A DNA stretch of 64,000 nt from Bacteroidota bacterium (GTDB lineage: Bacteria > Bacteroidota > Bacteroidia > 2-12-FULL-35-15): NCBI GenBank assembly GCA_947449315.1, contig CANFRC010000011.1, positions 62,001 to 126,000 of the forward strand. The letters are read 5' to 3'. Below, piece after piece: positions 1 through 64,000 of the stretch. The notes under the pieces were generated by a model. That model had not been told where the DNA came from. It made no database searches and worked only from the letters and a program-made list of their open reading frames with translations. Positions within the stretch are counted from its first letter, which is position 1; every line of letters begins with the position of its first letter. Made by a program: the position numbers and the translations under genes.

Positions 1-774
1 CCACAATATTGCCCGGAAAATGCATCGGGTGAAGAGAAGTATAATGGAAGAATTATTACACTTCAACAAGCACTTGCAATGTCCATAAACTATGTTTCTG
101 CTTACCTGATAAAACAGTTTGGCCCGCAAGCGGTTGCTGACCTGGCTCACAGAATGGGTGTAGTAAGTAAAATTGATCCAACACCTTCTATTTGTTTGGG
201 AACACCCGAGATCTCCGTTTTTGAAATGGTGGGAGCGGAAGCCACATTTGCAAACAAAGGAACATGGATACAGCCCACATTTGTAACACGAATTGAAGAT
301 AAGAACGGGAAAGTGTTAGCTGATTTTTCTCCGAAAACGGAAGAGGTGATGAATGAAGAAAAGGCTTATGTGATGCTGCAGTTGATGAAAGGTGTTGTAG
401 ATATCGGAACCGGGATCCGCTTGAGGTATCGTTATAAGTTGATGAATCCGATTGCTGGTAAAACAGGAACCACACAAAACAATTCGGATGGTTGGTTCAT
501 GGGAATAACTCCCGATCTTGTTTCGGGATGCTGGGTAGGAGCAGAAGATCGTTCGGTACATTTTGATCATGGTGACCAAGGACAAGGTGCTCAAATGGCC
601 TTGCCTATCTGGGCGAAATACATGCAGAAAGTGTATGCCGATAAAACGTTAAAAATTTCGAAAGGCGATTTTGAAAAGCCAGCTAAAAAAATTGATATTG
701 AAATGGATTGCCGCAAGTATAACAAAGAGCTGGAGAGTGGAACAGAAGATTATAATTCAGAAGAAATAAATTAA
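1..774 (+). CDS. Penicillin-binding protein 1A-like, C-terminal part (5' truncated by window edge)
   Basis: The reading frame is open from base 1, so only the last 257 residues of a larger protein are present. The fragment is the transpeptidase domain of a class A penicillin-binding protein, the periplasmic enzyme that polymerises and cross-links peptidoglycan. The SxN motif is visible as S-I-N at about residues 28-30 of the fragment, and the KTG motif as KTGTT at about residues 154-158, followed by the usual SDGWFMG segment. The catalytic SxxK and the glycosyltransferase domain must lie upstream of the window. The tail is rich in Lys and Glu. The CoA-transferase gene begins 6 bases after the stop. 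Family assignment is firm; PBP1A as opposed to another class A paralogue is inferred. Confidence 0.9.
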   Translation, partial: PQYCPENASGEEKYNGRIITLQQALAMSINYVSAYLIKQFGPQAVADLAHRMGVVSKIDPTPSICLGTPEISVFEMVGAEATFANKGTWIQPTFVTRIEDKNGKVLADFSPKTEEVMNEEKAYVMLQLMKGVVDIGTGIRLRYRYKLMNPIAGKTGTTQNNSDGWFMGITPDLVSGCWVGAEDRSVHFDHGDQGQGAQMALPIWAKYMQKVYADKTLKISKGDFEKPAKKIDIEMDCRKYNKELESGTEDYNSEEIN

Positions 775-780
775 ATTGAT

Positions 781-1488
781 ATGAATAAAACGGTTGCAAA
801 TGCCGACGAGGCAATCAAAGACATTCAAGACAATGTAACAATCATGCTTGGTGGTTTTGGTTTGTGTGGCATTCCAGAAAATTGTATTTCTGCGCTGGTA
901 AAAAAGGGCGTGAAAGGATTGACATGCATTTCTAACAACGCAGGTGTTGATGATTTTGGTATCGGCTTGATGTTAAAAACGCGTCAAGTGAAAAAGATGA
1001 TCTCTTCTTATGTTGGGGAGAACGCGGAGTTTGAAAGACAATTGTTAAGCGGAGAATTAGAAGTAGAATTAATTCCGCAAGGAACACTGGCAACGCGCTG
1101 TTTGGCTGCAGGCTATGGTATGCCGGCAATATTCACTCCCGCAGGTGTTGGGACAGAAGTAGCGATAGGTAAAGAAACACGCAAATTTATGGTAGAAGGA
1201 GTTGAAAAAGAATTCCTGATGGAAATGGCTTTTGACGCCGATTTCGCAATCGTAAAAGCATGGAAAGGTGATCCGCATGGAAATTTAATATTCAGAGAGA
1301 CTGCAAGAAACTTTAATCCGATGATGGCGATGGCAGGAAAAATTACCATTGCTGAGGTGGAGGAGCTGGTTCCTGCAGGGGCATTAGATCCAGATCAAAT
1401 CCATACCCCCGGAATTTATATTCATAGAATATTTCAAGGAAGCAACTATGAAAAAAGAATTGAACAACGAACCGTAAGAAAACTGTAA
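781..1488 (+). CDS. scoA: 3-oxoacid CoA-transferase subunit A
   Basis: This 235-residue protein is the alpha subunit of a succinyl-CoA:3-ketoacid (acetoacetate) CoA-transferase. The complex moves CoA between succinyl-CoA and acetoacetate and lets ketone bodies and some amino-acid carbon enter central metabolism. The family signature [11 protein letters not shown] is at about residues 24-34, and the glycine-rich [10 protein letters not shown] segment lies further on. The length is normal for the subunit. The beta subunit follows 29 bases downstream in the same orientation, so the two form an operon. The substrate (acetoacetate or 3-oxoadipate) is not proven by sequence; the Sco type is the usual one in this phylum. 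Confidence 0.93.
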
Positions 1489-1517
1489 TTTTCAAATCAA
1501 CACATTCCCAAATTTAT

Positions 1518-2174
1518 ATGTTAGACAAAGTAGGTATTGCGAAGCGTATCGCAAAAGAAATAAAGGATGGCTATTATGTGAACCTGGGAATTGGCATTCC
1601 AACCTTGGTGGCCAATTATATTCCTGAACACATGAACGTTGTTCTGCAATCGGAAAACGGCCTTTTAGGAATGGGTCCTTTTCCTTTTGAGGGAGAAGAA
1701 GATGCGGATCTGATCAATGCGGGAAAACAAACCATAACAACACTTCCAGGATCTTCTTTTTTTGATTCCGCGATGAGCTTCGGAATGATCCGTTCACGCA
1801 AAGTAGATCTGACCATCTTAGGCGCTATGGAAGTTGCTGATAACGGAGACATAGCGAATTGGAAAATTCCAGGCAAAATGGTAAAAGGAATGGGTGGAGC
1901 AATGGATCTTGTGGCATCTGCAAAAAATATTATAGTTGCGATGCAACATGTAAATAAAGCCGGTGAATCAAAGTTGTTGCCCAAGTGCGATCTTCCTTTG
2001 ACAGGAGTACGTTGTGTAAAAAAGATTGTTACGGAGCTGGCGGTGCTTGATGTTACTCCTCAAGGATTCAGATTGTTGGAGCGCGCTCCGGGAATCAGTG
2101 TAGAGCAAATAAAAAACGCGACACTTGGTAGATTGATCATTGAAGGAGAGATTCCTGAAATGAGTATTGATTAA
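1518..2174 (+). CDS. scoB: 3-oxoacid CoA-transferase subunit B
   Basis: This 218-residue beta subunit carries the catalytic glutamate of the CoA-transferase. The glutamate sits in the SENGLLGMGP motif, where E46 should form the covalent glutamyl-CoA thioester intermediate. The N-terminal VNLGIGIPTLV segment is typical of the family. It pairs with the subunit A gene just upstream to make the cytoplasmic succinyl-CoA:acetoacetate CoA-transferase. Length and motif order are normal and no defect is visible. Confidence 0.93.
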   Translation: MLDKVGIAKRIAKEIKDGYYVNLGIGIPTLVANYIPEHMNVVLQSENGLLGMGPFPFEGEEDADLINAGKQTITTLPGSSFFDSAMSFGMIRSRKVDLTILGAMEVADNGDIANWKIPGKMVKGMGGAMDLVASAKNIIVAMQHVNKAGESKLLPKCDLPLTGVRCVKKIVTELAVLDVTPQGFRLLERAPGISVEQIKNATLGRLIIEGEIPEMSID

Positions 2175-2218
2175 TAAAATTCAGAGATTCAGTTCATTCA
2201 AAAAGCGACTAAATATCA

Positions 2219-2938
2219 ATGCCAATAAAAAAACTATCCATTATTATTCCTGCTTATAACGAAGCGGCAACCATTCATTTGATATTGAACAAGGTGCTTG
2301 CTGTTAATTTGCTGAACGATATTCAAAAAGAGATCATCATTGTGAACGACTGCTCGAAAGACGCCACAAGAGAGGTGATTGAAAAATACATTAGCGAAAA
2401 CAAAACCAGCAACATTGTTTTGCATAATCAGGAATTTAATCAAGGGAAAGGAGCCGCCTTACACAAAGGCATTTCCTTGGCAACGGGCGAATACCTGATC
2501 ATTCAGGATGCCGATTTGGAATATGATCCGGAAGAGTATAACATTTTGTTGAAACCGATCATTAATGGCTTTGCAGATGTTGTGTATGGTTCTCGTTTTA
2601 TGGGTGGAAAGCCTCACCGTATTTTATTTTTCTGGCATACCATCGGAAATAAATTTTTAACGACGCTGTCGAACATGTTTACCAATTTGAATCTTTCAGA
2701 TATGGAAACGTGTTATAAAGTATTCAGAACGGATGTTATTCAAAGCATAAAACTGAAGGAAAACCGTTTTGGTTTTGAGCCGGAAGTCACCGCAAAAATT
2801 TCCCGTGTACCTAAAATACGGATCTATGAAGTAGGTATTTCCTATTATGGAAGAACTTACGAAGAAGGAAAAAAGATTGGCTGGAAAGATGGATTCAGGG
2901 CGCTCTGGTGTATCATGAAGTATAATTTGTTTCAATAA
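2219..2938 (+). CDS. GT2 glycosyltransferase, polyprenyl-phosphate sugar synthase-like
   Basis: A 239-residue family 2 (GT-A fold) glycosyltransferase resembling dolichol-phosphate mannose synthase. Visible signatures are [12 protein letters not shown] near the N-terminus, [20 protein letters not shown], the DAD motif in [14 protein letters not shown] (about residues 94-107) that binds the nucleotide-sugar metal, and YGSRFMGG. There is no C-terminal membrane segment, as in the soluble DPM1 type. The likely reaction is transfer of one sugar from a nucleotide sugar to polyprenyl phosphate on the inner face of the membrane. Two polytopic GT-C-like proteins, the class that uses such lipid-linked sugars, are encoded convergently next door. 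Donor sugar and that partnership are inferred. Confidence 0.85.
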
Positions 2939-3076
2939 ATAACGATGAAAAAAATCTTCTGTTCGCTTTCGAAAATAAAATACAGAGTAATTAAAATTGA
3001 AAAGGAGTGAAACTTTAATTTTTGAATAATTCAAATAAAAGCAGTTCAAAAAATAAATCTTTTTTAATAAAGTAAT

Positions 3077-5020
3077 TTATTTAGCCCCAAAATAACTGAT
3101 TTTTAAATCATCTATCCAAAAAGTTTTCTTTGCTTTATTCCAAAGATAAAATTTGATACTACATTCTTTTTGAAACGCATTAAGATTAACAACAAAATGG
3201 GCTGTAGCATTTTTCCATGGTGATCTATTATCGCCATTATTCAAAACAATTGACTTGCCATCCCAAAACAGATTTTTCCCAGAATCGGTATCAACCGACA
3301 TGATCACCAATGCGTCTTTCGAATCGTTATTTTGTTCCAATAATTTACATGAAATATCTATGTTTCGAGTATTGGCAGGAACCTCAGAAATAAATTTTTT
3401 AACGGTAACGCTGTATTCTGCACTTTCCGATAATTGACAGGATCTTTTGCCGGAAAAGACATGAGATGTGTCCATTGAAAACGTATTTAAAAGATTTGCT
3501 CCGAGTGTTTCAAGATCATAAAAATCGATAGAGGTCACCTCTTTCTTTTGTCTGTTTTTAGATTTCATAAAAACATATACGGAAAAATCATAACCACCTA
3601 AAACAGTTAATTTTTCTTTTGTATTAAAGGTTTTAATCAATTGAAAATGGAGATCATTAAGAATGGAGTCAAGCGGTATGGCGGCTTCGTTAGGTCCGAA
3701 ATGTGCGTCCCAAAAAATAACGGTACTGTCTGGGATCGAAGAAATTCCATAAGCCTTTATTGTTGGATACAAGCCCCATAACTCACCTACTTTTTTTGGG
3801 TCGAAGGAGTCAACATCAAGAACGTTTGCTAAAAAAGGGTGTAAGTAAAAGACTTTTTTATCTTTAAGCATTGACTTTTTGAACCAGTCACCGGCATCTT
3901 TGATCAGCGTTTGTTCGGCATCCAATTTATAAGGAAAGTATTCCTGTTTGAAAGGATTGGTAATTATAAAAAATAAAAAGAGGACAATAATAGATGATTC
4001 TAGGAATTTGTTTCTTTTGAAAAAGGGCAGCATTATTAAATTAAAACCTCGCAAGCAGATTAAAGCAGAACATGGCATAACGCCAGCCAACACTCGTATT
4101 AAACCCAAAGAACCTGCAAGCCCTTTCCACCAAAATATTGAATGCGCCACAAAATAAACGGTGAAGGAGCCGTAAATTAATAAAACCTCTTCTATCAAAA
4201 AGCACCTTTTCTCTTTGTCTTCAACTTTCTTTTTTAGGCTTGAAAAAATCAAAAAGAACGCACCGACGCAGCCGAATAAAAATAGTATACCTAATGTATT
4301 CCCCCAAATAAAATCATGATTTATTAAAAAATGAAACAACTCTCCTTTTCCATATATATTATAATTTGATCCAGTATACGGGTTCTGGTGTTTGATCCAA
4401 AAAAGGTCCTTGTAGTAAAAATAACCAATAACGGTATAGGCAAGTGTGCCAAAAGCAAGAAGGGGTGTTAAAAACAGTTTTTTGCGGTATAATAAAACAA
4501 TAAAAAACAATGGGAGAATCAAATTTCCTTCTGTTCGCACAAAAGGTAAAAGAGAAACAAGAGCTGTTGCCCAAAAATAATTGTTGCGGAACATTAGATA
4601 AACTGAGCCGATCAAAACCAATCCAAAGAAAGGTTCTGTTAATCCGCTGTTAATTGTCGGAAAATAGATCGGTGTAAAAAACAAAAAGAGGATGACCAAA
4701 AAAGGGTACTCAAGTTTTAATTGTTTGGCTAGTTTAAAACAAAGTACAGAAGATAATATAGCACAAAAAAGATTAAACACATTTACTCCGATCAATCCAA
4801 ATTGTGAAAAGGGAGAGCTTATCAATGTGAAAAAAGGTTTCCCCCAACTGTAAAGAAGCAGATCGGGGTGCTTCCAAGAATATCTAGAAACTAAATAATG
4901 ACGAATACCATCTCCGGAGTCGAAGGTGCCGGAGGCGCAAAAAGAAAGCAGAAAAAAAAGCACTAAAAGTCCTGTTAATAGAAGTAGCAATGCGTTTTTC
5001 TCGGAGATGTTTTTTATCAC
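3077..5020 (-). CDS. Polytopic GT-C-like glycosyltransferase with C-terminal beta-sandwich-like domain
   Basis: This 647-residue protein has about ten hydrophobic segments in its first 360 residues. The first extracytoplasmic loop is acidic (FDSGDGIRHY), as in GT-C enzymes that take sugars from polyprenyl phosphate. A globular portion follows, and residues 496-647 form a separate module with the hallmarks FSGKRSCQL, EYSV, GKNLFWDGKS, YLWNKAKK and WIDDLKISYFG. The same module occurs in the proteins at 9491-10084 and 13431-15404. I read it as a carbohydrate-binding-like beta sandwich because of the IDDL ending. The gene is last in a minus-strand run with MBOAT, SGNH and a second GT-C-like gene, with a gap of 9 bases. 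Substrate unknown. The GT-C call rests on topology, not on a diagnostic motif. Confidence 0.65.
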   Translation of the reverse strand: MIKNISEKNALLLLLTGLLVLFFLLSFCASGTFDSGDGIRHYLVSRYSWKHPDLLLYSWGKPFFTLISSPFSQFGLIGVNVFNLFCAILSSVLCFKLAKQLKLEYPFLVILFLFFTPIYFPTINSGLTEPFFGLVLIGSVYLMFRNNYFWATALVSLLPFVRTEGNLILPLFFIVLLYRKKLFLTPLLAFGTLAYTVIGYFYYKDLFWIKHQNPYTGSNYNIYGKGELFHFLINHDFIWGNTLGILFLFGCVGAFFLIFSSLKKKVEDKEKRCFLIEEVLLIYGSFTVYFVAHSIFWWKGLAGSLGLIRVLAGVMPCSALICLRGFNLIMLPFFKRNKFLESSIIVLFLFFIITNPFKQEYFPYKLDAEQTLIKDAGDWFKKSMLKDKKVFYLHPFLANVLDVDSFDPKKVGELWGLYPTIKAYGISSIPDSTVIFWDAHFGPNEAAIPLDSILNDLHFQLIKTFNTKEKLTVLGGYDFSVYVFMKSKNRQKKEVTSIDFYDLETLGANLLNTFSMDTSHVFSGKRSCQLSESAEYSVTVKKFISEVPANTRNIDISCKLLEQNNDSKDALVIMSVDTDSGKNLFWDGKSIVLNNGDNRSPWKNATAHFVVNLNAFQKECSIKFYLWNKAKKTFWIDDLKISYFGAK

Positions 5021-5029
5021 AACAATAAT

Positions 5030-6796
5030 TTATTTAGATAATACATTTACTTTAAACGATGTCAATTTCATTTTTGCATTTCCATCAATGTAAACATAGG
5101 ACTTTAGTTCAAAGTTTTTATCGTTTACTTGTGGCGGAACCAAAACAGACATTTGTCCACTACCACCGTTGTTTTTAAAATCATTGAATGAAAAATCGTG
5201 AGAACGATACTCGTATAATTTCCCATTCTTGTTGATGCAAACAACTAAATGAGCAACAAGATCAGCTGATGAGTTTGTGTTATTGGTGTCTATTGTAATT
5301 GCAGGCACCAAATATTTATCACTTGCATCATAGCCCAGATTTGTGGGTGTTAAAATGGATTTCGAAAACACATTATTTGCACTAAGATTTGCGGCGTATT
5401 CATCTAATAATAGGTTTGCGCTATAGATCGTTTTGTATTGAACAGTTGCTTTTAACGCATCCTTTTCGTCACCATATTGTGATGGCGCTAACCATCTTTT
5501 ATCTTGCTCCGTTGCTTCATTTTTTAAGAAAACCCTCCAGTAATATTCTTTTGTTGTTAATGAAGTATGAAGCACTCCGTTCAATGCCTGGCGGGTTTGA
5601 AATAAATTTAGATAAACACAAAACAATCCGATTGCTAATGCTGGAATAATGATCGTGTATTTTTTTAAAGAAATACTTGCCACTAAAGTCGCGAAAGGGA
5701 AAACCATGAATACATAGGATTCAACAAAAGGTCGTTGCGCGAACGAGCCGCCATACCACCAGCAATCCCAACAAGAAATAATATAGGTGTTGATGAGAAA
5801 AAACAGAAAGATTGGAACAAACAACGCGCGGTGTTTTTTATAAAGCGTCACAAAACCAATGATTGCAAAAATGATTAAAGGGGTGTACACCAGCCAGCCC
5901 TTTTTGTAGCTAAATAAAACATTTATTAAGTGCGGTTGCAACAAATTAACTTTCTCATCGGGGTAACTGTAAAAAAGCCATTCGCCCGTAACCGACTTCC
6001 AATAGGCCAATTGAGGAAGAGCAACAATAAAAGCAGCCAGCCCCAAGAAAAGAAGGTGTGGAAATTTTTTTATCAAAAGCGATGCTCTGTTTTTAAAGGC
6101 TGAAAAACTTTCGACATTCCAGAGCAACGGAATGATTCCAACAACGATGCTGGTTGGTCTGATCAATACAGAAATGCCTAAACACAAACCAATAACAATG
6201 GCATATTTCACTTTTTGTTCTTCATACCATTTAATGGATGTATAAAGCATGATGGCGAAGAAAGTAAAAATAAAATTATGTGGCATCAAACCATCAAAAG
6301 CGGTCATCACAAAATAATTTGTTCCGAAAATAAAAAAAGCTACGGTTGTTAAAACAATGCTTGGATCAAAATAGAGCGAGAGGATTTTAAATAAATAGTA
6401 TATCCCAATAAGTGAAAAAAGAATAGCGCAAATCATCATTAGAAATTGGTAAGGAGGCGAAAGCCCATCTCTTTCATACCCCAGTTTAGGTGCCAAAAAA
6501 TCGGCAATAAAAAAGAAAGGGGCGTATATAAATGAAAGCCCCATCGTATACTTCATTACGTATTTATCTTTCGGCCCCTGATAAGCCTGATAAAGATTAT
6601 CTGTTGCATTGTATTTGGCAATAAGCGGTGTGAGCCACTTGTCTTTCTCTTCCAATGTGATATCGTGGTGTATAAAATGGGCTGGTAGATATAAGTAGTA
6701 GCCGAATACATCCCAATCAATTCTTCTTTGTCGGCTGTTATTATAATAAACAGAGACAAGGAAAAAGAATAAAATGAAAATTATTTTTTTATTCAT
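5030..6796 (-). CDS. Polytopic membrane protein, probable GT-C glycosyltransferase
   Basis: A 588-residue protein with roughly ten to twelve membrane helices and a C-terminal globular tail of about 170 residues. The first loop after the N-terminal helix contains RIDWDVFGYYLYLPAHF, with an acidic pair in the place expected for the catalytic region of GT-C transferases. It lies 9 bases upstream of the second GT-C-like gene and 9 bases downstream of the AlgJ-like gene, clearly in one operon. A role in adding sugars to a cell-surface or exported glycan is inferred from context. The C-terminal tail does not show the FSGK...IDDL module of its neighbour. Confidence 0.55.
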   Translation of the reverse strand: MNKKIIFILFFFLVSVYYNNSRQRRIDWDVFGYYLYLPAHFIHHDITLEEKDKWLTPLIAKYNATDNLYQAYQGPKDKYVMKYTMGLSFIYAPFFFIADFLAPKLGYERDGLSPPYQFLMMICAILFSLIGIYYLFKILSLYFDPSIVLTTVAFFIFGTNYFVMTAFDGLMPHNFIFTFFAIMLYTSIKWYEEQKVKYAIVIGLCLGISVLIRPTSIVVGIIPLLWNVESFSAFKNRASLLIKKFPHLLFLGLAAFIVALPQLAYWKSVTGEWLFYSYPDEKVNLLQPHLINVLFSYKKGWLVYTPLIIFAIIGFVTLYKKHRALFVPIFLFFLINTYIISCWDCWWYGGSFAQRPFVESYVFMVFPFATLVASISLKKYTIIIPALAIGLFCVYLNLFQTRQALNGVLHTSLTTKEYYWRVFLKNEATEQDKRWLAPSQYGDEKDALKATVQYKTIYSANLLLDEYAANLSANNVFSKSILTPTNLGYDASDKYLVPAITIDTNNTNSSADLVAHLVVCINKNGKLYEYRSHDFSFNDFKNNGGSGQMSVLVPPQVNDKNFELKSYVYIDGNAKMKLTSFKVNVLSK

Positions 6797-6805
6797 TAGT
6801 AGAAT

Positions 6806-7990
6806 TTATTTTTTAGAAATGGGTGTAGGCAAAATAGAATTTGTATTTAATGTATCTTTATGAAGCATTTCAAACATTTGCTCAATGAAAAATTGACCGG
6901 CATTGTTTAAGCTGGACTCGGCATTAACAATTAAAATAAAATCACGGTGAGTTGTTTCTTCTTTTAAATTTAAACTGGCTGTGAGCGTTTTGTTTTGATC
7001 AGTTGGTGACCATGCCACTTCATGGTTGTAATACCAAAAAGCACTTTTTTCATTAAAAAGATTAGGAAAAAAATTATAAAAGCTGATCCAGCTCCACACA
7101 AAACTATCGCCAATAATAAGAACATTTGGCTTTTCTTTTTTGCTGTTTTTTTCGAACATAATATTCGGGTAATACATTTCATGAGAAGGAATATCAACTG
7201 TTAAGTTCAATAAATCTCCAAGGTCTGCATCGGTTGAGCGAGGAACTGTCGTTTCTTGTCCACCTTCCGTATGATAATTTAAAAGATCGACAGCGCTTAA
7301 CTTTTCCATGTATTTCACAAGCGAGTCTGCAGCAATGGTGGATGCATAGCCACTCCAGTGTACGCCACACCTGGTGAACAAAGGGTATTTGCTTTTGGGT
7401 TTTAACTTCAAAAAATAATTGCTGAAATCGATGTGATTGATCTTTTGTTTTTCTAATTGTTCGGCAAACGCATCGTAGTTGCTTCTTTTCTTTTTACGGA
7501 GATCGTATTTTTCAGGGAGGTATTCTGGGAAAACAGACGGCTTGCCGGGAGCGATGACGAAGACCAGGTCAACGTTTCGTTTTTTTAATTCATCCTGAAC
7601 ATAGGCAAGCATATTTACTTTGTTAATTATTTTATCTTCTCCGATAAAATTTTGACCCATGTAAGATTCAATATAACCAGACCCAAATAAAACCTGATTT
7701 TTTCCCACTTCTATTTCGGGTGCATTTAGTTCATTAAAAATGGAATACCCGAGTTGATTGCGAAAGCGAATTAAAAAAGGACGGATATCAAGATTTTGTT
7801 CAAAAAACTTCATTTGCTGTTCTTGACAGTTGCCATTCAGCCAATTATCTAGTGTGAATTTTGGTTGAGGCTCCCGAATGGTTTGTCCGTTCAATTTTTT
7901 AAAAGAAAAGAATTGGGTATGGTTTATTATTAGCTCTGATAGGAAGACACAAAAAAACAGAATAAATAGAATGTGTTTTGCTATTTTCAT
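6806..7990 (-). CDS. AlgJ/AlgX-like SGNH acetyltransferase
   Basis: A 394-residue membrane-anchored (residues 6-24) extracytoplasmic protein of the SGNH-fold AlgJ/AlgX type, which moves acetyl groups received through an MBOAT partner onto an exopolysaccharide. The nucleophile motif is GDSF at 294-297 (S296). The histidine motif is GVHW at 209-212. IAPGKPSVFPEYLPEKY at about 146-162 is typical of the family. The residue two before the histidine, normally Asp in AlgX/AlgJ (DxHW), is Gly here. The start codon overlaps the stop of the MBOAT gene in a TAATG arrangement, indicating translational coupling. Polymer identity is unknown; alginate genes are not present. Confidence 0.8.
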   Translation of the reverse strand: MKIAKHILFILFFCVFLSELIINHTQFFSFKKLNGQTIREPQPKFTLDNWLNGNCQEQQMKFFEQNLDIRPFLIRFRNQLGYSIFNELNAPEIEVGKNQVLFGSGYIESYMGQNFIGEDKIINKVNMLAYVQDELKKRNVDLVFVIAPGKPSVFPEYLPEKYDLRKKKRSNYDAFAEQLEKQKINHIDFSNYFLKLKPKSKYPLFTRCGVHWSGYASTIAADSLVKYMEKLSAVDLLNYHTEGGQETTVPRSTDADLGDLLNLTVDIPSHEMYYPNIMFEKNSKKEKPNVLIIGDSFVWSWISFYNFFPNLFNEKSAFWYYNHEVAWSPTDQNKTLTASLNLKEETTHRDFILIVNAESSLNNAGQFFIEQMFEMLHKDTLNTNSILPTPISKK

Positions 7991-9414
7991 TAAAACCTAA
8001 AATAAATGAAAGGATTAAAATCAGAACCGTTAATGTCGCTGATGCAAATAATAAGAAGGATCAGCAATACGGATGCTTTCAGTATCAGTATTGTTTTTTC
8101 CCAGCGGGATCCAATGGCATCTAATTTTTTCTGAAACGATCCGAACATAGGATAGAAAGAGATGGCAGCCGCAATTATCAGCATTGTCCAAAAACGGTTG
8201 TTCAAAGTTAAAGGGCTAATAATACTGCTTGAGAATGAAAACAATTGTCTGATATAACCAAATGCAAAATGCAAGTCGGCCGACCTAAAGAACACCCATC
8301 CAACAACAGTAAAAGTAAAAGTGATAAGTACAGTAATGGGTTTATAAATGCGCTCGGTAAGTTTTAGTAAGAACAAGCGATCTAAAATTAAAAGAAACCC
8401 GTGATAGGCTCCCCAGATCACAAATGTCCAGGAGGCTCCATGCCACAGACCGGAAACAAGAAAAACGACCCATAGGTTCATTAATAAACGGAATTTCGAC
8501 ACTTTATTTCCTCCTAAGGGAATGTATAAATAGTCGCGCATAAAACGGCCAAGTGTGATGTGCCATCTGCGCCAAAATTCAGTGATGTTTTTTGAGATGT
8601 AGGGGAAGTTGAAATTTTCGGGGAATGTAAAACCCATCATTTTTGCTAGTCCGATGGCCATATCCGAATAGCCGGAAAAATCAAAATAAATCTGAAAGGT
8701 GTACGCTAAAATTCCTATCCAAGCAGCAACAGTAGAGATTGTTCCCAGTTGCATTGCAAAAATTGCATTTGCAGCACTTCCAAGCGGATTGGCAATGATT
8801 ACTTTTTTTGACAAGCCAATCACAAAGCGGAACATTCCATTCAGGCGGTTGTCAATCGTGTATTCACTTTCTCTGTTTTCTATTTGATCGGCAATTTCGT
8901 TGAATCGAACAATAGGTCCGGCTATTTGATGTGGGAACATTAAAATATACAACACATAATCGCTGAATTTTTCAAGAGGCTTATGCACTTTGCGATATGC
9001 ATCAACCGCATAGGTGATCTTATGAAAAGTAATAAAAGAAATTCCGATAGGAAGAACAACCGCTACCCAGTTAACAATTCCTTTTGCTCCCCAGTTGGAG
9101 ACAAGGCTGTTCACATTCTCCACAAAGAAATTGGCATATTTAAAATAAGAGAGCAAACCAATATTAAGAACCAATGAAATTATTAGCGCTCCTTTTCGCT
9201 GTTTTCCTGTGGAGTTGAATACCGCCTTTACTAGATAAAAATCTAGAAACAAAGAGATCAAAAGAATAAAGATGAATTTTGGAGCGCCCCAGGCGTAAAA
9301 AAACAAACTACCCGCCAAAGCAATTAAATTCCTAAATTTAGTTGGGCTAATGTAATAAGCTAAAAAAAATAGAGGCAGAAAAGCAAGAAGAAAAAAGTTA
9401 TTACTGAAAACCAT
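7990..9414 (-). CDS. MBOAT family membrane O-acyltransferase (AlgI-like)
   Basis: A polytopic membrane-bound O-acyltransferase that passes acetyl groups across the membrane for polysaccharide O-acetylation. Key segments are EFWRRWHITLGRFMRDYLYIPLGGN and LWHGASWTFVIWG, the latter with the invariant catalytic His. The open frame extends to 9579, but I place the start at 9414. The protein from there begins MVFSNNFFLLAFLPLFFLAYY, the usual AlgI beginning, and is 474 residues, a normal length. A TAnnTTTG box lies at 9436-9443, and the longer form would overlap the divergent gene at 9491. The stop overlaps the start of the AlgJ-like gene by one base. Confidence 0.9.
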   Translation of the reverse strand: MVFSNNFFLLAFLPLFFLAYYISPTKFRNLIALAGSLFFYAWGAPKFIFILLISLFLDFYLVKAVFNSTGKQRKGALIISLVLNIGLLSYFKYANFFVENVNSLVSNWGAKGIVNWVAVVLPIGISFITFHKITYAVDAYRKVHKPLEKFSDYVLYILMFPHQIAGPIVRFNEIADQIENRESEYTIDNRLNGMFRFVIGLSKKVIIANPLGSAANAIFAMQLGTISTVAAWIGILAYTFQIYFDFSGYSDMAIGLAKMMGFTFPENFNFPYISKNITEFWRRWHITLGRFMRDYLYIPLGGNKVSKFRLLMNLWVVFLVSGLWHGASWTFVIWGAYHGFLLILDRLFLLKLTERIYKPITVLITFTFTVVGWVFFRSADLHFAFGYIRQLFSFSSSIISPLTLNNRFWTMLIIAAAISFYPMFGSFQKKLDAIGSRWEKTILILKASVLLILLIICISDINGSDFNPFIYFRF

Positions 9415-9435
9415 TTGCGAGTTTGTTTGGTCTGC

Positions 9436-9443
9436 CAAATATA
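9436..9443 (-). promoter_or_regulatory. Bacteroidota -7 promoter box for MBOAT operon
   Basis: On the minus strand this reads TATATTTG, a full match to the Bacteroidota -7 consensus TAnnTTTG. It ends 21 bases before the proposed MBOAT start at 9414, giving a leader of about 15 bases. No TTTG was found at the preferred -33 spacing, so the site is only partly supported. It also argues against the longer MBOAT frame, which would run through it. Confidence 0.45.
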
Positions 9444-9490
9444 TTAATTTTACTGCAAAATAAGCATCAATAATAAAACAAAGAACGAAC

Positions 9491-10084
9491 TTGGAAAAAA
9501 CCTTTAAAAATAAAGAGATAAGCGATTTTGTGCGTATCGGGCTTTTACTTTTTTTATTCGCATATATTCTTTTTCGCATACTGGACTCAATGGATCTTTT
9601 TATTGAAGAGATTCATTGTGGAGCAGAAAAAGTAGTAACCGTTGACAAGAAAGAATATTTTTTGGCGAATGGTTATCGCTTCGACAATGCAAACGGCAGA
9701 TCGAGTGAAAGAGCTTTTGAGGGTTCGTATTCCGTAAAGTTGACTCCAGAAAATCAATATGGCCTTTCCATCACCTCAGGCAAACCAACTGCCCAGGAAG
9801 TGTATGAAGGAAGTGTTTGGTTTTATGAAAACAAAATAGAAGCCGATACAACTGGTTGGCCGTTTCTTGTTGCAAGCATAGGAAACCAATTTTGGAAAGG
9901 GGCGACGGAAATTGTTCAAAAAAAGGACGGCTGGGGAAAATTAGAATTTAAAATCACCATCCCTGAAGGAGTTTACAATGACCCTCTTGTTGTTTATTGT
10001 TGGAACAATACAAAGAATATTGTTTATTTTGATAACATGACACTCAGAAGAAAAAATTACATGAAGTTTTTCAGACAACAATAA
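9491..10084 (+). CDS. Membrane-anchored single beta-sandwich-like domain protein
   Basis: A 197-residue protein with one N-terminal membrane helix (about residues 15-31) and one extracytoplasmic domain (about 51-187). The domain shows FEGSYSVKL, NQYG, NQFWKG, DGWGKLEF, VVYCWNNTKN and IVYFDNMTL. It matches the C-terminal module of the GT-C protein at 3077-5020 and the two modules of the protein at 13431-15404. No enzyme motif is visible, so glycan binding or scaffolding is inferred. The start is TTG at 9491. The frame is closed by a stop at 9461, and no ATG precedes the membrane helix; the first ATG, at 9590, would remove it. The gene is divergent from MBOAT and convergent with the second AlgJ-like gene. 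Confidence 0.65.
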   Translation: MEKTFKNKEISDFVRIGLLLFLFAYILFRILDSMDLFIEEIHCGAEKVVTVDKKEYFLANGYRFDNANGRSSERAFEGSYSVKLTPENQYGLSITSGKPTAQEVYEGSVWFYENKIEADTTGWPFLVASIGNQFWKGATEIVQKKDGWGKLEFKITIPEGVYNDPLVVYCWNNTKNIVYFDNMTLRRKNYMKFFRQQ

Positions 10085-10102
10085 ATGTTAGAAAAACAGA
10101 TG

Positions 10103-11461
10103 TTATTTATTTATTCTTTTTTGATTATTCGTATACAGCCATAACGCGTTATTAAAAAATTCTACTGATTCGGGAACACCTTTTTCTTTCGCACTTTTTA
10201 CAAGTTGCGCTTTCCAAATTTTATCATTCTCAACATTTACAAAAAATGTTGCTACAAACAATCTGAACTCTTTCTTTTTTAGTTCATAGTAGTTGTTGTC
10301 TTTAGGCGCGTATCGTTCGTAGGCATCATCAATGAATCCATAAGGAAACTGAGCAAGCGAAGCTTCTGTTGCTAGCATACAAACAACATCTTGTTTTTCA
10401 ATTTCTTTTTTAATATCAAGCCCGCTAACTTTTTTCTCTTTTACATAACTCTCCGGGAAAATGGCATCATAATAAAGCCAATAATGATAGTCTGAGAAAA
10501 CGTTTGCAGGGATTCTTGTTTTTATGATACCGGCAAAGTAGCTGTCGGAGATACACAAAAAGCGAGGTTTCATAGTTGCCGAATCCGATTCATATTGAAG
10601 TTTAGCAATGGCCACTTTTGGTTGAGGAATTGTTGTAAAAATATTCATTAACGTTGCTGCATCATAATCATTGCATGCATTACCGGTATAGGAATTCATT
10701 TCAATAGAACGGACCTTAATTTTAGGGAGCGAAATTTTTCTTAATTCTTCTATATAGTGAATGATCTTCTTGCTTGCAAGCAAACAACCATAATCTGTCC
10801 AATGGACCCCAGTGGTGGAGTAGAGTGGATATGTTTCTGAATGTTTAATGGATAAAAAATATGAATGCAGATCTAAATTATTGACTTCAAACGCGTCAAA
10901 CATTTTTTTATAAACCTTATAATTAGTGCTATCCGGTTTCGCTTCCTTTTTAAAATTGTCAGGAATATATTCAGAATCAAAACTTCCTTTTCCTGGTGCT
11001 AACACAACAAAAAAATCGACGCCTCTCTTTTTTAATTCTGTTTGAACACACTTTATTTTTTGAACGTTAATTGCAATATGTTCTTTACCAACAAAATCTG
11101 CTCCGGTAAACGCCTCGATATAAGGCTTTAAAAAGACATAGCCATTTTTTCCAACTACAACATCTCCTGCATCGGAGGTTTTAAAAATACTGAAGTTAAT
11201 TTGATTGTGAAGTCGCACAAGTGAATTGTGAAAACCAATATTTTGTTCAAAAGCCAACATGAAATTTTTTTGAAAACGCTCATTCAGCCAAGTTGACTTT
11301 GTGATTTTAGGAAAAGGACCAGCAGAATCAATGCCATCTAATGGCTTTTCTTTTATGAAAGGAAAAAAAGCCTGAAACATTGGTATACACAATAGGAGCG
11401 CAAAGGAGAAAAAGATCCGCTTTTTTAATTTAATTGAAACATGTTCTACTGAAGAGCTCAT
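10103..11461 (-). CDS. Second AlgJ/AlgX-like SGNH protein
   Basis: A 452-residue membrane-anchored (about 15-35) paralogue of the SGNH protein at 6806-7990. Shared landmarks are LAPGKGSFDSEYIPDNF at about 154-170, the histidine motif GVHW at 218-221 and a nucleophile motif reading SDSY at 305-308 (S307), where most relatives have GDS. As in its paralogue, Gly replaces the Asp of DxHW. It follows the GH16-like gene by 16 bases in the same direction. Two such proteins with one MBOAT suggest either two acceptor positions or one catalytic and one accessory subunit; sequence cannot decide. An additional 90-residue C-terminal extension ends in a Lys/Asn-rich tail. Confidence 0.72.
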   Translation of the reverse strand: MSSSVEHVSIKLKKRIFFSFALLLCIPMFQAFFPFIKEKPLDGIDSAGPFPKITKSTWLNERFQKNFMLAFEQNIGFHNSLVRLHNQINFSIFKTSDAGDVVVGKNGYVFLKPYIEAFTGADFVGKEHIAINVQKIKCVQTELKKRGVDFFVVLAPGKGSFDSEYIPDNFKKEAKPDSTNYKVYKKMFDAFEVNNLDLHSYFLSIKHSETYPLYSTTGVHWTDYGCLLASKKIIHYIEELRKISLPKIKVRSIEMNSYTGNACNDYDAATLMNIFTTIPQPKVAIAKLQYESDSATMKPRFLCISDSYFAGIIKTRIPANVFSDYHYWLYYDAIFPESYVKEKKVSGLDIKKEIEKQDVVCMLATEASLAQFPYGFIDDAYERYAPKDNNYYELKKKEFRLFVATFFVNVENDKIWKAQLVKSAKEKGVPESVEFFNNALWLYTNNQKRINK

Positions 11462-11477
11462 TGTAATTCAGGTGCTT

Positions 11478-13427
11478 TTATTCGATGGTTAGATCATAAA
11501 TTTCTCCGGGAATATCATTCAAAGGAAACGGCAAGTTATCCTGAGAATAGGGCGCTCCAGGCCACCACTTTGTATTGTGATATTCTTGAGTGATGATTAA
11601 TAACATTTGATTGTTTGGAATGGACGTGACTTTATCATTCATATAGCCCACCACGCGCATCTTATCAGGAGAGGCGCCTATGCGCCAGATAATTTCTGTT
11701 GGCTTCCAGTCAATCTCAAAGTAATAGAATTTTGAACCAAATAGCTCATCATCAGTTTCTTCTTTTTTCTCTGTCAAGGCTCTGTAGGCTTCGTCCCAAC
11801 GATGCGCTTCAAAAGTTTGTCCTTTGTATTCAATAGGGTTGCAACCAATACCAAAATTTTTTGGTTCCCAACACGCCATGTCCCAATTGGTACAAGCAAC
11901 AGTAACATTAGCATCGGTGTTGGTAATTTCTTGTGGCAATGCCACATTCCAGCTTGCCACATTTTTATTGTTGTCAATCGGGTTTTTAAATACAGGAGGA
12001 AAAACATTGTCCGGACAATAAGGTGGCGTTTTTAAGATCTCAAAATCGATCTCGCTATAATCTACCAAAGGAATCCGTTTATCGTCGTGCCCGCCCCAAT
12101 ACGTAGCCATATATCCCTCTTTGTTACATGTCCTGCGATAGTTCCATTCACCACCACCTTGCGTGATCAGCCAGATCGCATTCGTTAACCCGTTCCACAC
12201 ATTGTTTTTATTTAATAGTTCAGTCAGTTTTACTTTCACTCTGTATTTTCCGTATGTGAGTCCGTGGCGCGTAATGATTCCAACACTTTCTTTTTTCCAT
12301 TCACCGTATTGTGTCTTCGGATTTTTAATGATTATTTTTTTCTCCTTTGGATCGGAGACAACCGTTTCGCAAGGACGTTTAGAAGTTTGAATAATAGTAG
12401 GGATCAATTCATCTTTCGAATAAAATGATTTATTCCAGTTGTAATCCATCTTCGAATAATTGTCTTTCAAGATATCGGCAACAACAGGAATGTTATCCAT
12501 TTTTGTGGATATATCTACATAATTTATGAATTGTTGGATGGGCGCGTTTTTGTATAAGTTACTGTCTTGCCCGCAGGTGGCGCAGAAATAAGATTTATCT
12601 TCCTCCCCATTAAAACGTGCGTCATCCACATAAATTCCACCACCCAGATTCGGTTGTGCAGTCACTTTTAAAAGCGATGCAGATTTATAGGCGATCATGT
12701 TTTGCAACAACTTTCCGTCTCCGTTTAAATAATAGTAATAAGGATTTGAAAAATGTCCGTTATTCTTTTGATTAATATTTTGAATATAAGTAGGAATAGT
12801 TTTTAGATTATTTTCAGAAACAACAATCAATAGGAAGCTATAGTTTCCAACACGAGGATTGCGTTGCCAGCGGTTGTTAACACCGTTCTGAATATAGCGT
12901 TCATCATTGCGCGGATTACCAATTATGCGAAAGATGTCATTTGTCTTATGAAATGAATTGTCGGAAGGAACGCAAATCTTTTTGAAGGTGGTGGCGGTGT
13001 TTTCCCAGCTGCCGTAAAAATTTTCTTCAGCTAAAGGGTTTTCTCTTTTGGTCAGCGCGTCAATCTCATCAAATTTGTAGCTTTCGTTTTGGTAATAGAT
13101 TTTATAGTAAAAGTTTTGTGTAGAAGAGGTGTTGTTTTTTATTTCGAACTGGAATGCAAAACTTCCTTCTTGTATTTGTTTAGATGTTGGAATTATAAAT
13201 CCGCTGTTCGCATTGTTGTAATCAATAAAAATAGTTTTCGATTCCATACTGTCCTTTTGCCAGTTAGAGAGCGGGTTAAAGTTCTGAATGCTGAAATCGG
13301 AGCAACTTAACTTTTCGGATGTTATAGCGTTATTGTTGCAGGAAAAGAAAAAAGGTAAAATGATTACCAGCACGTATGCTCTGTTTAATATACACGCCCA
13401 GAGGCGATGTGTTTCTTTTTTTATCAT
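11478..13427 (-). CDS. GH16-like glycoside hydrolase lipoprotein
   Basis: A 649-residue probable lipoprotein: hydrophobic segment 17-29 then FFFSC with Cys30. Residues 375-649 look like a GH16 concanavalin-type beta jelly roll. YGKYRVKVKL (393-400) and EIDFE (459-463) match the GH16 catalytic pattern E-[ILV]-D-x-E of the form without the beta-bulge, with E459 as nucleophile and E463 as acid/base. WKPTEIIWRIG (575-584) is the strand that normally follows. Insertions between these elements are large. The first 350 residues are unassigned but contain a GGGIYVDDARF strand like that of carbohydrate-binding modules. It may trim or remodel the polymer made by this locus; the target glycan is unknown. 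Confidence 0.72.
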   Translation of the reverse strand: MIKKETHRLWACILNRAYVLVIILPFFFSCNNNAITSEKLSCSDFSIQNFNPLSNWQKDSMESKTIFIDYNNANSGFIIPTSKQIQEGSFAFQFEIKNNTSSTQNFYYKIYYQNESYKFDEIDALTKRENPLAEENFYGSWENTATTFKKICVPSDNSFHKTNDIFRIIGNPRNDERYIQNGVNNRWQRNPRVGNYSFLLIVVSENNLKTIPTYIQNINQKNNGHFSNPYYYYLNGDGKLLQNMIAYKSASLLKVTAQPNLGGGIYVDDARFNGEEDKSYFCATCGQDSNLYKNAPIQQFINYVDISTKMDNIPVVADILKDNYSKMDYNWNKSFYSKDELIPTIIQTSKRPCETVVSDPKEKKIIIKNPKTQYGEWKKESVGIITRHGLTYGKYRVKVKLTELLNKNNVWNGLTNAIWLITQGGGEWNYRRTCNKEGYMATYWGGHDDKRIPLVDYSEIDFEILKTPPYCPDNVFPPVFKNPIDNNKNVASWNVALPQEITNTDANVTVACTNWDMACWEPKNFGIGCNPIEYKGQTFEAHRWDEAYRALTEKKEETDDELFGSKFYYFEIDWKPTEIIWRIGASPDKMRVVGYMNDKVTSIPNNQMLLIITQEYHNTKWWPGAPYSQDNLPFPLNDIPGEIYDLTIE

Positions 13428-13430
13428 GCG

Positions 13431-15404
13431 CTAATTTGTTGAGCCTCCTTCAATACTATATACTTGTGTGCTGTTTGGAAGTTCGGGTAAACTTTCAAAC
13501 AGGTTGCATCGTGTTCCTTTAAAATTATTGTCAGCGCAATTTCGCATCATAACAATCAGCGATGTTTTGTTTGAACTCAGAAATTTACCGCAAACGATTT
13601 TCACAAATTCATAATACTTAGGATTGTTATCGTTAGGATAGCCTTTAAAATCAACGTTTCCAAGAATCGTATAGCCGTCTTTTTCTTGTTCAACCAATTT
13701 AAGATCAAATCGCCAATCGGTATTCAGTTTAAGTATTTCGGGGCTTCGCTCACCAAAATAATTTCCTGGAAAAAGAAAGTCGGAGGACTTAAACACATCT
13801 TTAGAGTTTCCTAACGATGGCGTTTCAAATTTTGATACCCATGATTTATTCAGATTGTTTTTATCTCCTTTTGATTTTACACTCCATTTTTTTCCATCAA
13901 ACTCGATCACGCTCCACGCTTGATTTTTTTTGTTCAGAACAAGCACGTCAGATTTCCCATCGTTATTAAAATCTCCGGATGAAAAGGAGTTGATTTCATT
14001 CCAAATAGAATCCGTCCTATTAAGGCTTTCCCAGATGTTTAAAAACTCCTTTTTTTCCTGTGAATATCTAAACATACCAACCCTGTTTGATTTAATGCAG
14101 AGCACTTCATCCAGATTGCTTTTGTCTTTATCGAAATTTCCTGTTAAGAAAGAGTCGTTCGGAGAAAAATCGGCAGTTTCACTTTTTTTATCTGACACAA
14201 TACTCGTGGAATTTTCATTTTTTATTTCTTGTTTTTGTAGCCAGATTGTTTTAAAAGGAGGCTTATTTCTTTCTGTTATAAAATGTTTTTCATAGATAGC
14301 ATTTGCATCAAGCGTTGATGGAGCGCCCCTTCTTTCAGCGCTTTCACCATATACGATTTCTAGGTCATCAACGATTACATCAGATTTTCCTTTGTTCCAA
14401 ATGTTCACAGTTAGCAGGTCTTCCGGAGTAATTTTTTCTATCGGGAGAATAAATGCGGCATTGATCTTAGACCATTGGTTTTTTGGAAAATGATTGTTCT
14501 CAGAACTTTTGCCACCCCAAAAAACAGTTTCGTTTTTGGAGTTCGTTACCGAAGCAGTTATCACGGTGTTCGGATGATCGGTTAGTGGGTAAACCCAAAT
14601 ACTCAGCTTTATTTTTTTGATCGGTTCGGCAGATACATCTTTAATTTTTTTGATGACAGAAGGACCATATTCTTTATTCCCTGTTAAATCGCATGCAAAT
14701 TTTCCAGAGTGAGCGGTTGTTTCTTTTATTGTTTCTATTCCGTTAAGCCCTGTTGTTGTCTCAAAATCAAAAAAGAAATTCGTATTCGTTGCTTCTTTTT
14801 GGCTTGTCGTTTTTGCTTCCGCCATTCCGTAATAATTGACAGTAAGATCATCTATAAAAACTATTTTTTTATTTCTGTTCCAAGCATACAAAGTGAGTGA
14901 GTTTTCAGGAATTAAAAATTCGGGTTTAATTTCAAAGTGGATGGTATCGTTTGACCAAGTGTCTTTTTTCTTGGATAGTATAGGCACACCGTTCCAATAG
15001 ATATTTTTTCCTGTCTTATCATTGATTGCAAATACATAAAGCGCCGATGTGTCCATGTTTTCTGTTATACACTGGAAGGCAAGGGAAATAGAAGTTAAGT
15101 TTTTATATGAAGGAATATCACTTAATAAATGATTGACTCCAAACCCATATTCCAAATTAGGCGATAGCTTGGAAGATTTTTTGCCGGAAAACGCTTTTTC
15201 AGAAGTGATCGAGGCATTGCCAGAACTTTCGAAATCAAAATATTCTGTTAACAAGGAAACTGTTACGAGCGTGTCTTGGGGTTGCTCTGTTGCAACTGTT
15301 GTCTCAGCAATAGGCACATTTTTCTTCAGAAACAAGAAAGCTCCCGTAAAGCCTGAAAAAACAATAATAGAAAAAACAATAAATCGTTTTTTTTGATCGT
15401 TCAT
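13431..15404 (-). CDS. Membrane-anchored protein with two beta-sandwich-like modules and FG-GAP-like repeats
   Basis: A 657-residue protein with an N-terminal membrane helix (about 8-26). Modules at 51-193 and 210-353 are tandem copies of the FSGK...WNxxKK...IDDL domain also found at 3077-5020 and 9491-10084. From about residue 415 there are FG-GAP/VCBS-like blades, for example GNFDKDKSN, GDFNNDGKSDVLVLN (477-491) and a less regular copy at about 546-600, suggesting part of a beta propeller. No catalytic motif is visible. It is first in the minus-strand run with the GH16-like and second SGNH genes, with a 3-base gap to the next gene. A glycan-binding or scaffold role on the outer face of the membrane is inferred. 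Confidence 0.62.
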   Translation of the reverse strand: MNDQKKRFIVFSIIVFSGFTGAFLFLKKNVPIAETTVATEQPQDTLVTVSLLTEYFDFESSGNASITSEKAFSGKKSSKLSPNLEYGFGVNHLLSDIPSYKNLTSISLAFQCITENMDTSALYVFAINDKTGKNIYWNGVPILSKKKDTWSNDTIHFEIKPEFLIPENSLTLYAWNRNKKIVFIDDLTVNYYGMAEAKTTSQKEATNTNFFFDFETTTGLNGIETIKETTAHSGKFACDLTGNKEYGPSVIKKIKDVSAEPIKKIKLSIWVYPLTDHPNTVITASVTNSKNETVFWGGKSSENNHFPKNQWSKINAAFILPIEKITPEDLLTVNIWNKGKSDVIVDDLEIVYGESAERRGAPSTLDANAIYEKHFITERNKPPFKTIWLQKQEIKNENSTSIVSDKKSETADFSPNDSFLTGNFDKDKSNLDEVLCIKSNRVGMFRYSQEKKEFLNIWESLNRTDSIWNEINSFSSGDFNNDGKSDVLVLNKKNQAWSVIEFDGKKWSVKSKGDKNNLNKSWVSKFETPSLGNSKDVFKSSDFLFPGNYFGERSPEILKLNTDWRFDLKLVEQEKDGYTILGNVDFKGYPNDNNPKYYEFVKIVCGKFLSSNKTSLIVMMRNCADNNFKGTRCNLFESLPELPNSTQVYSIEGGSTN

Positions 15405-15431
15405 AATGGCTTTAGCTAGGTATAAAAATTA

Positions 15432-17240
15432 TTATTGTTTAATACTCACTTTGTTTTTCTTCTCAATAGAAGCCCTGATGTCTGCTAATTGCCCTTTAGG
15501 AATAGCGTTGATCAGGTTTTTTGTATATTCACTTTGCGGGTTGGAATAAATTTCGTCAGCATCCCCCATTTCTTCTACTTTCCCTTTATTCATAACAACC
15601 ATGCGGTCGCTCATGAATTTTACTATGGAAAGGTCATGTGAAACAAAGATATAGGTGAAATCAAATTCGCGTTTTAATTCGTTTAATAAGTTCAACACCT
15701 GAGCTTGCACAGAAACATCTAATGCGGAAACAGACTCGTCACAAATAATAAATTTTGGGTTTAATGCGATTGCTCGGGCGATACAAACTCTCTGACGCTG
15801 CCCACCTGAAAACTCATGGGGGTAGCGGTAAAAATGCGATTCATTCATGTTTACACGATGCAATAACTCAATCACTCTTTCTTTTCTTGCCTTGTCATTT
15901 TCAAGAATACCATGCACCTGCATCGGTTCCATAATGGCTTGTCCAATGGTAATACGAGGGTTTAAAGAAGAATAAGGGTCTTGAAAAATGATTTGAATGT
16001 CTTTGCGTAACTCACGCATTTTAGCGGCATCGATTTTTGTAATGTTGATGCCATCAAATAGTATTTCACCACTTGTGGGTTCTATCAAACGTAAAATAGT
16101 TCTTCCAAGGGTTGTTTTTCCGCATCCCGATTCCCCTACTAAACCAAGGGTTTCGCCAGGGTATACATCAAATGAAACATCATCAACAGCATGTACAAAC
16201 CCTTTCGCTTTTCCAAACAGTCCTCTCTGTATCGGAAAGTATGTTTTTAGGTTTTTGATCTGTAATATAGGCTGTTTGGAATATAATTTTTTATGTGCTT
16301 CCGTACGTTCTTCTTTAGAAAGAACATGCTTTTCGGCGACGTCTTTAACAGATGGAGTGCTTTCGATTAGTTCACCAGCATCATTTGTTTTCATGAAATC
16401 GGAAACGGTTGGCAACCAAAGAAGGCGTTTGTCCAATGGAGGACGACACGCTAAAAGACCTTTCGTATAAGGATGTGTTGGGTTCGAAAAAATATCTAGA
16501 ACGCTGCCTTGCTCTACAATTTTTCCTTTATACATTACCACCACTTTGTCGGCAAGTTCAGCAATAACGCCTAAATCGTGCGTGATGAACATAATGCCCA
16601 TTTTCTGCTCGCGCTGTAATTTTAGCATCAGATCTAAAATAGTTGCTTGTACTGTTACATCCAAGGCTGTAGTAGGCTCATCGGCAATTAAAATAGTAGG
16701 CTTACAGCTCATGGCCATAGCAATCATGACACGCTGCTTTTGTCCACCAGATATTTGGTGAGGGTAGCTGTTAAAAATATCGTCAGGACGAGGAAGCTGC
16801 ACCTCTTTAAATAAGTTGATGGTAAGTTCTTTTGCTTCTTTTTTGGAAACTTTTTGGTGGAGTAAAATGGCTTCCATTACCTGATCACCGCAGGTGTATA
16901 CAGGGTTTAAGGAGGTCATCGGCTCTTGAAAAATCATTGCAATTTCGTTTCCACGAAGTTGACGCATCTCTTTTTCAGGAAGCGTTACAATATCAATAGG
17001 GCCTTTTGTTTTTGAGTGAAAAATGATCTCTCCAGCGGTAATTTTACCTGGCGGGTTTGGGATCAGTCGCATCACAGATAAAGAGGTTACAGATTTTCCG
17101 GAGCCCGATTCGCCAACAATACCAATTGTTTCACCTTTAGATAACGTAAAAGAAATATTGTTAACCGCCTTTACTGTTTCGTCTTCAGTACGAAATTCTG
17201 TAACTAAATTTTTTACTTCTAACAACAATTCATTTGTCAT
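15432..17240 (-). CDS. Fused double ATPase of an oligopeptide/dipeptide-type ABC transporter
   Basis: This 602-residue protein contains two complete ABC nucleotide-binding domains, as in YejF- or GsiA-like ATPases of the Dpp/Opp family. The first has Walker A GESGSGKS, signature ISGGQKQRV and Walker B ILIADEPTTALD. The second has GESGCGKT, FSGGQRQRV and FIICDESVSALD, where Ser replaces the usual Pro-Thr but the catalytic Glu remains. The THPYTKGLLACRPP stretch after the first domain is the characteristic oligopeptide-transporter C-terminal element. It would power import of small peptides or similar solutes. No permease or binding protein is encoded in this window, so the partner genes are elsewhere. 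Confidence 0.9.
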   Translation of the reverse strand: MTNELLLEVKNLVTEFRTEDETVKAVNNISFTLSKGETIGIVGESGSGKSVTSLSVMRLIPNPPGKITAGEIIFHSKTKGPIDIVTLPEKEMRQLRGNEIAMIFQEPMTSLNPVYTCGDQVMEAILLHQKVSKKEAKELTINLFKEVQLPRPDDIFNSYPHQISGGQKQRVMIAMAMSCKPTILIADEPTTALDVTVQATILDLMLKLQREQKMGIMFITHDLGVIAELADKVVVMYKGKIVEQGSVLDIFSNPTHPYTKGLLACRPPLDKRLLWLPTVSDFMKTNDAGELIESTPSVKDVAEKHVLSKEERTEAHKKLYSKQPILQIKNLKTYFPIQRGLFGKAKGFVHAVDDVSFDVYPGETLGLVGESGCGKTTLGRTILRLIEPTSGEILFDGINITKIDAAKMRELRKDIQIIFQDPYSSLNPRITIGQAIMEPMQVHGILENDKARKERVIELLHRVNMNESHFYRYPHEFSGGQRQRVCIARAIALNPKFIICDESVSALDVSVQAQVLNLLNELKREFDFTYIFVSHDLSIVKFMSDRMVVMNKGKVEEMGDADEIYSNPQSEYTKNLINAIPKGQLADIRASIEKKNKVSIKQ

Positions 17241-17339
17241 CTGACTCGGGGTTTTTCACAGAGTGATAAAAATACGTTTTGTTGAGGAAACATGCAAGTT
17301 GTTGGCGACAGAAGGGCTTAACCCTTATAAGGAATCCGT

Positions 17340-17888
17340 TTAATTAGCGTCTGGATAAATCCAGATTGATATTTTGCCTGGACTGTTAGGTACTGTGAAA
17401 TCCGAGCTTTCATTGCTTAGGTTGATCCTAACTACACCGTATTTTTCAGACATTACCGTCCAGATGGTATAGTCTTCATGGCTTACACTAGCACCATAAT
17501 GATCGTCAAAGAAAAGTTTAAAAGAATTAAAAATGCGGTCTGTATTATCCGGGTTTGCAATATAAATATCGGATTGTATTTCATTTAAACCACCCTCATC
17601 AAATGAATATGCGATGTTAAATGTGTTGGAGCTGTCTAATTTATTTTCATAATACAAATAACCATCATCCGCTTCAGATGGTTTTCCTTTCTCGTGAGCT
17701 TGCACAGCATCTAATTTTTCACCTAGACTTAACCCTCTGAAAGCTCCGCTATCGCTTACCATTACATCTTCCAGCAGTGTTCCGTATTTTTTTAATTTGG
17801 ATTCGGGCTGTTTACACGCGCTAACAAAACAAATAAATAAAATTAGTAAAAGAGTTGTTTTAAAGAGTTGTTTTTGAAAAGAGAACAT
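17340..17888 (-). CDS. Small uncharacterised lipoprotein
   Basis: A 182-residue protein with a lipoprotein signal: hydrophobic segment about 10-22 and lipobox FVSAC before a Lys/Pro-rich linker. The mature part has alternating hydrophobic strands and contains FRGLSLGEKLDAV, FNIAYSFDEGGLNEIQ and a C-terminal KISIWIYPD. I recognise no family and assign no function. It stands alone between the ABC ATPase (99 bases upstream of whose start its stop lies) and the exonuclease gene, all on the minus strand. Confidence 0.75.
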   Translation of the reverse strand: MFSFQKQLFKTTLLLILFICFVSACKQPESKLKKYGTLLEDVMVSDSGAFRGLSLGEKLDAVQAHEKGKPSEADDGYLYYENKLDSSNTFNIAYSFDEGGLNEIQSDIYIANPDNTDRIFNSFKLFFDDHYGASVSHEDYTIWTVMSEKYGVVRINLSNESSDFTVPNSPGKISIWIYPDAN

Positions 17889-17932
17889 GTTAGCAGTTTA
17901 TGCAGTAAAGATAGTAAGAAAATATGCCGCGG

Positions 17933-18631
17933 TTATGCAACAACAACATTTTTATTTTCAATCAGTGGTTCTCCCATAAAACGTAAGAGTAGTTGGGCAA
18001 CTGTTAAAACGTCTTTTTGGCAATAGGTGACAATTCTTTTCAGATTTTTTTCTTCCCAATAAACTCTTGCAACGTCAGAGCCATCTATATCATCTTTAGG
18101 TGTCGGAATATTAAAAATAGAAGCCAACAAATTCAAGGAAGTATAGTTTTTGTAATCTCCGAATTTCCAAAGTTCCATGGTATCTAAATGGTTTATTTCC
18201 CATGGTTTTTTTCCGGAAATAGCTAGTGTTTTTGGTAATTTTAATCCGTTAATGAGCAGCCTTCTGCACATAAATGGGAAGTCAAACTCCTTTCCGTTAT
18301 GTGCACACAGCAGGTGGTCCTTCCTGTTAAAATGCTTATTTAGCAAGGCTGAAAAATCTTCTAAAATTTTTTTTTCATCGTTACCGGAAAAGGACTTTAT
18401 ACGAAATGTTTCTTCGTTAAAAAATCCTACGGAGATGCAAATTATTTTTGAGAATTCAGCAAAGATCCCCGCTTTTTTATAATGCATTTCTGGAGTTTCT
18501 GTTGTTTGAAAACGAAATTTTGAATCCCAAAGCGGCTTTAGTTTTGGATCAAGATCTTCGTATTTATATACGATTGGCGCGGTTTCAATATCCAAGAACA
18601 GAACATTGCTTAACTTAATTGTTTCCAGCAT
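17933..18631 (-). CDS. Predicted 3'-5' exonuclease (DEDDy, PolB-like)
   Basis: A 232-residue stand-alone exonuclease domain of the DEDD superfamily, related to the proofreading domain of family B polymerases. Exo I is FLDIETAP (D14, E16), Exo II is in AHNGKEFDFPFMCRR, and Exo III is YCQKDVLTVAQLL, whose Y-x3-D spacing marks the DEDDy branch. It probably degrades single-stranded DNA or RNA 3' ends with two metal ions; the biological substrate is unknown. The upstream gene at 18640 ends 8 bases before its start, so the two are likely co-transcribed. Confidence 0.85.
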   Translation of the reverse strand: MLETIKLSNVLFLDIETAPIVYKYEDLDPKLKPLWDSKFRFQTTETPEMHYKKAGIFAEFSKIICISVGFFNEETFRIKSFSGNDEKKILEDFSALLNKHFNRKDHLLCAHNGKEFDFPFMCRRLLINGLKLPKTLAISGKKPWEINHLDTMELWKFGDYKNYTSLNLLASIFNIPTPKDDIDGSDVARVYWEEKNLKRIVTYCQKDVLTVAQLLLRFMGEPLIENKNVVVA

Positions 18632-18639
18632 AAACGATA

Positions 18640-19044
18640 CTATTTGATCATTACACCCTTTTTGTTGATGTAAGGGATGAGCATGAGATTTTCTTCTTTA
18701 ATTGTTTCTGGTAAAAAAATATACTTTTTGTCGTACATCACTTTGTTGAGAAAAAAGCTAACCCAGTATTCATTGTTTAGACCGAAAAGCGTTTCAATGA
18801 TCGGCTCAAATTTCACAAAGGATGTTGGGGCAATGTCATCTAAAAAATGTCTTAATGTGGAGGTCTTTACATCTTCATCATCTCGTTTTCCGTAACCGCG
18901 GGAAGTAACCAACACCCCTTCAATTTTTTCTTTTTTAAAGTTGATCACATAAACATTCCATTCCGTTTCATTCAGATCATTCAGTTCTTTAACAACCGCA
19001 ACTCCAATATCCTCCACGGTTGGCGGGGCAATATCTTTTTTCAT
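18640..19044 (-). CDS. Conserved small protein of unknown function
   Basis: A 134-residue soluble protein without signal peptide or membrane helix. Features that look conserved are VAVVKELN, WNVYVINFKKE, VTSRGYGKRDDED, KTSTLRHFLDDI and a NEYWVSFFLN-DKKYIFLPETI segment. Short proteins of this pattern seem to be widespread in Bacteroidota, but I know of no established function. The gene sits 8 bases upstream of the exonuclease gene, which suggests joint expression and a possible nucleic-acid-related role. Confidence 0.75.
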   Translation of the reverse strand: MKKDIAPPTVEDIGVAVVKELNDLNETEWNVYVINFKKEKIEGVLVTSRGYGKRDDEDVKTSTLRHFLDDIAPTSFVKFEPIIETLFGLNNEYWVSFFLNKVMYDKKYIFLPETIKEENLMLIPYINKKGVMIK

Positions 19045-19111
19045 CTATGAATATACTTTTTTCTAATTCGTTTCTTCGCTTGCAAAGACAACACGGTCAA
19101 CTAATTTCTAA

Positions 19112-20305
19112 TTATTTATTTCCATACATTTCCAATGCTGCATCAAGGTATGCGTAAACATCCGAAGGGTGCTTTTCTCCTGGTTTTTGTTTTTCTCTTT
19201 TTTTTCCAAGTCTCACAACAACCATTTTTTGATCAGGAATGCAAAGGATGTATTGACCTAAAATTCCTCTTGCATAAAAAATAGCGTGTCCTTTGCCTGT
19301 TTGTTTGGCAGGTAAGTAATTTGGTATAAGCCACCAGGCATAACCATATTGATCAATTTTTTTCCCTTCAACGTCAACAAGGTCTGCACATTTTATAGAG
19401 TTTAAAACATATTCAGTAGATATAACCTGCGTACCATTCCACTTGCCACTATCTAAGTAAAGCTCTCCCAATCTGGCAAAGTCACGGGCATTAGAATTGA
19501 AGCAGCAGTATGCTTTTTCCATTCCGTCTTCATGGTCGAGGCTCCAAAACGCTTTGTTTTTTGCACCAATCGGCTTCCACAATTTTTCAGAAGCGTAATC
19601 ACTTATTTTTTTTCCAGTAGCTTTTTCTAAAATGAGTCCAAGCAATACAGAGTTTCCACTTAAGTATTTAAAAACTTTACCGGGTTCATCTTTCACCGCA
19701 TATTGGTCTGTCAACTTTTTCAGATCGGTGCCATAGTAAGCGGCAGCTGGATATGCAAAAGGGCTAACATAATTTTCGTCAAAGTTAATTCCTGATGACA
19801 TTGTCAATAATTCTTTGATCGTTAGTTTTGCGTTTTCACCTGTGTTATATTCTGGCAAAAAATCACCAACGGGCTGATCCACACTTTTAATTTTCCCTTC
19901 GTCGATTGCTGCGCCAATTAACATGCTGGTAAATGTTTTTGCCATAGAAAAGGAGTTGCTGTATGAATCTTCTCCATATCCGTCCCAATATTGTTCGTGT
20001 ATAATGGAATCATTTTTTATGATAACATATGCAACAGTTTGCATCGCATCAAATTCTTTTAAAGTTGTTTGCGCAATTTTTTTTGAGTTGTAAAATTTTG
20101 AATTGCGCCAATTCTGTTCATTGCCCGCAGCAACTTCTCTGTTGCTAAAAATTTTATATTCATCAATACTTGGACCCGATCGCCCTTTTAAATAGGTGTT
20201 CGCAACGCCTTTATACAAGTATGTTTTTCCAGAAAAAATAATTCCTAGATTAATAATTCCCAAAATGATCAAAAGCCACTTACCGATTTTTTTAAAAATT
20301 TTCAT
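19112..20305 (-). CDS. Serine hydrolase, class C beta-lactamase/esterase fold
   Basis: A 397-residue membrane-anchored or secreted protein (hydrophobic segment about 9-26) of the beta-lactamase-related serine hydrolase family. The catalytic SxxK is S120-M-A-K123 in SNSFSMAKTFTS, and the second motif is in VFKYLSGNSVLLG, where Tyr acts with the Ser/Lys pair. The C-terminal KGHAIFYARGILGQYI segment is the usual position of the third motif (H/KxG). Substrates of the family vary (peptidoglycan peptides, esters, amides), so true beta-lactamase activity should not be assumed. A promoter-like box with a flanking inverted repeat lies at 20318-20355. Confidence 0.85.
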   Translation of the reverse strand: MKIFKKIGKWLLIILGIINLGIIFSGKTYLYKGVANTYLKGRSGPSIDEYKIFSNREVAAGNEQNWRNSKFYNSKKIAQTTLKEFDAMQTVAYVIIKNDSIIHEQYWDGYGEDSYSNSFSMAKTFTSMLIGAAIDEGKIKSVDQPVGDFLPEYNTGENAKLTIKELLTMSSGINFDENYVSPFAYPAAAYYGTDLKKLTDQYAVKDEPGKVFKYLSGNSVLLGLILEKATGKKISDYASEKLWKPIGAKNKAFWSLDHEDGMEKAYCCFNSNARDFARLGELYLDSGKWNGTQVISTEYVLNSIKCADLVDVEGKKIDQYGYAWWLIPNYLPAKQTGKGHAIFYARGILGQYILCIPDQKMVVVRLGKKREKQKPGEKHPSDVYAYLDAALEMYGNK

Positions 20306-20317
20306 GAGGTTTAATTA

Positions 20318-20355
20318 ACTTAGAATGTACACATCAAAATTACACCATTCTAAGT
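20318..20355 (-). promoter_or_regulatory. Promoter box inside a 10-bp inverted repeat upstream of the serine hydrolase
   Basis: ACTTAGAATG at 20318-20327 and CATTCTAAGT at 20346-20355 are perfect reverse complements separated by 18 bases. In the middle, 20335-20342 reads TAATTTTG on the minus strand, a full match to the Bacteroidota -7 box TAnnTTTG. The repeat ends 13 bases before the hydrolase start. The layout looks like an operator around a promoter; the regulator is unknown. It could also be a plain RNA hairpin. Confidence 0.45.
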
Positions 20356-20515
20356 AATATTAAACACGCAACAGGAGATATAATTGTGTGTACACAAATT
20401 TAAATAATGGATTTGACTAAGGTTGGCGACACGTTGTGATGGCAACAAGTTTTTAAATAGAGCGCCTAAATCTGATAAATTAACAGCGGCAAGAAAAAAT
20501 GTTAGAAATAAACGA

Positions 20516-21592
20516 TCAAAATTTTGATTTAGAAGTACGGCGTTTTTCGAATGCACTTGGCGCTATAAAGCGTAAAGAAACTTCAAACCCTCCGCGAGCC
20601 TTACTAACAGTTTTTAAATTTGAAACGTTAATATCATAACTTACCCCGATGGCGTAATTTGCATATTCAAATTTTACAACTGCTATAAAAGCATCCTGGA
20701 TACGATAATAGCCACCAAGCGATAAGGCCATTGGTTTTTTGTTGCCCGTATATTTTGATGCTTCTTGCAAAATATATTGCAATGCCAATCCGGGAGTGAT
20801 TTCTTTTGTTGGCCCCTGGATAAGAATCATATACGATGGCTTTAAAACAACATTGGTATTTTTTATCCCTATCGAGGCATCACCATGAAGCGCAATTTTC
20901 ATGAATAATTTTTGTGATTTATCACCATAATAGCTATATGCCGGTTGGTGAGGATGAAATACAGAAGCTCCAATAGTCACTGTTCTGGAATCATTGGCTG
21001 AAATATACATTTCGCTATTCGAAAAACTGTACTCAACTCCAGCTCCAAGGTCAGCAAAGGAGCAGCTGCTGGCAGTGCTTGTTTCGCCCGTTGGAAGGCC
21101 GTAATCATAAGCAAGTCCATTGTATTGATTTCCCCATTGTAATTCTGACAAGTTGATACTGCGTTGTGCATAACCAGCCATTAATCCTCCGGAAAGCAAA
21201 CTTTTATTAGTTAGTTTAATAATACCAGACAAATGAAAATTTGCTTGGGTTGATGCCATTTTAGCATCACCGGCTTTATCAGAGAAAAAATCAATTCCAA
21301 TTCCAAGATGATTTTTTTTAGATTTTAACAGTCTCATGTCTCCTGAAAAAGCAAATGTTTTATAAGGAGACGCCACAGACTGCCATTGATTTTTGTAATT
21401 TACAATAGCTCTGATGTCATGCTGTACCCCTGCATCAGCCGGGTTTAGCTGTAAGGAAGTTTCATCGAATTGCGAAAAGTGGATATCCTGTGCAAAAGAA
21501 GCAGCAGTTGTTAGCAAACCCATAAGTAATAAGAAGCTCAACGCCTTTCGGAATGGTACAATACAAATTATTTTCTTTATTTTCATTTTCAA
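20516..21592 (-). CDS. PorP/SprF family type IX secretion outer-membrane protein
   Basis: A 358-residue beta-barrel protein with a signal peptide (about 1-35, ending SFAQD). It has the PorP/SprF hallmark at the mature N-terminus, IHFSQFDETSLQLNPADAG, then NYKNQW and a repeated amphipathic strand pattern. Proteins of this family attach or move a specific gliding-type cargo through the type IX secretion system. The gene starts 14 bases after the stop of the 1535-residue adhesin, the usual SprB-SprF pairing, so it is probably the dedicated partner of that protein. Start could also be the Met codon two residues further in. Confidence 0.9.
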   Translation of the reverse strand: MKMKIKKIICIVPFRKALSFLLLMGLLTTAASFAQDIHFSQFDETSLQLNPADAGVQHDIRAIVNYKNQWQSVASPYKTFAFSGDMRLLKSKKNHLGIGIDFFSDKAGDAKMASTQANFHLSGIIKLTNKSLLSGGLMAGYAQRSINLSELQWGNQYNGLAYDYGLPTGETSTASSCSFADLGAGVEYSFSNSEMYISANDSRTVTIGASVFHPHQPAYSYYGDKSQKLFMKIALHGDASIGIKNTNVVLKPSYMILIQGPTKEITPGLALQYILQEASKYTGNKKPMALSLGGYYRIQDAFIAVVKFEYANYAIGVSYDINVSNLKTVSKARGGFEVSLRFIAPSAFEKRRTSKSKF

Positions 21593-21606
21593 TGTTGGGA
21601 TTAATA

Positions 21607-24600
21607 TTATTTAACGAGTGTTATGTTGCCGTGTTTCTTTACCAGTTCACCCTTAACAGTAGCACTTAAGTAATATACAAATACAGCAGGATCCAATTTT
21701 TTCCCGTTTATTGCACCATCCCAACCATTAGAAGGGCTGTCTGTTTCAAAAACTTTTTCTCCCCATCGGTCATAGATTGCAAACTCAAGTGCTGTGACAC
21801 AGTTACCATAAACAAATAAAATGTCGTTTTCATTATCACCGTTAGGAGAAAAAACGTTAGGCACAAACAATTCACCACATTCAACTTCAACAAAAACTGT
21901 AACGGTATCACTTGCAGAGCATCCACCTTGTGTGACTGTTAATGTATATGTAGTCGTTACTGATGGAGTTGCAATAGTTGAAGAACAACTCGTACAACTT
22001 AATGAGCCTGGAGGAGCCCAGCTATATGTTGCCCCAGCTCCTGCAACACCGCTAAGAACTGTGCTTCCACCAGAGGAGATTGAAACATCCGCACCTGCGT
22101 CAACAGCTGGTCCTCCAACAGAACCAACGAATCCTGTAGACGACAGAATACAACCTAACGAGTCTGTGATAGTAACAGTATATGTTCCTGTAGACAAGTT
22201 TGTTGCAGTTGTTGTTCCATCACCAGTTGGAGCACCCGGACTCCAGTCGTAGGTATAAGCTCCTGTACCTCCACCAGCCGTTACTGTTGCAGAGCCGTTC
22301 GAGCTTCCACAATTGGCAGCCGTTGTAGTAACTCCAGCTGTAATTGCAGTTGGTTGTGAAATAGTAACAGAAGTTGTTCCTGAACAGCCAAGGCTATCTG
22401 TAACAGTCACTATATATGTTCCTGCTGTTAATCCTGCGGCTGTAGAAGCGGATCCTGCTCCACCTGTCCATGAATAAGTTAAACTACCTACTCCTCCTGT
22501 TGCAGTTACTGCTGCACTTCCAGTACTTGCTGCATTACAATTTACATTTGTTTGTGATGCGATACTAACCGTTGGACCACCGGTATTTGTTATTGTAACT
22601 GTTGAAGAGGAGGAAGGGCAAGGTGCATTTGAAATAGTCCACATAAATACATTTGCACCGGCTCCTAATCCGGTCACTCCGGAAGTTGCAGAGCTTGGAG
22701 TTGTTATTGTTCCAGCGCCACTGACCAAGGTCCATATTCCTGTTCCTGTTGTTGGAATATTTCCTGCCAATGTTGTAAATGTATTACACAAACTTTGATT
22801 TGGACCTGCGGTAGCAACGCTAGGGGCTGCTACGCCTGTTATAGTTACAGTGGATGTTGATGGAGGGCAAGGAGCACTACTGATTGTCCACATAAACACA
22901 TTTGCTCCAACACCTAATCCTGTTATTCCTGATGTGGGAGATGATGGCGTAGTAATCGTTCCAGCACCACTTACTAATGTCCATACACCGGTTCCAACAG
23001 TCGGAGTATTGCCTGCGAGAGTTGCTGATGTGCCACACACTATTTGAGCTGTTCCTGCAACTGAAGTTGTTGGTCCACCAGTATTTGTGATTGTAACTGT
23101 GCTTGTAGAAGGAGCACAAGGGGCATTGTCAATGGTCCACATAAACACGTTTGCTCCTGCTCCTAATCCTGTTACCGTAGATGATGCAGAAGAAGGAGTT
23201 GTAACGGTTCCAGCACCACTTACCAGTGTCCAAGTTCCTGTACCAGAAGTGGCTGTATTTCCTGCTAAAGTTGCTGAGGTGCTGCAAACCGTTTGGTTAG
23301 GCCCCGCAGCAGCAACGGTAGGCGCAGCAACGCCTGTTATGGTAACTGTGCTAGTTGATGCAGGACAAGGCGCATTGCTGATGGTCCATTGGAAAACATT
23401 CGCACCAACTCCAAGTCCTGTTAACCCGGAAGTTGGCGATGTTGGTGTTGTGATGGTTCCTGCGCCACTGACCAAGGTCCATAAGCCTGTTCCTATAGTT
23501 GCAGTGTTCCCGCTTAAAGTTGCAGTAGTTCCGCATACGGTTTGATTTACTCCTGCAGAAGCTGTTGTTGTTGGTCCAGCAGGCTGAGTGATTGTAATGG
23601 TTGCTGTTCCTGGACAACCATTGTTGTCTAAAATATTCAGTGTATATGTTCCTGCGGCAAGACCAGTGAAACTTTGTGTTCCAGCCACATTTGTAAAGGT
23701 GGCAACTGTAGTAGCGCCATTTGTTAAGGAGTAGTCCCATGGACTTGCTCCACCACTGGTTGACACATCAAAACTTCCTGTTGATGCTCCGAAGCAGGAG
23801 ACATTCACTTGTGATGAAACGCTTGCTGTTAAAGGAGGGCAGCTAGAGCAAATAGGTAATGCGGTGTATGCAGCAGAATTAGCAAGCGTGATCACATTTC
23901 CGTTTGAATCCGTCACGTGAATCGGATAAGTTCCCGGAAGTGTTGCGGTTGTTGATGTTGAAAAGGTGGTCCAGGTTGTGACAGGTGTTCCTGCAACAGT
24001 AAAGATTCCGCAATAAGAACCGAAACCGGAATTACAAGGTGTTGTTGTTGTGGAGTATTGCCATGTGTATGGACCTGTTCCGCCTGAAACTGTAGCAGAA
24101 AGGCCCGCGCTCTGACAAAGCGCCAAAGTTGCACAAACGTTAACGGTAATATTAACTATATCGGAACCACAAGCAAGCGTGTAAGTTATCGGAAAGGTTC
24201 CTGGTCCGGAGACAGCAGGATCAAATACTCCTGTAGTAGCGTTTACGCCAACACCGCTCCATGTTCCACCTGCCGTAGCTCCTTGCAAAGTAATTGGAGC
24301 CGCGGAGTTACAAATAGTAGTTGGAGCACAAATTGTTGCATCACAACATGTAAGTGCAATAGGTGCACATGCTCCTGCAGTGATCTGTTGTATATATCCT
24401 GTGCGGATAGCTGTACCAGAGTTTCCTGTAGTTCCGCAAGCAATAATATCTCCTGAAGGAGTTACATGCACATCGTATACATTAAATGATACAGGATAGG
24501 TAGCAAGCACTACTAAATTGGCATCATATTTAACAACAGCGCCTTGTGAACCTACATAAACATTTCCGCAATCATCAATGTCAATACCGCTGTTTTTTAC

Positions 24601-26214
24601 TTGGCCCCCTGTAAAACTGCCACCAGCAATAGCTGCAGACGTTATTACATTCGCTGTGACTAACGAACGTTTGTCTACAGCGCTTCCTTTGTGGGTGTAT
24701 ACAAAGTTTGTGTTTGCTTTGATCGCGCAAATTCCGGTATTATCATATCTCCAGTTTTCACATTTATATCCAAAGCCGTATCCGTTAGTTTTGTGGTAAG
24801 CGACAGAGGAGCTTCCTGTCGGACAAAAAGAAAAATTCTGATCAATAAATCCAATAGAGTCGTGTGTTAAATAATAAAATTTACCATTGCCACAGGAGGT
24901 GATTGATCGCACTTCCTGTGTTGGAAAGAGCGCCCCTCCGGTAACTTGAACGCTGGCAGTTATACTTCCTGTTGACGTATTTACATTATATATATATGGA
25001 AGAGGTGGTAAAAACCCGCCTGTTCCGGCGATAACCAATTCGGTCTGATCACAGTTGAATGCAATGTTCCAGAATTCAGTACTCGCAAAAATTCCTCCCG
25101 GACTAGTGTTGCTCCATACCAGGGTTCCTGCCGTATTTACTTTTAATATTTGAGCACTCGACCCTTGGGTAACATATGAATTCCCTGCGTTATCTGTTGC
25201 AAAAGTCCCCAGCCAATTGGTAGTATCATAAGGCGTGTTATAGGTCCACTGTAACACACCTGTTGAATTGTATTTCAATAGCTGCAAAGGAGTAACACCA
25301 CCTATAATGTATACATTTCCTGCGGCATCTTTTTCACACTCCCAAACACAATCCCAATTGGTAGCAAATGCGGGGGTTACAGTCCAAGGATCAATGATAA
25401 CCGTCTTCGTGTTATCGAAAGGAGCTAATTGAAACGAAACACTATTTCCTGTTTTTACAAATTGTGATTCAATGATTGCAGAAGTATTATTTTCATAAAA
25501 TGTTATAGGAGCATGGTCAATGAACTTTCCAAATTTTGTTTTTATATTCAGATCGTTGTTATTGAAAGATAATTTTTCCGAATCATTATATTTCATTTTT
25601 ATTTGAGAAGGGTCAGCTCCCGGATGAAGAATGATTGAATATTTTATTCCTGTTGTCGGATGAAAAACGTATTCCACATCAATGTTAGGATAAAGATTTT
25701 TGTAGGTGATCTTTTGATATCCCGGAATAAAGTTTTCGTTTGTCTCTTTTCCATTGTTTTTGTAGGTATAACTGAAATAACTTTCAAACTTGTCGGTAGC
25801 AATTATTTGCACATCTGGATTTGAATTTTCCCATTCAAAAGCAACCTGATCTGTTGAATATTCCAGTCGATGTTCATCGGCTTCCCTTTTTTTATATTCT
25901 TCTAGAGAGGTGATTTTTTTCTTGCTTTCTTTCTCCTTTTCTTTCGTGCTTTCTTCCTCTTTTTTCCAAGTTTTTAAGAAACTATAGGTAAGCCCCTTTT
26001 TTGTAAAGTAAGCTCTTGTGCCTCCATTGTCGTAGGCGAAAAACACTTTTTCAGTGGAGTTTGGAACATGAAATTGCCCTTGATTTTCAATAAAACATTT
26101 TGGATGACTATATTTTATTCCCCAGGATTTTGAATTGCTTCCTGCGTTAACAGAAAATGATATTGAAAATAAGAACGCGATTACAAGAACTGACAGAGGG
26201 GCTATTCGCTTCAT
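21607..26214 (-). CDS. Giant T9SS type B cargo adhesin with SprB-like and PKD-like repeats
   Basis: A 1535-residue secreted protein with a signal peptide (about 1-24). Residues about 35-280 form an N-terminal beta domain starting with FIENQGQFHV. Residues about 280-610 contain propeller-like strands (AGNVYIIGG, CGNVYVGSQG). Residues 797-878, 1214-1288 and 1292-1360 are SprB-like repeats ending GTYTxxxxDxxGC. Residues about 881-1214 are four near-identical tandem repeats of about 82 residues with WTLVSGAGT. Residues 1446-1535 are a gliding-motility C-terminal domain (FVPNVFSPNGDNEND, YDRWGEKVFE), the type B sorting signal for the type IX system. It is likely a surface adhesin; the porin gene downstream supports this. 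Confidence 0.92.
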   Translation of the reverse strand: MKRIAPLSVLVIAFLFSISFSVNAGSNSKSWGIKYSHPKCFIENQGQFHVPNSTEKVFFAYDNGGTRAYFTKKGLTYSFLKTWKKEEESTKEKEKESKKKITSLEEYKKREADEHRLEYSTDQVAFEWENSNPDVQIIATDKFESYFSYTYKNNGKETNENFIPGYQKITYKNLYPNIDVEYVFHPTTGIKYSIILHPGADPSQIKMKYNDSEKLSFNNNDLNIKTKFGKFIDHAPITFYENNTSAIIESQFVKTGNSVSFQLAPFDNTKTVIIDPWTVTPAFATNWDCVWECEKDAAGNVYIIGGVTPLQLLKYNSTGVLQWTYNTPYDTTNWLGTFATDNAGNSYVTQGSSAQILKVNTAGTLVWSNTSPGGIFASTEFWNIAFNCDQTELVIAGTGGFLPPLPYIYNVNTSTGSITASVQVTGGALFPTQEVRSITSCGNGKFYYLTHDSIGFIDQNFSFCPTGSSSVAYHKTNGYGFGYKCENWRYDNTGICAIKANTNFVYTHKGSAVDKRSLVTANVITSAAIAGGSFTGGQVKNSGIDIDDCGNVYVGSQGAVVKYDANLVVLATYPVSFNVYDVHVTPSGDIIACGTTGNSGTAIRTGYIQQITAGACAPIALTCCDATICAPTTICNSAAPITLQGATAGGTWSGVGVNATTGVFDPAVSGPGTFPITYTLACGSDIVNITVNVCATLALCQSAGLSATVSGGTGPYTWQYSTTTTPCNSGFGSYCGIFTVAGTPVTTWTTFSTSTTATLPGTYPIHVTDSNGNVITLANSAAYTALPICSSCPPLTASVSSQVNVSCFGASTGSFDVSTSGGASPWDYSLTNGATTVATFTNVAGTQSFTGLAAGTYTLNILDNNGCPGTATITITQPAGPTTTASAGVNQTVCGTTATLSGNTATIGTGLWTLVSGAGTITTPTSPTSGLTGLGVGANVFQWTISNAPCPASTSTVTITGVAAPTVAAAGPNQTVCSTSATLAGNTATSGTGTWTLVSGAGTVTTPSSASSTVTGLGAGANVFMWTIDNAPCAPSTSTVTITNTGGPTTSVAGTAQIVCGTSATLAGNTPTVGTGVWTLVSGAGTITTPSSPTSGITGLGVGANVFMWTISSAPCPPSTSTVTITGVAAPSVATAGPNQSLCNTFTTLAGNIPTTGTGIWTLVSGAGTITTPSSATSGVTGLGAGANVFMWTISNAPCPSSSSTVTITNTGGPTVSIASQTNVNCNAASTGSAAVTATGGVGSLTYSWTGGAGSASTAAGLTAGTYIVTVTDSLGCSGTTSVTISQPTAITAGVTTTAANCGSSNGSATVTAGGGTGAYTYDWSPGAPTGDGTTTATNLSTGTYTVTITDSLGCILSSTGFVGSVGGPAVDAGADVSISSGGSTVLSGVAGAGATYSWAPPGSLSCTSCSSTIATPSVTTTYTLTVTQGGCSASDTVTVFVEVECGELFVPNVFSPNGDNENDILFVYGNCVTALEFAIYDRWGEKVFETDSPSNGWDGAINGKKLDPAVFVYYLSATVKGELVKKHGNITLVK
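22573..23574 (-). repeat. Four tandem ~250-bp coding repeats in the adhesin gene
   Basis: Residues about 881-1214 consist of four units beginning near residues 882, 966, 1050 and 1132. Each contains a Gly-Pro-Asn-Gln-like start, a single Cys, SATLAGN, WTLVSGAGT, TGLGxGANVF and APC-STSTVTIT. Unit lengths are 84, 84 and 82 residues, so every change is in frame. Such similarity over about 1 kb is a substrate for recombination and copy-number change. Confidence 0.85.
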
Positions 26215-26390
26215 GATTGTTTTTTTATTTAGAGTAAGGAACTTGAATGGACTAATGTAATAAAAAAAGCACTATTTGAAACATGTGGGCAGCCTCTTTT
26301 AAATCGATTAATAGGAACTAGCAAGTCTGTATAACCGAACGGCACGTAACCAATGAAAGATTGACAGGATGAATAATTTGAATTGATTCA
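26215..26390. other. Non-coding stretch between adhesin start and tRNA terminator
   Basis: This is the left part of the largest gene-free gap, 26215-26615. I found no open frame with coding character, no clear TAnnTTTG box for the adhesin gene and no stable hairpin here. It should contain the promoter of the adhesin-porin operon. The rest of the gap holds the tRNA-Cys gene, its terminator and its promoter. Confidence 0.5.
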
Positions 26391-26430
26391 AAAAAAGACC
26401 CGCCTTCTTTGCAGCACAAAGAAGGCGGGT
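26391..26430 (-). terminator. Rho-independent terminator of tRNA-Cys
   Basis: ACCCGCCTTCTTTG at 26398-26411 and its exact complement at 26417-26430 form a 14-bp stem with a 5-base loop. On the minus strand the stem is followed by TCTTTTTT, the usual U tract. It begins 3 bases after the tRNA 3' end, so it terminates the tRNA transcript and also insulates the downstream adhesin gene. Confidence 0.88.
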
Positions 26431-26432
26431 TG

Positions 26433-26503
26433 AGGTCCCGTGCGGATTTGAACCGCAGTAGGAGCTTTTGCAGAGCTCAGCCTAACCGCTCGGCCACAGG
26501 ACC
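26433..26503 (-). tRNA. tRNA-Cys (GCA)
   Basis: Read on the minus strand, this 71-base sequence folds into a cloverleaf. The acceptor GGTCCTG pairs with CGGGACC (one G-U). The D-loop contains AGCGGTTAGG. The anticodon stem GAGCT/AGCTC encloses CTGCAAA with anticodon GCA. The T arm contains GGTTCAAATCC. The discriminator base is U, the identity base for cysteine tRNA. No CCA is encoded, so it must be added by the nucleotidyltransferase. It is a single-gene transcription unit. Confidence 0.95.
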
Positions 26504-26522
26504 TTTTGATTGTAATAGGCGA

Positions 26523-26551
26523 CAAAAATACGAAAATTCAGTAAACAACAA
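26523..26551 (-). promoter_or_regulatory. Promoter of tRNA-Cys
   Basis: The minus strand reads TATTTTTG at 26523-26530, a full match to TAnnTTTG, and TTG at 26549-26551 is 18 bases further upstream (another TTG is at 26546-26548). Transcription would begin roughly 7 bases after the box, leaving a short 5' leader before the tRNA at 26503. The position and both elements fit the Bacteroidota sigma-A promoter. Confidence 0.6.
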
Positions 26552-26615
26552 TTATTTTTTGTGGATATAATTGTATTCAACCAACCAGCGGGTACTTTTT
26601 ATTTTGCTGTGAAAT

Positions 26616-26966
26616 TTACTCAGAAATTACGATGGCCACTTTGTCCACATTTCCATTCATGGGTGGATTTATTTTTGTAACGGTTACTTCCACTTTAATT
26701 AACCCTTTCAATTCTTTTTTTAGCTCATTTACGATTCGTTGTCCTACTTGTTCGATCAGTTTTGAGCGAATAGCCATTTGTGTTTTCACAATATTGTAAA
26801 CTACAACATAGTCTATTGTTTTGTCTAAGTCATCCGTTAATGCAGCGGCCGTAAAATCGGTGTCCATAGCGACATCAACAATATAATTACAACCAACTTT
26901 AGCTTCTTCATCCAAACAGCCGTGAAAAGCATAAATATTAATTCCCTGAACAAGTATTTTGTGCAT
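26616..26966 (-). CDS. folB: Dihydroneopterin aldolase
   Basis: A 116-residue protein of the FolB family, which cleaves 7,8-dihydroneopterin to 6-hydroxymethyl-dihydropterin and glycolaldehyde in folate synthesis. The N-terminus (ILVQGINIYAFHGCLDEEAKVGCNYIVDV) has the typical FHG and E motifs, and the C-terminal VEVTVTKINPPMNG segment carries the K-x-x-P-P ending. The length is normal. It lies 41 bases downstream of gltX on the same strand and may be co-transcribed with it. Confidence 0.92.
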   Translation of the reverse strand: MHKILVQGINIYAFHGCLDEEAKVGCNYIVDVAMDTDFTAAALTDDLDKTIDYVVVYNIVKTQMAIRSKLIEQVGQRIVNELKKELKGLIKVEVTVTKINPPMNGNVDKVAIVISE

Positions 26967-27007
26967 CCTAAAAAGTATTTGGTATCCAACAGTGATTTTT
27001 TAATGAA

Positions 27008-28540
27008 CTAATTGATACTGTTTATTGCTGTTTCCAATCGTTTTACCACTTCATCTTTGCCTAACAGTTCGACCATTTCAAACAACATAGGGCCTCCACC
27101 AACACCGCTCAAACAAACGCGGAACAGCTGCATTACTTGACCTGCGCCAACACCAACTTTTTCTGCTGTCTCTTTGAACGTTGATTCTGTTTCTGCAGCA
27201 GTAAAACTGGTCAACCCTTTAAAAGATTCTGTTACCGTTTTTATAAAATTCGCACTTTGTTCGTTCCATCTTTTTTTAATTACATCAGCATCATAAGCCG
27301 ATGGAGCAATAAAGAAATAGTTTCCGTTTGCCCAGAACTCAGAAACAAAATGAGCTTTTTCTTTTACTAATCTACATACATTTTCCACAAAATGTTGCTC
27401 TGCAGTAATTCCTTTTTCTTTTAAAATAGGAATGAATAAAGCTGCTAGAGCGGCATCGCTCTTCATTCTCAAATATTGTTGATTGAACCATTTTGTTTTT
27501 TCAGGATCAAATTTTGCTCCCGATTTATTCACGCGTTCAAATGAAAAAGCTTGTACGAGCTCTTCCATAGAGAAGATCTCTTGCGTCGTTCCAGGATTCC
27601 ATCCTAGCATGGCTAACATATTTACAAAGGCTTCAGGGAAAAAGCCGCTTTCGCGATAACCAACATAACTTTCTTTGGTACGCTCATCGTACCAGTTCAA
27701 AGGAAACATTGGGATTCCTGATTTATCGCGTTTCGATAACTTTCCATTACCATCTGTTTTTAGGATCAAAGGCAAATGTGCGAACAAAGGCATTTTATCT
27801 TCCATCCCTAAATAGCGGTAAATTAATACATGTGAAGGAGCAGATGGCAGCCATTCTTCTCCACGCACAGCATGAGAAACTTCCATTTCTATGTCGTCAA
27901 CAATGTGAGCCAGGTGATAAGTTGGCATTCCATCACTTTTCAATAACACTTTATCATCTACTTGTGAAGAATTTACAACCACCCAACCACGAATAATATC
28001 GTGAAAGCGGATTTCTTCGTTACGAGGAACCTTTAAGCGGATAACATGCGGTGTTGAAGCGTCTAACAATTTTTTTACTTCGTCTTCAGGCAATGTCAGC
28101 GAGTTTCGCATATTTTGGCGGCTCACCGAATTGTATTGAGGAGCAACTACTTTTGCGGCCTCTAAACGTTTACGCATTGCATCCAGCTCTTCAGCACTAT
28201 CAAAAGCATAATAGGCGTGTCCGCCATCAATAAGCTGTTGAGCATATTTTGCATAAATCCCAAGTTCTTTGCGTTCACTTTGTCGATAGGGAGCATGGCT
28301 ACCGTCACCGAAGCCAACACCTTCATTTGGTTCTATTCCACACCACTTTAATGATTCGATAATATATTCTTCCGCGCCTTTTACATAGCGGGTTTGGTCG
28401 GTATCTTCAATGCGAAGAATAAAGTCGCCACCATGTTTTTTTGCGAATAAATAACTAAATAAGGCTGTACGAACACCTCCCATGTGTAAACCACCTGTTG
28501 GGCTTGGTGCAAATCGTAATCTAACTCTCCTGTTTTCCAT
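27008..28540 (-). CDS. gltX: Glutamyl-tRNA synthetase
   Basis: A 510-residue class I aminoacyl-tRNA synthetase that charges tRNA-Glu. The HIGH-type motif is in RFAPSPTGGLHMGGVRTALF (about residues 9-28), and the KMSKS-type motif is GKLSKRD before SGIPMFPLNWYD. DFILRIEDTDQTR is diagnostic for the GluRS/GlnRS group. The length agrees with other Bacteroidota enzymes. A perfect TATCTTTGC promoter box lies just upstream at 28557-28565, and folB follows. Confidence 0.96.
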   Translation of the reverse strand: MENRRVRLRFAPSPTGGLHMGGVRTALFSYLFAKKHGGDFILRIEDTDQTRYVKGAEEYIIESLKWCGIEPNEGVGFGDGSHAPYRQSERKELGIYAKYAQQLIDGGHAYYAFDSAEELDAMRKRLEAAKVVAPQYNSVSRQNMRNSLTLPEDEVKKLLDASTPHVIRLKVPRNEEIRFHDIIRGWVVVNSSQVDDKVLLKSDGMPTYHLAHIVDDIEMEVSHAVRGEEWLPSAPSHVLIYRYLGMEDKMPLFAHLPLILKTDGNGKLSKRDKSGIPMFPLNWYDERTKESYVGYRESGFFPEAFVNMLAMLGWNPGTTQEIFSMEELVQAFSFERVNKSGAKFDPEKTKWFNQQYLRMKSDAALAALFIPILKEKGITAEQHFVENVCRLVKEKAHFVSEFWANGNYFFIAPSAYDADVIKKRWNEQSANFIKTVTESFKGLTSFTAAETESTFKETAEKVGVGAGQVMQLFRVCLSGVGGGPMLFEMVELLGKDEVVKRLETAINSIN

Positions 28541-28556
28541 AGTTTTTTTTAGTTTT

Positions 28557-28565
28557 GCAAAGATA
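28557..28565 (-). promoter_or_regulatory. -7 promoter box of gltX
   Basis: The minus strand reads TATCTTTGC, a full match to the Bacteroidota -7 consensus including the trailing C. It ends 16 bases before the gltX start codon, so the leader would be about 10 bases. The -33 region shows only a T-rich stretch rather than a clear TTTG. Confidence 0.55.
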
Positions 28566-28723
28566 GTAGTATATTTAAATTTTAATTAAAGAAAATCTTT
28601 TCTTACGCTATCTTCTTGTGAAAAACAGTCGAAACAGATTATCAATCGGCAAAAGAGCATGCTGGGTAGTAACTACAAGCTGAGGCTATTTGTATCGTTG
28701 GAATAAAAATTTAATTTAACATT

Positions 28724-29599
28724 ATGCAATTACTTACCCCACAGAATTTTAAAGATTACGAATTAATAGATGTAGGCGATTTCGAAAAGTTGGAGCGCTT
28801 CGGCCCATATATTACTATTAGGCCCGAGCCGCAAGCCGTTTGGGATAAGACATTGCCGAATACAGAATGGGAAAAACGTGCGCATATAAAGTTTATGCCT
28901 CGTTCTAGCTCATCAGGTGAATGGAAAAAACTGAAACAAATGCCCGAGCAATGGCAAATAAAGTATGATATAAACAATGCGGATGCGGCAATAAAATTTC
29001 GCCTGGGACTAACATCATTTAAGCATGTGGGTATATTTCCTGAGCAAGCATCCAACTGGGATTATATTTTTGATACAGTTAAAAAAATGAGTGTTCCTCA
29101 ACCGAAAGTGTTGAACTTGTTTGCATACACTGGTGGGGCATCTCTAGCTGCCAAAGCAGCGGGAGCTGATGTTACGCATGTTGATTCCATTAAACAAGTA
29201 GTTTCATGGAGTAAGGAAAACATGGACATTTCAAATTTGACCAATATACGTTGGGTTGTGGAAGACGCCTTGAAATTTGTAAAGCGAGAAGAAAAGAGAG
29301 GGAACAAATACAACGGCATTATTTTAGACCCACCAGCATTTGGACATGGGCCGAATGGTGAAAAATGGAAGCTGGAAGATAATATCAATGAAATGATAAA
29401 AGGGGTGTTGAATTTATTGGATGACAAAGAACACTTCCTTATTTTGAATGCTTATTCATTGGGCTTTTCATCGCTTATCATAGAGAATTTACTCAAAGCA
29501 AAAGCGGGCAAGAATTTAAATGTAGGGGAATTGTTTTTGCAGGCAACTGAAGGGAATAAACTTCCCTTAGGTGTTTTTGGACGATTTAAAAATTTCTAA
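28724..29599 (+). CDS. Class I SAM-dependent RNA methyltransferase-like protein
   Basis: A 291-residue methyltransferase of the RlmI/RlmK-like group that lacks the N-terminal PUA domain. The SAM-binding motif I is VLNLFAYTGGASLAAKAAGA, followed by VTHVDSIKQVVSWSKEN, and motif IV is GIILDPPAFGHGPNGEKW, the DPPAF variant typical of rRNA cytosine-C5 methyltransferases. The target RNA is not known. It is transcribed divergently from gltX, and its last third is typical for the family. No clear promoter box was recognised in the shared 183-base gap on this strand. Confidence 0.82.
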   Translation: MQLLTPQNFKDYELIDVGDFEKLERFGPYITIRPEPQAVWDKTLPNTEWEKRAHIKFMPRSSSSGEWKKLKQMPEQWQIKYDINNADAAIKFRLGLTSFKHVGIFPEQASNWDYIFDTVKKMSVPQPKVLNLFAYTGGASLAAKAAGADVTHVDSIKQVVSWSKENMDISNLTNIRWVVEDALKFVKREEKRGNKYNGIILDPPAFGHGPNGEKWKLEDNINEMIKGVLNLLDDKEHFLILNAYSLGFSSLIIENLLKAKAGKNLNVGELFLQATEGNKLPLGVFGRFKNF

Positions 29600-29859
29600 C
29601 TATTTTTTTAGAACGATTATTTTTATTCAGGCATCAAGAAAAATGATGGCTATAAATTTGCCTTTATTTCAATTCATAAATATGCAAAACCGCCACATCC
29701 CCCTTTTCTGAATAATTCTCAAATGCAAACACCGTACTCTTCATCACAAAAATATCGTCTAAGTAACCATCCAGTATTGTTTTCTCTCGTGCCATCGTTT
29801 ATATTTGGCCATCCTCAGAGGAATGAAGATAATAGAAGAAAACGACTAAGAAAAAGTAA

Positions 29860-31104
29860 TTATTCTGCAATCAACTTTTCCACAAACTTCTTCGTTTCTT
29901 CAACATACTGGATGTATTTTTCACCCGTTGCTGGGCCGTAAAATCCAGTGTATATTTTTCTTACTATCCCCTTTTTATCAATGTAAATACTGGTAGGGAA
30001 CGCCATTACTTTATTCAGCATAGGTAGTGCTTCCGAAGCCTGATCGGCACCTGTTTTCATGGTAATCAAAAATTCATAGTTCGCATGGAATCTGTTTTTC
30101 ATCCTTTCGATATTATTTACTGCTTTAGCGAAGTCGTCAGTGCGTTCAAATGCTAACGCAACTACTTCTAGGCCTTTTGGTTTATAGGCATCATTAAACG
30201 ATGCAAGAAATTTTGTTTCATCCATGCAGTTTGGACACCAGCTTCCCATAATCTGAATAATCACCACCTTGTTCTTAAATTTTTCATCTTGCAATGAAAC
30301 AGGTTTCCCTTCCAAATTTTTGAAATTAAAATCGAGTCTTGTGAAGCCTGGTTTTAAATAGGTAAGCGAATCAGGGTTGCGTAGCTCGAAGGTATTATCT
30401 TTTATAGCGACCCAATTTTCGTGTCCTGAGATGCCGGAATAAAACACTCCTTTTATTAGACTGTCATTCTTTTTGATAGCAGTGAATAAAAACGCATGCG
30501 ATCCGTCAAAACAGGAAACCATAAATTTTCCATTGGCCGAAACCCCCTCCAAGTAACGGTAGTCGCCTGTTTCTGTGGTAAACGTGCCTTTTGTTCTTCC
30601 GCTTTCTGACGTAAAGGTCCCCACCGAAAAATATTCATCTTTCGTTCCGGGTTCAAAAATTACTTTATAGCGTTCTGTTAATAGAAGCGTTTTTGTTGGT
30701 TGAAATGCAAAGCGTTCGGATTCATTATTTTTTGCAGAAAATGAAATGATATTTTTTGTCTTCTTGGCATGATTGATCCAGATACCTTTTAAGGAATCAC
30801 CGAGGTTTTTGCACCTGAACTCGGAATCAAACAAAGGCATTTTTATAAATACAGAATCGCTTTTTAAGGCGATTTCATTTGCCTCAATTCGTTCATCTGC
30901 ATTATGAAATACCACAGAATAAATACCTAGATTATATTTTACATCGAAATTAAAAGGGAGTTCTGTGGAGTCGTTTAATTTCAAAGTGCCCCGCCAGCTA
31001 CCTATTTTCAGATTACTTTTTTGAGAAAACGAAACGTTTACTAAAAATAAAAGCGAAACAACAAGTGTTGTTCCGCTTTTTAAAAATATATTTTTAGAGC
31101 CCAT
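29860..31104 (-). CDS. TlpA-like thioredoxin-fold protein
   Basis: A 414-residue secreted protein with a signal peptide (about 1-27, ending NVSFSQK). The N-terminal 250 residues form an unassigned beta-rich domain, and residues about 255-410 are a TlpA-type thioredoxin domain with the redox motif W-C290-P-N-C293 in IIQIMGSWCPNCMDE. It likely reduces disulfides or protects thiols in the periplasm. The start codon overlaps the stop of the ALDH gene by one base (TAATG), so translation is coupled. The Cys pair is intact; the partner proteins are unknown. Confidence 0.87.
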   Translation of the reverse strand: MGSKNIFLKSGTTLVVSLLFLVNVSFSQKSNLKIGSWRGTLKLNDSTELPFNFDVKYNLGIYSVVFHNADERIEANEIALKSDSVFIKMPLFDSEFRCKNLGDSLKGIWINHAKKTKNIISFSAKNNESERFAFQPTKTLLLTERYKVIFEPGTKDEYFSVGTFTSESGRTKGTFTTETGDYRYLEGVSANGKFMVSCFDGSHAFLFTAIKKNDSLIKGVFYSGISGHENWVAIKDNTFELRNPDSLTYLKPGFTRLDFNFKNLEGKPVSLQDEKFKNKVVIIQIMGSWCPNCMDETKFLASFNDAYKPKGLEVVALAFERTDDFAKAVNNIERMKNRFHANYEFLITMKTGADQASEALPMLNKVMAFPTSIYIDKKGIVRKIYTGFYGPATGEKYIQYVEETKKFVEKLIAE

Positions 31105-32660
31105 TAAATACTAAAGTTAATTCCTTGTGCTAATGGCAAACTTGTTCCGTAATTAATGGTGTTTGTTTGTCTGCGCATGTATGCCTTCCAAGCATCAGAG
31201 CCGGACTCACGACCGCCACCCGTTTCTTTTTCCCCACCAAAAGCACCACCTATTTCAGCGCCAGAAGTTCCGATGTTCACGTTTGCGATTCCGCAATCAG
31301 AACCGGCGTGTGATAAGAACAATTCCATTTCGCGCATATTGTTGGTGAAGATGGAGGAAGATAAACCTTGAGGAACGCCATTTTGCATCGCTATTGCTTC
31401 ATCAATGGTTTTATAGTTCATGACATAAAGTATCGGAGCAAATGTTTCTTCCTGAACAATATGATATTCGTTTTTTGCTTCAATCACGCAAGGTTTAACA
31501 TAGCAACCGCTTTCATAGCCTTCTCCTGTTAAAATGCCCCCTTCCACAATAACCTTGGCGCCTTCTTTCTTAGCTTTTTCTATTGCATTCAAATAATCTT
31601 GTACAGCTCCTTTGTCAATCAATGGACCCACATGATTATTAGAATCTAAAGGGTTTCCGATTTTTAATTGAGCGTAGGCTTGTTTGATAACAGCAATCGT
31701 TTTATCGTAAACACTTTCATGTATGATCAATCTTCGTGTTGATGTACATCGTTGTCCTGCTGTTCCCACAGCGCCAAAAACAGCACCAACTAAAACCATA
31801 GAAAGGTCAGCGTGTTCAGAAACGATGATTGCATTGTTACCTCCTAATTCTAGTATAGTATTTCCAAAACGTTCAGCAACTGTTTTTGAAACATGTCTTC
31901 CAATACGTGTCGATCCTGTAAAAGAAACTAATGGAATACGTTTATCGTTATTAATTAAGTCGCCAGATTCGTTCCCGATCACAAGACAGCTAACTCCTTC
32001 TGGAACATTATTTTTCTTTAATACTTCGGCAATTATATTTTGACATGCAATTGCACATAAAGGAGTTTTTGAACTTGGTTTCCAGATACAAACATCTCCA
32101 CAAACCCAAGCTAAAGCAGCATTCCAGCTCCATACAGCCACAGGAAAATTAAATGCAGAAATAATACCTACAACGCCAAATGGGTGCCACTGCTCATACA
32201 TGCGGTGCATTGGTCGTTCGCTATGCATCGTTAAGCCATATAGCTGACGAGACAAACCTACTGCAAAGTCGCAGATATCAATCATTTCTTGTACTTCTCC
32301 TAATCCTTCTTGCAAACTTTTCCCCATTTCATATGAAACAAGTTTTCCCAAAGGCTCTTTGTATTTACGAAGTTGATCTCCCATTTGACGAACAATTTCG
32401 CCACGTTTGGGAGCAGGCATCAAGCGCCATGATTTAAAAGCTTCCTCCGCCGATTTCATCACAGCGATATAATCTTCTGCAGAAGCGGCATTGATACTGC
32501 CAATTAGTTGACCATCAACCGGAGAATAAGAGTCGATCTTTTTTCCTTGCGTTTGAATATGTTTTAATCCGGTTGAAGCACCGTAATTAGTTTCTTTGAT
32601 TCCAAGTTCTTTTAGAACACTTTCGATTCCAAAACTTTTTGCTGTTAATGTATCTGACAT
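31104..32660 (-). CDS. Aldehyde dehydrogenase, ALDH7-like
   Basis: An NAD(P)-dependent aldehyde dehydrogenase resembling the ALDH7/antiquitin (alpha-aminoadipic semialdehyde dehydrogenase, AmaB-type) group. The catalytic Cys is in GTAGQRCTSTRR, the general-base Glu in ILELGGNNAI, and the cofactor segments in FTGSTRIGRHV and WKPSSKTPLCA. I place the start at MSDTL (32660, 518 residues) rather than at 32681. The promoter box at 32679-32686 overlaps the longer form, and the extra residues add nothing conserved. A role in lysine catabolism is a family-based inference. It is translationally coupled to the TlpA-like gene. Confidence 0.88.
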   Translation of the reverse strand: MSDTLTAKSFGIESVLKELGIKETNYGASTGLKHIQTQGKKIDSYSPVDGQLIGSINAASAEDYIAVMKSAEEAFKSWRLMPAPKRGEIVRQMGDQLRKYKEPLGKLVSYEMGKSLQEGLGEVQEMIDICDFAVGLSRQLYGLTMHSERPMHRMYEQWHPFGVVGIISAFNFPVAVWSWNAALAWVCGDVCIWKPSSKTPLCAIACQNIIAEVLKKNNVPEGVSCLVIGNESGDLINNDKRIPLVSFTGSTRIGRHVSKTVAERFGNTILELGGNNAIIVSEHADLSMVLVGAVFGAVGTAGQRCTSTRRLIIHESVYDKTIAVIKQAYAQLKIGNPLDSNNHVGPLIDKGAVQDYLNAIEKAKKEGAKVIVEGGILTGEGYESGCYVKPCVIEAKNEYHIVQEETFAPILYVMNYKTIDEAIAMQNGVPQGLSSSIFTNNMREMELFLSHAGSDCGIANVNIGTSGAEIGGAFGGEKETGGGRESGSDAWKAYMRRQTNTINYGTSLPLAQGINFSI

Positions 32661-32678
32661 GATTTTTTTATTGGAAAG

Positions 32679-32686
32679 CAAATTTA
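32679..32686 (-). promoter_or_regulatory. -7 promoter box of the ALDH gene
   Basis: The minus strand reads TAAATTTG followed by C, a full match to TAnnTTTG. It ends 18 bases before the proposed start at 32660. A TTTTG lies further upstream but at a shorter spacing than the preferred one. The site supports the internal ATG as the true start. Confidence 0.5.
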
Positions 32687-32729
32687 ATTAAAAAGAGTCA
32701 AAAGGAAACTTTTGTTTCGAATAATTTGG

Positions 32730-33518
32730 CTAATTTTTATTTGCCGCAGTCTTCGGTTTTACAATTGCCGAAAACTTTGCAGCGATATAGGTTGAAACGG
32801 GGCTGAAATTTTGAGCAACAATCTTTTTGGGTGCGTTCTCTCTGGACGAAAAACGAGAAGTTGCTATACCTGCAGTAATTGTTTTTGATGTTTTATCAAG
32901 TATAGAGTAGTGGACAGTAATTTCTCTTTGATAAATATCTTGTGTAATATCATAGGAGTTTATGTCGTTTTTGATATCAAGTTCATTGATAAAAATAAAA
33001 TAGTCGGCAGAATACTTTTTATGCAGATAGCTTAACAGTTCCGTGTTGGTAATCTTTGTGTTCATGAACTTTTTGTCGTTGTTCATCTCAACAGCGATTT
33101 CCCCATTTTTAATTCCGTTTTGTTTTTTGTTGATTGCTGTAGCTTCGGTTGGTTTACTAACCAGATCATAAGAGATGTTGGTTGATTTGTAAGTATATTC
33201 CAGATCCTTCCACATTTTTGTTGAATCTGAATAAAATGAGATAACAGGAGAGATGCTTTGGAATTTTAATTTTAATTGTGTATCCAGCTGATGTCGAAAA
33301 TTTTCTCTAATCGTTTCAAAATCCCATTTTGTTTCTTGATTTATTTTTTGATCGATATCACTCATGTAGAGTTTTGGTTCGAAAGGGATGATCATTATTT
33401 TACCTCCTAACGTAGTTGGATCGGAGTTGCTAGTGCGAGTTCCTTCCTGTGAAAAAGACACGGCACAAAAAGATAAAAACATAAACAGCAGACTGTATTT
33501 TATAGTGCGCACGATCAA
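32730..33518 (-). CDS. Uncharacterised secreted protein
   Basis: A 262-residue protein with a signal peptide (about 1-23, ending AVSFSQE). The mature part starts with a short Ser/Thr-rich stretch, then GGKIMIIPFEPKLYMSDID, and has mixed alpha/beta character with a KYSADYFIFINELDIKND strand and a Lys/Ala-rich end. No family was recognised. The stop of rseP lies 10 bases upstream of its start, so it is the last gene of the M23-dxr-rseP run and may have a role in the envelope; that is context only. Confidence 0.72.
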   Translation of the reverse strand: MIVRTIKYSLLFMFLSFCAVSFSQEGTRTSNSDPTTLGGKIMIIPFEPKLYMSDIDQKINQETKWDFETIRENFRHQLDTQLKLKFQSISPVISFYSDSTKMWKDLEYTYKSTNISYDLVSKPTEATAINKKQNGIKNGEIAVEMNNDKKFMNTKITNTELLSYLHKKYSADYFIFINELDIKNDINSYDITQDIYQREITVHYSILDKTSKTITAGIATSRFSSRENAPKKIVAQNFSPVSTYIAAKFSAIVKPKTAANKN

Positions 33519-33528
33519 AACAATAAAA

Positions 33529-34854
33529 TTATTTAAAAAAATGTCTGATTATATCGTTCCCGTTTGCATACAACAACAATGCCAATAGCAACACCATTCC
33601 TGCATACTGAGCATATTCCATAAATTTCTCATTTGGTTTTCTGCGGGTAATTATTTCATATAATAAAAACATAACGTGTCCGCCATCCAAAGCTGGAATA
33701 GGAAGAATATTCATAATAGCAAGGACAATGCTTAAGAAAGCCGTAAACGACCAGAATCCCAGCCAATCCCAAGAAGTACTATATGCACTTGCTATCGTTC
33801 CGAACCCCCCTATTTGTTTGTGTGCATCTTTTACTGTAAATATGACTTTGAATTGTTTCAAATAACTTCCAAATGTTTCATAAGCCTTGTTCACGCCAGC
33901 CGGAAAGGCCGCAAAGAAGCTATATTTGGTTGTATCCGTTTTTAAGAAATCGGTAAGCGGTTTGTTAATGAAACCAATTGTGCCTTCAGCAGTTGCCGTT
34001 ACATTTTTTACTAACGTATCATTTCCTCTCAGTATCTGAATCTCTGATGCTGCACCCGGATGTTTTTTTAAATTTTCTGAAACTTCATTGTAGAAACTGA
34101 TGGGGGTATTATTCATTCCGATAATGCGGTCCCCTTTTTGAATGCCCGATTGTGCTGCAGGAAGATTTGGGATTACAGAATCAACAACGCAAGGCATGCG
34201 CGGAGCGATAAACCCAAATGATTTACTTTCCTTGATCATATCGCTGATGTTTAGATCACTAACCGGTATATCTATTTTGGTTCCATTGCGATCAACCTGA
34301 ATACTTTTGGCTTTGTTGAGAACAATAAATCCAGTTACTCTGTCAAAATTAGGAACAACAATATTATTTATAGAAAGAATTTTATCTCCATCACGCAATC
34401 CGATATTCTTTGCAAGAGAATCGCAGGCAATACCATATTTTAAATTTGCAGTAGGTAAATGTTCTTCCCCCCAGGCAAATAATACCATCGCATAAATTAA
34501 AATTCCAAGAATCACATTTACAGTTACACCTCCTAACATGATAATCAAACGTTGCCAAGCAGGTTTTGAACGAAATTCCCAATCTTGTGCAGGTAATTTC
34601 ATTTGTTCTTTATCCATGGACTCATCAATCATTCCTGATATTTTAACATATCCACCTAAAGGAAGCCACCCGATACCATATTCCGTATCGCCACGTTTTA
34701 CTTTGAATAAAGAGAACCAAGGATCAAAAAATAAATAGAATTTTTCTACTTTGGTCTTAAATAATTTTGCCGGAATAAAATGCCCCAATTCATGCAATAC
34801 AATTAGGATTGAAAGACTTAATATAAATTGTGATACTTGAGTTAATACGCCCAT
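33529..34854 (-). CDS. rseP: RIP metalloprotease RseP (site-2 protease)
   Basis: A 441-residue intramembrane zinc protease. The active site HELGH is at residues 21-25 in the first membrane helix, and the third metal ligand is in NILPIPALDGGHVMF (about 385-400). Between them are two PDZ-like regions, the second containing AAQSGIQKGDRIIGMN. The family releases membrane-bound anti-sigma factors or clears signal peptides. Four membrane helices are predictable at the ends. It follows dxr by 7 bases, a gene order common in this phylum. Confidence 0.95.
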   Translation of the reverse strand: MGVLTQVSQFILSLSILIVLHELGHFIPAKLFKTKVEKFYLFFDPWFSLFKVKRGDTEYGIGWLPLGGYVKISGMIDESMDKEQMKLPAQDWEFRSKPAWQRLIIMLGGVTVNVILGILIYAMVLFAWGEEHLPTANLKYGIACDSLAKNIGLRDGDKILSINNIVVPNFDRVTGFIVLNKAKSIQVDRNGTKIDIPVSDLNISDMIKESKSFGFIAPRMPCVVDSVIPNLPAAQSGIQKGDRIIGMNNTPISFYNEVSENLKKHPGAASEIQILRGNDTLVKNVTATAEGTIGFINKPLTDFLKTDTTKYSFFAAFPAGVNKAYETFGSYLKQFKVIFTVKDAHKQIGGFGTIASAYSTSWDWLGFWSFTAFLSIVLAIMNILPIPALDGGHVMFLLYEIITRRKPNEKFMEYAQYAGMVLLLALLLYANGNDIIRHFFK

Positions 34855-34861
34855 TTGTTGT

Positions 34862-36022
34862 TTAATTTTTTAAAATTCTACTTGCAGCTTCGCGCGTTTC
34901 TTTGTCGGTCGCCACATAATCACTATAGTTTGGTTTTTCAATAAAAAAAATGGTTTGCAAACATTTTTCTACTAGATCACTCATCTGTAAAAACCCGATT
35001 TTGTCTTTTAAAAACGCTTCCACTGCAATTTCATTCGCGGCATTTAGAATACAAGGAGCATTCCCGCCCTTGTTCATTGCCTCAAAAGCAAGTGCAAGGT
35101 TACGAAATGTTTTTGTATCCGCTTTTTCAAATGTCAGTTGAGGATAATTCATAAAATTGAAACGAGGGAAATCAGATTTTATTCTGTTCGGGTATCCAAT
35201 GGCATATTGTATTGGCAGCTTCATATCTGGTAGTCCCATTTGCGCCTTCATGCTGCCATCTGTAAATTGTACCAATGAATGTATGATACTTTGAGGGTGA
35301 ACAATAACATCAATTTGTTCCGGTTTTAAACCGAACAGCCATTTGGCTTCAATTACTTCTAAGCCTTTGTTCATCAATGATGCAGAATCGATGGTTATCT
35401 TTGCACCCATTTCCCAATTCGGATGTTTTAAAGCTTGTTCTTTTTTTACTGTCGATAAAAAGGCTGTCTCTTTCCCTCTGAAAGGTCCGCCGGAAGCGGT
35501 TAAATAGATTTTTTCTATCGGGTTGTGAAATTCGCCTGCAAGACATTGAAAGATGGCGGAATGTTCTGAATCAACCGGATATAAATTTACGCCTTTTTCT
35601 TTTGCTAATGAAGTCACCAGGTCCCCTGCAACAACAAGGGTTTCTTTGTTAGCAAGTGCAATTTGTTTTCCGGCCTTTATTGCTGAAATGGTTGATTCCA
35701 ATCCTGCATAACCTACAATAGCAGCAATGACAGTTTCGATGCTATCCATCTGAACAACTTCTGCGATTGCTTTATTGCCCGCAAATACTTTTATATCATA
35801 CGCGGCTAGCGCGGCTTTTACATATTGGTATTTGCTTTCATCTGCAATTACAACCGTATTCGGATTAAACTCAATGGCTTGTTGAATAAGAAGATCTGCA
35901 TTGCCGTTGCCTGTCAATACCTCCACGCAAAAAGAATCTGCATTTGCCCTAATCACCTCCAGCGCCTGAGTTCCAATAGAACCAGTGCTTCCAAGTATTG
36001 CTATGTTTTTTTTCTTTTCCAC
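34862..36022 (-). CDS. dxr: 1-deoxy-D-xylulose 5-phosphate reductoisomerase
   Basis: A 386-residue enzyme of the MEP pathway that converts DXP to 2-C-methyl-D-erythritol 4-phosphate with NADPH. The N-terminal nucleotide-binding motif is IAILGSTGSIGTQALEV. The metal and substrate residues are in YPVDSEHSAIFQCL, LTASGGPF and the SLMNKGLEVIEAKWLF segment. Length and motif order are normal. It sits between the M23 peptidase gene (4-base gap) and rseP (7-base gap) and supplies precursors for isoprenoids, including the polyprenyl carriers used by glycan synthesis. Confidence 0.96.
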   Translation of the reverse strand: MEKKKNIAILGSTGSIGTQALEVIRANADSFCVEVLTGNGNADLLIQQAIEFNPNTVVIADESKYQYVKAALAAYDIKVFAGNKAIAEVVQMDSIETVIAAIVGYAGLESTISAIKAGKQIALANKETLVVAGDLVTSLAKEKGVNLYPVDSEHSAIFQCLAGEFHNPIEKIYLTASGGPFRGKETAFLSTVKKEQALKHPNWEMGAKITIDSASLMNKGLEVIEAKWLFGLKPEQIDVIVHPQSIIHSLVQFTDGSMKAQMGLPDMKLPIQYAIGYPNRIKSDFPRFNFMNYPQLTFEKADTKTFRNLALAFEAMNKGGNAPCILNAANEIAVEAFLKDKIGFLQMSDLVEKCLQTIFFIEKPNYSDYVATDKETREAASRILKN

Positions 36023-36026
36023 GTAT

Positions 36027-36905
36027 TTAGAATATCATATACTCTTGAGGATTAATCGCTGTTCCGTTGTACCACAATTCAAAATGCAAATGCGGTCCCG
36101 TTGTTTGTTCGCCAGAATTACCAATAATCGCAATTGCTTCGCCTGCATTTATATAATCGCCAACCTTCTTTAATAGAACCGAATTGTGCTTGTATACTGA
36201 AATTAGATTATTAGAATGTTGAATGGTAATCGTGTATCCTGTTTCAGATGACCAGGTTGCTAGTATGACAGTCCCATCCAAAGTAGCTTTAATTGCTTCG
36301 TTTTCGGGACCAACAATATCAATTCCATAGTGTTGTTCTTTCCCATTAAATTGTGCGGAAACAATACCTTTTAGTGGAGTAAAAAAAGAGAAGTTACTGA
36401 TTCCGCTTTTACTGCTTTCGGTCCCATAAGCCAAACTGTACTGATCTTGAGACTCAATGGAATGCTTTAAACTGGCTTCGTTGGCGGTTGCGCCTAATCG
36501 CAATTTATCATATTCCTTGCTTTTGTCCGGCCGGTTTTGGGCGCTATCTGTTTTAATATTGCCTTTCAATACGTTATTGACATTGTTTGTAAAAATATTT
36601 TGTTCTGTTAATGCTTGCTCTAAGGAGTCGGATCTCAAAGTTAGCGAAATCAATTGCCTCCGCATTCCAACATCTGCATAACCTGGAATGTATTCTCTTA
36701 AAGGAGTAAAGGCGATTAAAGAAGTCACTAACATTACCATCACAATGGTCACGGACCCCAGCAAAATTAATAAGCCTAAAGGAGTTAATCGAAGAGAAAA
36801 ATTTTCTTCGAACGTATCATCATTCATTACCACTAAACGGTAACGATGAAGCAAACGCTGCAAAAATTTAACTTTAGTATCCTTTTCTTCGGTCATATAA
36901 CTCAC
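36027..36905 (-). CDS. M23 family metallopeptidase, membrane-anchored
   Basis: A 292-residue protein with one membrane helix (about 45-69), a short helical linker and a C-terminal LytM-type domain. The zinc and catalytic residues are in HYGIDIVG (H-x3-D) and PHLHFELWYNG. All ligands are intact, so it can be an active peptidoglycan endopeptidase. It is the first gene of the dxr-rseP operon. No clear promoter box was found in the divergent 188-base gap to the PorW-like gene. Confidence 0.9.
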   Translation of the reverse strand: MSYMTEEKDTKVKFLQRLLHRYRLVVMNDDTFEENFSLRLTPLGLLILLGSVTIVMVMLVTSLIAFTPLREYIPGYADVGMRRQLISLTLRSDSLEQALTEQNIFTNNVNNVLKGNIKTDSAQNRPDKSKEYDKLRLGATANEASLKHSIESQDQYSLAYGTESSKSGISNFSFFTPLKGIVSAQFNGKEQHYGIDIVGPENEAIKATLDGTVILATWSSETGYTITIQHSNNLISVYKHNSVLLKKVGDYINAGEAIAIIGNSGEQTTGPHLHFELWYNGTAINPQEYMIF

Positions 36906-37093
36906 AAATGTCGCAAAATAATTTGGTAAAATTTGTATTAATTATAGTTGAAACGGTGGAATAATTGGAAAATATGATGTTTTTTACTAAAAATAAAATA
37001 TTTTTGTCTTTATTCAGTTATAAAATGTTGTGATTAATTGCAGCATGCGAATATTGAAAGTAAACAGAGGGTGTAGAAATTGAAAACGGTCAG

Positions 37094-39745
37094 ATGAGAA
37101 ACAGAAACAGAAACAGTTATTTTTTAAAGTATTGTGTCTTTGGATTTTTGCTTGTTCTGACGGGTGCATGCTCAACTACTAAAAATACATTTGTGCACCG
37201 CGGTTGGCATAATATGACCGCTCGCTACAATGGTTATTTTTACTCCAATGAGAATATCAAAGAAACGGTAAAAAAAATAGAGAAATCAACTAAAGATGAT
37301 TTTTCGAAACTGATTCCTTTGTTTATATACACTGACAATAAAACATCAAAAAATTATTATTCCGATTTCGATAAAACAATTAAGAAATCATCAATCGTAA
37401 TCCAGCGACATACGATCACCAATAAAAAAACAAAAAAGGAGATTCCTAATGCTTGCAAATGGATCGATGAAAATTATATATTAATTGGGAAGGCTCACTT
37501 TTATAAACGGGATCTTTTTTCTGCTTTGGAAGCATTTGAATATGTTTCCAAAATTTACCCGAATCCAGAGGCAAAATATTATGGAATGCTTTGGATGATC
37601 AGAACAAATAACGAGATAGGAAGTTATTCCTTGTCTGAATCTACGATTGATGAAATAAGAAACGCAAAAGATTTCCCTTCCGACAAAGCCTATCAGCAAG
37701 AGTTTGCAGCAGTAACGGCAGATTTTTATATACGAAGAGAAGAATATTCTCCTGCAATTCGCTCCTTAACAAAGGCAATAGCACTTACTAGTAACAAAAC
37801 AAAAAAAGCCAGATATACATACGTCCTGGCTCAGTTGTATCAAAAACTTGGTGACAATAAAAAGGCGTCCCAATATTTTGGAATGGTTCCTCATTTACAC
37901 CCAAACTACGACATGGCTTTTAACGCCCAAATTAACCAGGCGAAGCTATATGACATTAGTACAGGAGACAGTAAAATCATTAAAAAGCAATTAATGCATA
38001 TGCTTAAAGATGATAAGAACATTGAGTTTCAGGATCAAATCTACTATGCCTTAGCAGAGATTGCAGGCAAAGAAAAAGACATGGATTTAGCAATCGCTTA
38101 TTTAGGAAAGTCTATAAAAGCAAGCACCTCAAACAATACTCAAAGGGCGTTATCCTATTTGAAACGTGCTGATATTTATTTTGAAAAGCCTGATTATAAA
38201 GTCGCACAAGCGAATTATGATAGCACCATGAATTTTTTACCTAAGGATTATGTTGATTATAGCGTGATAAATGATAAGAAGAAAAGCTTGACAACATTAG
38301 TGAACAATTTGAATATAATAACACTTGAAGATAGTTTGCAAGTGCTTGCTAAAATGACTGAAAAAGATCGGAATGCAGCGATCGATAAAATTATTTCAAA
38401 GCTCGAAGAAGAAGAAAAACAAAAAGAAGAGGAGCGATTAAATACTTTGACAAGCCTTCAAAATACAACTACAGCTCCTACAAATACAAATACAATAGGC
38501 AGTGCAAGTGCATGGTATTTCTATAATACAGCAACGGTGAGTTTTGGTGCAGGCGAGTTTACAAAAAAATGGGGTGCTCGCAAGCTCGAAGACAATTGGA
38601 GAAGAAGTGAAAAAGATGTTGTAATTCAAAACGCACTGAATGACAATGCCGATAGCCCGGAAGATTCTACAACGGCATTAACAACAGTTAAGACGCTTCC
38701 CGGTTCAAAAAACAAGAAAGACAGAAATTATTATCTAAAAAACGTTCCTTTTACAACAGAAGCTGTAACGAAATCAAACATGAAAATAGTTGATGCGTAT
38801 TATAATGTAGGATCCATTTATAAAGAACAATTACTAAATAATAAAAAATCAGTGGAAGCTTTCGAAGAATTGCTGAAACGATTCCCAGAAAACAAATACA
38901 AACTATCCAGCTATTATCAGTTATATAGAACGTATTTGGCGATGAATAATCAGCCGAAATCCGATTATTTTAAAAACATGTTGCTGAATGATTTTCCGGA
39001 TACAGAATATGCAAAAATTATAAAAAATCCGGACGCAGCTAAAGAAATGCTAGCCACAAAAAGCCAGGTTGAAAAATTTTATGCAGAGGCGTACCAAAAT
39101 TATTCAGAGGCAAAATATCCCGAAGTGCTTGCAAATTGTAAGATAGCTGATTCTTTGTATTCGAAAAGCAATTTGATGCCTCAGTTCTCTTTACTAAAAG
39201 CATTAAGTATTGGACATACGCAGGATATCGGTTCTTTTGAAGCGGCATTGACACAAATAGTGATAAAATATCCTAAAGACCCTGTTAAGGATAAAGCACA
39301 AGAGTTGATTGATATGATCAAAAAGCAAAGAAACTCTTCCTCCCCTATTGCTGATAGTGTTCCAGTAAAGGCGTTATCGAAATTTAATTTTAAGGAAGAT
39401 GGAGTTTATTTTTGTTTGATTATCATTGAAAATGGGAAAGGAGATTTGAATAAATTTAAAACAAAACTTTCTGATTTCAATACCATGAATTATAGCACGG
39501 AAGATATTGGAATTTCAAGTGTGCTATTAGATATTACGCATCAGCTAATAAGCGTGAAAACATTCGATGGCAAAGCAAAAGCAATGGACTATTACAGCAG
39601 CATAAAATCTAAAAATGAACTTTTTGTAGACTTGCTTCCCGGCACTTTTCAATCGTTTATTATCTCGGAAGAGAACTATTCAATATTTTACAAGGATAAA
39701 AATATCAGTGATTATCAGCAGTTTTTTACCCAAAACTTTAAATAA
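37094..39745 (+). CDS. PorW/SprE-like TPR lipoprotein of the type IX secretion system
   Basis: An 883-residue lipoprotein: hydrophobic segment about 10-25 then TGAC with Cys26. The start of the mature protein (TTKNTFVHRGWHNMTARYNGYFYSNENI) is the mark of PorW/SprE, the periplasmic lipoprotein needed for type IX secretion and gliding. TPR-like helices run through residues about 130-400 and 600-760, with a charged low-complexity segment (about 435-475) between them. It stands apart from the porin-adhesin pair at 20516-26214. The hexamer AGAAAC is repeated three times at the gene start and codes for RNRNRN. Function is assigned by family. Confidence 0.78.
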   Translation: MRNRNRNSYFLKYCVFGFLLVLTGACSTTKNTFVHRGWHNMTARYNGYFYSNENIKETVKKIEKSTKDDFSKLIPLFIYTDNKTSKNYYSDFDKTIKKSSIVIQRHTITNKKTKKEIPNACKWIDENYILIGKAHFYKRDLFSALEAFEYVSKIYPNPEAKYYGMLWMIRTNNEIGSYSLSESTIDEIRNAKDFPSDKAYQQEFAAVTADFYIRREEYSPAIRSLTKAIALTSNKTKKARYTYVLAQLYQKLGDNKKASQYFGMVPHLHPNYDMAFNAQINQAKLYDISTGDSKIIKKQLMHMLKDDKNIEFQDQIYYALAEIAGKEKDMDLAIAYLGKSIKASTSNNTQRALSYLKRADIYFEKPDYKVAQANYDSTMNFLPKDYVDYSVINDKKKSLTTLVNNLNIITLEDSLQVLAKMTEKDRNAAIDKIISKLEEEEKQKEEERLNTLTSLQNTTTAPTNTNTIGSASAWYFYNTATVSFGAGEFTKKWGARKLEDNWRRSEKDVVIQNALNDNADSPEDSTTALTTVKTLPGSKNKKDRNYYLKNVPFTTEAVTKSNMKIVDAYYNVGSIYKEQLLNNKKSVEAFEELLKRFPENKYKLSSYYQLYRTYLAMNNQPKSDYFKNMLLNDFPDTEYAKIIKNPDAAKEMLATKSQVEKFYAEAYQNYSEAKYPEVLANCKIADSLYSKSNLMPQFSLLKALSIGHTQDIGSFEAALTQIVIKYPKDPVKDKAQELIDMIKKQRNSSSPIADSVPVKALSKFNFKEDGVYFCLIIIENGKGDLNKFKTKLSDFNTMNYSTEDIGISSVLLDITHQLISVKTFDGKAKAMDYYSSIKSKNELFVDLLPGTFQSFIISEENYSIFYKDKNISDYQQFFTQNFK

Positions 39746-39804
39746 TTTGGATTTTCGAGACTTTTTTTACTATTTTTACTCAAAATCGATCAATAGCTAA
39801 CAAA

Positions 39805-40221
39805 ATGTTCAATAAAAACATGGTTAAAAACAATCTACCGGATAGTCAATCAGTAAATATTATTGGTGTAGGAACACTAATTGAAGGCGATATCACAACA
39901 AATGGCGATATGCGTATTGACGGAACCCTTACCGGGTCAATAAATGTGAAAGGCAAATTAGTAATCGGGGTGTCGGGGAGCGTTGAAGGCGAGGTTATTT
40001 GCCAGAATGCGGATATTTCAGGAACAATAAAAGGGAAGATTGGCGTGGCTGAATTATTGTCGTTAAAAGCGTCATCAAAATTATCGGGAGATATTATTAC
40101 CAATAAAATATCAATTGAGCCAGGAGCAAACTTTTCTGGAACTTGCAGCATGGGTGGCGTAATAAAAGACATTAAAGGTGAACGAACAGAAAAAGCCCAG
40201 CTTGCCGAAAAAACTGCCTAA
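39805..40221 (+). CDS. Bactofilin (polymer-forming cytoskeletal protein)
   Basis: A 138-residue bactofilin. It has the typical right-handed beta-helix core from about residue 20, with repeated glycine-spaced strands (IIGVGTLIEGDITTNGDMRIDGTLTGSINVKG and on), and short non-conserved ends. Bactofilins polymerise without nucleotide and organise envelope or polysaccharide machinery. The gene ends inside the start of the AtpI-like gene and leads the ATP synthase region, an arrangement I believe is common in Bacteroidota. Confidence 0.9.
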   Translation: MFNKNMVKNNLPDSQSVNIIGVGTLIEGDITTNGDMRIDGTLTGSINVKGKLVIGVSGSVEGEVICQNADISGTIKGKIGVAELLSLKASSKLSGDIITNKISIEPGANFSGTCSMGGVIKDIKGERTEKAQLAEKTA

Positions 40222-40405
40222 CAGTTATGCAAAATATTCGGGAATGGCTGTTCAGATGGCAGCCATTATTGTTGGCGGGGTGTTAGGAGGAATTCAGCTA
40301 GATAAATGGCTGACACTTAAATTCCCAATTTTTACCCTTGGTCTCACCCTTTTTTCCGTTTTCTTGGCGATTTATTATTTTATCAAAGACGTTATCAAAA
40401 AATAA
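40178..40405 (+). CDS. AtpZ/AtpI-like small membrane protein
   Basis: A 75-residue protein with two membrane helices and the AtpZ/AtpI pattern YAKYSGMAVQMAAIIVGGVLGGIQLDKWL. These small proteins assist assembly of the ATP synthase rotor or move Mg2+/Ca2+. The start is GTG at 40178 or TTG at 40202; both overlap the bactofilin gene, by up to 44 bases. It is the first gene of the ATP synthase set. Confidence 0.78.
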   Translation: MNEQKKPSLPKKLPNSYAKYSGMAVQMAAIIVGGVLGGIQLDKWLTLKFPIFTLGLTLFSVFLAIYYFIKDVIKK

Positions 40406-40423
40406 CACCTACTTTCTATTCGA

Positions 40424-40804
40424 ATGACCTCTTCTATCAACTCTTTTTATCTAAAACTTTTCATCTTTTCAATTTTTACACTTGGGCTTTTTTTTATATG
40501 GAATGCTTATGCATCATTGCGTTTTCAGAGCGATTTAATGGGAGTTCTGTGGGCTTTTTTTGTCATAAGTACTGCATTTATCCACTATATTTTAGTGAAA
40601 ATTTCAGATAAAAATCCAAAAAATTTTGTCGGATATTTTATGGGTATCACAGCCATAAAACTATTCGGCTATTTGATCATTATCACCATTTATGCCCTGA
40701 TAAAAAAGGAAGCCGCATTGGGGTTTACACTTTGGTTTTTGCTACTGTATCTTTTGTATAGTGGTTTTGAAGTAGTTATGCTAATGAAACACTTCAAAAA
40801 GTAA
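40424..40804 (+). CDS. Small membrane protein, AtpI-like
   Basis: A 126-residue protein with about four membrane helices and a C-terminal Lys/His/Phe end. It begins 18 bases after the AtpZ-like gene and precedes atpB. Position and size fit the poorly conserved AtpI-like protein found before atpB in this phylum, but I see no diagnostic motif. Whether it is needed for assembly of the c-ring is unknown. Confidence 0.62.
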   Translation: MTSSINSFYLKLFIFSIFTLGLFFIWNAYASLRFQSDLMGVLWAFFVISTAFIHYILVKISDKNPKNFVGYFMGITAIKLFGYLIIITIYALIKKEAALGFTLWFLLLYLLYSGFEVVMLMKHFKK

Positions 40805-40907
40805 ATTTTGTCGTTCATAATCAAGTCGTTGTATTAATCAATAATTCTGCTGACAGAAATCAGGAAAAAAACACCCCCAATTTTTTTCAAATCTTTGTTT
40901 TATTGCC

Positions 40908-40915
40908 TAAGTTTG
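40908..40915 (+). promoter_or_regulatory. -7 promoter box of the atpB operon
   Basis: TAAGTTTG followed by C is a full match to TAnnTTTG. It ends 38 bases before the atpB start at 40954, predicting a leader of about 32 bases. The sequence 20 bases upstream is a T run rather than TTTG. The box also makes the longer frame from TTG 40903 unlikely as a coding start. Confidence 0.55.
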
Positions 40916-40953
40916 CACCCGAATTTAGAAAATCGAACAAGAAATTACGTGCA

Positions 40954-42150
40954 ATGACCAATAAGATCAATATTTTCAAGCCATTTTCAAGTGCATTATT
41001 TCTGCTTTTTGCTTTTTTGTTTATTTCCAATGCAACTTTTGCAGGTGATTCGGACAATAAACCAGCAGCAATGCAGTCAGAGGTTTCTGTAACAGCGCCA
41101 GCCGAAGGAAGTGATAAAAAAGAACACACAGAAGGAGGATTTGATGCCGGTAAAATGATAATGGAACACGTTTCCGACAGTCATTCATGGCATTTATTTG
41201 GTCATTATGCTATTCCTCTTCCAATCATTGTAAAAACGGATAAAGGAATTGAAGTTTTTTCGTCGTCACATTTTGGCCACGAAGGAGAAGAGCGCTATCA
41301 AGGTTCAAATTATAATTACGGATTAGTGGATGGAAGCATTGTAGTTGTAGACAGCCAATTAGAAGGTGTTGATGCAGCTGCAACCGCTACACTTACCGAT
41401 TTCTCAATCACAAAGAACGTTGCAGCCATGCTGATCAGCATGTTGTTGATGTTATGGGTGTTTCTTTCCGTTGCAAAAGCCTATACTAAAAATCCGGGAA
41501 AAGCTCCAAAAGGATTACAATCGTTTATTGAACCATTAATTATTTTTGTTCGTGACGATGTAGCTAAACCAAGTATTGGGGAAAAGAAATACGAGCGTTT
41601 CATGCCATTCTTATTAACAGTTTTCTTTTTTATTCTTTTCAATAACTATTTGGGCCTTATTCCATTTTTCCCAGGAGGAGTAAATTTAACAGGAAGTATT
41701 TCAATTGCCATGGTATTAGCAGGGTTTACTTTGTTGATCACTTTTTTTATTGCCAACAAACATTACTGGCGACACGTGTTTGCAATGCCAGGGGTTCCAA
41801 TTCCTGTATTGATCATATTAACACCCATTGAAATCTTGGGTTTGTTCTTACGTCCATTTGTATTGATGATCCGATTGTTCGCAAACATTACAGCGGGCCA
41901 CATTATTGCATTAGCCTTCTTCAGTTTGATTTTCATTTTTGGTGAAATGAATGCTGGTTTAGGATTGGGAGTGTCTTTGTTCTCATTGGTATTCACCATC
42001 TTCATGGGGTTTCTTGAATTGTTGGTTGCGTTTTTACAAGCATATGTTTTCACGTTATTATCAGCAATTTATTTTGGTTCAGCGGTAGACGAAGGTCACG
42101 ATGTTCATAACCATGTAGATGATCATACAGATAGCAGAACGACACATTAA
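40954..42150 (+). CDS. atpB: ATP synthase F0 subunit a
   Basis: A 398-residue proton-channel subunit. It begins with a signal-peptide-like segment and a charged periplasmic stretch, the extended N-terminus usual in Bacteroidota. The membrane core has the essential helix FVLMIRLFANITAGHIIALAF with the conserved Arg and the C-terminal helix with the Gln-rich FLQAYVFTLLSAIYFG. I use ATG 40954. The frame is open from TTG 40903, but the promoter box at 40908-40915 and the signal-like start favour the later codon. The His-rich end (DEGHDVHNHVDDHTD) is unusual. Confidence 0.92.
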   Translation: MTNKINIFKPFSSALFLLFAFLFISNATFAGDSDNKPAAMQSEVSVTAPAEGSDKKEHTEGGFDAGKMIMEHVSDSHSWHLFGHYAIPLPIIVKTDKGIEVFSSSHFGHEGEERYQGSNYNYGLVDGSIVVVDSQLEGVDAAATATLTDFSITKNVAAMLISMLLMLWVFLSVAKAYTKNPGKAPKGLQSFIEPLIIFVRDDVAKPSIGEKKYERFMPFLLTVFFFILFNNYLGLIPFFPGGVNLTGSISIAMVLAGFTLLITFFIANKHYWRHVFAMPGVPIPVLIILTPIEILGLFLRPFVLMIRLFANITAGHIIALAFFSLIFIFGEMNAGLGLGVSLFSLVFTIFMGFLELLVAFLQAYVFTLLSAIYFGSAVDEGHDVHNHVDDHTDSRTTH

Positions 42151-42160
42151 AAAACATTGA

Positions 42161-42192
42161 TTCTGATTGGGGAGCTTTGCCGGCAATCAGAA
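42161..42192 (+). other. Hairpin in the atpB-atpE gap
   Basis: TTCTGATTG at 42161-42169 and CAATCAGAA at 42184-42192 are perfect complements with a 14-base loop. The stem lies 42 bases before the atpE start and is not followed by a T tract. It could protect or start a stable atpE mRNA segment together with the hairpin after the gene. Confidence 0.5.
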
Positions 42193-42209
42193 CAACAAAT
42201 TTCCGGTAA

Positions 42210-42482
<273 letters not shown>

Positions 42483-42489
42483 AAAAAAT

Positions 42490-42525
42490 AAGATTGTCTG
42501 CAGGGTTGCTGCAGACAATCTTTTT
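42490..42525 (+). terminator. Strong hairpin with T tract after atpE (attenuator or mRNA stabiliser)
   Basis: AAGATTGTCTGCAG at 42490-42503 and its exact complement at 42509-42522 form a 14-bp stem with a 5-base loop, followed by TTT (TTTTT counting the paired end). It stands 8 bases after the atpE stop and 46 before atpF, inside the operon. The structure would act as a partial terminator or a 3' block to RNases, giving more c subunit than b and later subunits. Confidence 0.75.
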
Positions 42526-42570
42526 AACTGTTGTAAACACATTTAGCATTAACGATTAAAAACATAACAA

Positions 42571-43065
42571 ATGGAATTAGTAAAACCTTCGATAGGCTTA
42601 ATATTTTGGATGGTAGTATCCTTCTCTATCATACTTTTTTTATTGAAAAAGTTTGCATGGAAACCCATCTTGGGCATGATCAAAGAGCGTGAAGAGTCAA
42701 TTGAAAATGCATTGGCTTCTGCAGAAAAAGCAAAAGAAGAAATGAAGGCATTGCAATCAAACAATGAGAAAATATTGGCCGATGCAAGAGCAGAGCGTGA
42801 TCTGTTATTAAAAGATGCACGCGATATCAGAGAAAAAATGATTTCGGATGCAAAAAGCATCGCTTCAAAAGAAGGGGAACGCATGCTTACTGCAGCTCGC
42901 GAAAATATTCAGAACGAGAAAATGGCTGCGATCACGGAATTGAAAAATCAAGTGGCTTCACTTTCTATTGATATTGCAGAGAAGATATTAAAATCAGAAT
43001 TATCAAGTGATGAAAAACAAAAAAGTTTAGTAACAACTTTATTGAAAGACGTTAAACTTAATTAG
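42571..43065 (+). CDS. atpF: ATP synthase F0 subunit b
   Basis: A 164-residue peripheral-stalk subunit with one N-terminal membrane helix (about 8-25) and a long charged helix rich in Glu, Lys and Ala. The dimer holds the F1 head to the stator. The start ATG follows a short leader after the atpE hairpin. Length and composition are typical, and no second b-prime gene is present. Confidence 0.94.
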   Translation: MELVKPSIGLIFWMVVSFSIILFLLKKFAWKPILGMIKEREESIENALASAEKAKEEMKALQSNNEKILADARAERDLLLKDARDIREKMISDAKSIASKEGERMLTAARENIQNEKMAAITELKNQVASLSIDIAEKILKSELSSDEKQKSLVTTLLKDVKLN

Positions 43066-43131
43066 ACATGGGCTTTTCGGCAGGAGGTATTGAATAAAAA
43101 TCTCGTGCTCCCATATTAATACTATAAACAA

Positions 43132-43689
43132 ATGCAAGGAACAAGAGTAGCATCACGATACGCAAAATCATTCATCGACCTAACCATAGAACAAGGGGTG
43201 TTTGAGGAAGCGTGCAATGATATGAAAACAATTGTTGGCGTATGTGAATCAAATCACGACTTTGTAATTTTCCTGAAAAGTCCGATCATTAAAACCGATA
43301 AGAAATTAGCTGTTTTATCAGAGATCTTTAAAGGTAAATTGAGCAAAGTAACGGATGCGTACATTACATTAATTACGAATAAAAAACGTGAGATCTATTT
43401 GGCGGAAATTGCTGCTGAGTTCATCAATCAATATAAAGCGAAGAAAAAAATATTGACAGCAATTGTTACCACAGCAAATGGTATTGATGATGCAACGCGC
43501 AAAAAAGTGATGGAGATCGTGAAAGGGGCGACAACCAGTGAAGTTGTTTTACAGGAAAAGATTGACAAGAATATCATTGGCGGATTTATTATTCGTGTTG
43601 GTGATAAACAAGTGGATGCTAGTATCGCTAAAAAAATTAACAGTTTGAAACGTACATTTAAAGAAAATCCATTCATAAAAGAATTTTAA
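43132..43689 (+). CDS. atpH: ATP synthase F1 subunit delta
   Basis: A 185-residue stator subunit that links subunits alpha and b. The N-terminal VASRYAKSFIDLTIEQG and the C-terminal IGGFIIRVGDKQVDASIAKKINSL segments are the standard family signature. It is placed between atpF (66-base gap) and atpA (20-base gap) as expected. Confidence 0.94.
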   Translation: MQGTRVASRYAKSFIDLTIEQGVFEEACNDMKTIVGVCESNHDFVIFLKSPIIKTDKKLAVLSEIFKGKLSKVTDAYITLITNKKREIYLAEIAAEFINQYKAKKKILTAIVTTANGIDDATRKKVMEIVKGATTSEVVLQEKIDKNIIGGFIIRVGDKQVDASIAKKINSLKRTFKENPFIKEF

Positions 43690-43709
43690 CCGATTAACTA
43701 AATAACAAA

Positions 43710-45287
43710 ATGGCAGAAGTAAAACCAGCAGAAGTATCTGCAATATTAAGACAGCAATTATCCGGTTTCAAATCGGAGCAAGAATTAGAAGAAGTTGGTA
43801 CCGTGTTAGAAGTAGGGGATGGTATTGCTCGTATCTATGGACTTTCAAAAGTTCAGTCTGGGGAGTTAATTGAATTCGCTAGCGGATTAAAAGGAATTGT
43901 ATTGAACTTGGAAGAGGACAACGTGGGTGCTGTAACTTTAGGTTCATCAAACGATATTAAAGAAGGAGATGTTGTAAAACGTACAGGAAGAATTGCCTCA
44001 TTACAAGTTGGTGAAGGAATGTTAGGCCGTGTAGTAGATACAATGGGTCATCCGATCGATGGGAAAGGTCCTATCACAGGAAAATTATATGAAATGCCCT
44101 TGGAGCGTAAAGCACCGGGTGTAATCTATCGTCAACCGGTTACTGAGCCATTGCAAACTGGATTGAAAGCAATTGATGCGATGATTCCTGTCGGTAGAGG
44201 TCAACGTGAGTTAATCATTGGTGACCGTCAAACAGGAAAAACCGCTGTTGCGATCGATACCATCATCAACCAAAAAGAATTTTACGAAGCAGGACAACCC
44301 GTGTTTTGTATCTATGTAGCGATTGGACAAAAAGGTTCTACTGTAGCGAATATTCAACGTGTATTAGAAGAAAATGGTGCAATGGCATATACTGTAATTG
44401 TAGCAGCAACAGCATCAGATCCTGCTCCAATGCAATTCTACGCTCCTTTCGCAGGTGCTGCAATTGGTGAGTTTTTCAGAGATTCTGGAAAACCAGCTTT
44501 AATCGTATATGATGATTTGTCTAAACAGGCAGTTGCATACCGTGAGGTTTCATTATTGTTGCGTAGACCTCCGGGACGTGAGGCGTATCCTGGTGACGTA
44601 TTTTACTTGCACAGTCGTTTATTAGAGCGTGCTGCAAAAATCAATTCGAATGATGAGATTGCAAGAGGAATGAATGACCTTCCGGATTCTATCAAAGATA
44701 TCGTTAAAGGTGGTGGATCATTAACCGCTTTGCCAATTATTGAAACACAAGCGGGTGACGTTTCTGCATATATTCCAACAAATGTTATTTCTATTACTGA
44801 TGGGCAGATCTTCCTTGAGTTGAATTTGTTCAACGCGGGGGTTCGTCCTGCGATTAACGTAGGGATTTCTGTATCACGTGTGGGTGGTAACGCTCAGATT
44901 AAGTCAATGAAAAAAGTAGCTGGTACCTTAAAACTGGATCAAGCTCAATACCGTGAGTTAGAGGCGTTCTCTAAATTTGGTTCTGATTTAGATGCCGCAA
45001 CAAAATCGGTACTTGATAAAGGTGCTCGTAACGTTGAGATTTTGAAACAAGCTCAGTTCTCTCCTGCTCGTGTTGAGCAACAAATTGCGATCATTTACTG
45101 TGGAACAAAAGGTTTATTGCGGAATGTTCCTGTAAATAAAGTAAAAGAGTTTGAAGCGGAATACATTTCGTTTTTAGAAGCAAAACATAAAAATGTTTTG
45201 AATGATTTAAAAGCAGGAAAGTTTACTGATGAGATTACAAACGTTTTGGAAGCAGTAGCGAAAGATTTATCTGCAAACTATAAATAA
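43710..45287 (+). CDS. atpA: ATP synthase F1 subunit alpha
   Basis: A 525-residue subunit with the non-catalytic nucleotide site. The Walker A is [10 protein letters not shown] (about residues 170-179), the Arg finger region is in [23 protein letters not shown], and the N-terminal crown contains DGIARIYGL. The hexamer partner beta is not encoded here. The 66-base gap to atpG contains an unusual set of alternative hairpins. Confidence 0.97.
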
Positions 45288-45302
45288 TAATTTAACAATT
45301 TG

Positions 45303-45346
45303 GCAGTAAGCAATTAAATAATTGTTTGCTGCGAAATTGCTTACTG
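45303..45346 (+). promoter_or_regulatory. Alternative hairpins upstream of atpG (possible translation switch)
   Basis: Segment A (GCAGTAAGCAATT, 45303-45315) can pair with B (AATTGTTTGCTGC, 45320-45332) as a 13-bp stem with two G-U pairs and a 4-base loop. Its inner 12 bases can instead pair perfectly with C (AATTGCTTACTG, 45335-45346). B and C are direct repeats and the pairings exclude each other. C ends 7 bases before the atpG start, so A-C pairing would cover the ribosome landing site. Function is inferred from structure. Confidence 0.5.
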
Positions 45347-45353
45347 AAAAAAA

Positions 45354-46232
45354 ATGGCAAATTTAAAAGAGGTTCGAAACCGGATAGTTTCAGTTAGTTC
45401 TACACAGCAGATCACTAGCGCTATGAAAATGGTTAGTGCGGCAAAGCTTCGTAGAGCGCAAGACGCTATTACACAAATGCGCCCGTATGCAAGTAAACTA
45501 AAAGAAATATTAGAAAACTTGAGTGCAAGTTTAGATAGTTCGGAAGGGGTATATTCTAAACAACGTCCTGTAAAAAATGTGTTGTTGGTGGTAATCACTT
45601 CTAATCGTGGGTTGTGTGGTGGATTTAATGCAAACGTTTTGAAAGCAGCCAGCAAATTGGCTCGCGAAGATTATAAAGGAGCGAATGTAAGTGTGTTGTG
45701 CATCGGTAAAAAGGCGGCGGATTTTTTCAAGAAAACCGAATATGGAATCATTGGTTCAGATACGCCTCTTGGTTTAAATGAATTGTTTGATAGCCTAACA
45801 TTTTCAAATGTTGCCCCTGTTGCAGAAAAAATTATGCAAGTTTTTCTTTTAGGACAATTTGATAAAGTAGAGTTGGTATACAATCAATTTAAAAATGCTG
45901 CAGTTCAAATAACAACAACAGAACAATATTTACCTATTCAACCACCTGCAGTAACTGAAAAAACAAAATCACGTGAGTATATTTTTGAACCCAATAAAGA
46001 ATTTATTGTTTCTGACCTTATTCCACGTTCATTAAAAACGCAATTGTTCAAAGCCTTATTGGATTCACACGCAGCAGAACATGGCGCTCGTATGACATCA
46101 ATGCACAAGGCAACGGATAATGCAGGATCATTGATCAAAGAATTGAAATTAAGCTATAACAAAGCGCGTCAGGCAGCAATTACAAACGAAATTTTGGAAA
46201 TAGTTGGTGGCGCAGAAGCGTTGGCTGGCTAG
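45354..46232 (+). CDS. atpG: ATP synthase F1 subunit gamma
   Basis: A 292-residue central-shaft subunit. The N-terminal helix is MANLKEVRNRIVSVSSTQQITSAMKMVSAAKL with the conserved Met-Lys-Met, and the C-terminal helix is LIKELKLSYNKARQAAITNEILEIVGGAEAL. Length and ends are normal. It is the last gene of the operon; atpD and atpC do not follow, and a terminator lies 32 bases after the stop. Confidence 0.96.
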   Translation: MANLKEVRNRIVSVSSTQQITSAMKMVSAAKLRRAQDAITQMRPYASKLKEILENLSASLDSSEGVYSKQRPVKNVLLVVITSNRGLCGGFNANVLKAASKLAREDYKGANVSVLCIGKKAADFFKKTEYGIIGSDTPLGLNELFDSLTFSNVAPVAEKIMQVFLLGQFDKVELVYNQFKNAAVQITTTEQYLPIQPPAVTEKTKSREYIFEPNKEFIVSDLIPRSLKTQLFKALLDSHAAEHGARMTSMHKATDNAGSLIKELKLSYNKARQAAITNEILEIVGGAEALAG

Positions 46233-46263
46233 AAAAAAACCTAAGTGTAATCTACAAAGTATT

Positions 46264-46290
46264 AAGACTCGCAGATCGCGGGTCTTTTTT
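46264..46290 (+). terminator. Rho-independent terminator of the atp operon
   Basis: AAGACTCGC at 46264-46272 pairs with GCGGGTCTT at 46278-46286 (one T-G pair) around a 5-base loop, followed by a T run. It ends the transcript after atpG and slightly overlaps the end of the convergent cvpA-like gene. On the minus strand the tail is not T-rich, so it is mainly one-directional. Confidence 0.8.
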
Positions 46291-46840
46291 ATTTTAGTTC
46301 CGATGAGGTGTTTCCCTTTGTTACTTCCGTTTCCGGTTTTGGAATAAGCTTCCCCATTCTTTCTTTGTTGAGCGCAGGGATGAGTGTTGGAGCAATCAAT
46401 CCAACGGGTTTATAAAGTAGCGATTCTTCTTTTGTTTTGAATGAGATCATCGGATAACTTTCTTGAACAGCATCGATCATAAATATTACAACACTGATTA
46501 CCATTGCAAATTTTAATACTCCAAAAACAGCTCCGCCAATTTTATTAAGGGCGCTTAATGCCATTCCTTCTACCAACCGCTGCACTAATTTGGCAATGAA
46601 ATAAACAAGAATAATGATCGCTAAAAAAGTGGCTGCAAAGGAAATTATCGGTAAATAAGGCGTGTGCCAGTTAAATCCATTCGCAATTTTAGAAGCTACA
46701 TAATTAGAAAATGTTATTCCGCCCCATACGCCTAATCCGAAGGCAACCATTGTTGCGGCTTCAATAATGAGTCCTTTTGTAAAGCCTTTGTAAAGGCCCC
46801 AAACAAGCGGAACGCAAAGAAGGATATCTAAATAGTTCAT
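46289..46840 (-). CDS. CvpA family membrane protein
   Basis: A 183-residue inner-membrane protein with about four helices and a soluble acidic C-terminal tail. The N-terminal YLDILLCVPLVWGLYKGFTKGLIIEAA is typical of CvpA, named from colicin V production and linked to envelope homeostasis. It is convergent with atpG and divergent from the TonB-receptor-like gene. No strong promoter box was found. Confidence 0.85.
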   Translation of the reverse strand: MNYLDILLCVPLVWGLYKGFTKGLIIEAATMVAFGLGVWGGITFSNYVASKIANGFNWHTPYLPIISFAATFLAIIILVYFIAKLVQRLVEGMALSALNKIGGAVFGVLKFAMVISVVIFMIDAVQESYPMISFKTKEESLLYKPVGLIAPTLIPALNKERMGKLIPKPETEVTKGNTSSELK

Positions 46841-47082
46841 GTGTCTTTTTTTTATTCGCCCATTTCAAAAGGGAAAGTATTTGCAAAGAGATTAAAAAGG
46901 ATCTAATGCATTGCATGTCCGCTTTTAATAAACATCTTTAGGCAAAGAACGCAAATACTCCAATTGTTTAGAAGCGGTTATTCAAAACTTATGAATACAT
47001 CATTGTTCAATTATATGTTTTCAACATGAAAAAAGTATCCGACCTCTTTCCAACTCCCTTTTTTAGTGAGGGTCGATTTTAA

Positions 47083-49638
47083 ATGCTTGCACGCTCATCG
47101 ATTTTGCAAGCATATTTATTTGTATTTTTACGGGTACAAAAAAACCCAGTGTCAGCAAAAAAAATAGTACTACTTCTTTCTTGTTTCATTTCTTCACTAC
47201 TTGTCTTTTCCCAAAACAGACAGTTTCAGGAAGGAGGAGCTCCGCCATCAGTTGGGAAAATAAGAGGAATAATCATCGATAATAAATCCAAGCAACCCAT
47301 TGAATTTGCAACGGTAGCTCTTTATAAAATGAAGGACTCCGCTTTAGCTACAGGTGCTGTAGCCAACGAAAAGGGTGTTTTTGAGCTGTCGGAACTTGGA
47401 TACGGCAGATATTTTATGAAAGTTAATTTTATAGGATATAAATTGATAGTCATAGATACGCTTGCAATCCGACCTCGTGCTCCAGAAATTAATCTCGGGG
47501 TAATCTCGTTACATGCTAATTCAGAACAATTAGATGCAGTTGAAGTTACGGTAGACAGAGGGAGTATGCAATTGAGTATTGATAAAAAAGTATTTAATGT
47601 AACCAAAGATCTTATTAACAGCAGTGGTTCTGCAACGGATGTGTTGCAAAATATTCCGAGTGTTTCTGTAGATATTGATGGGAATATCAGTTTGCGTGGA
47701 AGCGGGAACGTGACCGTATTAGTAGATGGTAAACCTTCCGGAATCACTGGTAGTAGCAGGCAGGCGATCCTGTCTCAGATTCCTGCAAGCAGTATTGAAA
47801 GCATTGAAGTAATTACCAATCCTTCAGCAAAGTATGATCCAGATGGAATGTCGGGTATTATTAATATTGTAATGAAGAAAAATAAAGCGAACGGATTCAA
47901 TGGAAGTGTAAGTGCAAGTGTTGGAACGAATGATAAATACAATACGTCACTAAACTTATCATACAGGAACAAGCACATTAACGCGTATGTCAATTACGGA
48001 TATCGCTACGATCATAGGACAGGAAGCGGGTTTAGTAATCGTCAGAATATTTTCAGTGATACTACATTTTATGTGAACAATTCTTCTTCATCTTTAAAAC
48101 GTAGTGAGTCAAACAATGTAAAAGGAGGCTTTGATTTTTATATCAATGATAAAAACACAATCGGCGCGTCGGTCATGTATGGAGATGGGAGAGAGGATAA
48201 TTTTGGTTCAACCTATTATAATGAATATGATTATTTACATACCCTTAGTGGTTTTTATTATCGCGATGTTCCGGAAATAAATCATTCCAAGAATCTGGAT
48301 TACAATCTGAACTACCGCAAAACATTTTCAAAACCGAAACAGGAGTTGACACTAGATGCAACCTATTCAGATGCAGTATCAGATGAAAGACAGAATTTTG
48401 ATGAACGTGATTATTCTCTGAAATTTGATCCTCGAAATGCAACTCCTCTGCGTCAGATCATAAACAACGATGGTAAGAACGGGATCCTAACCGCTCAGCT
48501 TGATTATACTCAACCCATAAAGAATGGAGGAAAATTTGAAACAGGATATAAAATAATTAATAGAAGTATCGACAATGATTATACTTCTCAGACCTTAAAT
48601 CATTCTAGCGGTATTTTTATACCTGATACAGCAATCAATAATGAATTCAAATACACAGAGCAGATCCATGCAGCTTACGGAACGTTTAGCTCCTCGATTA
48701 AAAATTTTGGATATCAATTAGGATTACGTGCAGAGGAGGCATTGACTGATGCAAAGCTTGTGACCACAGGAGAAAATTATAAAAAAGAGTATTTCAGTTT
48801 GTTCCCAAGCGTGCACCTGTCTCAGAAACTAAAAAAAGATCAGGAGCTACAAGTGAGTTACACCCGCAGGATTAACCGGCCGAATACACGTTCATTGAAC
48901 CCTTTTAAAGATTACGAAGATCCTTACAATGTTCGTTATGGAAATCCATATCTGAAACCAGAGTATATTAATTCATACGAGTTGAGTTACTTGAAGTACT
49001 TTAAAAAAACAGTTGTAACAGCAACTGCTTATTATCGTCAGACCAATGGAATCGTTCAACGTATTAAAACAATTGGAGACAGCACAATTTCATTTGTGAC
49101 TTTTGTGAATCTTAATTCATCTACGTCATACGGTTTAGAGTTGATCGATAAAATGGATCTTTATAAATGGTGGAACGTTACTGCAAGTTTTAATTTCTTC
49201 CAGAATATCATCAACGGAAAAAATGTGGATGCCGATCTTCAGAATAATAATTTGAGTTATACTGGGAAGTTATTATCCAATATGAAAGTGTGGAAATCGA
49301 TGGACATTCAGTTTTCAGCAAATTATATGGGACCAACCGCAACTGCTCAAGGAGAAGTTAAGGCAATATTCACGATGGATATTGGGTTGAAGAAAGATTT
49401 TTTAAAGAATCAGTTGAGTGTTGCTGCAGGAGTAACAGACATAACTAATTCGAGAAAAATGAATATCGTTTCTAGCGGTACAAATTTTCAATTGGAAATG
49501 ATGCGTAGAAGAGAATCTCGAGTGGCAACAGTTACAGTAACCTACCGCTTTGGTAAGATGGCCGAGAACGGCAAAAAAAGTCGTCAGGATAAACAAGGCG
49601 GAGGAATGGATAGCGGTGGTGGCGATATGGGCATTTAG
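47083..49638 (+). CDS. TonB-dependent receptor-like outer-membrane beta barrel
   Basis: An 851-residue outer-membrane protein. After a signal-like segment it has a carboxypeptidase-regulatory-like domain (IRGIIIDNKSKQPIEFATVALY), a plug-type segment (DVLQNIPSVSVDIDGNISLRGSGNVTVLVDGKP) and a long barrel with an aromatic C-terminal strand, followed by a Gly-rich tail. The ligand is unknown. The frame opens at ATG 47083, but GTG 47149 gives a neater signal peptide (SAKKIVLLLSCFISSLLVFSQ) and is a real alternative. No partner such as a SusD-like gene is present. Confidence 0.85.
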   Translation: MLARSSILQAYLFVFLRVQKNPVSAKKIVLLLSCFISSLLVFSQNRQFQEGGAPPSVGKIRGIIIDNKSKQPIEFATVALYKMKDSALATGAVANEKGVFELSELGYGRYFMKVNFIGYKLIVIDTLAIRPRAPEINLGVISLHANSEQLDAVEVTVDRGSMQLSIDKKVFNVTKDLINSSGSATDVLQNIPSVSVDIDGNISLRGSGNVTVLVDGKPSGITGSSRQAILSQIPASSIESIEVITNPSAKYDPDGMSGIINIVMKKNKANGFNGSVSASVGTNDKYNTSLNLSYRNKHINAYVNYGYRYDHRTGSGFSNRQNIFSDTTFYVNNSSSSLKRSESNNVKGGFDFYINDKNTIGASVMYGDGREDNFGSTYYNEYDYLHTLSGFYYRDVPEINHSKNLDYNLNYRKTFSKPKQELTLDATYSDAVSDERQNFDERDYSLKFDPRNATPLRQIINNDGKNGILTAQLDYTQPIKNGGKFETGYKIINRSIDNDYTSQTLNHSSGIFIPDTAINNEFKYTEQIHAAYGTFSSSIKNFGYQLGLRAEEALTDAKLVTTGENYKKEYFSLFPSVHLSQKLKKDQELQVSYTRRINRPNTRSLNPFKDYEDPYNVRYGNPYLKPEYINSYELSYLKYFKKTVVTATAYYRQTNGIVQRIKTIGDSTISFVTFVNLNSSTSYGLELIDKMDLYKWWNVTASFNFFQNIINGKNVDADLQNNNLSYTGKLLSNMKVWKSMDIQFSANYMGPTATAQGEVKAIFTMDIGLKKDFLKNQLSVAAGVTDITNSRKMNIVSSGTNFQLEMMRRRESRVATVTVTYRFGKMAENGKKSRQDKQGGGMDSGGGDMGI

Positions 49639-49656
49639 TTTTTAAAAATAGTTTTC

Positions 49657-52600
49657 TTACACCCTAACTCCGATCACCAGCATATCATCCACTTGTTGCA
49701 ACGTACCTCTCCATTCATTTATAGAGCGTTCGAGTGTAAGCCGTTGTTCATTCAATGGAACAGCGTTTAAACGTAATAGCATTGTTTTAAATGCATTCAG
49801 ATTGAATTTCTTGCCATCAGGTCCACCAAGCTGATCAGCATAACCATCGGAGAAAATATATATGGTGTCACCTTTTTGTAATTTGATGTGATGGTTGGTG
49901 TATTTAGATTGCTGCGTTTCCGTATAACTGCCAATAGCAATGTTATCCGCTTTGAATTCTAGGATTTCGTTATTACGAATTAGCAATAAAGGATTATAAG
50001 CCCCTGCATATTGTAATTCCATATTTTTAAAATTGATTGAACATAACGCAATGTCTATTCCATCGCGTAGTTTGGTATCTATAGATGTTTGATTCAGCGT
50101 CTCGCTCAGGCCTTTGTTCAGCATGTCGAGCAGTAAAGCTGGTTCATGTGTTTTATTTTCGTTGATTGCCTGATGTAGGATGTTTTGTCCAACAATACTC
50201 ATGAATGCCGCGGGAATACCATATCCAGTGCAATCTGCAGCAGCAAACAGTATGTTGTCTCCCTTTTTGTTCATCCAATAAAAATCTCCACTTACAATAT
50301 CTTTTGGTTTAGAAAAAACAAATGCATCTGGCAAATAGTTCCTTATCACTTTTTCAGAAGGTAAAATGGCTTCTTGAATTCGTTTTGCATAATGGATACT
50401 ATCGGTTATATTTTTATTTTTTTCTGTTAACTCCGTATTTTTGATTACAAGCTCTTCGGTACGTTCATCTACTTTATCATCCAGTAATTTTTTAGAAACT
50501 TTTAATTTTTGAATACGCATTTTATCAAAAACGTACAGACCAAAAACAACGAAAACAAAAACTAGAATATAAAAAATGGCTGATTGCCAGAATGGAGGAG
50601 CAATGTAAAATTTATATTCTGTTGCTTGTATATTTCCAGTTCCATCATTATTGAACGCTCTAACCATAAATGTATATGTTCCGGGAGGCAGGTTAGAATA
50701 TACCGCTTCATTTGCTGAAGTGAATCCTGGTAACCAGTCTTTATCAAAACCATCTAACTTATATTTGTACTTTACTTTTTCTGGATTATTTAAGCTGATA
50801 CCTACAAAATTAAATGTGAGATGATTCTCGTCGTAGTTAAATCGTGCATCATCCGGAAACGGATAATCTTTCTTATATAATTTTAACCCCGTAATAAATG
50901 TATGCGGTTCGGCGGTATTTTTTTTATCTTCTTTCGGACTGTATTTTACAACACCCATAATGGTTCCAAACCAAAGGTTTCCTTCTTTATCGATGCATAC
51001 CGCATTCGGATTTGTTTCTAAACCAAGAAAGCCTTCTGCTTTTCCGTAATGAACAAGCTGAGAATTTTTTTCATCAACCCGATCGATTCCTCTGTTGCTT
51101 CCGATCCAGATTTGATTTTCATTATCGGCAATGATGGAATAAGGAGAGTTAGTTGTTAATCCTTCTTTTACATTTAGTTTGGTAAATACTGTTCCATCAT
51201 ATTTATACAATCCCCCTCCGTATGCCCCGAACCAGAGGTTGTGTAGCTTGTCTTCGTTGATACTCAAAATAAAACGGTGACGCATTCCATCGGATTCATC
51301 AAATGTTTTGAAGCTAGAACCATTAAACATAGAAAGACTACCGCCTAATGCTCCAAACCATAAGCGTCCTTTAGAGTCTTTGAAGATACGGTATACGCTG
51401 TTACCACCTAAGCCGTCTACCATCGTATAGTTTTGGAATATTTTTGTAACAGGATCAAATTTAGAAGCGCCTTCTTTTGTTCCAAACCAAAGATTTCCAT
51501 TGTTGTCATCGCTGATCGAAAATACGGCATCACTTGCCAAACCTTGTTTTTTACTATAGGTTTCGAATCGGTCTGTTGCTTTGTTGAACTTACAAACGCC
51601 TCCACAGTCTGTTCCAAACCAAAGGTTTCCGTTCTTGTCTTCGAAAGAAGAAAGTACAACATTACAGCTCAATCCGTTTGCTGTTGTGTAGTTTTTTATT
51701 GTGTGATTTTCTTTTCCGTTTAGTGAGGAATAGTTGAAGGTAATCTTTGAGATTCCTTCATTGGTACCCAGCCAGATATTTCCATCGCGGTCGCATAGAG
51801 TTGTCCAAACAAGATTGTTTACAATATTGTCTGCTTCATCATAAATTTTAAAACGTTCTCCCCGATATTGATTTAATCCGATATCTGTTCCGATCCAAAT
51901 GGCTCCTTCGCGGTCTTGAAAAATAGTGTTGGCATTTAAATAATTTAGTCCTTGTTGTGTGTTGTAATTATAAACGATGGCTTTGGAAATAGCTTCTGCT
52001 CTGTCTTTGGATGGGAAAGGAGTAAATTTTGCAGCACCACCACCAGTTGTTCCTATCCAAATGTTGTGCGTTTTATCTTCGTAAATACAATTAATAAAAT
52101 CGGCCCCTAATCCATTTTTTGTACTAATGATTTCACCGGCCCATTCTATTGCTTTGGTTGGAGCTTGTACAATAAAATCATCTTTTATCTGCAACACCAT
52201 TACCCCTGCATCTGCTGTACCAACCCATATTTCATTATTGTTTACGCGCGAGAGTGTGGTGATACGGTTGCTCAACAATCCATTGCCAAGATTTAAAAAA
52301 TGAAAGGAAGATGGAAATCTGATATCCGTTTTCGGATTATAAATTGTAATTCCGATATCAGTTGCCATCCAAATATTTTCTTTCTGATCAAGACAAAGGT
52401 CATACACGTTGTTGCTGCTGAGTCCGTTTTTTTTAGTAATCGAGATCATTTTTTTATTCAGTGGGTCATAAACAAATATTCCTGCTCCTTCGGTGGAGAT
52501 CCAGAAACGTTGATCATTGTCTTGAATAATAGATGTTACTGTTTTAAATCGTGTGTATTCTTCTAAGTCTAAATTTTCAATTTTCTTTGTTTTGTAGTTG

Positions 52601-52923
52601 TACATCGAAACTCCGCCAGCCCAATGACCAAACCATATATTGCCTGTTTTGTCTTTACAAATGGCTGTTACCCAGTCTTCCGCTAAAGAGTCTTTTCTTG
52701 AATAGGTAACAAATTCTTTTCCATTGTATTTTGTTAATCCCGAAAGTGTCCCTATCCAAAGGTTTCCGTCATCATCTTGTGCTAATGATTGGACCTGAGA
52801 TTGTGACAATCCTTGTTCTACTCCATAATAAATGAAGCTGGTAGTTTGAGCCCGCACACTGCCAGTCTGTAGTATCAGCAAACAGATGAGGGGCATGATA
52901 TATATGGAGTAATTTTTTTTCAC
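49657..52923 (-). CDS. Reg_prop/Y_Y_Y sensor with SpoIIE-type PP2C phosphatase domain
   Basis: A 1088-residue membrane protein. After a signal peptide there are about a dozen two-component-regulator propeller repeats (patterns such as NLWIGTxxGL), then a Y_Y_Y Ig-like domain with FDKDWLPGFTSANEAVYSNLPPGTY, one membrane helix (about 780-800), a coiled coil and a C-terminal PP2C domain of SpoIIE type. The phosphatase motifs are SGDFYWMNK, AAADCTGYGIPAAFMS, YAGAYNPLLL and FSDGYADQLGG. It replaces the usual histidine kinase output with Ser/Thr phosphatase output, so it probably controls an anti-sigma antagonist system. Metal-binding Asp residues are intact. The partner is unknown. Confidence 0.88.
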   Translation of the reverse strand: MKKNYSIYIMPLICLLILQTGSVRAQTTSFIYYGVEQGLSQSQVQSLAQDDDGNLWIGTLSGLTKYNGKEFVTYSRKDSLAEDWVTAICKDKTGNIWFGHWAGGVSMYNYKTKKIENLDLEEYTRFKTVTSIIQDNDQRFWISTEGAGIFVYDPLNKKMISITKKNGLSSNNVYDLCLDQKENIWMATDIGITIYNPKTDIRFPSSFHFLNLGNGLLSNRITTLSRVNNNEIWVGTADAGVMVLQIKDDFIVQAPTKAIEWAGEIISTKNGLGADFINCIYEDKTHNIWIGTTGGGAAKFTPFPSKDRAEAISKAIVYNYNTQQGLNYLNANTIFQDREGAIWIGTDIGLNQYRGERFKIYDEADNIVNNLVWTTLCDRDGNIWLGTNEGISKITFNYSSLNGKENHTIKNYTTANGLSCNVVLSSFEDKNGNLWFGTDCGGVCKFNKATDRFETYSKKQGLASDAVFSISDDNNGNLWFGTKEGASKFDPVTKIFQNYTMVDGLGGNSVYRIFKDSKGRLWFGALGGSLSMFNGSSFKTFDESDGMRHRFILSINEDKLHNLWFGAYGGGLYKYDGTVFTKLNVKEGLTTNSPYSIIADNENQIWIGSNRGIDRVDEKNSQLVHYGKAEGFLGLETNPNAVCIDKEGNLWFGTIMGVVKYSPKEDKKNTAEPHTFITGLKLYKKDYPFPDDARFNYDENHLTFNFVGISLNNPEKVKYKYKLDGFDKDWLPGFTSANEAVYSNLPPGTYTFMVRAFNNDGTGNIQATEYKFYIAPPFWQSAIFYILVFVFVVFGLYVFDKMRIQKLKVSKKLLDDKVDERTEELVIKNTELTEKNKNITDSIHYAKRIQEAILPSEKVIRNYLPDAFVFSKPKDIVSGDFYWMNKKGDNILFAAADCTGYGIPAAFMSIVGQNILHQAINENKTHEPALLLDMLNKGLSETLNQTSIDTKLRDGIDIALCSINFKNMELQYAGAYNPLLLIRNNEILEFKADNIAIGSYTETQQSKYTNHHIKLQKGDTIYIFSDGYADQLGGPDGKKFNLNAFKTMLLRLNAVPLNEQRLTLERSINEWRGTLQQVDDMLVIGVRV

Positions 52924-52956
52924 ATCAATTTTATTTAAATTTCAGTTGTTAGTCGT

Positions 52957-54270
52957 TTATTGATCTTTATAAGAACTGAAATAAGCAATTTCTTGATTAT
53001 AGGTCGTTTCATCAATCTCAATATTGTTTTTATAATAGCAGACAGTTCCCCAGAAATAAATTTCTTTTCTGTAGTTATCCATTTTTTGTCCTTGCGTAAC
53101 ATTCGTTGTTCTTACTGTTTTAATAATGCCTTCATAAATAGTTACAGCAAAATTCGGAGACCCTTTTTTTGTGTATCCTTTCACATCGGGTAAGGTTGTT
53201 TGTTTGCTAATTCTTACGGAACGTTCTGCAAAAGCTGCAGCTTCAACTAATTTTGTGATCTCATTGCTTTTGTATTGTTGGTTAGCAAGCATTTCATTTT
53301 GTTTTAATTTTTGTTCTTCTTTTACTTTATTAGATTGTGCTTTTACGGTTGCCTCACTTCGCATTTGGGTTATAACGGTATTAGCACTCGCTTCTTGTTT
53401 GTTGAATGCTTTTTGTTTGGTTTGTCGTTCGTTTTCTGCAATCATTTTTAGCAGATCGTTCTCATAGTTGGTTTTAATTTCTTTGTTTTTTTTCGCAATA
53501 CTATTTTTCGCTTCTTTCTCTTGCTGTAAGCGGATGGCTTCGGTTTCTATAGTTTGATTATCAGGCTCTTTTTTATTGGAGGCCTCCCGTTTCATTTTTA
53601 TTAATTCAGCAGCTTTGTCAATTGAATCTTGTTTTGCTTTTGCGTCTGCCAATAATTTGTTTTCAATATCTAAGCGTAGTTTTTCCGCTGCGTCTCTTTT
53701 GGCTTTTTCTGCCGCTTCTTTTTCAGCAAGTAATTTCGCTTGTTCAGCAGGATCTATTACAAGGTCCTTTGTAAATTGAGCAAGATAGGCTTCATCATCC
53801 ATAAATGCTTTTTTACCATCATAGATAATTTTTGTAAATGGGGTTTTAAATTTTGAAATACGCACCCCTGGGTTGGTGGTTTCGAAAAATGGAATTTCAG
53901 TTTGGTAAAGTGGGTAAAGCCCACTTTTTGTTTTCGGCAGCTTACTGGTGTATACTAATAAATACATCTCTACGCACCCCGGATTAGAGAATGTAATTTT
54001 ATAATCCACACCAAATACAAGATTGAAATCGAATTTCCCGTTTTTTCCCGTTTTTATTTGTTCCTGCTGAATGCTTCCGTTACGGTATACTGTTACCGTT
54101 GCTCCTGAAAGAGGTTTGCCTTCTTTTACCGCTCTTCCTGCGAATTCAAGCATGCCGGGTGCTTGGGCATATGTTTTTTCGGAAAGAAAAATACACAGAA
54201 AGCACACCAACAAAACTCCATACAATGGAGACCTGATTTTAGAGTAAGGAGGAGTACTTAAAAGGGTCAT
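52957..54270 (-). CDS. Secreted protein with regulatory-like beta domain and long coiled coil
   Basis: A 437-residue secreted protein. After a signal peptide (about 16-35) a carboxypeptidase-regulatory-like beta sandwich (about 40-110, FAGRAVKEGKPLSGATVTVY) is followed by a Lys/Glu/Ala-rich coiled coil (about 170-340) and a conserved-looking end (PNFAVTIYEGIIKTVRTTNVTQ). It lies 33 bases upstream of the SpoIIE-type sensor gene, so the two are likely co-transcribed and may interact at the cell envelope. I recognise no overall family. Confidence 0.7.
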   Translation of the reverse strand: MTLLSTPPYSKIRSPLYGVLLVCFLCIFLSEKTYAQAPGMLEFAGRAVKEGKPLSGATVTVYRNGSIQQEQIKTGKNGKFDFNLVFGVDYKITFSNPGCVEMYLLVYTSKLPKTKSGLYPLYQTEIPFFETTNPGVRISKFKTPFTKIIYDGKKAFMDDEAYLAQFTKDLVIDPAEQAKLLAEKEAAEKAKRDAAEKLRLDIENKLLADAKAKQDSIDKAAELIKMKREASNKKEPDNQTIETEAIRLQQEKEAKNSIAKKNKEIKTNYENDLLKMIAENERQTKQKAFNKQEASANTVITQMRSEATVKAQSNKVKEEQKLKQNEMLANQQYKSNEITKLVEAAAFAERSVRISKQTTLPDVKGYTKKGSPNFAVTIYEGIIKTVRTTNVTQGQKMDNYRKEIYFWGTVCYYKNNIEIDETTYNQEIAYFSSYKDQ

Positions 54271-54380
54271 TTCGGATGTTTTTCTACCCTACGAAAGTAA
54301 GCAAAATATAGCGATTTGTCAATTCGTACTGGCACAATTGAACAAGTTGACGTCTGCTTTGTTTATCAATAAAATGAGGT

Positions 54381-54764
54381 ATGGAAAATCGTGATTTATT
54401 ATTGACGAAGCTTCGTCCCGATATAAAAATTGATACAGAGCGATCAACGGTATTGGAGGTGTTTCAGAGCGTAACATTGCGTCCCATTTTGAAGATTCAG
54501 AACCACTTGTTATTAGCGCTTTTTAGCGCTCATCTTAACGACAACAAAATTAATATTGGCTTGTTGAAAGATGAAAAGAAGGAGGAGTTGATTCATACCC
54601 TATTGAAAAAGGATATGGCGATAAAAAATGTTTTGATAGGAACGATTGTGGGTTTTTTTACAGAAAAGGAATCGCTTTTTTATTTCAGCGACAAACGTGC
54701 TATCAATAAACGGATCGTTGAACTATTGATCAAACGTATTTCAGATCAAAAGAACGTATTGTAA
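54381..54764 (+). CDS. Conserved small protein of unknown function
   Basis: A 127-residue soluble protein with the pattern VTLRPILKIQNHLLLALF in the middle and a helical C-terminus rich in Ile/Lys. Similar short proteins appear in many Bacteroidota and have sometimes carried unsupported enzyme names. No catalytic motif is seen. It is convergent with the RluE-like gene, whose stop is one base away. Confidence 0.7.
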   Translation: MENRDLLLTKLRPDIKIDTERSTVLEVFQSVTLRPILKIQNHLLLALFSAHLNDNKINIGLLKDEKKEELIHTLLKKDMAIKNVLIGTIVGFFTEKESLFYFSDKRAINKRIVELLIKRISDQKNVL

Positions 54765-54765
54765 A

Positions 54766-55353
54766 TTAGTCCAGGGAAATTTTCAATCGTTTATAGATAG
54801 CGTCTCGTTTCAATTCCCGAACATCACCCGGTTGCATATTTTCAATGCGCAGATCTTCTATGGCAATGCGGATTAATCGTAAGCAAGGAAACCCAACTCC
54901 TGCAGTCATTTTGCGAACTTGATGGTACTTCCCTTCGGTTAAAGTTAATTCTATCCAAGAGGTTGGTAGACTCTCGTTTACCGGATGAGCCCTAGGAGCG
55001 AGCGATTCGGGCTTTTTTACTTTTTTTACTTTGCATGGTTTGGTAACATATGGGCCAGCATCAAGTGCTATTGTAATTCCTGCCTCTATCTCTTTCATTG
55101 CGGCGTCCGTCACTATGCCTTGCAACTGGACCAGATAAATTCTTTTATGTTCGTATTCCGGTTTTAATAATCGGTGATTTAATGATTTGTCATTTGTCAG
55201 AATCAATAAGCCTTCGCTATTTTCATCCAGCCTTCCAACAGAATAAACATCTTTTGCAAACGTAAATTCTAAATCGCTTAAGCACTTCTTTTTATGTTCA
55301 GTAGTGAATTGCGAAATCATTTTATAGGGCTTGTAAATAATATAATAGCTCAT
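54766..55353 (-). CDS. RsuA/RluE-family pseudouridine synthase
   Basis: A 195-residue enzyme lacking an N-terminal S4 domain, like RluE, which modifies U2457 of 23S rRNA in E. coli. The catalytic segment is SVGRLDENSEGLLILTND with the essential Asp, and the N-terminal YYIIYKPYKMISQFTTE and C-terminal HQVRKMTAGVGFPCLRLIRI are family landmarks. The RluE identity is by similarity only; other subfamily members could target different positions. Confidence 0.88.
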   Translation of the reverse strand: MSYYIIYKPYKMISQFTTEHKKKCLSDLEFTFAKDVYSVGRLDENSEGLLILTNDKSLNHRLLKPEYEHKRIYLVQLQGIVTDAAMKEIEAGITIALDAGPYVTKPCKVKKVKKPESLAPRAHPVNESLPTSWIELTLTEGKYHQVRKMTAGVGFPCLRLIRIAIEDLRIENMQPGDVRELKRDAIYKRLKISLD

Positions 55354-55373
55354 GTTTTTTTATAAATGCGACA

Positions 55374-56081
55374 TTACTTTTTAAAGATAGTGTCTGGAAC
55401 TCCTTTATTTATTTGATAATTTGTGAGGGTAATATATATTTTTCCTTTTTTAGGATCTTTTGTTTTGTCAGGGGTTTCTGTGCTACTATTATTAATATCC
55501 CCGGAAACACTTTTTGGTATCTTGAATTTTTTCACATCAACCGAAAAGATCATTTTGTCTGGTAAGCCGTATAATAACTGAGCTCCGTAAGTGTACTCCA
55601 TCAAAATGGTGCCATTTGATTTCGTAGTAAGTTGTGATTTTAAAACGACATTTTGTTTGTTGTCAATCCACAGTTTTCCCAAAATAAGATCACTGGTGTC
55701 GGACAATGGGATAATGTTGATGATGTTGGTAAGGGTTCCATTAATTAGTTCATTCCCTTGCATAATTGCTGTGAAAGAGTTGGTGTCGGCAAGCATTTTT
55801 GACGATTGGTCAAAGCCCTGGCGAGGCACAATAGCAATGCTTTTAGACTCCACCTTAAACTTATCTTTTTGTTTAAAGTAAATTTTAGCATCTATCGGTA
55901 GCATTCTGATAAATGGCATATCTACTTTAATATTTGCAAGTACAGAGTAGTCTTTTGCTTTTTGCGATTTAAGATAAACGGCTCTTAAAATTTGATTGGC
56001 ATTTTGCTGAGCCATCACAGTTTCTCCACTCAGGATGGCAAATAGAAATACGACTAAAAATTTAATTCGAAAAGTACTCAT
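55374..56081 (-). CDS. LolA-like outer-membrane lipoprotein carrier family protein
   Basis: A 235-residue periplasmic protein with a signal peptide (about 1-24, ending VMAQQ). The mature part has the LolA/LppX half-barrel pattern with QILRAVYLKSQKAKDYSVLANIKVDMPF near the N-terminus and alternating beta strands. It may carry lipoproteins or lipids. The start overlaps the permease gene by 4 bases, so it is translated with the ABC exporter and may serve its substrate. Confidence 0.75.
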   Translation of the reverse strand: MSTFRIKFLVVFLFAILSGETVMAQQNANQILRAVYLKSQKAKDYSVLANIKVDMPFIRMLPIDAKIYFKQKDKFKVESKSIAIVPRQGFDQSSKMLADTNSFTAIMQGNELINGTLTNIINIIPLSDTSDLILGKLWIDNKQNVVLKSQLTTKSNGTILMEYTYGAQLLYGLPDKMIFSVDVKKFKIPKSVSGDINNSSTETPDKTKDPKKGKIYITLTNYQINKGVPDTIFKK

Positions 56082-56920
56082 GCTAATATATCCTTCCTGT
56101 TAAATTTATATACGGCAATTGCTAAAAGTCCTATAATGTGGACGAACAAAATAATTGCAGAAGAAATAATTTTGTCGACGGGCAGAGGGTCTTCAAAAAA
56201 ATTGCGCCAAGTGACCATATGAGTTGTAAATAAAAAGGGTTGTATCTTTTGCAGTACAGGAACATCGAGCGTTCCAATAATTGTAAACAGAATGATGATG
56301 GCCATGGTAGATACGATGGGGCCAATTGAGTTTTCTGAGAAGCACGAAAGCGTAAGGGATAAGGTTGCGATCATTACCAATGACAAGAAGGCCATGCTGA
56401 AACCAGAAAGAAAGCGCCATGCAAGATCTTTTTCCTGTAAAATAACCAATCCTTCGCTATTTAAAACCATGAGATCGCCGGTTCCAAAAATTATTTTTCC
56501 AACAACTAATGCTAGAAATACCAGCCACAACAATATGATGAGCGTATAGGCGCACCCGGCTAAATATTTTGAAAATAGAATACTGGTTCTCGAAATGGGT
56601 TTGGTCAGTAATAAACGAATAGTGCCCATTGCTCCTTCCCCTGAAACAAGATCGCCTGTTACCAAGGCTATAAGCAGTGGAACATGTATGATCAACATTT
56701 GTAAAATAATAAATGCGATTAAATTTCCGTTTAAAATTTTTCCTTCAAAAGAAAGCGATTGCTCAAAAGGTTGAGTTACAAAAGAAATAAAATTGTGTCC
56801 ATCTACTTTCATTGCAAAAAGGATGATGCCTACAATCAGTGTTATTGCACCAACGCCAATATAGCTGCGCGGTTTTGCAGCTATTTTTAAAAATTCGTTA
56901 TACGTGCTTTTCCAGAACAT
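56078..56920 (-). CDS. ABC-2 type transporter permease
   Basis: A 280-residue membrane protein with six or so helices. After an N-terminal amphipathic stretch (YNEFLKIAAKPRSYIG) a short extracytoplasmic loop precedes the core, including GEGAMGTIRLLLTKPISRTSILFSKYLAG, typical of NosY/ABC-2 permeases. It overlaps the ATPase gene by one base at its start and the LolA-like gene by four at its end. The exported substrate is unknown. Confidence 0.87.
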   Translation of the reverse strand: MFWKSTYNEFLKIAAKPRSYIGVGAITLIVGIILFAMKVDGHNFISFVTQPFEQSLSFEGKILNGNLIAFIILQMLIIHVPLLIALVTGDLVSGEGAMGTIRLLLTKPISRTSILFSKYLAGCAYTLIILLWLVFLALVVGKIIFGTGDLMVLNSEGLVILQEKDLAWRFLSGFSMAFLSLVMIATLSLTLSCFSENSIGPIVSTMAIIILFTIIGTLDVPVLQKIQPFLFTTHMVTWRNFFEDPLPVDKIISSAIILFVHIIGLLAIAVYKFNRKDILA

Positions 56921-57840
56921 CAGGCATTGATTAACTTTAAAAAATAATCTTCCAATTTTCGTTTGGCTTCAATAGAGAATACGTTGATGTCATTGTCGCA
57001 AAATAATTTATTTATGACAGGGATACGCTCTTGTGAAATGTGTAATAATAAATTTTGATCTTCAATTTTATCGAGGATATTCTTCTCTGGCAGCGAACCT
57101 AACAATTGTTTTGCTTTTTCAATATTGTCGACAGAAAAGGAAACAACTAATTCCTGTGCATTCAGAAGTTCGCTGACCGAGCCCTGAACAATTGTTTTTC
57201 CTTTGCTGATAATGACCATTCTGTTGGCAATCAACTCTATTTCAGAAAGTATATGAGAAGACAATAGGACAGTTTTGTTTCGTTCATTTTTTAATTGTAA
57301 GATCAAATTGCGGATGTCAATGATTCCCTGAGGATCAAGCCCTGTGGTTGGCTCATCTAGGATAATTAATTCCGGATCGTGAATCAGCGTTTGTGCAATC
57401 CCTAATCGTTGTTTCATCCCGTGCGAAAAGCCTCCTAATTTATCTTTCTCTCTTCCTTTTAATCCAACAAATTCTATGATCTCATGCACCTTACTTTTGG
57501 TTACTGTCACTCCAGATAGCCTGGCAAAGATCTCTATGTTTTTTTCTGCAGAAAGGTATTTGTAGAAATCTGGTTTTTCAACAATGCATCCGATTCTTTG
57601 AAGAATATAGTTTCTGTTTTTTATAAGATCCTTGCCAAATAATCTTATTTCACCTTTGGTAGGTTTTATAAGAGAAAGCAGGGTGCGTATGGTGGTGCTT
57701 TTCCCAGCACCATTAGGGCCAAGGAATCCGAATACATCGCCACGGAAAACATCAAAGCTCACATCTTCAACTGCATGAAACTTCCCGTAATGTTTAACAA
57801 GGTGTTTTACTTCAACAATTTTTTCTTCTGAATCAGACAT
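56920..57840 (-). CDS. ABC transporter ATP-binding protein
   Basis: A 306-residue ATPase of the ABC-2 export type. Walker A is GPNGAGKST, signature FSHGMKQRL (His in place of Gly-Gln variant), Walker B LIILDEPTTGLDPQG, and the switch His is in SSHILSEIE. I place the start at MSDSEEK (57840); the longer frame to 57870 would run into the promoter box at 57868-57875. The C-terminal 70 residues are the usual regulatory extension. It works with the permease downstream. Confidence 0.92.
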   Translation of the reverse strand: MSDSEEKIVEVKHLVKHYGKFHAVEDVSFDVFRGDVFGFLGPNGAGKSTTIRTLLSLIKPTKGEIRLFGKDLIKNRNYILQRIGCIVEKPDFYKYLSAEKNIEIFARLSGVTVTKSKVHEIIEFVGLKGREKDKLGGFSHGMKQRLGIAQTLIHDPELIILDEPTTGLDPQGIIDIRNLILQLKNERNKTVLLSSHILSEIELIANRMVIISKGKTIVQGSVSELLNAQELVVSFSVDNIEKAKQLLGSLPEKNILDKIEDQNLLLHISQERIPVINKLFCDNDINVFSIEAKRKLEDYFLKLINA

Positions 57841-57867
57841 TGTTTTCCGGATAGAAAATTTCCATTG

Positions 57868-57875
57868 CAAAGGTA
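57868..57875 (-). promoter_or_regulatory. -7 promoter box of the ABC exporter operon
   Basis: The minus strand reads TACCTTTG followed by C, a full match to TAnnTTTG. It ends 27 bases before the ATPase start at 57840 and lies between the photolyase and the exporter genes. The box suggests that the exporter is not simply part of the photolyase transcript. A TTG lies 15 bases upstream, shorter than the ideal spacing. Confidence 0.55.
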
Positions 57876-57885
57876 GCGTTTATTG

Positions 57886-59205
57886 CTATGCAACCCTATT
57901 TCCCAAAGCCATTTTATAGGTTTGCAATACTCTTTCTCGAGCAAATTTATGTTCAATTATTGGCTGAGTATAGGTTAACTCTTCAAATTCGGGGACCCAT
58001 TTTCTGATGTAAAGAAACTTAGGATCAAATCGCAAAGTCTGAGCTTCAGGACTAAATACTCTGAAGTAAGGTGCGGCATCGCATCCCGAACTTGCTGCCC
58101 ATTGCCAGCCACCATTATTTGCTGCAAGATCAAAATCCAATAATTTTTCTGCAAAGTAGGCTTCCCCCCAGCGCCAATCAATCAATAAATGTTTCACCAA
58201 AAAGCTAGCTACGATCATTCGAACCCTATTGTGCATAAAACCTGTGGCGTTCAGTTCACGCATCCCTGCATCAACAATAGGGTAGCCGGTTTGCCCAGTG
58301 CACCATGCTTCAAACTGTTCTTCGTTGTTTAACCATTTGATTGCATCGTATTGCGGTTTAAAGGAGTGTGTAATGACCTTTGGGAAATGAAAAAGAATCA
58401 TCATATAAAACTCTCTCCAGATCAATTCATTCAGCCATTGCTCATTAAGACCGATGGCTCTTTTCACAAGCGTTCGAATACTAATTGTGCCAAAACGTAG
58501 GTGAACGCTCAATCGTGTTGTGCCTGCTATTGCAGGAAAATTTCGCTGTTGATCGTAAATTTTAATTAATTTTTCGTCAATGATAGGAAGGGTAAAGCGT
58601 TGTCCTGTCGATTCAAATCCGATTTCTTTTAACGATAGCAGCGGTAAGGGCTCTGTTTTCAGAAAATTAGTAAAATAGTTTTCAGTAGCGTTGGGGCTCA
58701 AATATAAATCGCTGAGTTTGCTTTTCCATTTTTTTGAGTAAGGAGTAAATATGGTATAGGGAAGACCATCATCTTTTGTTACTTCACCTTTTTCAAATAT
58801 TACCTGATCTTTATGAGAATGGAATCTGATTGCGTTTTTTGAAAGAAAATCTTTTATACTGTTGTCCCTTGCAATTGCATAAGGCTCGTAATCGTTGTTG
58901 CAGTATACATCTGTTATAGTATATTTTTTTACGAGGTCATTAAAAATTTCAGACGTGTTACCAGCTACTACGAGCAGAGAGCTGCCTATTTCTTCCAGTT
59001 TTTTTTGTAAATTCTGAAGGGCAAAATGGATAAATTCAACTCTTTTATCTTTCTTATCGGTCAGATTTTCTAAGATATCGGAGTCAAAAATAAAGAGGGG
59101 TAAAACATTGGAGTTGTTTTTTAGTGCAAAATATAATCCGGTGTTGTCTTCCAGCCTTAAATCCCTTCTGAACCAGAAGATACTTACAACTTTTTTTGCG
59201 ACCAT
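57886..59205 (-). CDS. phrB: Deoxyribodipyrimidine photolyase, class I type
   Basis: A 439-residue light-driven DNA repair enzyme that splits cyclobutane pyrimidine dimers. The N-terminal antenna domain starts IFWFRRDLRLEDNTGLYFAL. The FAD domain shows TRLSVHLRFGTISIR, WLNELIWREFYMMILFHFP, GYPIVDAGMRELNATGFMHNRVRM and NNGGWQWAASSGCDAAPYFRVFSP. All standard segments are intact. It follows the ECF sigma gene by 26 bases; a dyad identical in layout to that before the sigma gene fills this gap. Control by light through the neighbouring MerR regulator is inferred. Confidence 0.94.
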   Translation of the reverse strand: MVAKKVVSIFWFRRDLRLEDNTGLYFALKNNSNVLPLFIFDSDILENLTDKKDKRVEFIHFALQNLQKKLEEIGSSLLVVAGNTSEIFNDLVKKYTITDVYCNNDYEPYAIARDNSIKDFLSKNAIRFHSHKDQVIFEKGEVTKDDGLPYTIFTPYSKKWKSKLSDLYLSPNATENYFTNFLKTEPLPLLSLKEIGFESTGQRFTLPIIDEKLIKIYDQQRNFPAIAGTTRLSVHLRFGTISIRTLVKRAIGLNEQWLNELIWREFYMMILFHFPKVITHSFKPQYDAIKWLNNEEQFEAWCTGQTGYPIVDAGMRELNATGFMHNRVRMIVASFLVKHLLIDWRWGEAYFAEKLLDFDLAANNGGWQWAASSGCDAAPYFRVFSPEAQTLRFDPKFLYIRKWVPEFEELTYTQPIIEHKFARERVLQTYKMALGNRVA

Positions 59206-59208
59206 ATA

Positions 59209-59238
59209 TGTTTAATTTATAGAATAAATTGTTAAACA
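59209..59238 (-). promoter_or_regulatory. Dyad (operator candidate) upstream of photolyase
   Basis: On the plus strand TGTTTAAT (59209-59216), 14 bases, GTTAAACA (59231-59238). It matches the dyad upstream of the ECF sigma gene in arm sequence (one mismatch) and exactly in spacer length. The left arm is 3 bases from the photolyase start codon and the right arm covers the sigma stop codon. No good TAnnTTTG box is inside, so any promoter here would be ECF-dependent or nearly leaderless. Confidence 0.5.
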
Positions 59239-59753
59239 AGTTGACCGAAAGCAGAATACTCTTTAAGGTCGACCATCAGCTTTTTTCTTGCTAAAAATAT
59301 TCTGCTTTTTATTGTTCCAATAGGAAGGTTTAATTCGTCAGCAATTTCTTTGTATTTGAAGCCATCAAAATATCTCATAAATGGAATCTTATACTCTTCT
59401 TCAAGTGAATCGACTGCTTTGGAAATATGCTTGTAATTCAATTGGGATTCAGCACTTGGTCCATTACTTCCGCTCAGTGGTTTTACGGTAGAAAGATCCT
59501 CTGTTTGGTTAATAATTTGGCGTGTTTTAACGGATCTTCTGTAGCTATTTATAAAGGTGTTTTTCATAATTGTATACAGCCACGCCTTTAAGTTGGACGC
59601 ATCGGCAAATTTATTTCGATACTTTAAAGCTTTTAAATATGTTTCTTGAACTAAGTCTTGCGCTTCTTCGCTGTTAAGTGTGAGACTATAAGCGAAATTT
59701 TTCAAAGGGGTTCTTTGGTTAATCAGCTGTTGGTTAAATTCTATTGCGGTCAT
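59232..59753 (-). CDS. ECF-type RNA polymerase sigma factor
   Basis: A 173-residue extracytoplasmic-function sigma factor. Region 2 is [36 protein letters not shown], and region 4 is [36 protein letters not shown]. No anti-sigma gene follows, so control may be at transcription. The upstream gap has a TACTTTTG promoter box inside a TGTTTAAC-N14-GTTAAACA dyad, next to the CarH/LitR-like regulator gene. This suggests the regulator represses or gates the sigma gene. Confidence 0.93.
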   Translation of the reverse strand: [173 protein letters not shown]

Positions 59754-59780
59754 TATCTTAACATTTATGTTTTTAAATTC

Positions 59781-59817
59781 TGTTTAACAAAAGTATAAAA
59801 AAGTTAAACAAAACAAA
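59781..59817 (-). promoter_or_regulatory. Promoter and operator-like dyad of the ECF sigma gene
   Basis: TGTTTAAC (59781-59788), a 14-base spacer and GTTAAACA (59803-59810) form a perfect 8-bp inverted repeat. On the minus strand TACTTTTG at 59788-59795 fits the -7 box, and TTTG at 59814-59817 is 18 bases further upstream as a -33 element. The dyad therefore covers the promoter core. Transcription would start near 59781, 28 bases before the sigma start codon. Confidence 0.62.
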
Positions 59818-59928
59818 TAAAAACAGCACGCAAAAATTTAAATTGCTGATTGTCAAGGAATTAAAAAATAAGAAAGTTGCAAAAAAACACAAGAAGTGTT
59901 ATTCAGTTCAAGGAAATTTTCTAATCAT

Positions 59929-60801
59929 TTATGAAATCATCGAAAGCAGATCAGAAGGAGTTTTGAAGATGTTAATGTTTTTGGGAGTAACAATGTTTTT
60001 TTCAATTACTTGATAACCTGATAACAGAATTTTTGATTTAGGAAACGTTGTTGAAAGTTCTGTCACATAGTTTTGTGGTGTATCCATAGCTCTTGTAAAT
60101 ACGGATACAATGTAATGTGGTTCACGTATTGAATAAACGCGCTGCAAGTCAATGAATGGAACCGACTGTCCAAGGTAAATTACTTGGTGTCCTTTCGATT
60201 TAATAAGATATGTAAAATATAAAAGGCTTACTTCATGAAGCTCTCCATCCGGTAAAAACAAAATGAATTTTTTTTGTTTTTTGTTTTCTGGAACAATCAC
60301 TCCATCAATAGCAACAATCAGTTTTTGTCGAATAAGATTGGAAATAAAATGTTCTTGTGCAGGGTTTATACTCCCCGTTTGCCACATCAACCCTATTTTA
60401 TGGAGGAATGGATATATCACAGCTTCAATCGTGTGAGAAAACCCTGTACGTAAAATATTGTTGGATATTATTTTCTCAAACCGTAACTCATCCATGTCAA
60501 CCATGGAAATTATAAGCCCTTCTATTTGCTCGCTATCAGGAGTATCAGAATTAACAATTTTATTTACTTCATCTGCTATCTGTGCTTTACTAAGCGTTGC
60601 AATTTTGGAGATCTTATAGCCGTTATTGTTTAATAGGCTTACATTTAGAATGTTTTTTAGTTCCTCGTTGCAATAACATCTGATATTTGTATCGGTTCTG
60701 GTTGGTTTTAAAATGCCATATCGTTGTTCCCAGATACGCAAGGTGTGGGCCTTTATACCTGAAATTTTTTCTAAATCTTTTATTGAAAATTGTGTAACCA
60801 T
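59929..60801 (-). CDS. MerR-family regulator with cobalamin-binding domain (CarH/LitR-like)
   Basis: A 290-residue regulator. Residues 5-70 are a MerR winged helix (FSIKDLEKISGIKAHTLRIWEQRYGILKP). Residues about 90-170 form the four-helix domain with W140-x9-E150-H151, exactly the W-x9-EH signature that binds the upper face of adenosylcobalamin in CarH. Residues 178-290 are the Rossmann cobalamin domain, with ELHEVS (H189) in place of the usual ExHxxG; the Gly is Ser, and the later GG is SG. It is probably a light sensor that releases DNA on illumination. It follows lipB by 3 bases. Cofactor binding is likely but not certain. Confidence 0.85.
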   Translation of the reverse strand: MVTQFSIKDLEKISGIKAHTLRIWEQRYGILKPTRTDTNIRCYCNEELKNILNVSLLNNNGYKISKIATLSKAQIADEVNKIVNSDTPDSEQIEGLIISMVDMDELRFEKIISNNILRTGFSHTIEAVIYPFLHKIGLMWQTGSINPAQEHFISNLIRQKLIVAIDGVIVPENKKQKKFILFLPDGELHEVSLLYFTYLIKSKGHQVIYLGQSVPFIDLQRVYSIREPHYIVSVFTRAMDTPQNYVTELSTTFPKSKILLSGYQVIEKNIVTPKNINIFKTPSDLLSMIS

Positions 60802-60804
60802 TTT

Positions 60805-61512
60805 TTAGTCGTTTATTACTTCACAAACAAATAACTCAGCAAAATGTTTTTTAAGTTTTTCTTTTAATTCCATTTCGTCAACTTCCGCCCCAAGTTCTTT
60901 GGCTATTGATGTTACCGCTTTATCAACAATACCGCAAGGGACAATGTTTCCAAAATAATCTAAATTAACATTTGCATTCAATGCAAATCCATGCATGGTT
61001 ACCCATCTGCTTGCTCGTACGCCCATTGCACATATTTTTCTAGCTTTTAATGGGTGTTCAACATCTATCCAAACACCCGTTTCTCCTTTGCTTCTTCCTG
61101 CTGTAATACCGTATTCAGCCAATGTTCGAATGACCATTTCTTCTAAAAAGCGAAGGTATTTATGAATATCAGTAAAAAAATTATCCAGATCTAATATTGG
61201 GTAACCAACAATTTGCCCCGGTCCATGATAGGTAATATCGCCTCCTCTGTTGATTTTATAATAGGTTGCATTTTTTTCAACAAGTTGTTTTTCAGAAATT
61301 AAGAGGTGCTGCTTGTTGCCAGTATTCCCCAGTGTATACACATGTGGGTGCTCACAAAAAAGAAGGTAGTTGCTGGTTTTTATTTGCTCGTTTTCGAGAA
61401 GAGAACGGTTATTTACTTTGGTAGTAACGGTTTCACTAAATAATTTTTCCTGAAAGTCCCAGGCTTTTTTGTAATCCATCAACCCTAAATCAATAAAATG
61501 AACTTGTTGCAT
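60805..61512 (-). CDS. lipB: Octanoyltransferase LipB
   Basis: A 235-residue enzyme that transfers octanoyl groups from acyl carrier protein to lipoyl domains, the first step of lipoate synthesis. Motifs are GGDITYHGPGQIVGYPILDL, the Lys-bearing RKICAMGVRASRWVTMHGFALN and the active-site Cys in VPCGI. It lies between the phosphosugar isomerase (13-base gap) and the MerR regulator (3-base gap), so the regulator is probably transcribed with these housekeeping genes. Confidence 0.95.
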   Translation of the reverse strand: MQQVHFIDLGLMDYKKAWDFQEKLFSETVTTKVNNRSLLENEQIKTSNYLLFCEHPHVYTLGNTGNKQHLLISEKQLVEKNATYYKINRGGDITYHGPGQIVGYPILDLDNFFTDIHKYLRFLEEMVIRTLAEYGITAGRSKGETGVWIDVEHPLKARKICAMGVRASRWVTMHGFALNANVNLDYFGNIVPCGIVDKAVTSIAKELGAEVDEMELKEKLKKHFAELFVCEVIND

Positions 61513-61525
61513 TATGCGCGTAACC

Positions 61526-62509
61526 CTATAATTTAGATAAGGCCGATTTTAGGTTATTGATTACATTTACTTCCATCAGATCAACACCTCGTGCTTCTCC
61601 AAGCGCAACTGAAATCCAGTCGCCAAGATGAATAAAGTAGATTGCTTTTTCTATCACAGAATTACCTTTTGAAAAAATTTCAGTGATGGACGAAGTGTAT
61701 TTTTTGATCACCTCTTTATTGATATCTACTCGTGCTAAATTTCGTGAGTAATCATTTTTATCCAGAAAAAATAAAACAGAAAATGCATCATTCTTTTCGG
61801 TCCAACCAACTAATTCATTGTGATTCATCTCGGGAACAATATGATGCCAGCAAAGAATTTTTGCATTTTCATTCAGCTGCTGTCTGAAGCGCACTGCTAT
61901 ACCTTCATTGTAAGTAGTAGCATAAATTACGGGGATTTTTCCTTTTAGTTTGTCAGCAATACTTTTTGCTTCAGCGATGATATTATTTTCTTCTGCTTCA
62001 ATTAATTGAATAGCAGCTTCCAAGTCTTTTTTGTAGTCGTTATTTGTGATACCAAAAAAACCAAGTATAAAAAATAATTGGGTTAATGAATACCCTAAAC
62101 AAGAGCGAGGGGGCATTCCACCGGGAACAACGATGCAATCAAATCCTTTTGCATTGCAAATTTCCAGTACTTTACCACCTGAAGTAACACTCACGATTTT
62201 TGCATTTTTAGCAATTGCCAAATCCATGCAATTCAATGTTTCTTCCGTATTTCCGGAATAAGACGAAATAATTACTAAGGTATTTTCATTAACATAAGCA
62301 GGAATGAAATAGCCTTTGGTAACATTGATTGGAACATTTGCATTTCCAACAACCAGTTCAGCAACAATACTACCTCCAATACCCGACCCTCCAAGGCCGC
62401 AAATCAATACGTTAGCGATGTTATTTTTTGAGGCGCTTAATTTAGCTTGGTTACCAATGGCAATTGCTTCAGATAATTGTTTCGAAAAGTTTTCTACTAA
62501 TGTTTTCAT
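61526..62509 (-). CDS. Bifunctional phosphoglucose/phosphomannose isomerase-like SIS protein
   Basis: A 327-residue SIS-fold isomerase. The sugar-phosphate site is seen in LICGLGGSGIGGSIV and ISSYSGNTEETL, the latter with the Ser/Thr-rich loop, and VVPGGMPPRSCLGYSL is typical of the bifunctional PGI/PMI group. The catalytic base is probably the Glu in MNHNELVGW. It interconverts glucose-6-P or mannose-6-P with fructose-6-P. It is the first gene of the lipB-MerR run, divergent from lysS. Confidence 0.88.
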   Translation of the reverse strand: MKTLVENFSKQLSEAIAIGNQAKLSASKNNIANVLICGLGGSGIGGSIVAELVVGNANVPINVTKGYFIPAYVNENTLVIISSYSGNTEETLNCMDLAIAKNAKIVSVTSGGKVLEICNAKGFDCIVVPGGMPPRSCLGYSLTQLFFILGFFGITNNDYKKDLEAAIQLIEAEENNIIAEAKSIADKLKGKIPVIYATTYNEGIAVRFRQQLNENAKILCWHHIVPEMNHNELVGWTEKNDAFSVLFFLDKNDYSRNLARVDINKEVIKKYTSSITEIFSKGNSVIEKAIYFIHLGDWISVALGEARGVDLMEVNVINNLKSALSKL

Positions 62510-62645
62510 TTCAAATAGTATAGTCGGTCTTTGGAAAGTAAAAATACAATTTTTGCTGATATGTAGATTGTTTTTTGGTTAATAATTCAGATAAATAAGT
62601 AGATAAAAAGACTTGTAGATATGACTATAAAACCCTTATTGCGTG

Positions 62646-62653
62646 TATATTTG
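62646..62653 (+). promoter_or_regulatory. -7 promoter box of lysS
   Basis: TATATTTG followed by C is a full match to TAnnTTTG. It ends 28 bases before the lysS start codon, giving a leader of roughly 20 bases. The -33 region has no TTTG at the preferred spacing. Confidence 0.5.
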
Positions 62654-62681
62654 CAATTATAAAAAATTAATAAAATTTTAG

Positions 62682-64000
62682 ATGAGTACTGAGCTAAACG
62701 AACAAGAGCTATTAAGACGTGGCAAGTTAGAAGAGATCACCAAAATGGGAATCGATGCGTACCCTGCGGAATTATATGATGTTAATTCAACTGCAAAAGA
62801 CATCTTAGAAAATTTCACAACAGACAGGGCGGACTTCTATAAGAACGTTTGTATTGCAGGTAGAATTATGAGTGTGCGTGATATGGGCAAGGCGTGTTTT
62901 GTGAGTTTACAAGATGCGACAGGACGAATACAAGTTTATATCCGAAGAGATGATGTTTGTTCGGGAGAAGACAAAAGCTTATTTGATCTTTTGTTTAAAA
63001 AACATACTGATATAGGCGATATCATAGGTATTACAGGACATGTGTTTGTTACCAAGGTTGGTGAGATTTCTATTCATGCAGCCACTTTTAAAATGTTAAG
63101 CAAATCGTTACGTCCTTTACCGATGGTAAAAATTGATGAGAATGGAAATGCTTTTGATGAGGTAACTGATCCGGAGTTTCGTTACCGTCAGCGCTATGTA
63201 GACCTAATCATCAATCCAAAAGTAAAAGAAACGTTCATTAAACGTACAACGATGGTAAATACCATTCGTGATTTTTACAATTCCAAAGGTTATTTGGAAG
63301 TAGACACTCCTGTTTTACAAGCTATTCCTGGTGGCGCTACTGCGCGTCCATTTGTTACCCATCATAACACATTGGATATTCCAATGTATTTAAGAATTGC
63401 AAACGAATTATATTTGAAACGATTGATCGTTGGAGGCTTTGATGGTGTATATGAGTTTTCCCGAAACTTCCGAAATGAAGGAATGGATAGAACACATAAC
63501 CCTGAGTTCACAGTTATGGAGTTGTATGTTGCTTACAAAGATTACAACTGGATGATGGATGTTACAGAAGAGCTGATTGAAAAAATAGCACTAGATCTTA
63601 ATGGAACCACATCGGTTCAGGTGGGCGAGCATGTTATTGATTTTAAACGCCCGTTCAAACGTGTAACCATGTTCGATTCGATTAAAGATTTTACAGGGAT
63701 CGATATCAGTGCAATGAATGAAGATCAATTGAGAGACGTTTGTAAACAGTTGCATATCGAGTCCAATCAAAGTATGGGTAAAGGGAAGTTGATTGATGAG
63801 ATTTTTGGCGCAAAATGCGAAGGCAATTATATTCAACCCACTTTCATTACTGATTATCCTGTGGAGATGAGTCCGCTTACAAAAAAGCACAGAAGCAAAC
63901 CTGGACTAGTTGAACGTTTCGAATTGATGGTAAATGGAAAAGAATTGGCGAATGCGTATTCGGAATTAAATGACCCGATCGATCAGCGCAATCGTTTCGA
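62682..64000 (+). CDS. lysS: Lysyl-tRNA synthetase, class II (3' truncated by window edge)
   Basis: The frame starts at ATG 62682 (MSTELNEQELLRRGKLEE) and stays open for 439 codons to the window end. The N-terminal OB-fold anticodon domain has VCIAGRIMSVRDMGKACFVSLQD, motif 1 is near DFYNSKGYLEVDTPVL, and motif 2 is EFSRNFRNEGMDRTHNPEFTVME. Motif 3 and the end lie beyond the window. The enzyme charges tRNA-Lys. Upstream is a TATATTTG promoter box, and the phosphosugar isomerase gene is divergent. Confidence 0.95.
   Translation, partial: MSTELNEQELLRRGKLEEITKMGIDAYPAELYDVNSTAKDILENFTTDRADFYKNVCIAGRIMSVRDMGKACFVSLQDATGRIQVYIRRDDVCSGEDKSLFDLLFKKHTDIGDIIGITGHVFVTKVGEISIHAATFKMLSKSLRPLPMVKIDENGNAFDEVTDPEFRYRQRYVDLIINPKVKETFIKRTTMVNTIRDFYNSKGYLEVDTPVLQAIPGGATARPFVTHHNTLDIPMYLRIANELYLKRLIVGGFDGVYEFSRNFRNEGMDRTHNPEFTVMELYVAYKDYNWMMDVTEELIEKIALDLNGTTSVQVGEHVIDFKRPFKRVTMFDSIKDFTGIDISAMNEDQLRDVCKQLHIESNQSMGKGKLIDEIFGAKCEGNYIQPTFITDYPVEMSPLTKKHRSKPGLVERFELMVNGKELANAYSELNDPIDQRNRF

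Follow-up and report, generated by a model that had tools for sequence, protein, structure and literature searches.

Several closely spaced genes of an uncultured Bacteroidota genome carry the same module of about 140 residues, which raises the question whether these copies read a single polymer or whether the module has a wider role in glycan synthesis. The window, i.e. the whole stretch of DNA analyzed, comprises 64,000 nt of the assembly GCA_947449315.1 (Bacteroidota bacterium; contig CANFRC010000011.1, positions 62,001–126,000, forward strand; GTDB lineage Bacteria; Bacteroidota; Bacteroidia; 2-12-FULL-35-15). The features of the cluster are listed in Table 1; no export gene was identified within it.

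Table 1. Genes and module copies of the cluster, in window positions
Feature	Position	Strand	Basis
GT2 enzyme, probably polyprenyl-phosphate-sugar synthase (donor maker)	2219..2938	+	PF00535 2.3e-33; adjacency
Polytopic GT-C-like protein	3077..5020	-	D37, H41 invariant among relatives; without Pfam hit
Module copy 1, C-terminal CBM-like domain of the 3077-5020 protein	3083..3529	-	BLASTP, profile; aa 498-646
PMT_2 (GT-C) glycosyltransferase	5030..6796	-	PF13231 1.9e-10
Module copy 5, degenerate, C-terminus of the PMT_2 protein	5039..5467	-	aa 444-584, profile
AlgX/AlgJ-like SGNH protein (a)	6806..7990	-	PF16822 5.4e-19
MBOAT O-acyltransferase	7990..9414	-	PF03062 3.4e-29; start probably ~9414, ORF open to 9579
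Anchored single-module protein	9491..10084	+	N-terminal membrane anchor; likely TTG start; divergent from MBOAT
Module copy 2, in the 9491-10084 protein	9659..10060	+	aa 57-190, profile
AlgX/AlgJ-like SGNH protein (b)	10103..11461	-	PF16822 2.8e-11
GH16-like lipoprotein, partner of the tandem-module protein	11478..13427	-	E-I-D-F-E catalytic motif, lipobox Cys
Membrane-anchored two-module protein, C-terminal region with FG-GAP repeat match	13431..15404	-	ORF, Pfam
Module copy 4 (second of tandem)	14340..14780	-	BLASTP, profile; aa 209-355 of the 13431-15404 protein
Module copy 3 (first of tandem)	14823..15248	-	profile, predicted structure; aa 53-194 of the 13431-15404 protein

Homology of the module copies

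An earlier sequence-only reading had listed four homologous modules, and all four were recovered by BLASTP and profiles, with boundaries within a few codons of those first assigned. BLASTP linked copy 3 to copy 1 (6e-26), copy 4 (9e-14) and copy 2 (6e-13), and copy 1 to copy 4 (3e-17); copy 2 was not matched directly to copy 1, and its one match to copy 4 spans 12 residues and is due to chance (E 1.6). Using profiles that excluded the host-protein type of the tested copy as well as every window sequence, each copy was found at 1e-12 or better (47–112 bits), while the highest score among 2500 shuffled sequences did not exceed 12.8 bits.

The list of four was incomplete, since a degenerate fifth copy ends the PMT_2 protein. 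This copy was detected at E 7.5e-4, and at about 2e-5 with profiles including GT-C copies, and was missed by the profile built without them. It is devoid of the WN and DD hallmarks; relatives of its host protein carry clear module copies at the same site. Beyond the window, the genome holds three further copies, all in polytopic proteins. An extracytoplasmic placement of all copies appears likely and fits both the membrane anchors and the occurrence of the module as a lipoprotein in relatives.

Fold and family

The module is predicted to be a divergent β-jelly roll of the CBM_4_9/CBM16/CBM22 type, with a distant relationship to domains of enzymes that break down plant cell walls. The initial guess of a CBM-like fold is supported by an AlphaFold model, Foldseek matches and profile similarity, and the family that had been left unnamed is CBM_4_9/16/22-like. 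For copy 3, the model reached a pLDDT of 97 (123 sequences), and its top PDB matches were the CBM22 domains of Xyn10C (CBM22-1, 3.9e-6), with CBM61, a porphyran-binding CBM, CBM16 and CBM4 among the other matches below 1e-3. At the sequence level, the module profile matched the CBM22 tandem 4xup (5.4e-9), and 19 of 123 family members matched PF02018 (CBM_4_9) at E ≤ 0.1 (best 2.5e-5). A single relative passes the Pfam CBM_4_9 cut-off (30.6 vs. 25.9 bits); the proteins with window copies gave no PF02018 match at E ≤ 1 and stay below this strict cut-off.

Foldseek also returned toxin receptor-binding domains. Kinship with these was rejected and the matches were read as a shared jelly-roll fold, because the sequence profiles point to CBM22/16/4. 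Given these matches and TM-scores of only about 0.45–0.6 against known CBMs, the fold alone is no proof of sugar binding.

GT-C-like proteins as the main hosts

The main home of the module, rather than the acetylation cluster, is the C-terminus of GT-C-like membrane proteins, wherever their genes lie. Among the 89 module proteins of the sampled relatives, 62 have at least five hydrophobic segments and end 0–18 aa past the module; several module proteins pass PMT_2, with P0005 and P0006 above the cut-off. The polytopic host of copy 1 has no Pfam match of its own, and its two invariant residues lie in the first predicted extracytoplasmic loop (alignment of 18). A GT2 gene is found at most two genes away in 13/18 relatives of this protein. 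These module hosts are likely to have GT-C activity. Seven of the 18 relatives show no detectable module, and therefore the enzyme class can do without it. A split form occurs in G111, where single-module proteins with a lipobox-like N-terminus follow both a module-less PMT_2 protein and another polytopic protein.

O-acetylation and GH16-like partners

The link to O-acetylation proposed earlier stands for part of the family: of 140 copies in 41 genomes, 36 have an MBOAT gene at a distance of 10 kb or less, compared to 2.6 expected (~14-fold enrichment), but about three quarters of the copies are located elsewhere. The anchored copy adjoins one MBOAT ortholog group in all close relatives checked, at 77–233 bp from the divergent MBOAT gene in 6/6 entries (≥ 46% identity, five distinct genomes). 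The locus encodes a predicted O-acetylation set of the AlgI-AlgJ/AlgX type, consisting of the MBOAT protein and two SGNH partners. GDSF/SDSY and HW are kept in these partners, and the Asp position of D-x-H is Gly (GVHW) in both. Querying plasmids with copy 2 gave no match.

The gene of the tandem-module protein ends 3 bases before the start of the GH16-like gene. As scanning with the single sequence of the tandem protein yielded no close relatives, loci were gathered with the alignment of its GH16-like partner instead, resulting in 78 named loci. In 57/75 loci, a module gene is located immediately upstream of the GH16-like gene, mostly overlapping or at most 20 bp apart; in 14/75, none of the three genes upstream is a module gene. 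Foldseek matched the GH16-like protein to an endo-1,3-1,4-beta-glucanase (7.4e-9), and E430, D432 and E434 of its E-x-D-x-E motif are invariant in 68 relatives, of which 17 match PF00722 at E ≤ 0.1 (best 3.5e-5). The window protein itself showed no PF00722 match, and was matched in the PDB only by fold and not by sequence. The GH16-like identity of this neighbour was absent from the earlier annotation.

Evolution and distribution

In the module tree, copies group by host protein and not by genome (10 label changes vs. 37.5 for shuffled labels), and they are therefore separate lineages of long standing, not the product of a local expansion. Like its homology, fold, architectures and conserved gene pairs, these lineages of the module were established by computation. 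A recent duplication confined to this cluster, without wider meaning, would fit the spacing of the copies within 12 kb, but it was rejected by the tree, where each copy groups with orthologs of other species instead of its neighbours; with the module present in 35/41 sampled relatives, such an origin is highly improbable. Co-location within 12 kb, pointed out in the sequence-only reading, thus does not describe the organization of the family as a whole, which consists of separate orthologous lineages of a module found mainly in GT-C-like proteins genome-wide. In a random sample of the phylum, 8/296 genomes (source genome included) carry the module; it is patchy and therefore not a general Bacteroidota feature. 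Our literature search found no paper describing it.

Proposed function

We consider it fairly probable that this divergent CBM_4_9/16/22 module is primarily the acceptor-glycan holder of GT-C enzymes, reused beside O-acetylation and trimming enzymes. The adjoining GT2 enzyme would be the likely maker of the polyprenyl-phosphate donor, from which the GT-C membrane domain would transfer the sugar while the C-terminal module, outside the cytoplasm, most likely grips the acceptor glycan. The anchored and tandem modules probably deliver the nascent chain to the enzymes of acetylation and trimming. Sugar binding by the module appears likely; a single polymer as the shared ligand of all copies in a genome can be suggested with less confidence.

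Alternatively, the CBM fold of the module could serve a structural role or protein-protein docking, assembling the GT-C, acetylation and hydrolase proteins without binding glycan. Indeed, E7, G22, W98, D133 and D134, which are among the most conserved residues, look structural for the fold, and the module is found detached from enzymes, yet in fixed gene pairs. However, the aromatics Y34, W85, Y121 and W123 are conserved too (Y34 96%, W85 94%, W123 93% aromatic; W85 and W123 in the numbering of copy 3, 14829-15248), and the precedents of C-terminal CBMs on GT-C enzymes report glycan binding (PMC3044687, PMC11127046), leaving a docking role unlikely. The strong form of the sequence-only reading, in which all copies of the cluster recognize one polymer and tie synthesis, acetylation, trimming and export together, draws on the MBOAT enrichment, on copies 1–4 and their orthologs forming one subtree (34 rows, 93/82, just below the support threshold) that is distinct from most other modules on GT-C proteins, and on acetylation-linked and trimming-linked units that adjoin in the window, G015 and L071. 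These units are, however, about 50 kb apart in G004 and on different contigs in G005, G012, G014 and G016, and the copies are only 24–33% identical and belong to old separate lineages. CBM specificity can vary even inside one family (PMC3044687), and the cluster is without an identified export gene; we regard the one-polymer claim as possible but doubtful.

Returning to the acceptor-holder reading, acceptors of most GT-C glycosyltransferases are unknown, and a direct handle is offered by a soluble C-terminal domain, a possible acceptor reader that some relatives have as a free lipoprotein. The conserved pairings with MBOAT and the uncharacterised GH16-like lipoprotein supply two new protein pairs and point to a little-studied surface-glycan system of uncultured Bacteroidota. 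These findings suggest that separate glycan machines may hold their chain with one kind of part. It is conceivable, although somewhat unlikely, that one CBM family is the common glycan reader of three machines in the same cell, namely GT-C enzymes making or decorating the chain, the MBOAT/AlgX pair with its separate anchored module, and the GH16-like trimming lipoprotein with its tandem-module partner; if so, the order and pattern of modification would be set by modules recognizing the current state of the chain.

Comparison with known systems

The combination of a GT-C enzyme with a C-terminal CBM is already known. A close likeness in architecture is shown by ORF12 (GT136) of Citrobacter youngae O1, a polytopic GT-C enzyme that uses a polyprenyl-phosphate sugar donor, is ~650 aa long and ends in a beta-sandwich CBM (ORF12 503-652); this CBM binds the acceptor O-antigen and was dispensable in the enzyme's assay (PMC11127046). 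In ORF12 the CBM is located on the enzyme, whereas the module family described here is also carried by anchored proteins, by lipoproteins and by a tandem protein next to acetylation and GH16-like genes. The mycobacterial arabinosyltransferases EmbC and AftD likewise join a GT-C enzyme to a C-terminal jelly-roll CBM used for acceptor binding (PMC3044687). However, the structures nearest to EmbC subdomain II include CBM6/36, and the module is nearest to CBM22/16/4.

With PF02018 CBM_4_9 and the CBM16/CBM22 domains of polysaccharide hydrolases, the module shares the fold, the 'SGK' and terminal 'DD' motifs and a significant profile match. In contrast to these, no window copy scores above the CBM_4_9 cut-off, the aligned CBM22 sequences lack the conserved Y-x-W-N motif, and the module is carried by synthesis enzymes rather than hydrolases. 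The GH16-like lipoprotein has the GH16 (PF00722) fold and ExDxE motif, but is ~650 aa long with an additional N-terminal region. In alginate acetylation, AlgX similarly associates a CBM with an SGNH O-acetylation protein that works with an MBOAT (PMC4148444); while the CBM of AlgX is fused to the SGNH domain, the module here is a separate anchored protein whose gene is divergent from that of the MBOAT.

Module copies in the window and genome

The ORFs and the four module positions proposed by the sequence-only reading were confirmed as placed. By BLASTP, copies 1, 3 and 4 of this module of about 140 residues were mutually linked, and copy 2 was linked to copy 3. To control for circularity, we used profiles built from other genomes only, with each host-protein type omitted in turn; the four window copies were each recovered at 1e-12 or better, and shuffled controls (n = 2500) reached a maximum of 12.8 bits. 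The list was nevertheless incomplete and the family underestimated. A degenerate fifth copy, in which the WN and DD hallmarks are gone, forms the end of a PMT_2 protein (5030-6796) whose relatives carry a clear module at the equivalent place, and the 2.6-Mb genome holds three further copies outside the window (two on the same contig, one on contig C5), all within polytopic proteins.

Coordinates of module proteins, neighbouring genes and related arrangements
Feature	Coordinates	Strand	Remarks
Polytopic GT-C-like protein	3077-5020	-	Copy 1, C-terminal
PMT_2 protein	5030-6796	-	Copy 5, degenerate
AlgX/AlgJ-like protein	6806-7990	-	GVHW
Anchored single-module protein	9491-10084	+	Copy 2
AlgX/AlgJ-like protein	10103-11461	-	GVHW
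GH16-like lipoprotein	11478-13427	-	Lipobox Cys; E-I-D-F-E
Tandem-module protein	13431-15404	-	Copies 3 and 4
ABC transporter ATPase	15432-17240	-	Oligopeptide-type
1535-aa protein	21607-26214	-	Similar repeats (GTGxWTLVSGAGT)
Split arrangement	L183:4810-10527		Module-less polytopic proteins; behind each, two single-module proteins (N-termini lipobox-like)
Third gene, ~174 aa	e.g. L047:10527-11051		Loci L044, L045, L046, L047, L050, L052

Elsewhere in the window, the 1535-aa repeat protein lies in a region of locally raised G+C (0.47 at 22-24 kb), and its C-terminus looks, by eye, gliding-motility/T9SS-type.

Fold and family of the module

A structure model based on an alignment of 123 module copies showed nine strands (mean pLDDT 97). 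Foldseek against the PDB returned CBM22-1 of Xyn10C as top match (3.9e-6), with CBM61, a porphyran-binding CBM, CBM16 and CBM4 likewise below 1e-3, and the module profile matched 4xup, the structure of a CBM22 tandem (5.4e-9). Pfam CBM_4_9 was matched at E ≤ 0.1 by 19/123 members, one lipoprotein-like relative exceeding the curated cut-off, and by none of the proteins with window copies. Since fold and profile matches are present but the window copies lack a CBM_4_9 match, the module is, as judged from sequence and predicted structure, a divergent branch of the CBM22/CBM16/CBM_4_9 superfamily that has a Y-x-W-N motif of its own. The residues conserved in the module, numbered as in copy 3 (14829-15248), are E7, G22, Y34, W85, W98, Y121, W123, N124, D133 and D134; W98 and the terminal DD are common to the aligned CBM22 sequences, from which W123-N124 is absent. 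Which of them contact sugar we can only infer.

Occurrence and host proteins

Across 41 genomes (own genome, same genus and same class), the module was detected in 35 at E ≤ 1e-4, in about 140 copies. An evenly drawn phylum-wide sample contained it in 8/296 genomes, own included; its distribution across the phylum is therefore patchy. Among 89 distinct module proteins in the fetched genome stretches, 62 have at least five hydrophobic segments, a share of module proteins rather than of GT-C proteins, as stretches were picked around module matches. In these 62 the module ends 0-18 residues from the C-terminus. They are GT-C-like, and several pass the PMT_2 cut-off; the others are single-module lipoproteins, anchored single modules and tandem proteins. 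The synthesis and acetylation cluster first proposed as the module's place was thus too narrow, the module being mostly C-terminal on GT-C-like proteins. For the 3077-5020 type, a GT2 gene lies within two genes in 13/18 relatives, against a background of 15% among genes of these loci, which is itself drawn from glycan loci.

It is a classic sign of joint working when a domain is part of the enzyme itself in some genomes and the product of an adjacent gene in others. In genome G111, proteins with a single module and a lipobox-like N-terminus follow a module-less PMT_2 protein, and others of this kind follow a second polytopic protein.

Acetylation and GH16-like partners

Of 140 module copies, 36 have an MBOAT gene no more than 10 kb away, versus 2.6 expected at random, a rough figure given that copies are non-independent. 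The proposed link to acetylation was right in kind. This proximity is concentrated in the genus (30/104) and weak in the class (2/29). The anchored copy is encoded next to, and divergently from, a single group of MBOAT orthologs. Every one of the six entries at ≥ 46% identity (five distinct genomes, L047 and L068 apparently being one) has an MBOAT (69-100% identity) at a distance of 77-233 bp, and MBOAT homologs of ≤ 59% identity had no such immediate module neighbour. In both AlgX/AlgJ-like proteins, GVHW stands where AlgX has the catalytic D-x-H. Gly replaces that Asp in 35/40 AlgX-like relatives and the Ser motif is retained in both window copies; these proteins may use a different triad.

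The tandem-module gene immediately precedes the GH16-like gene; a module gene occupies this place in 57/75 loci, most overlapping or ≤ 20 bp apart, and 189 relatives of this lipoprotein were confirmed among candidate stretches. Across an aligned set of 68, neither its lipobox Cys nor the three acidic residues of E-I-D-F-E vary; its model (pLDDT 92) had structural matches to GH16 endo-glucanases, laminarinases and carrageenases (7.4e-9). Pfam GH16 is matched at E ≤ 0.1 by 17/68 relatives, while the window copy gave no Pfam GH16 match and nothing significant in Pfam or NCBIfam. Together, these residues, the modelled fold and the Pfam results argue that it is probably a catalytically active surface enzyme, either a glycoside hydrolase or a transglycosylase. 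The family also carries an extra N-terminal region of ~260 residues. In several same-genus genomes, a single-module lipoprotein-like gene of ~174 aa, absent from the window, immediately precedes the tandem-module gene. The gene for the ABC transporter ATPase is likewise kept next to the tandem-module gene, on its upstream side, in the genus, an association that is probably positional only.

History and proposed role

In a tree of 101 copies, host-protein-type labels need 10 changes versus 37.5 when shuffled, and copies cluster with orthologs of other species, not with same-cluster neighbours. One subtree unites the four window copies, their orthologs and a few others; as its support (93/82) falls under the threshold, it is no more than a hint that these copies are specialised in common.

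The best supported reading is that the module would be an acceptor-binding CBM on GT-C enzymes, with sugar binding and topology presumed. The earlier interpretation held in kind (a CBM in glycan synthesis and acetylation), but claiming a common polymer was too strong; that all copies may share one ligand is a weaker inference. Experimental precedents for acceptor binding on GT-C are the C-terminal CBM of the GT136 enzyme ORF12, which binds the acceptor O-antigen and was dispensable in that study's assay (PMC11127046), and that of EmbC (PMC3044687); in O-acetylation, AlgX has a known CBM (PMC4148444). The new element is a single CBM family in all three roles (GT-C, O-acetylation and GH16-like partner) within one lineage.
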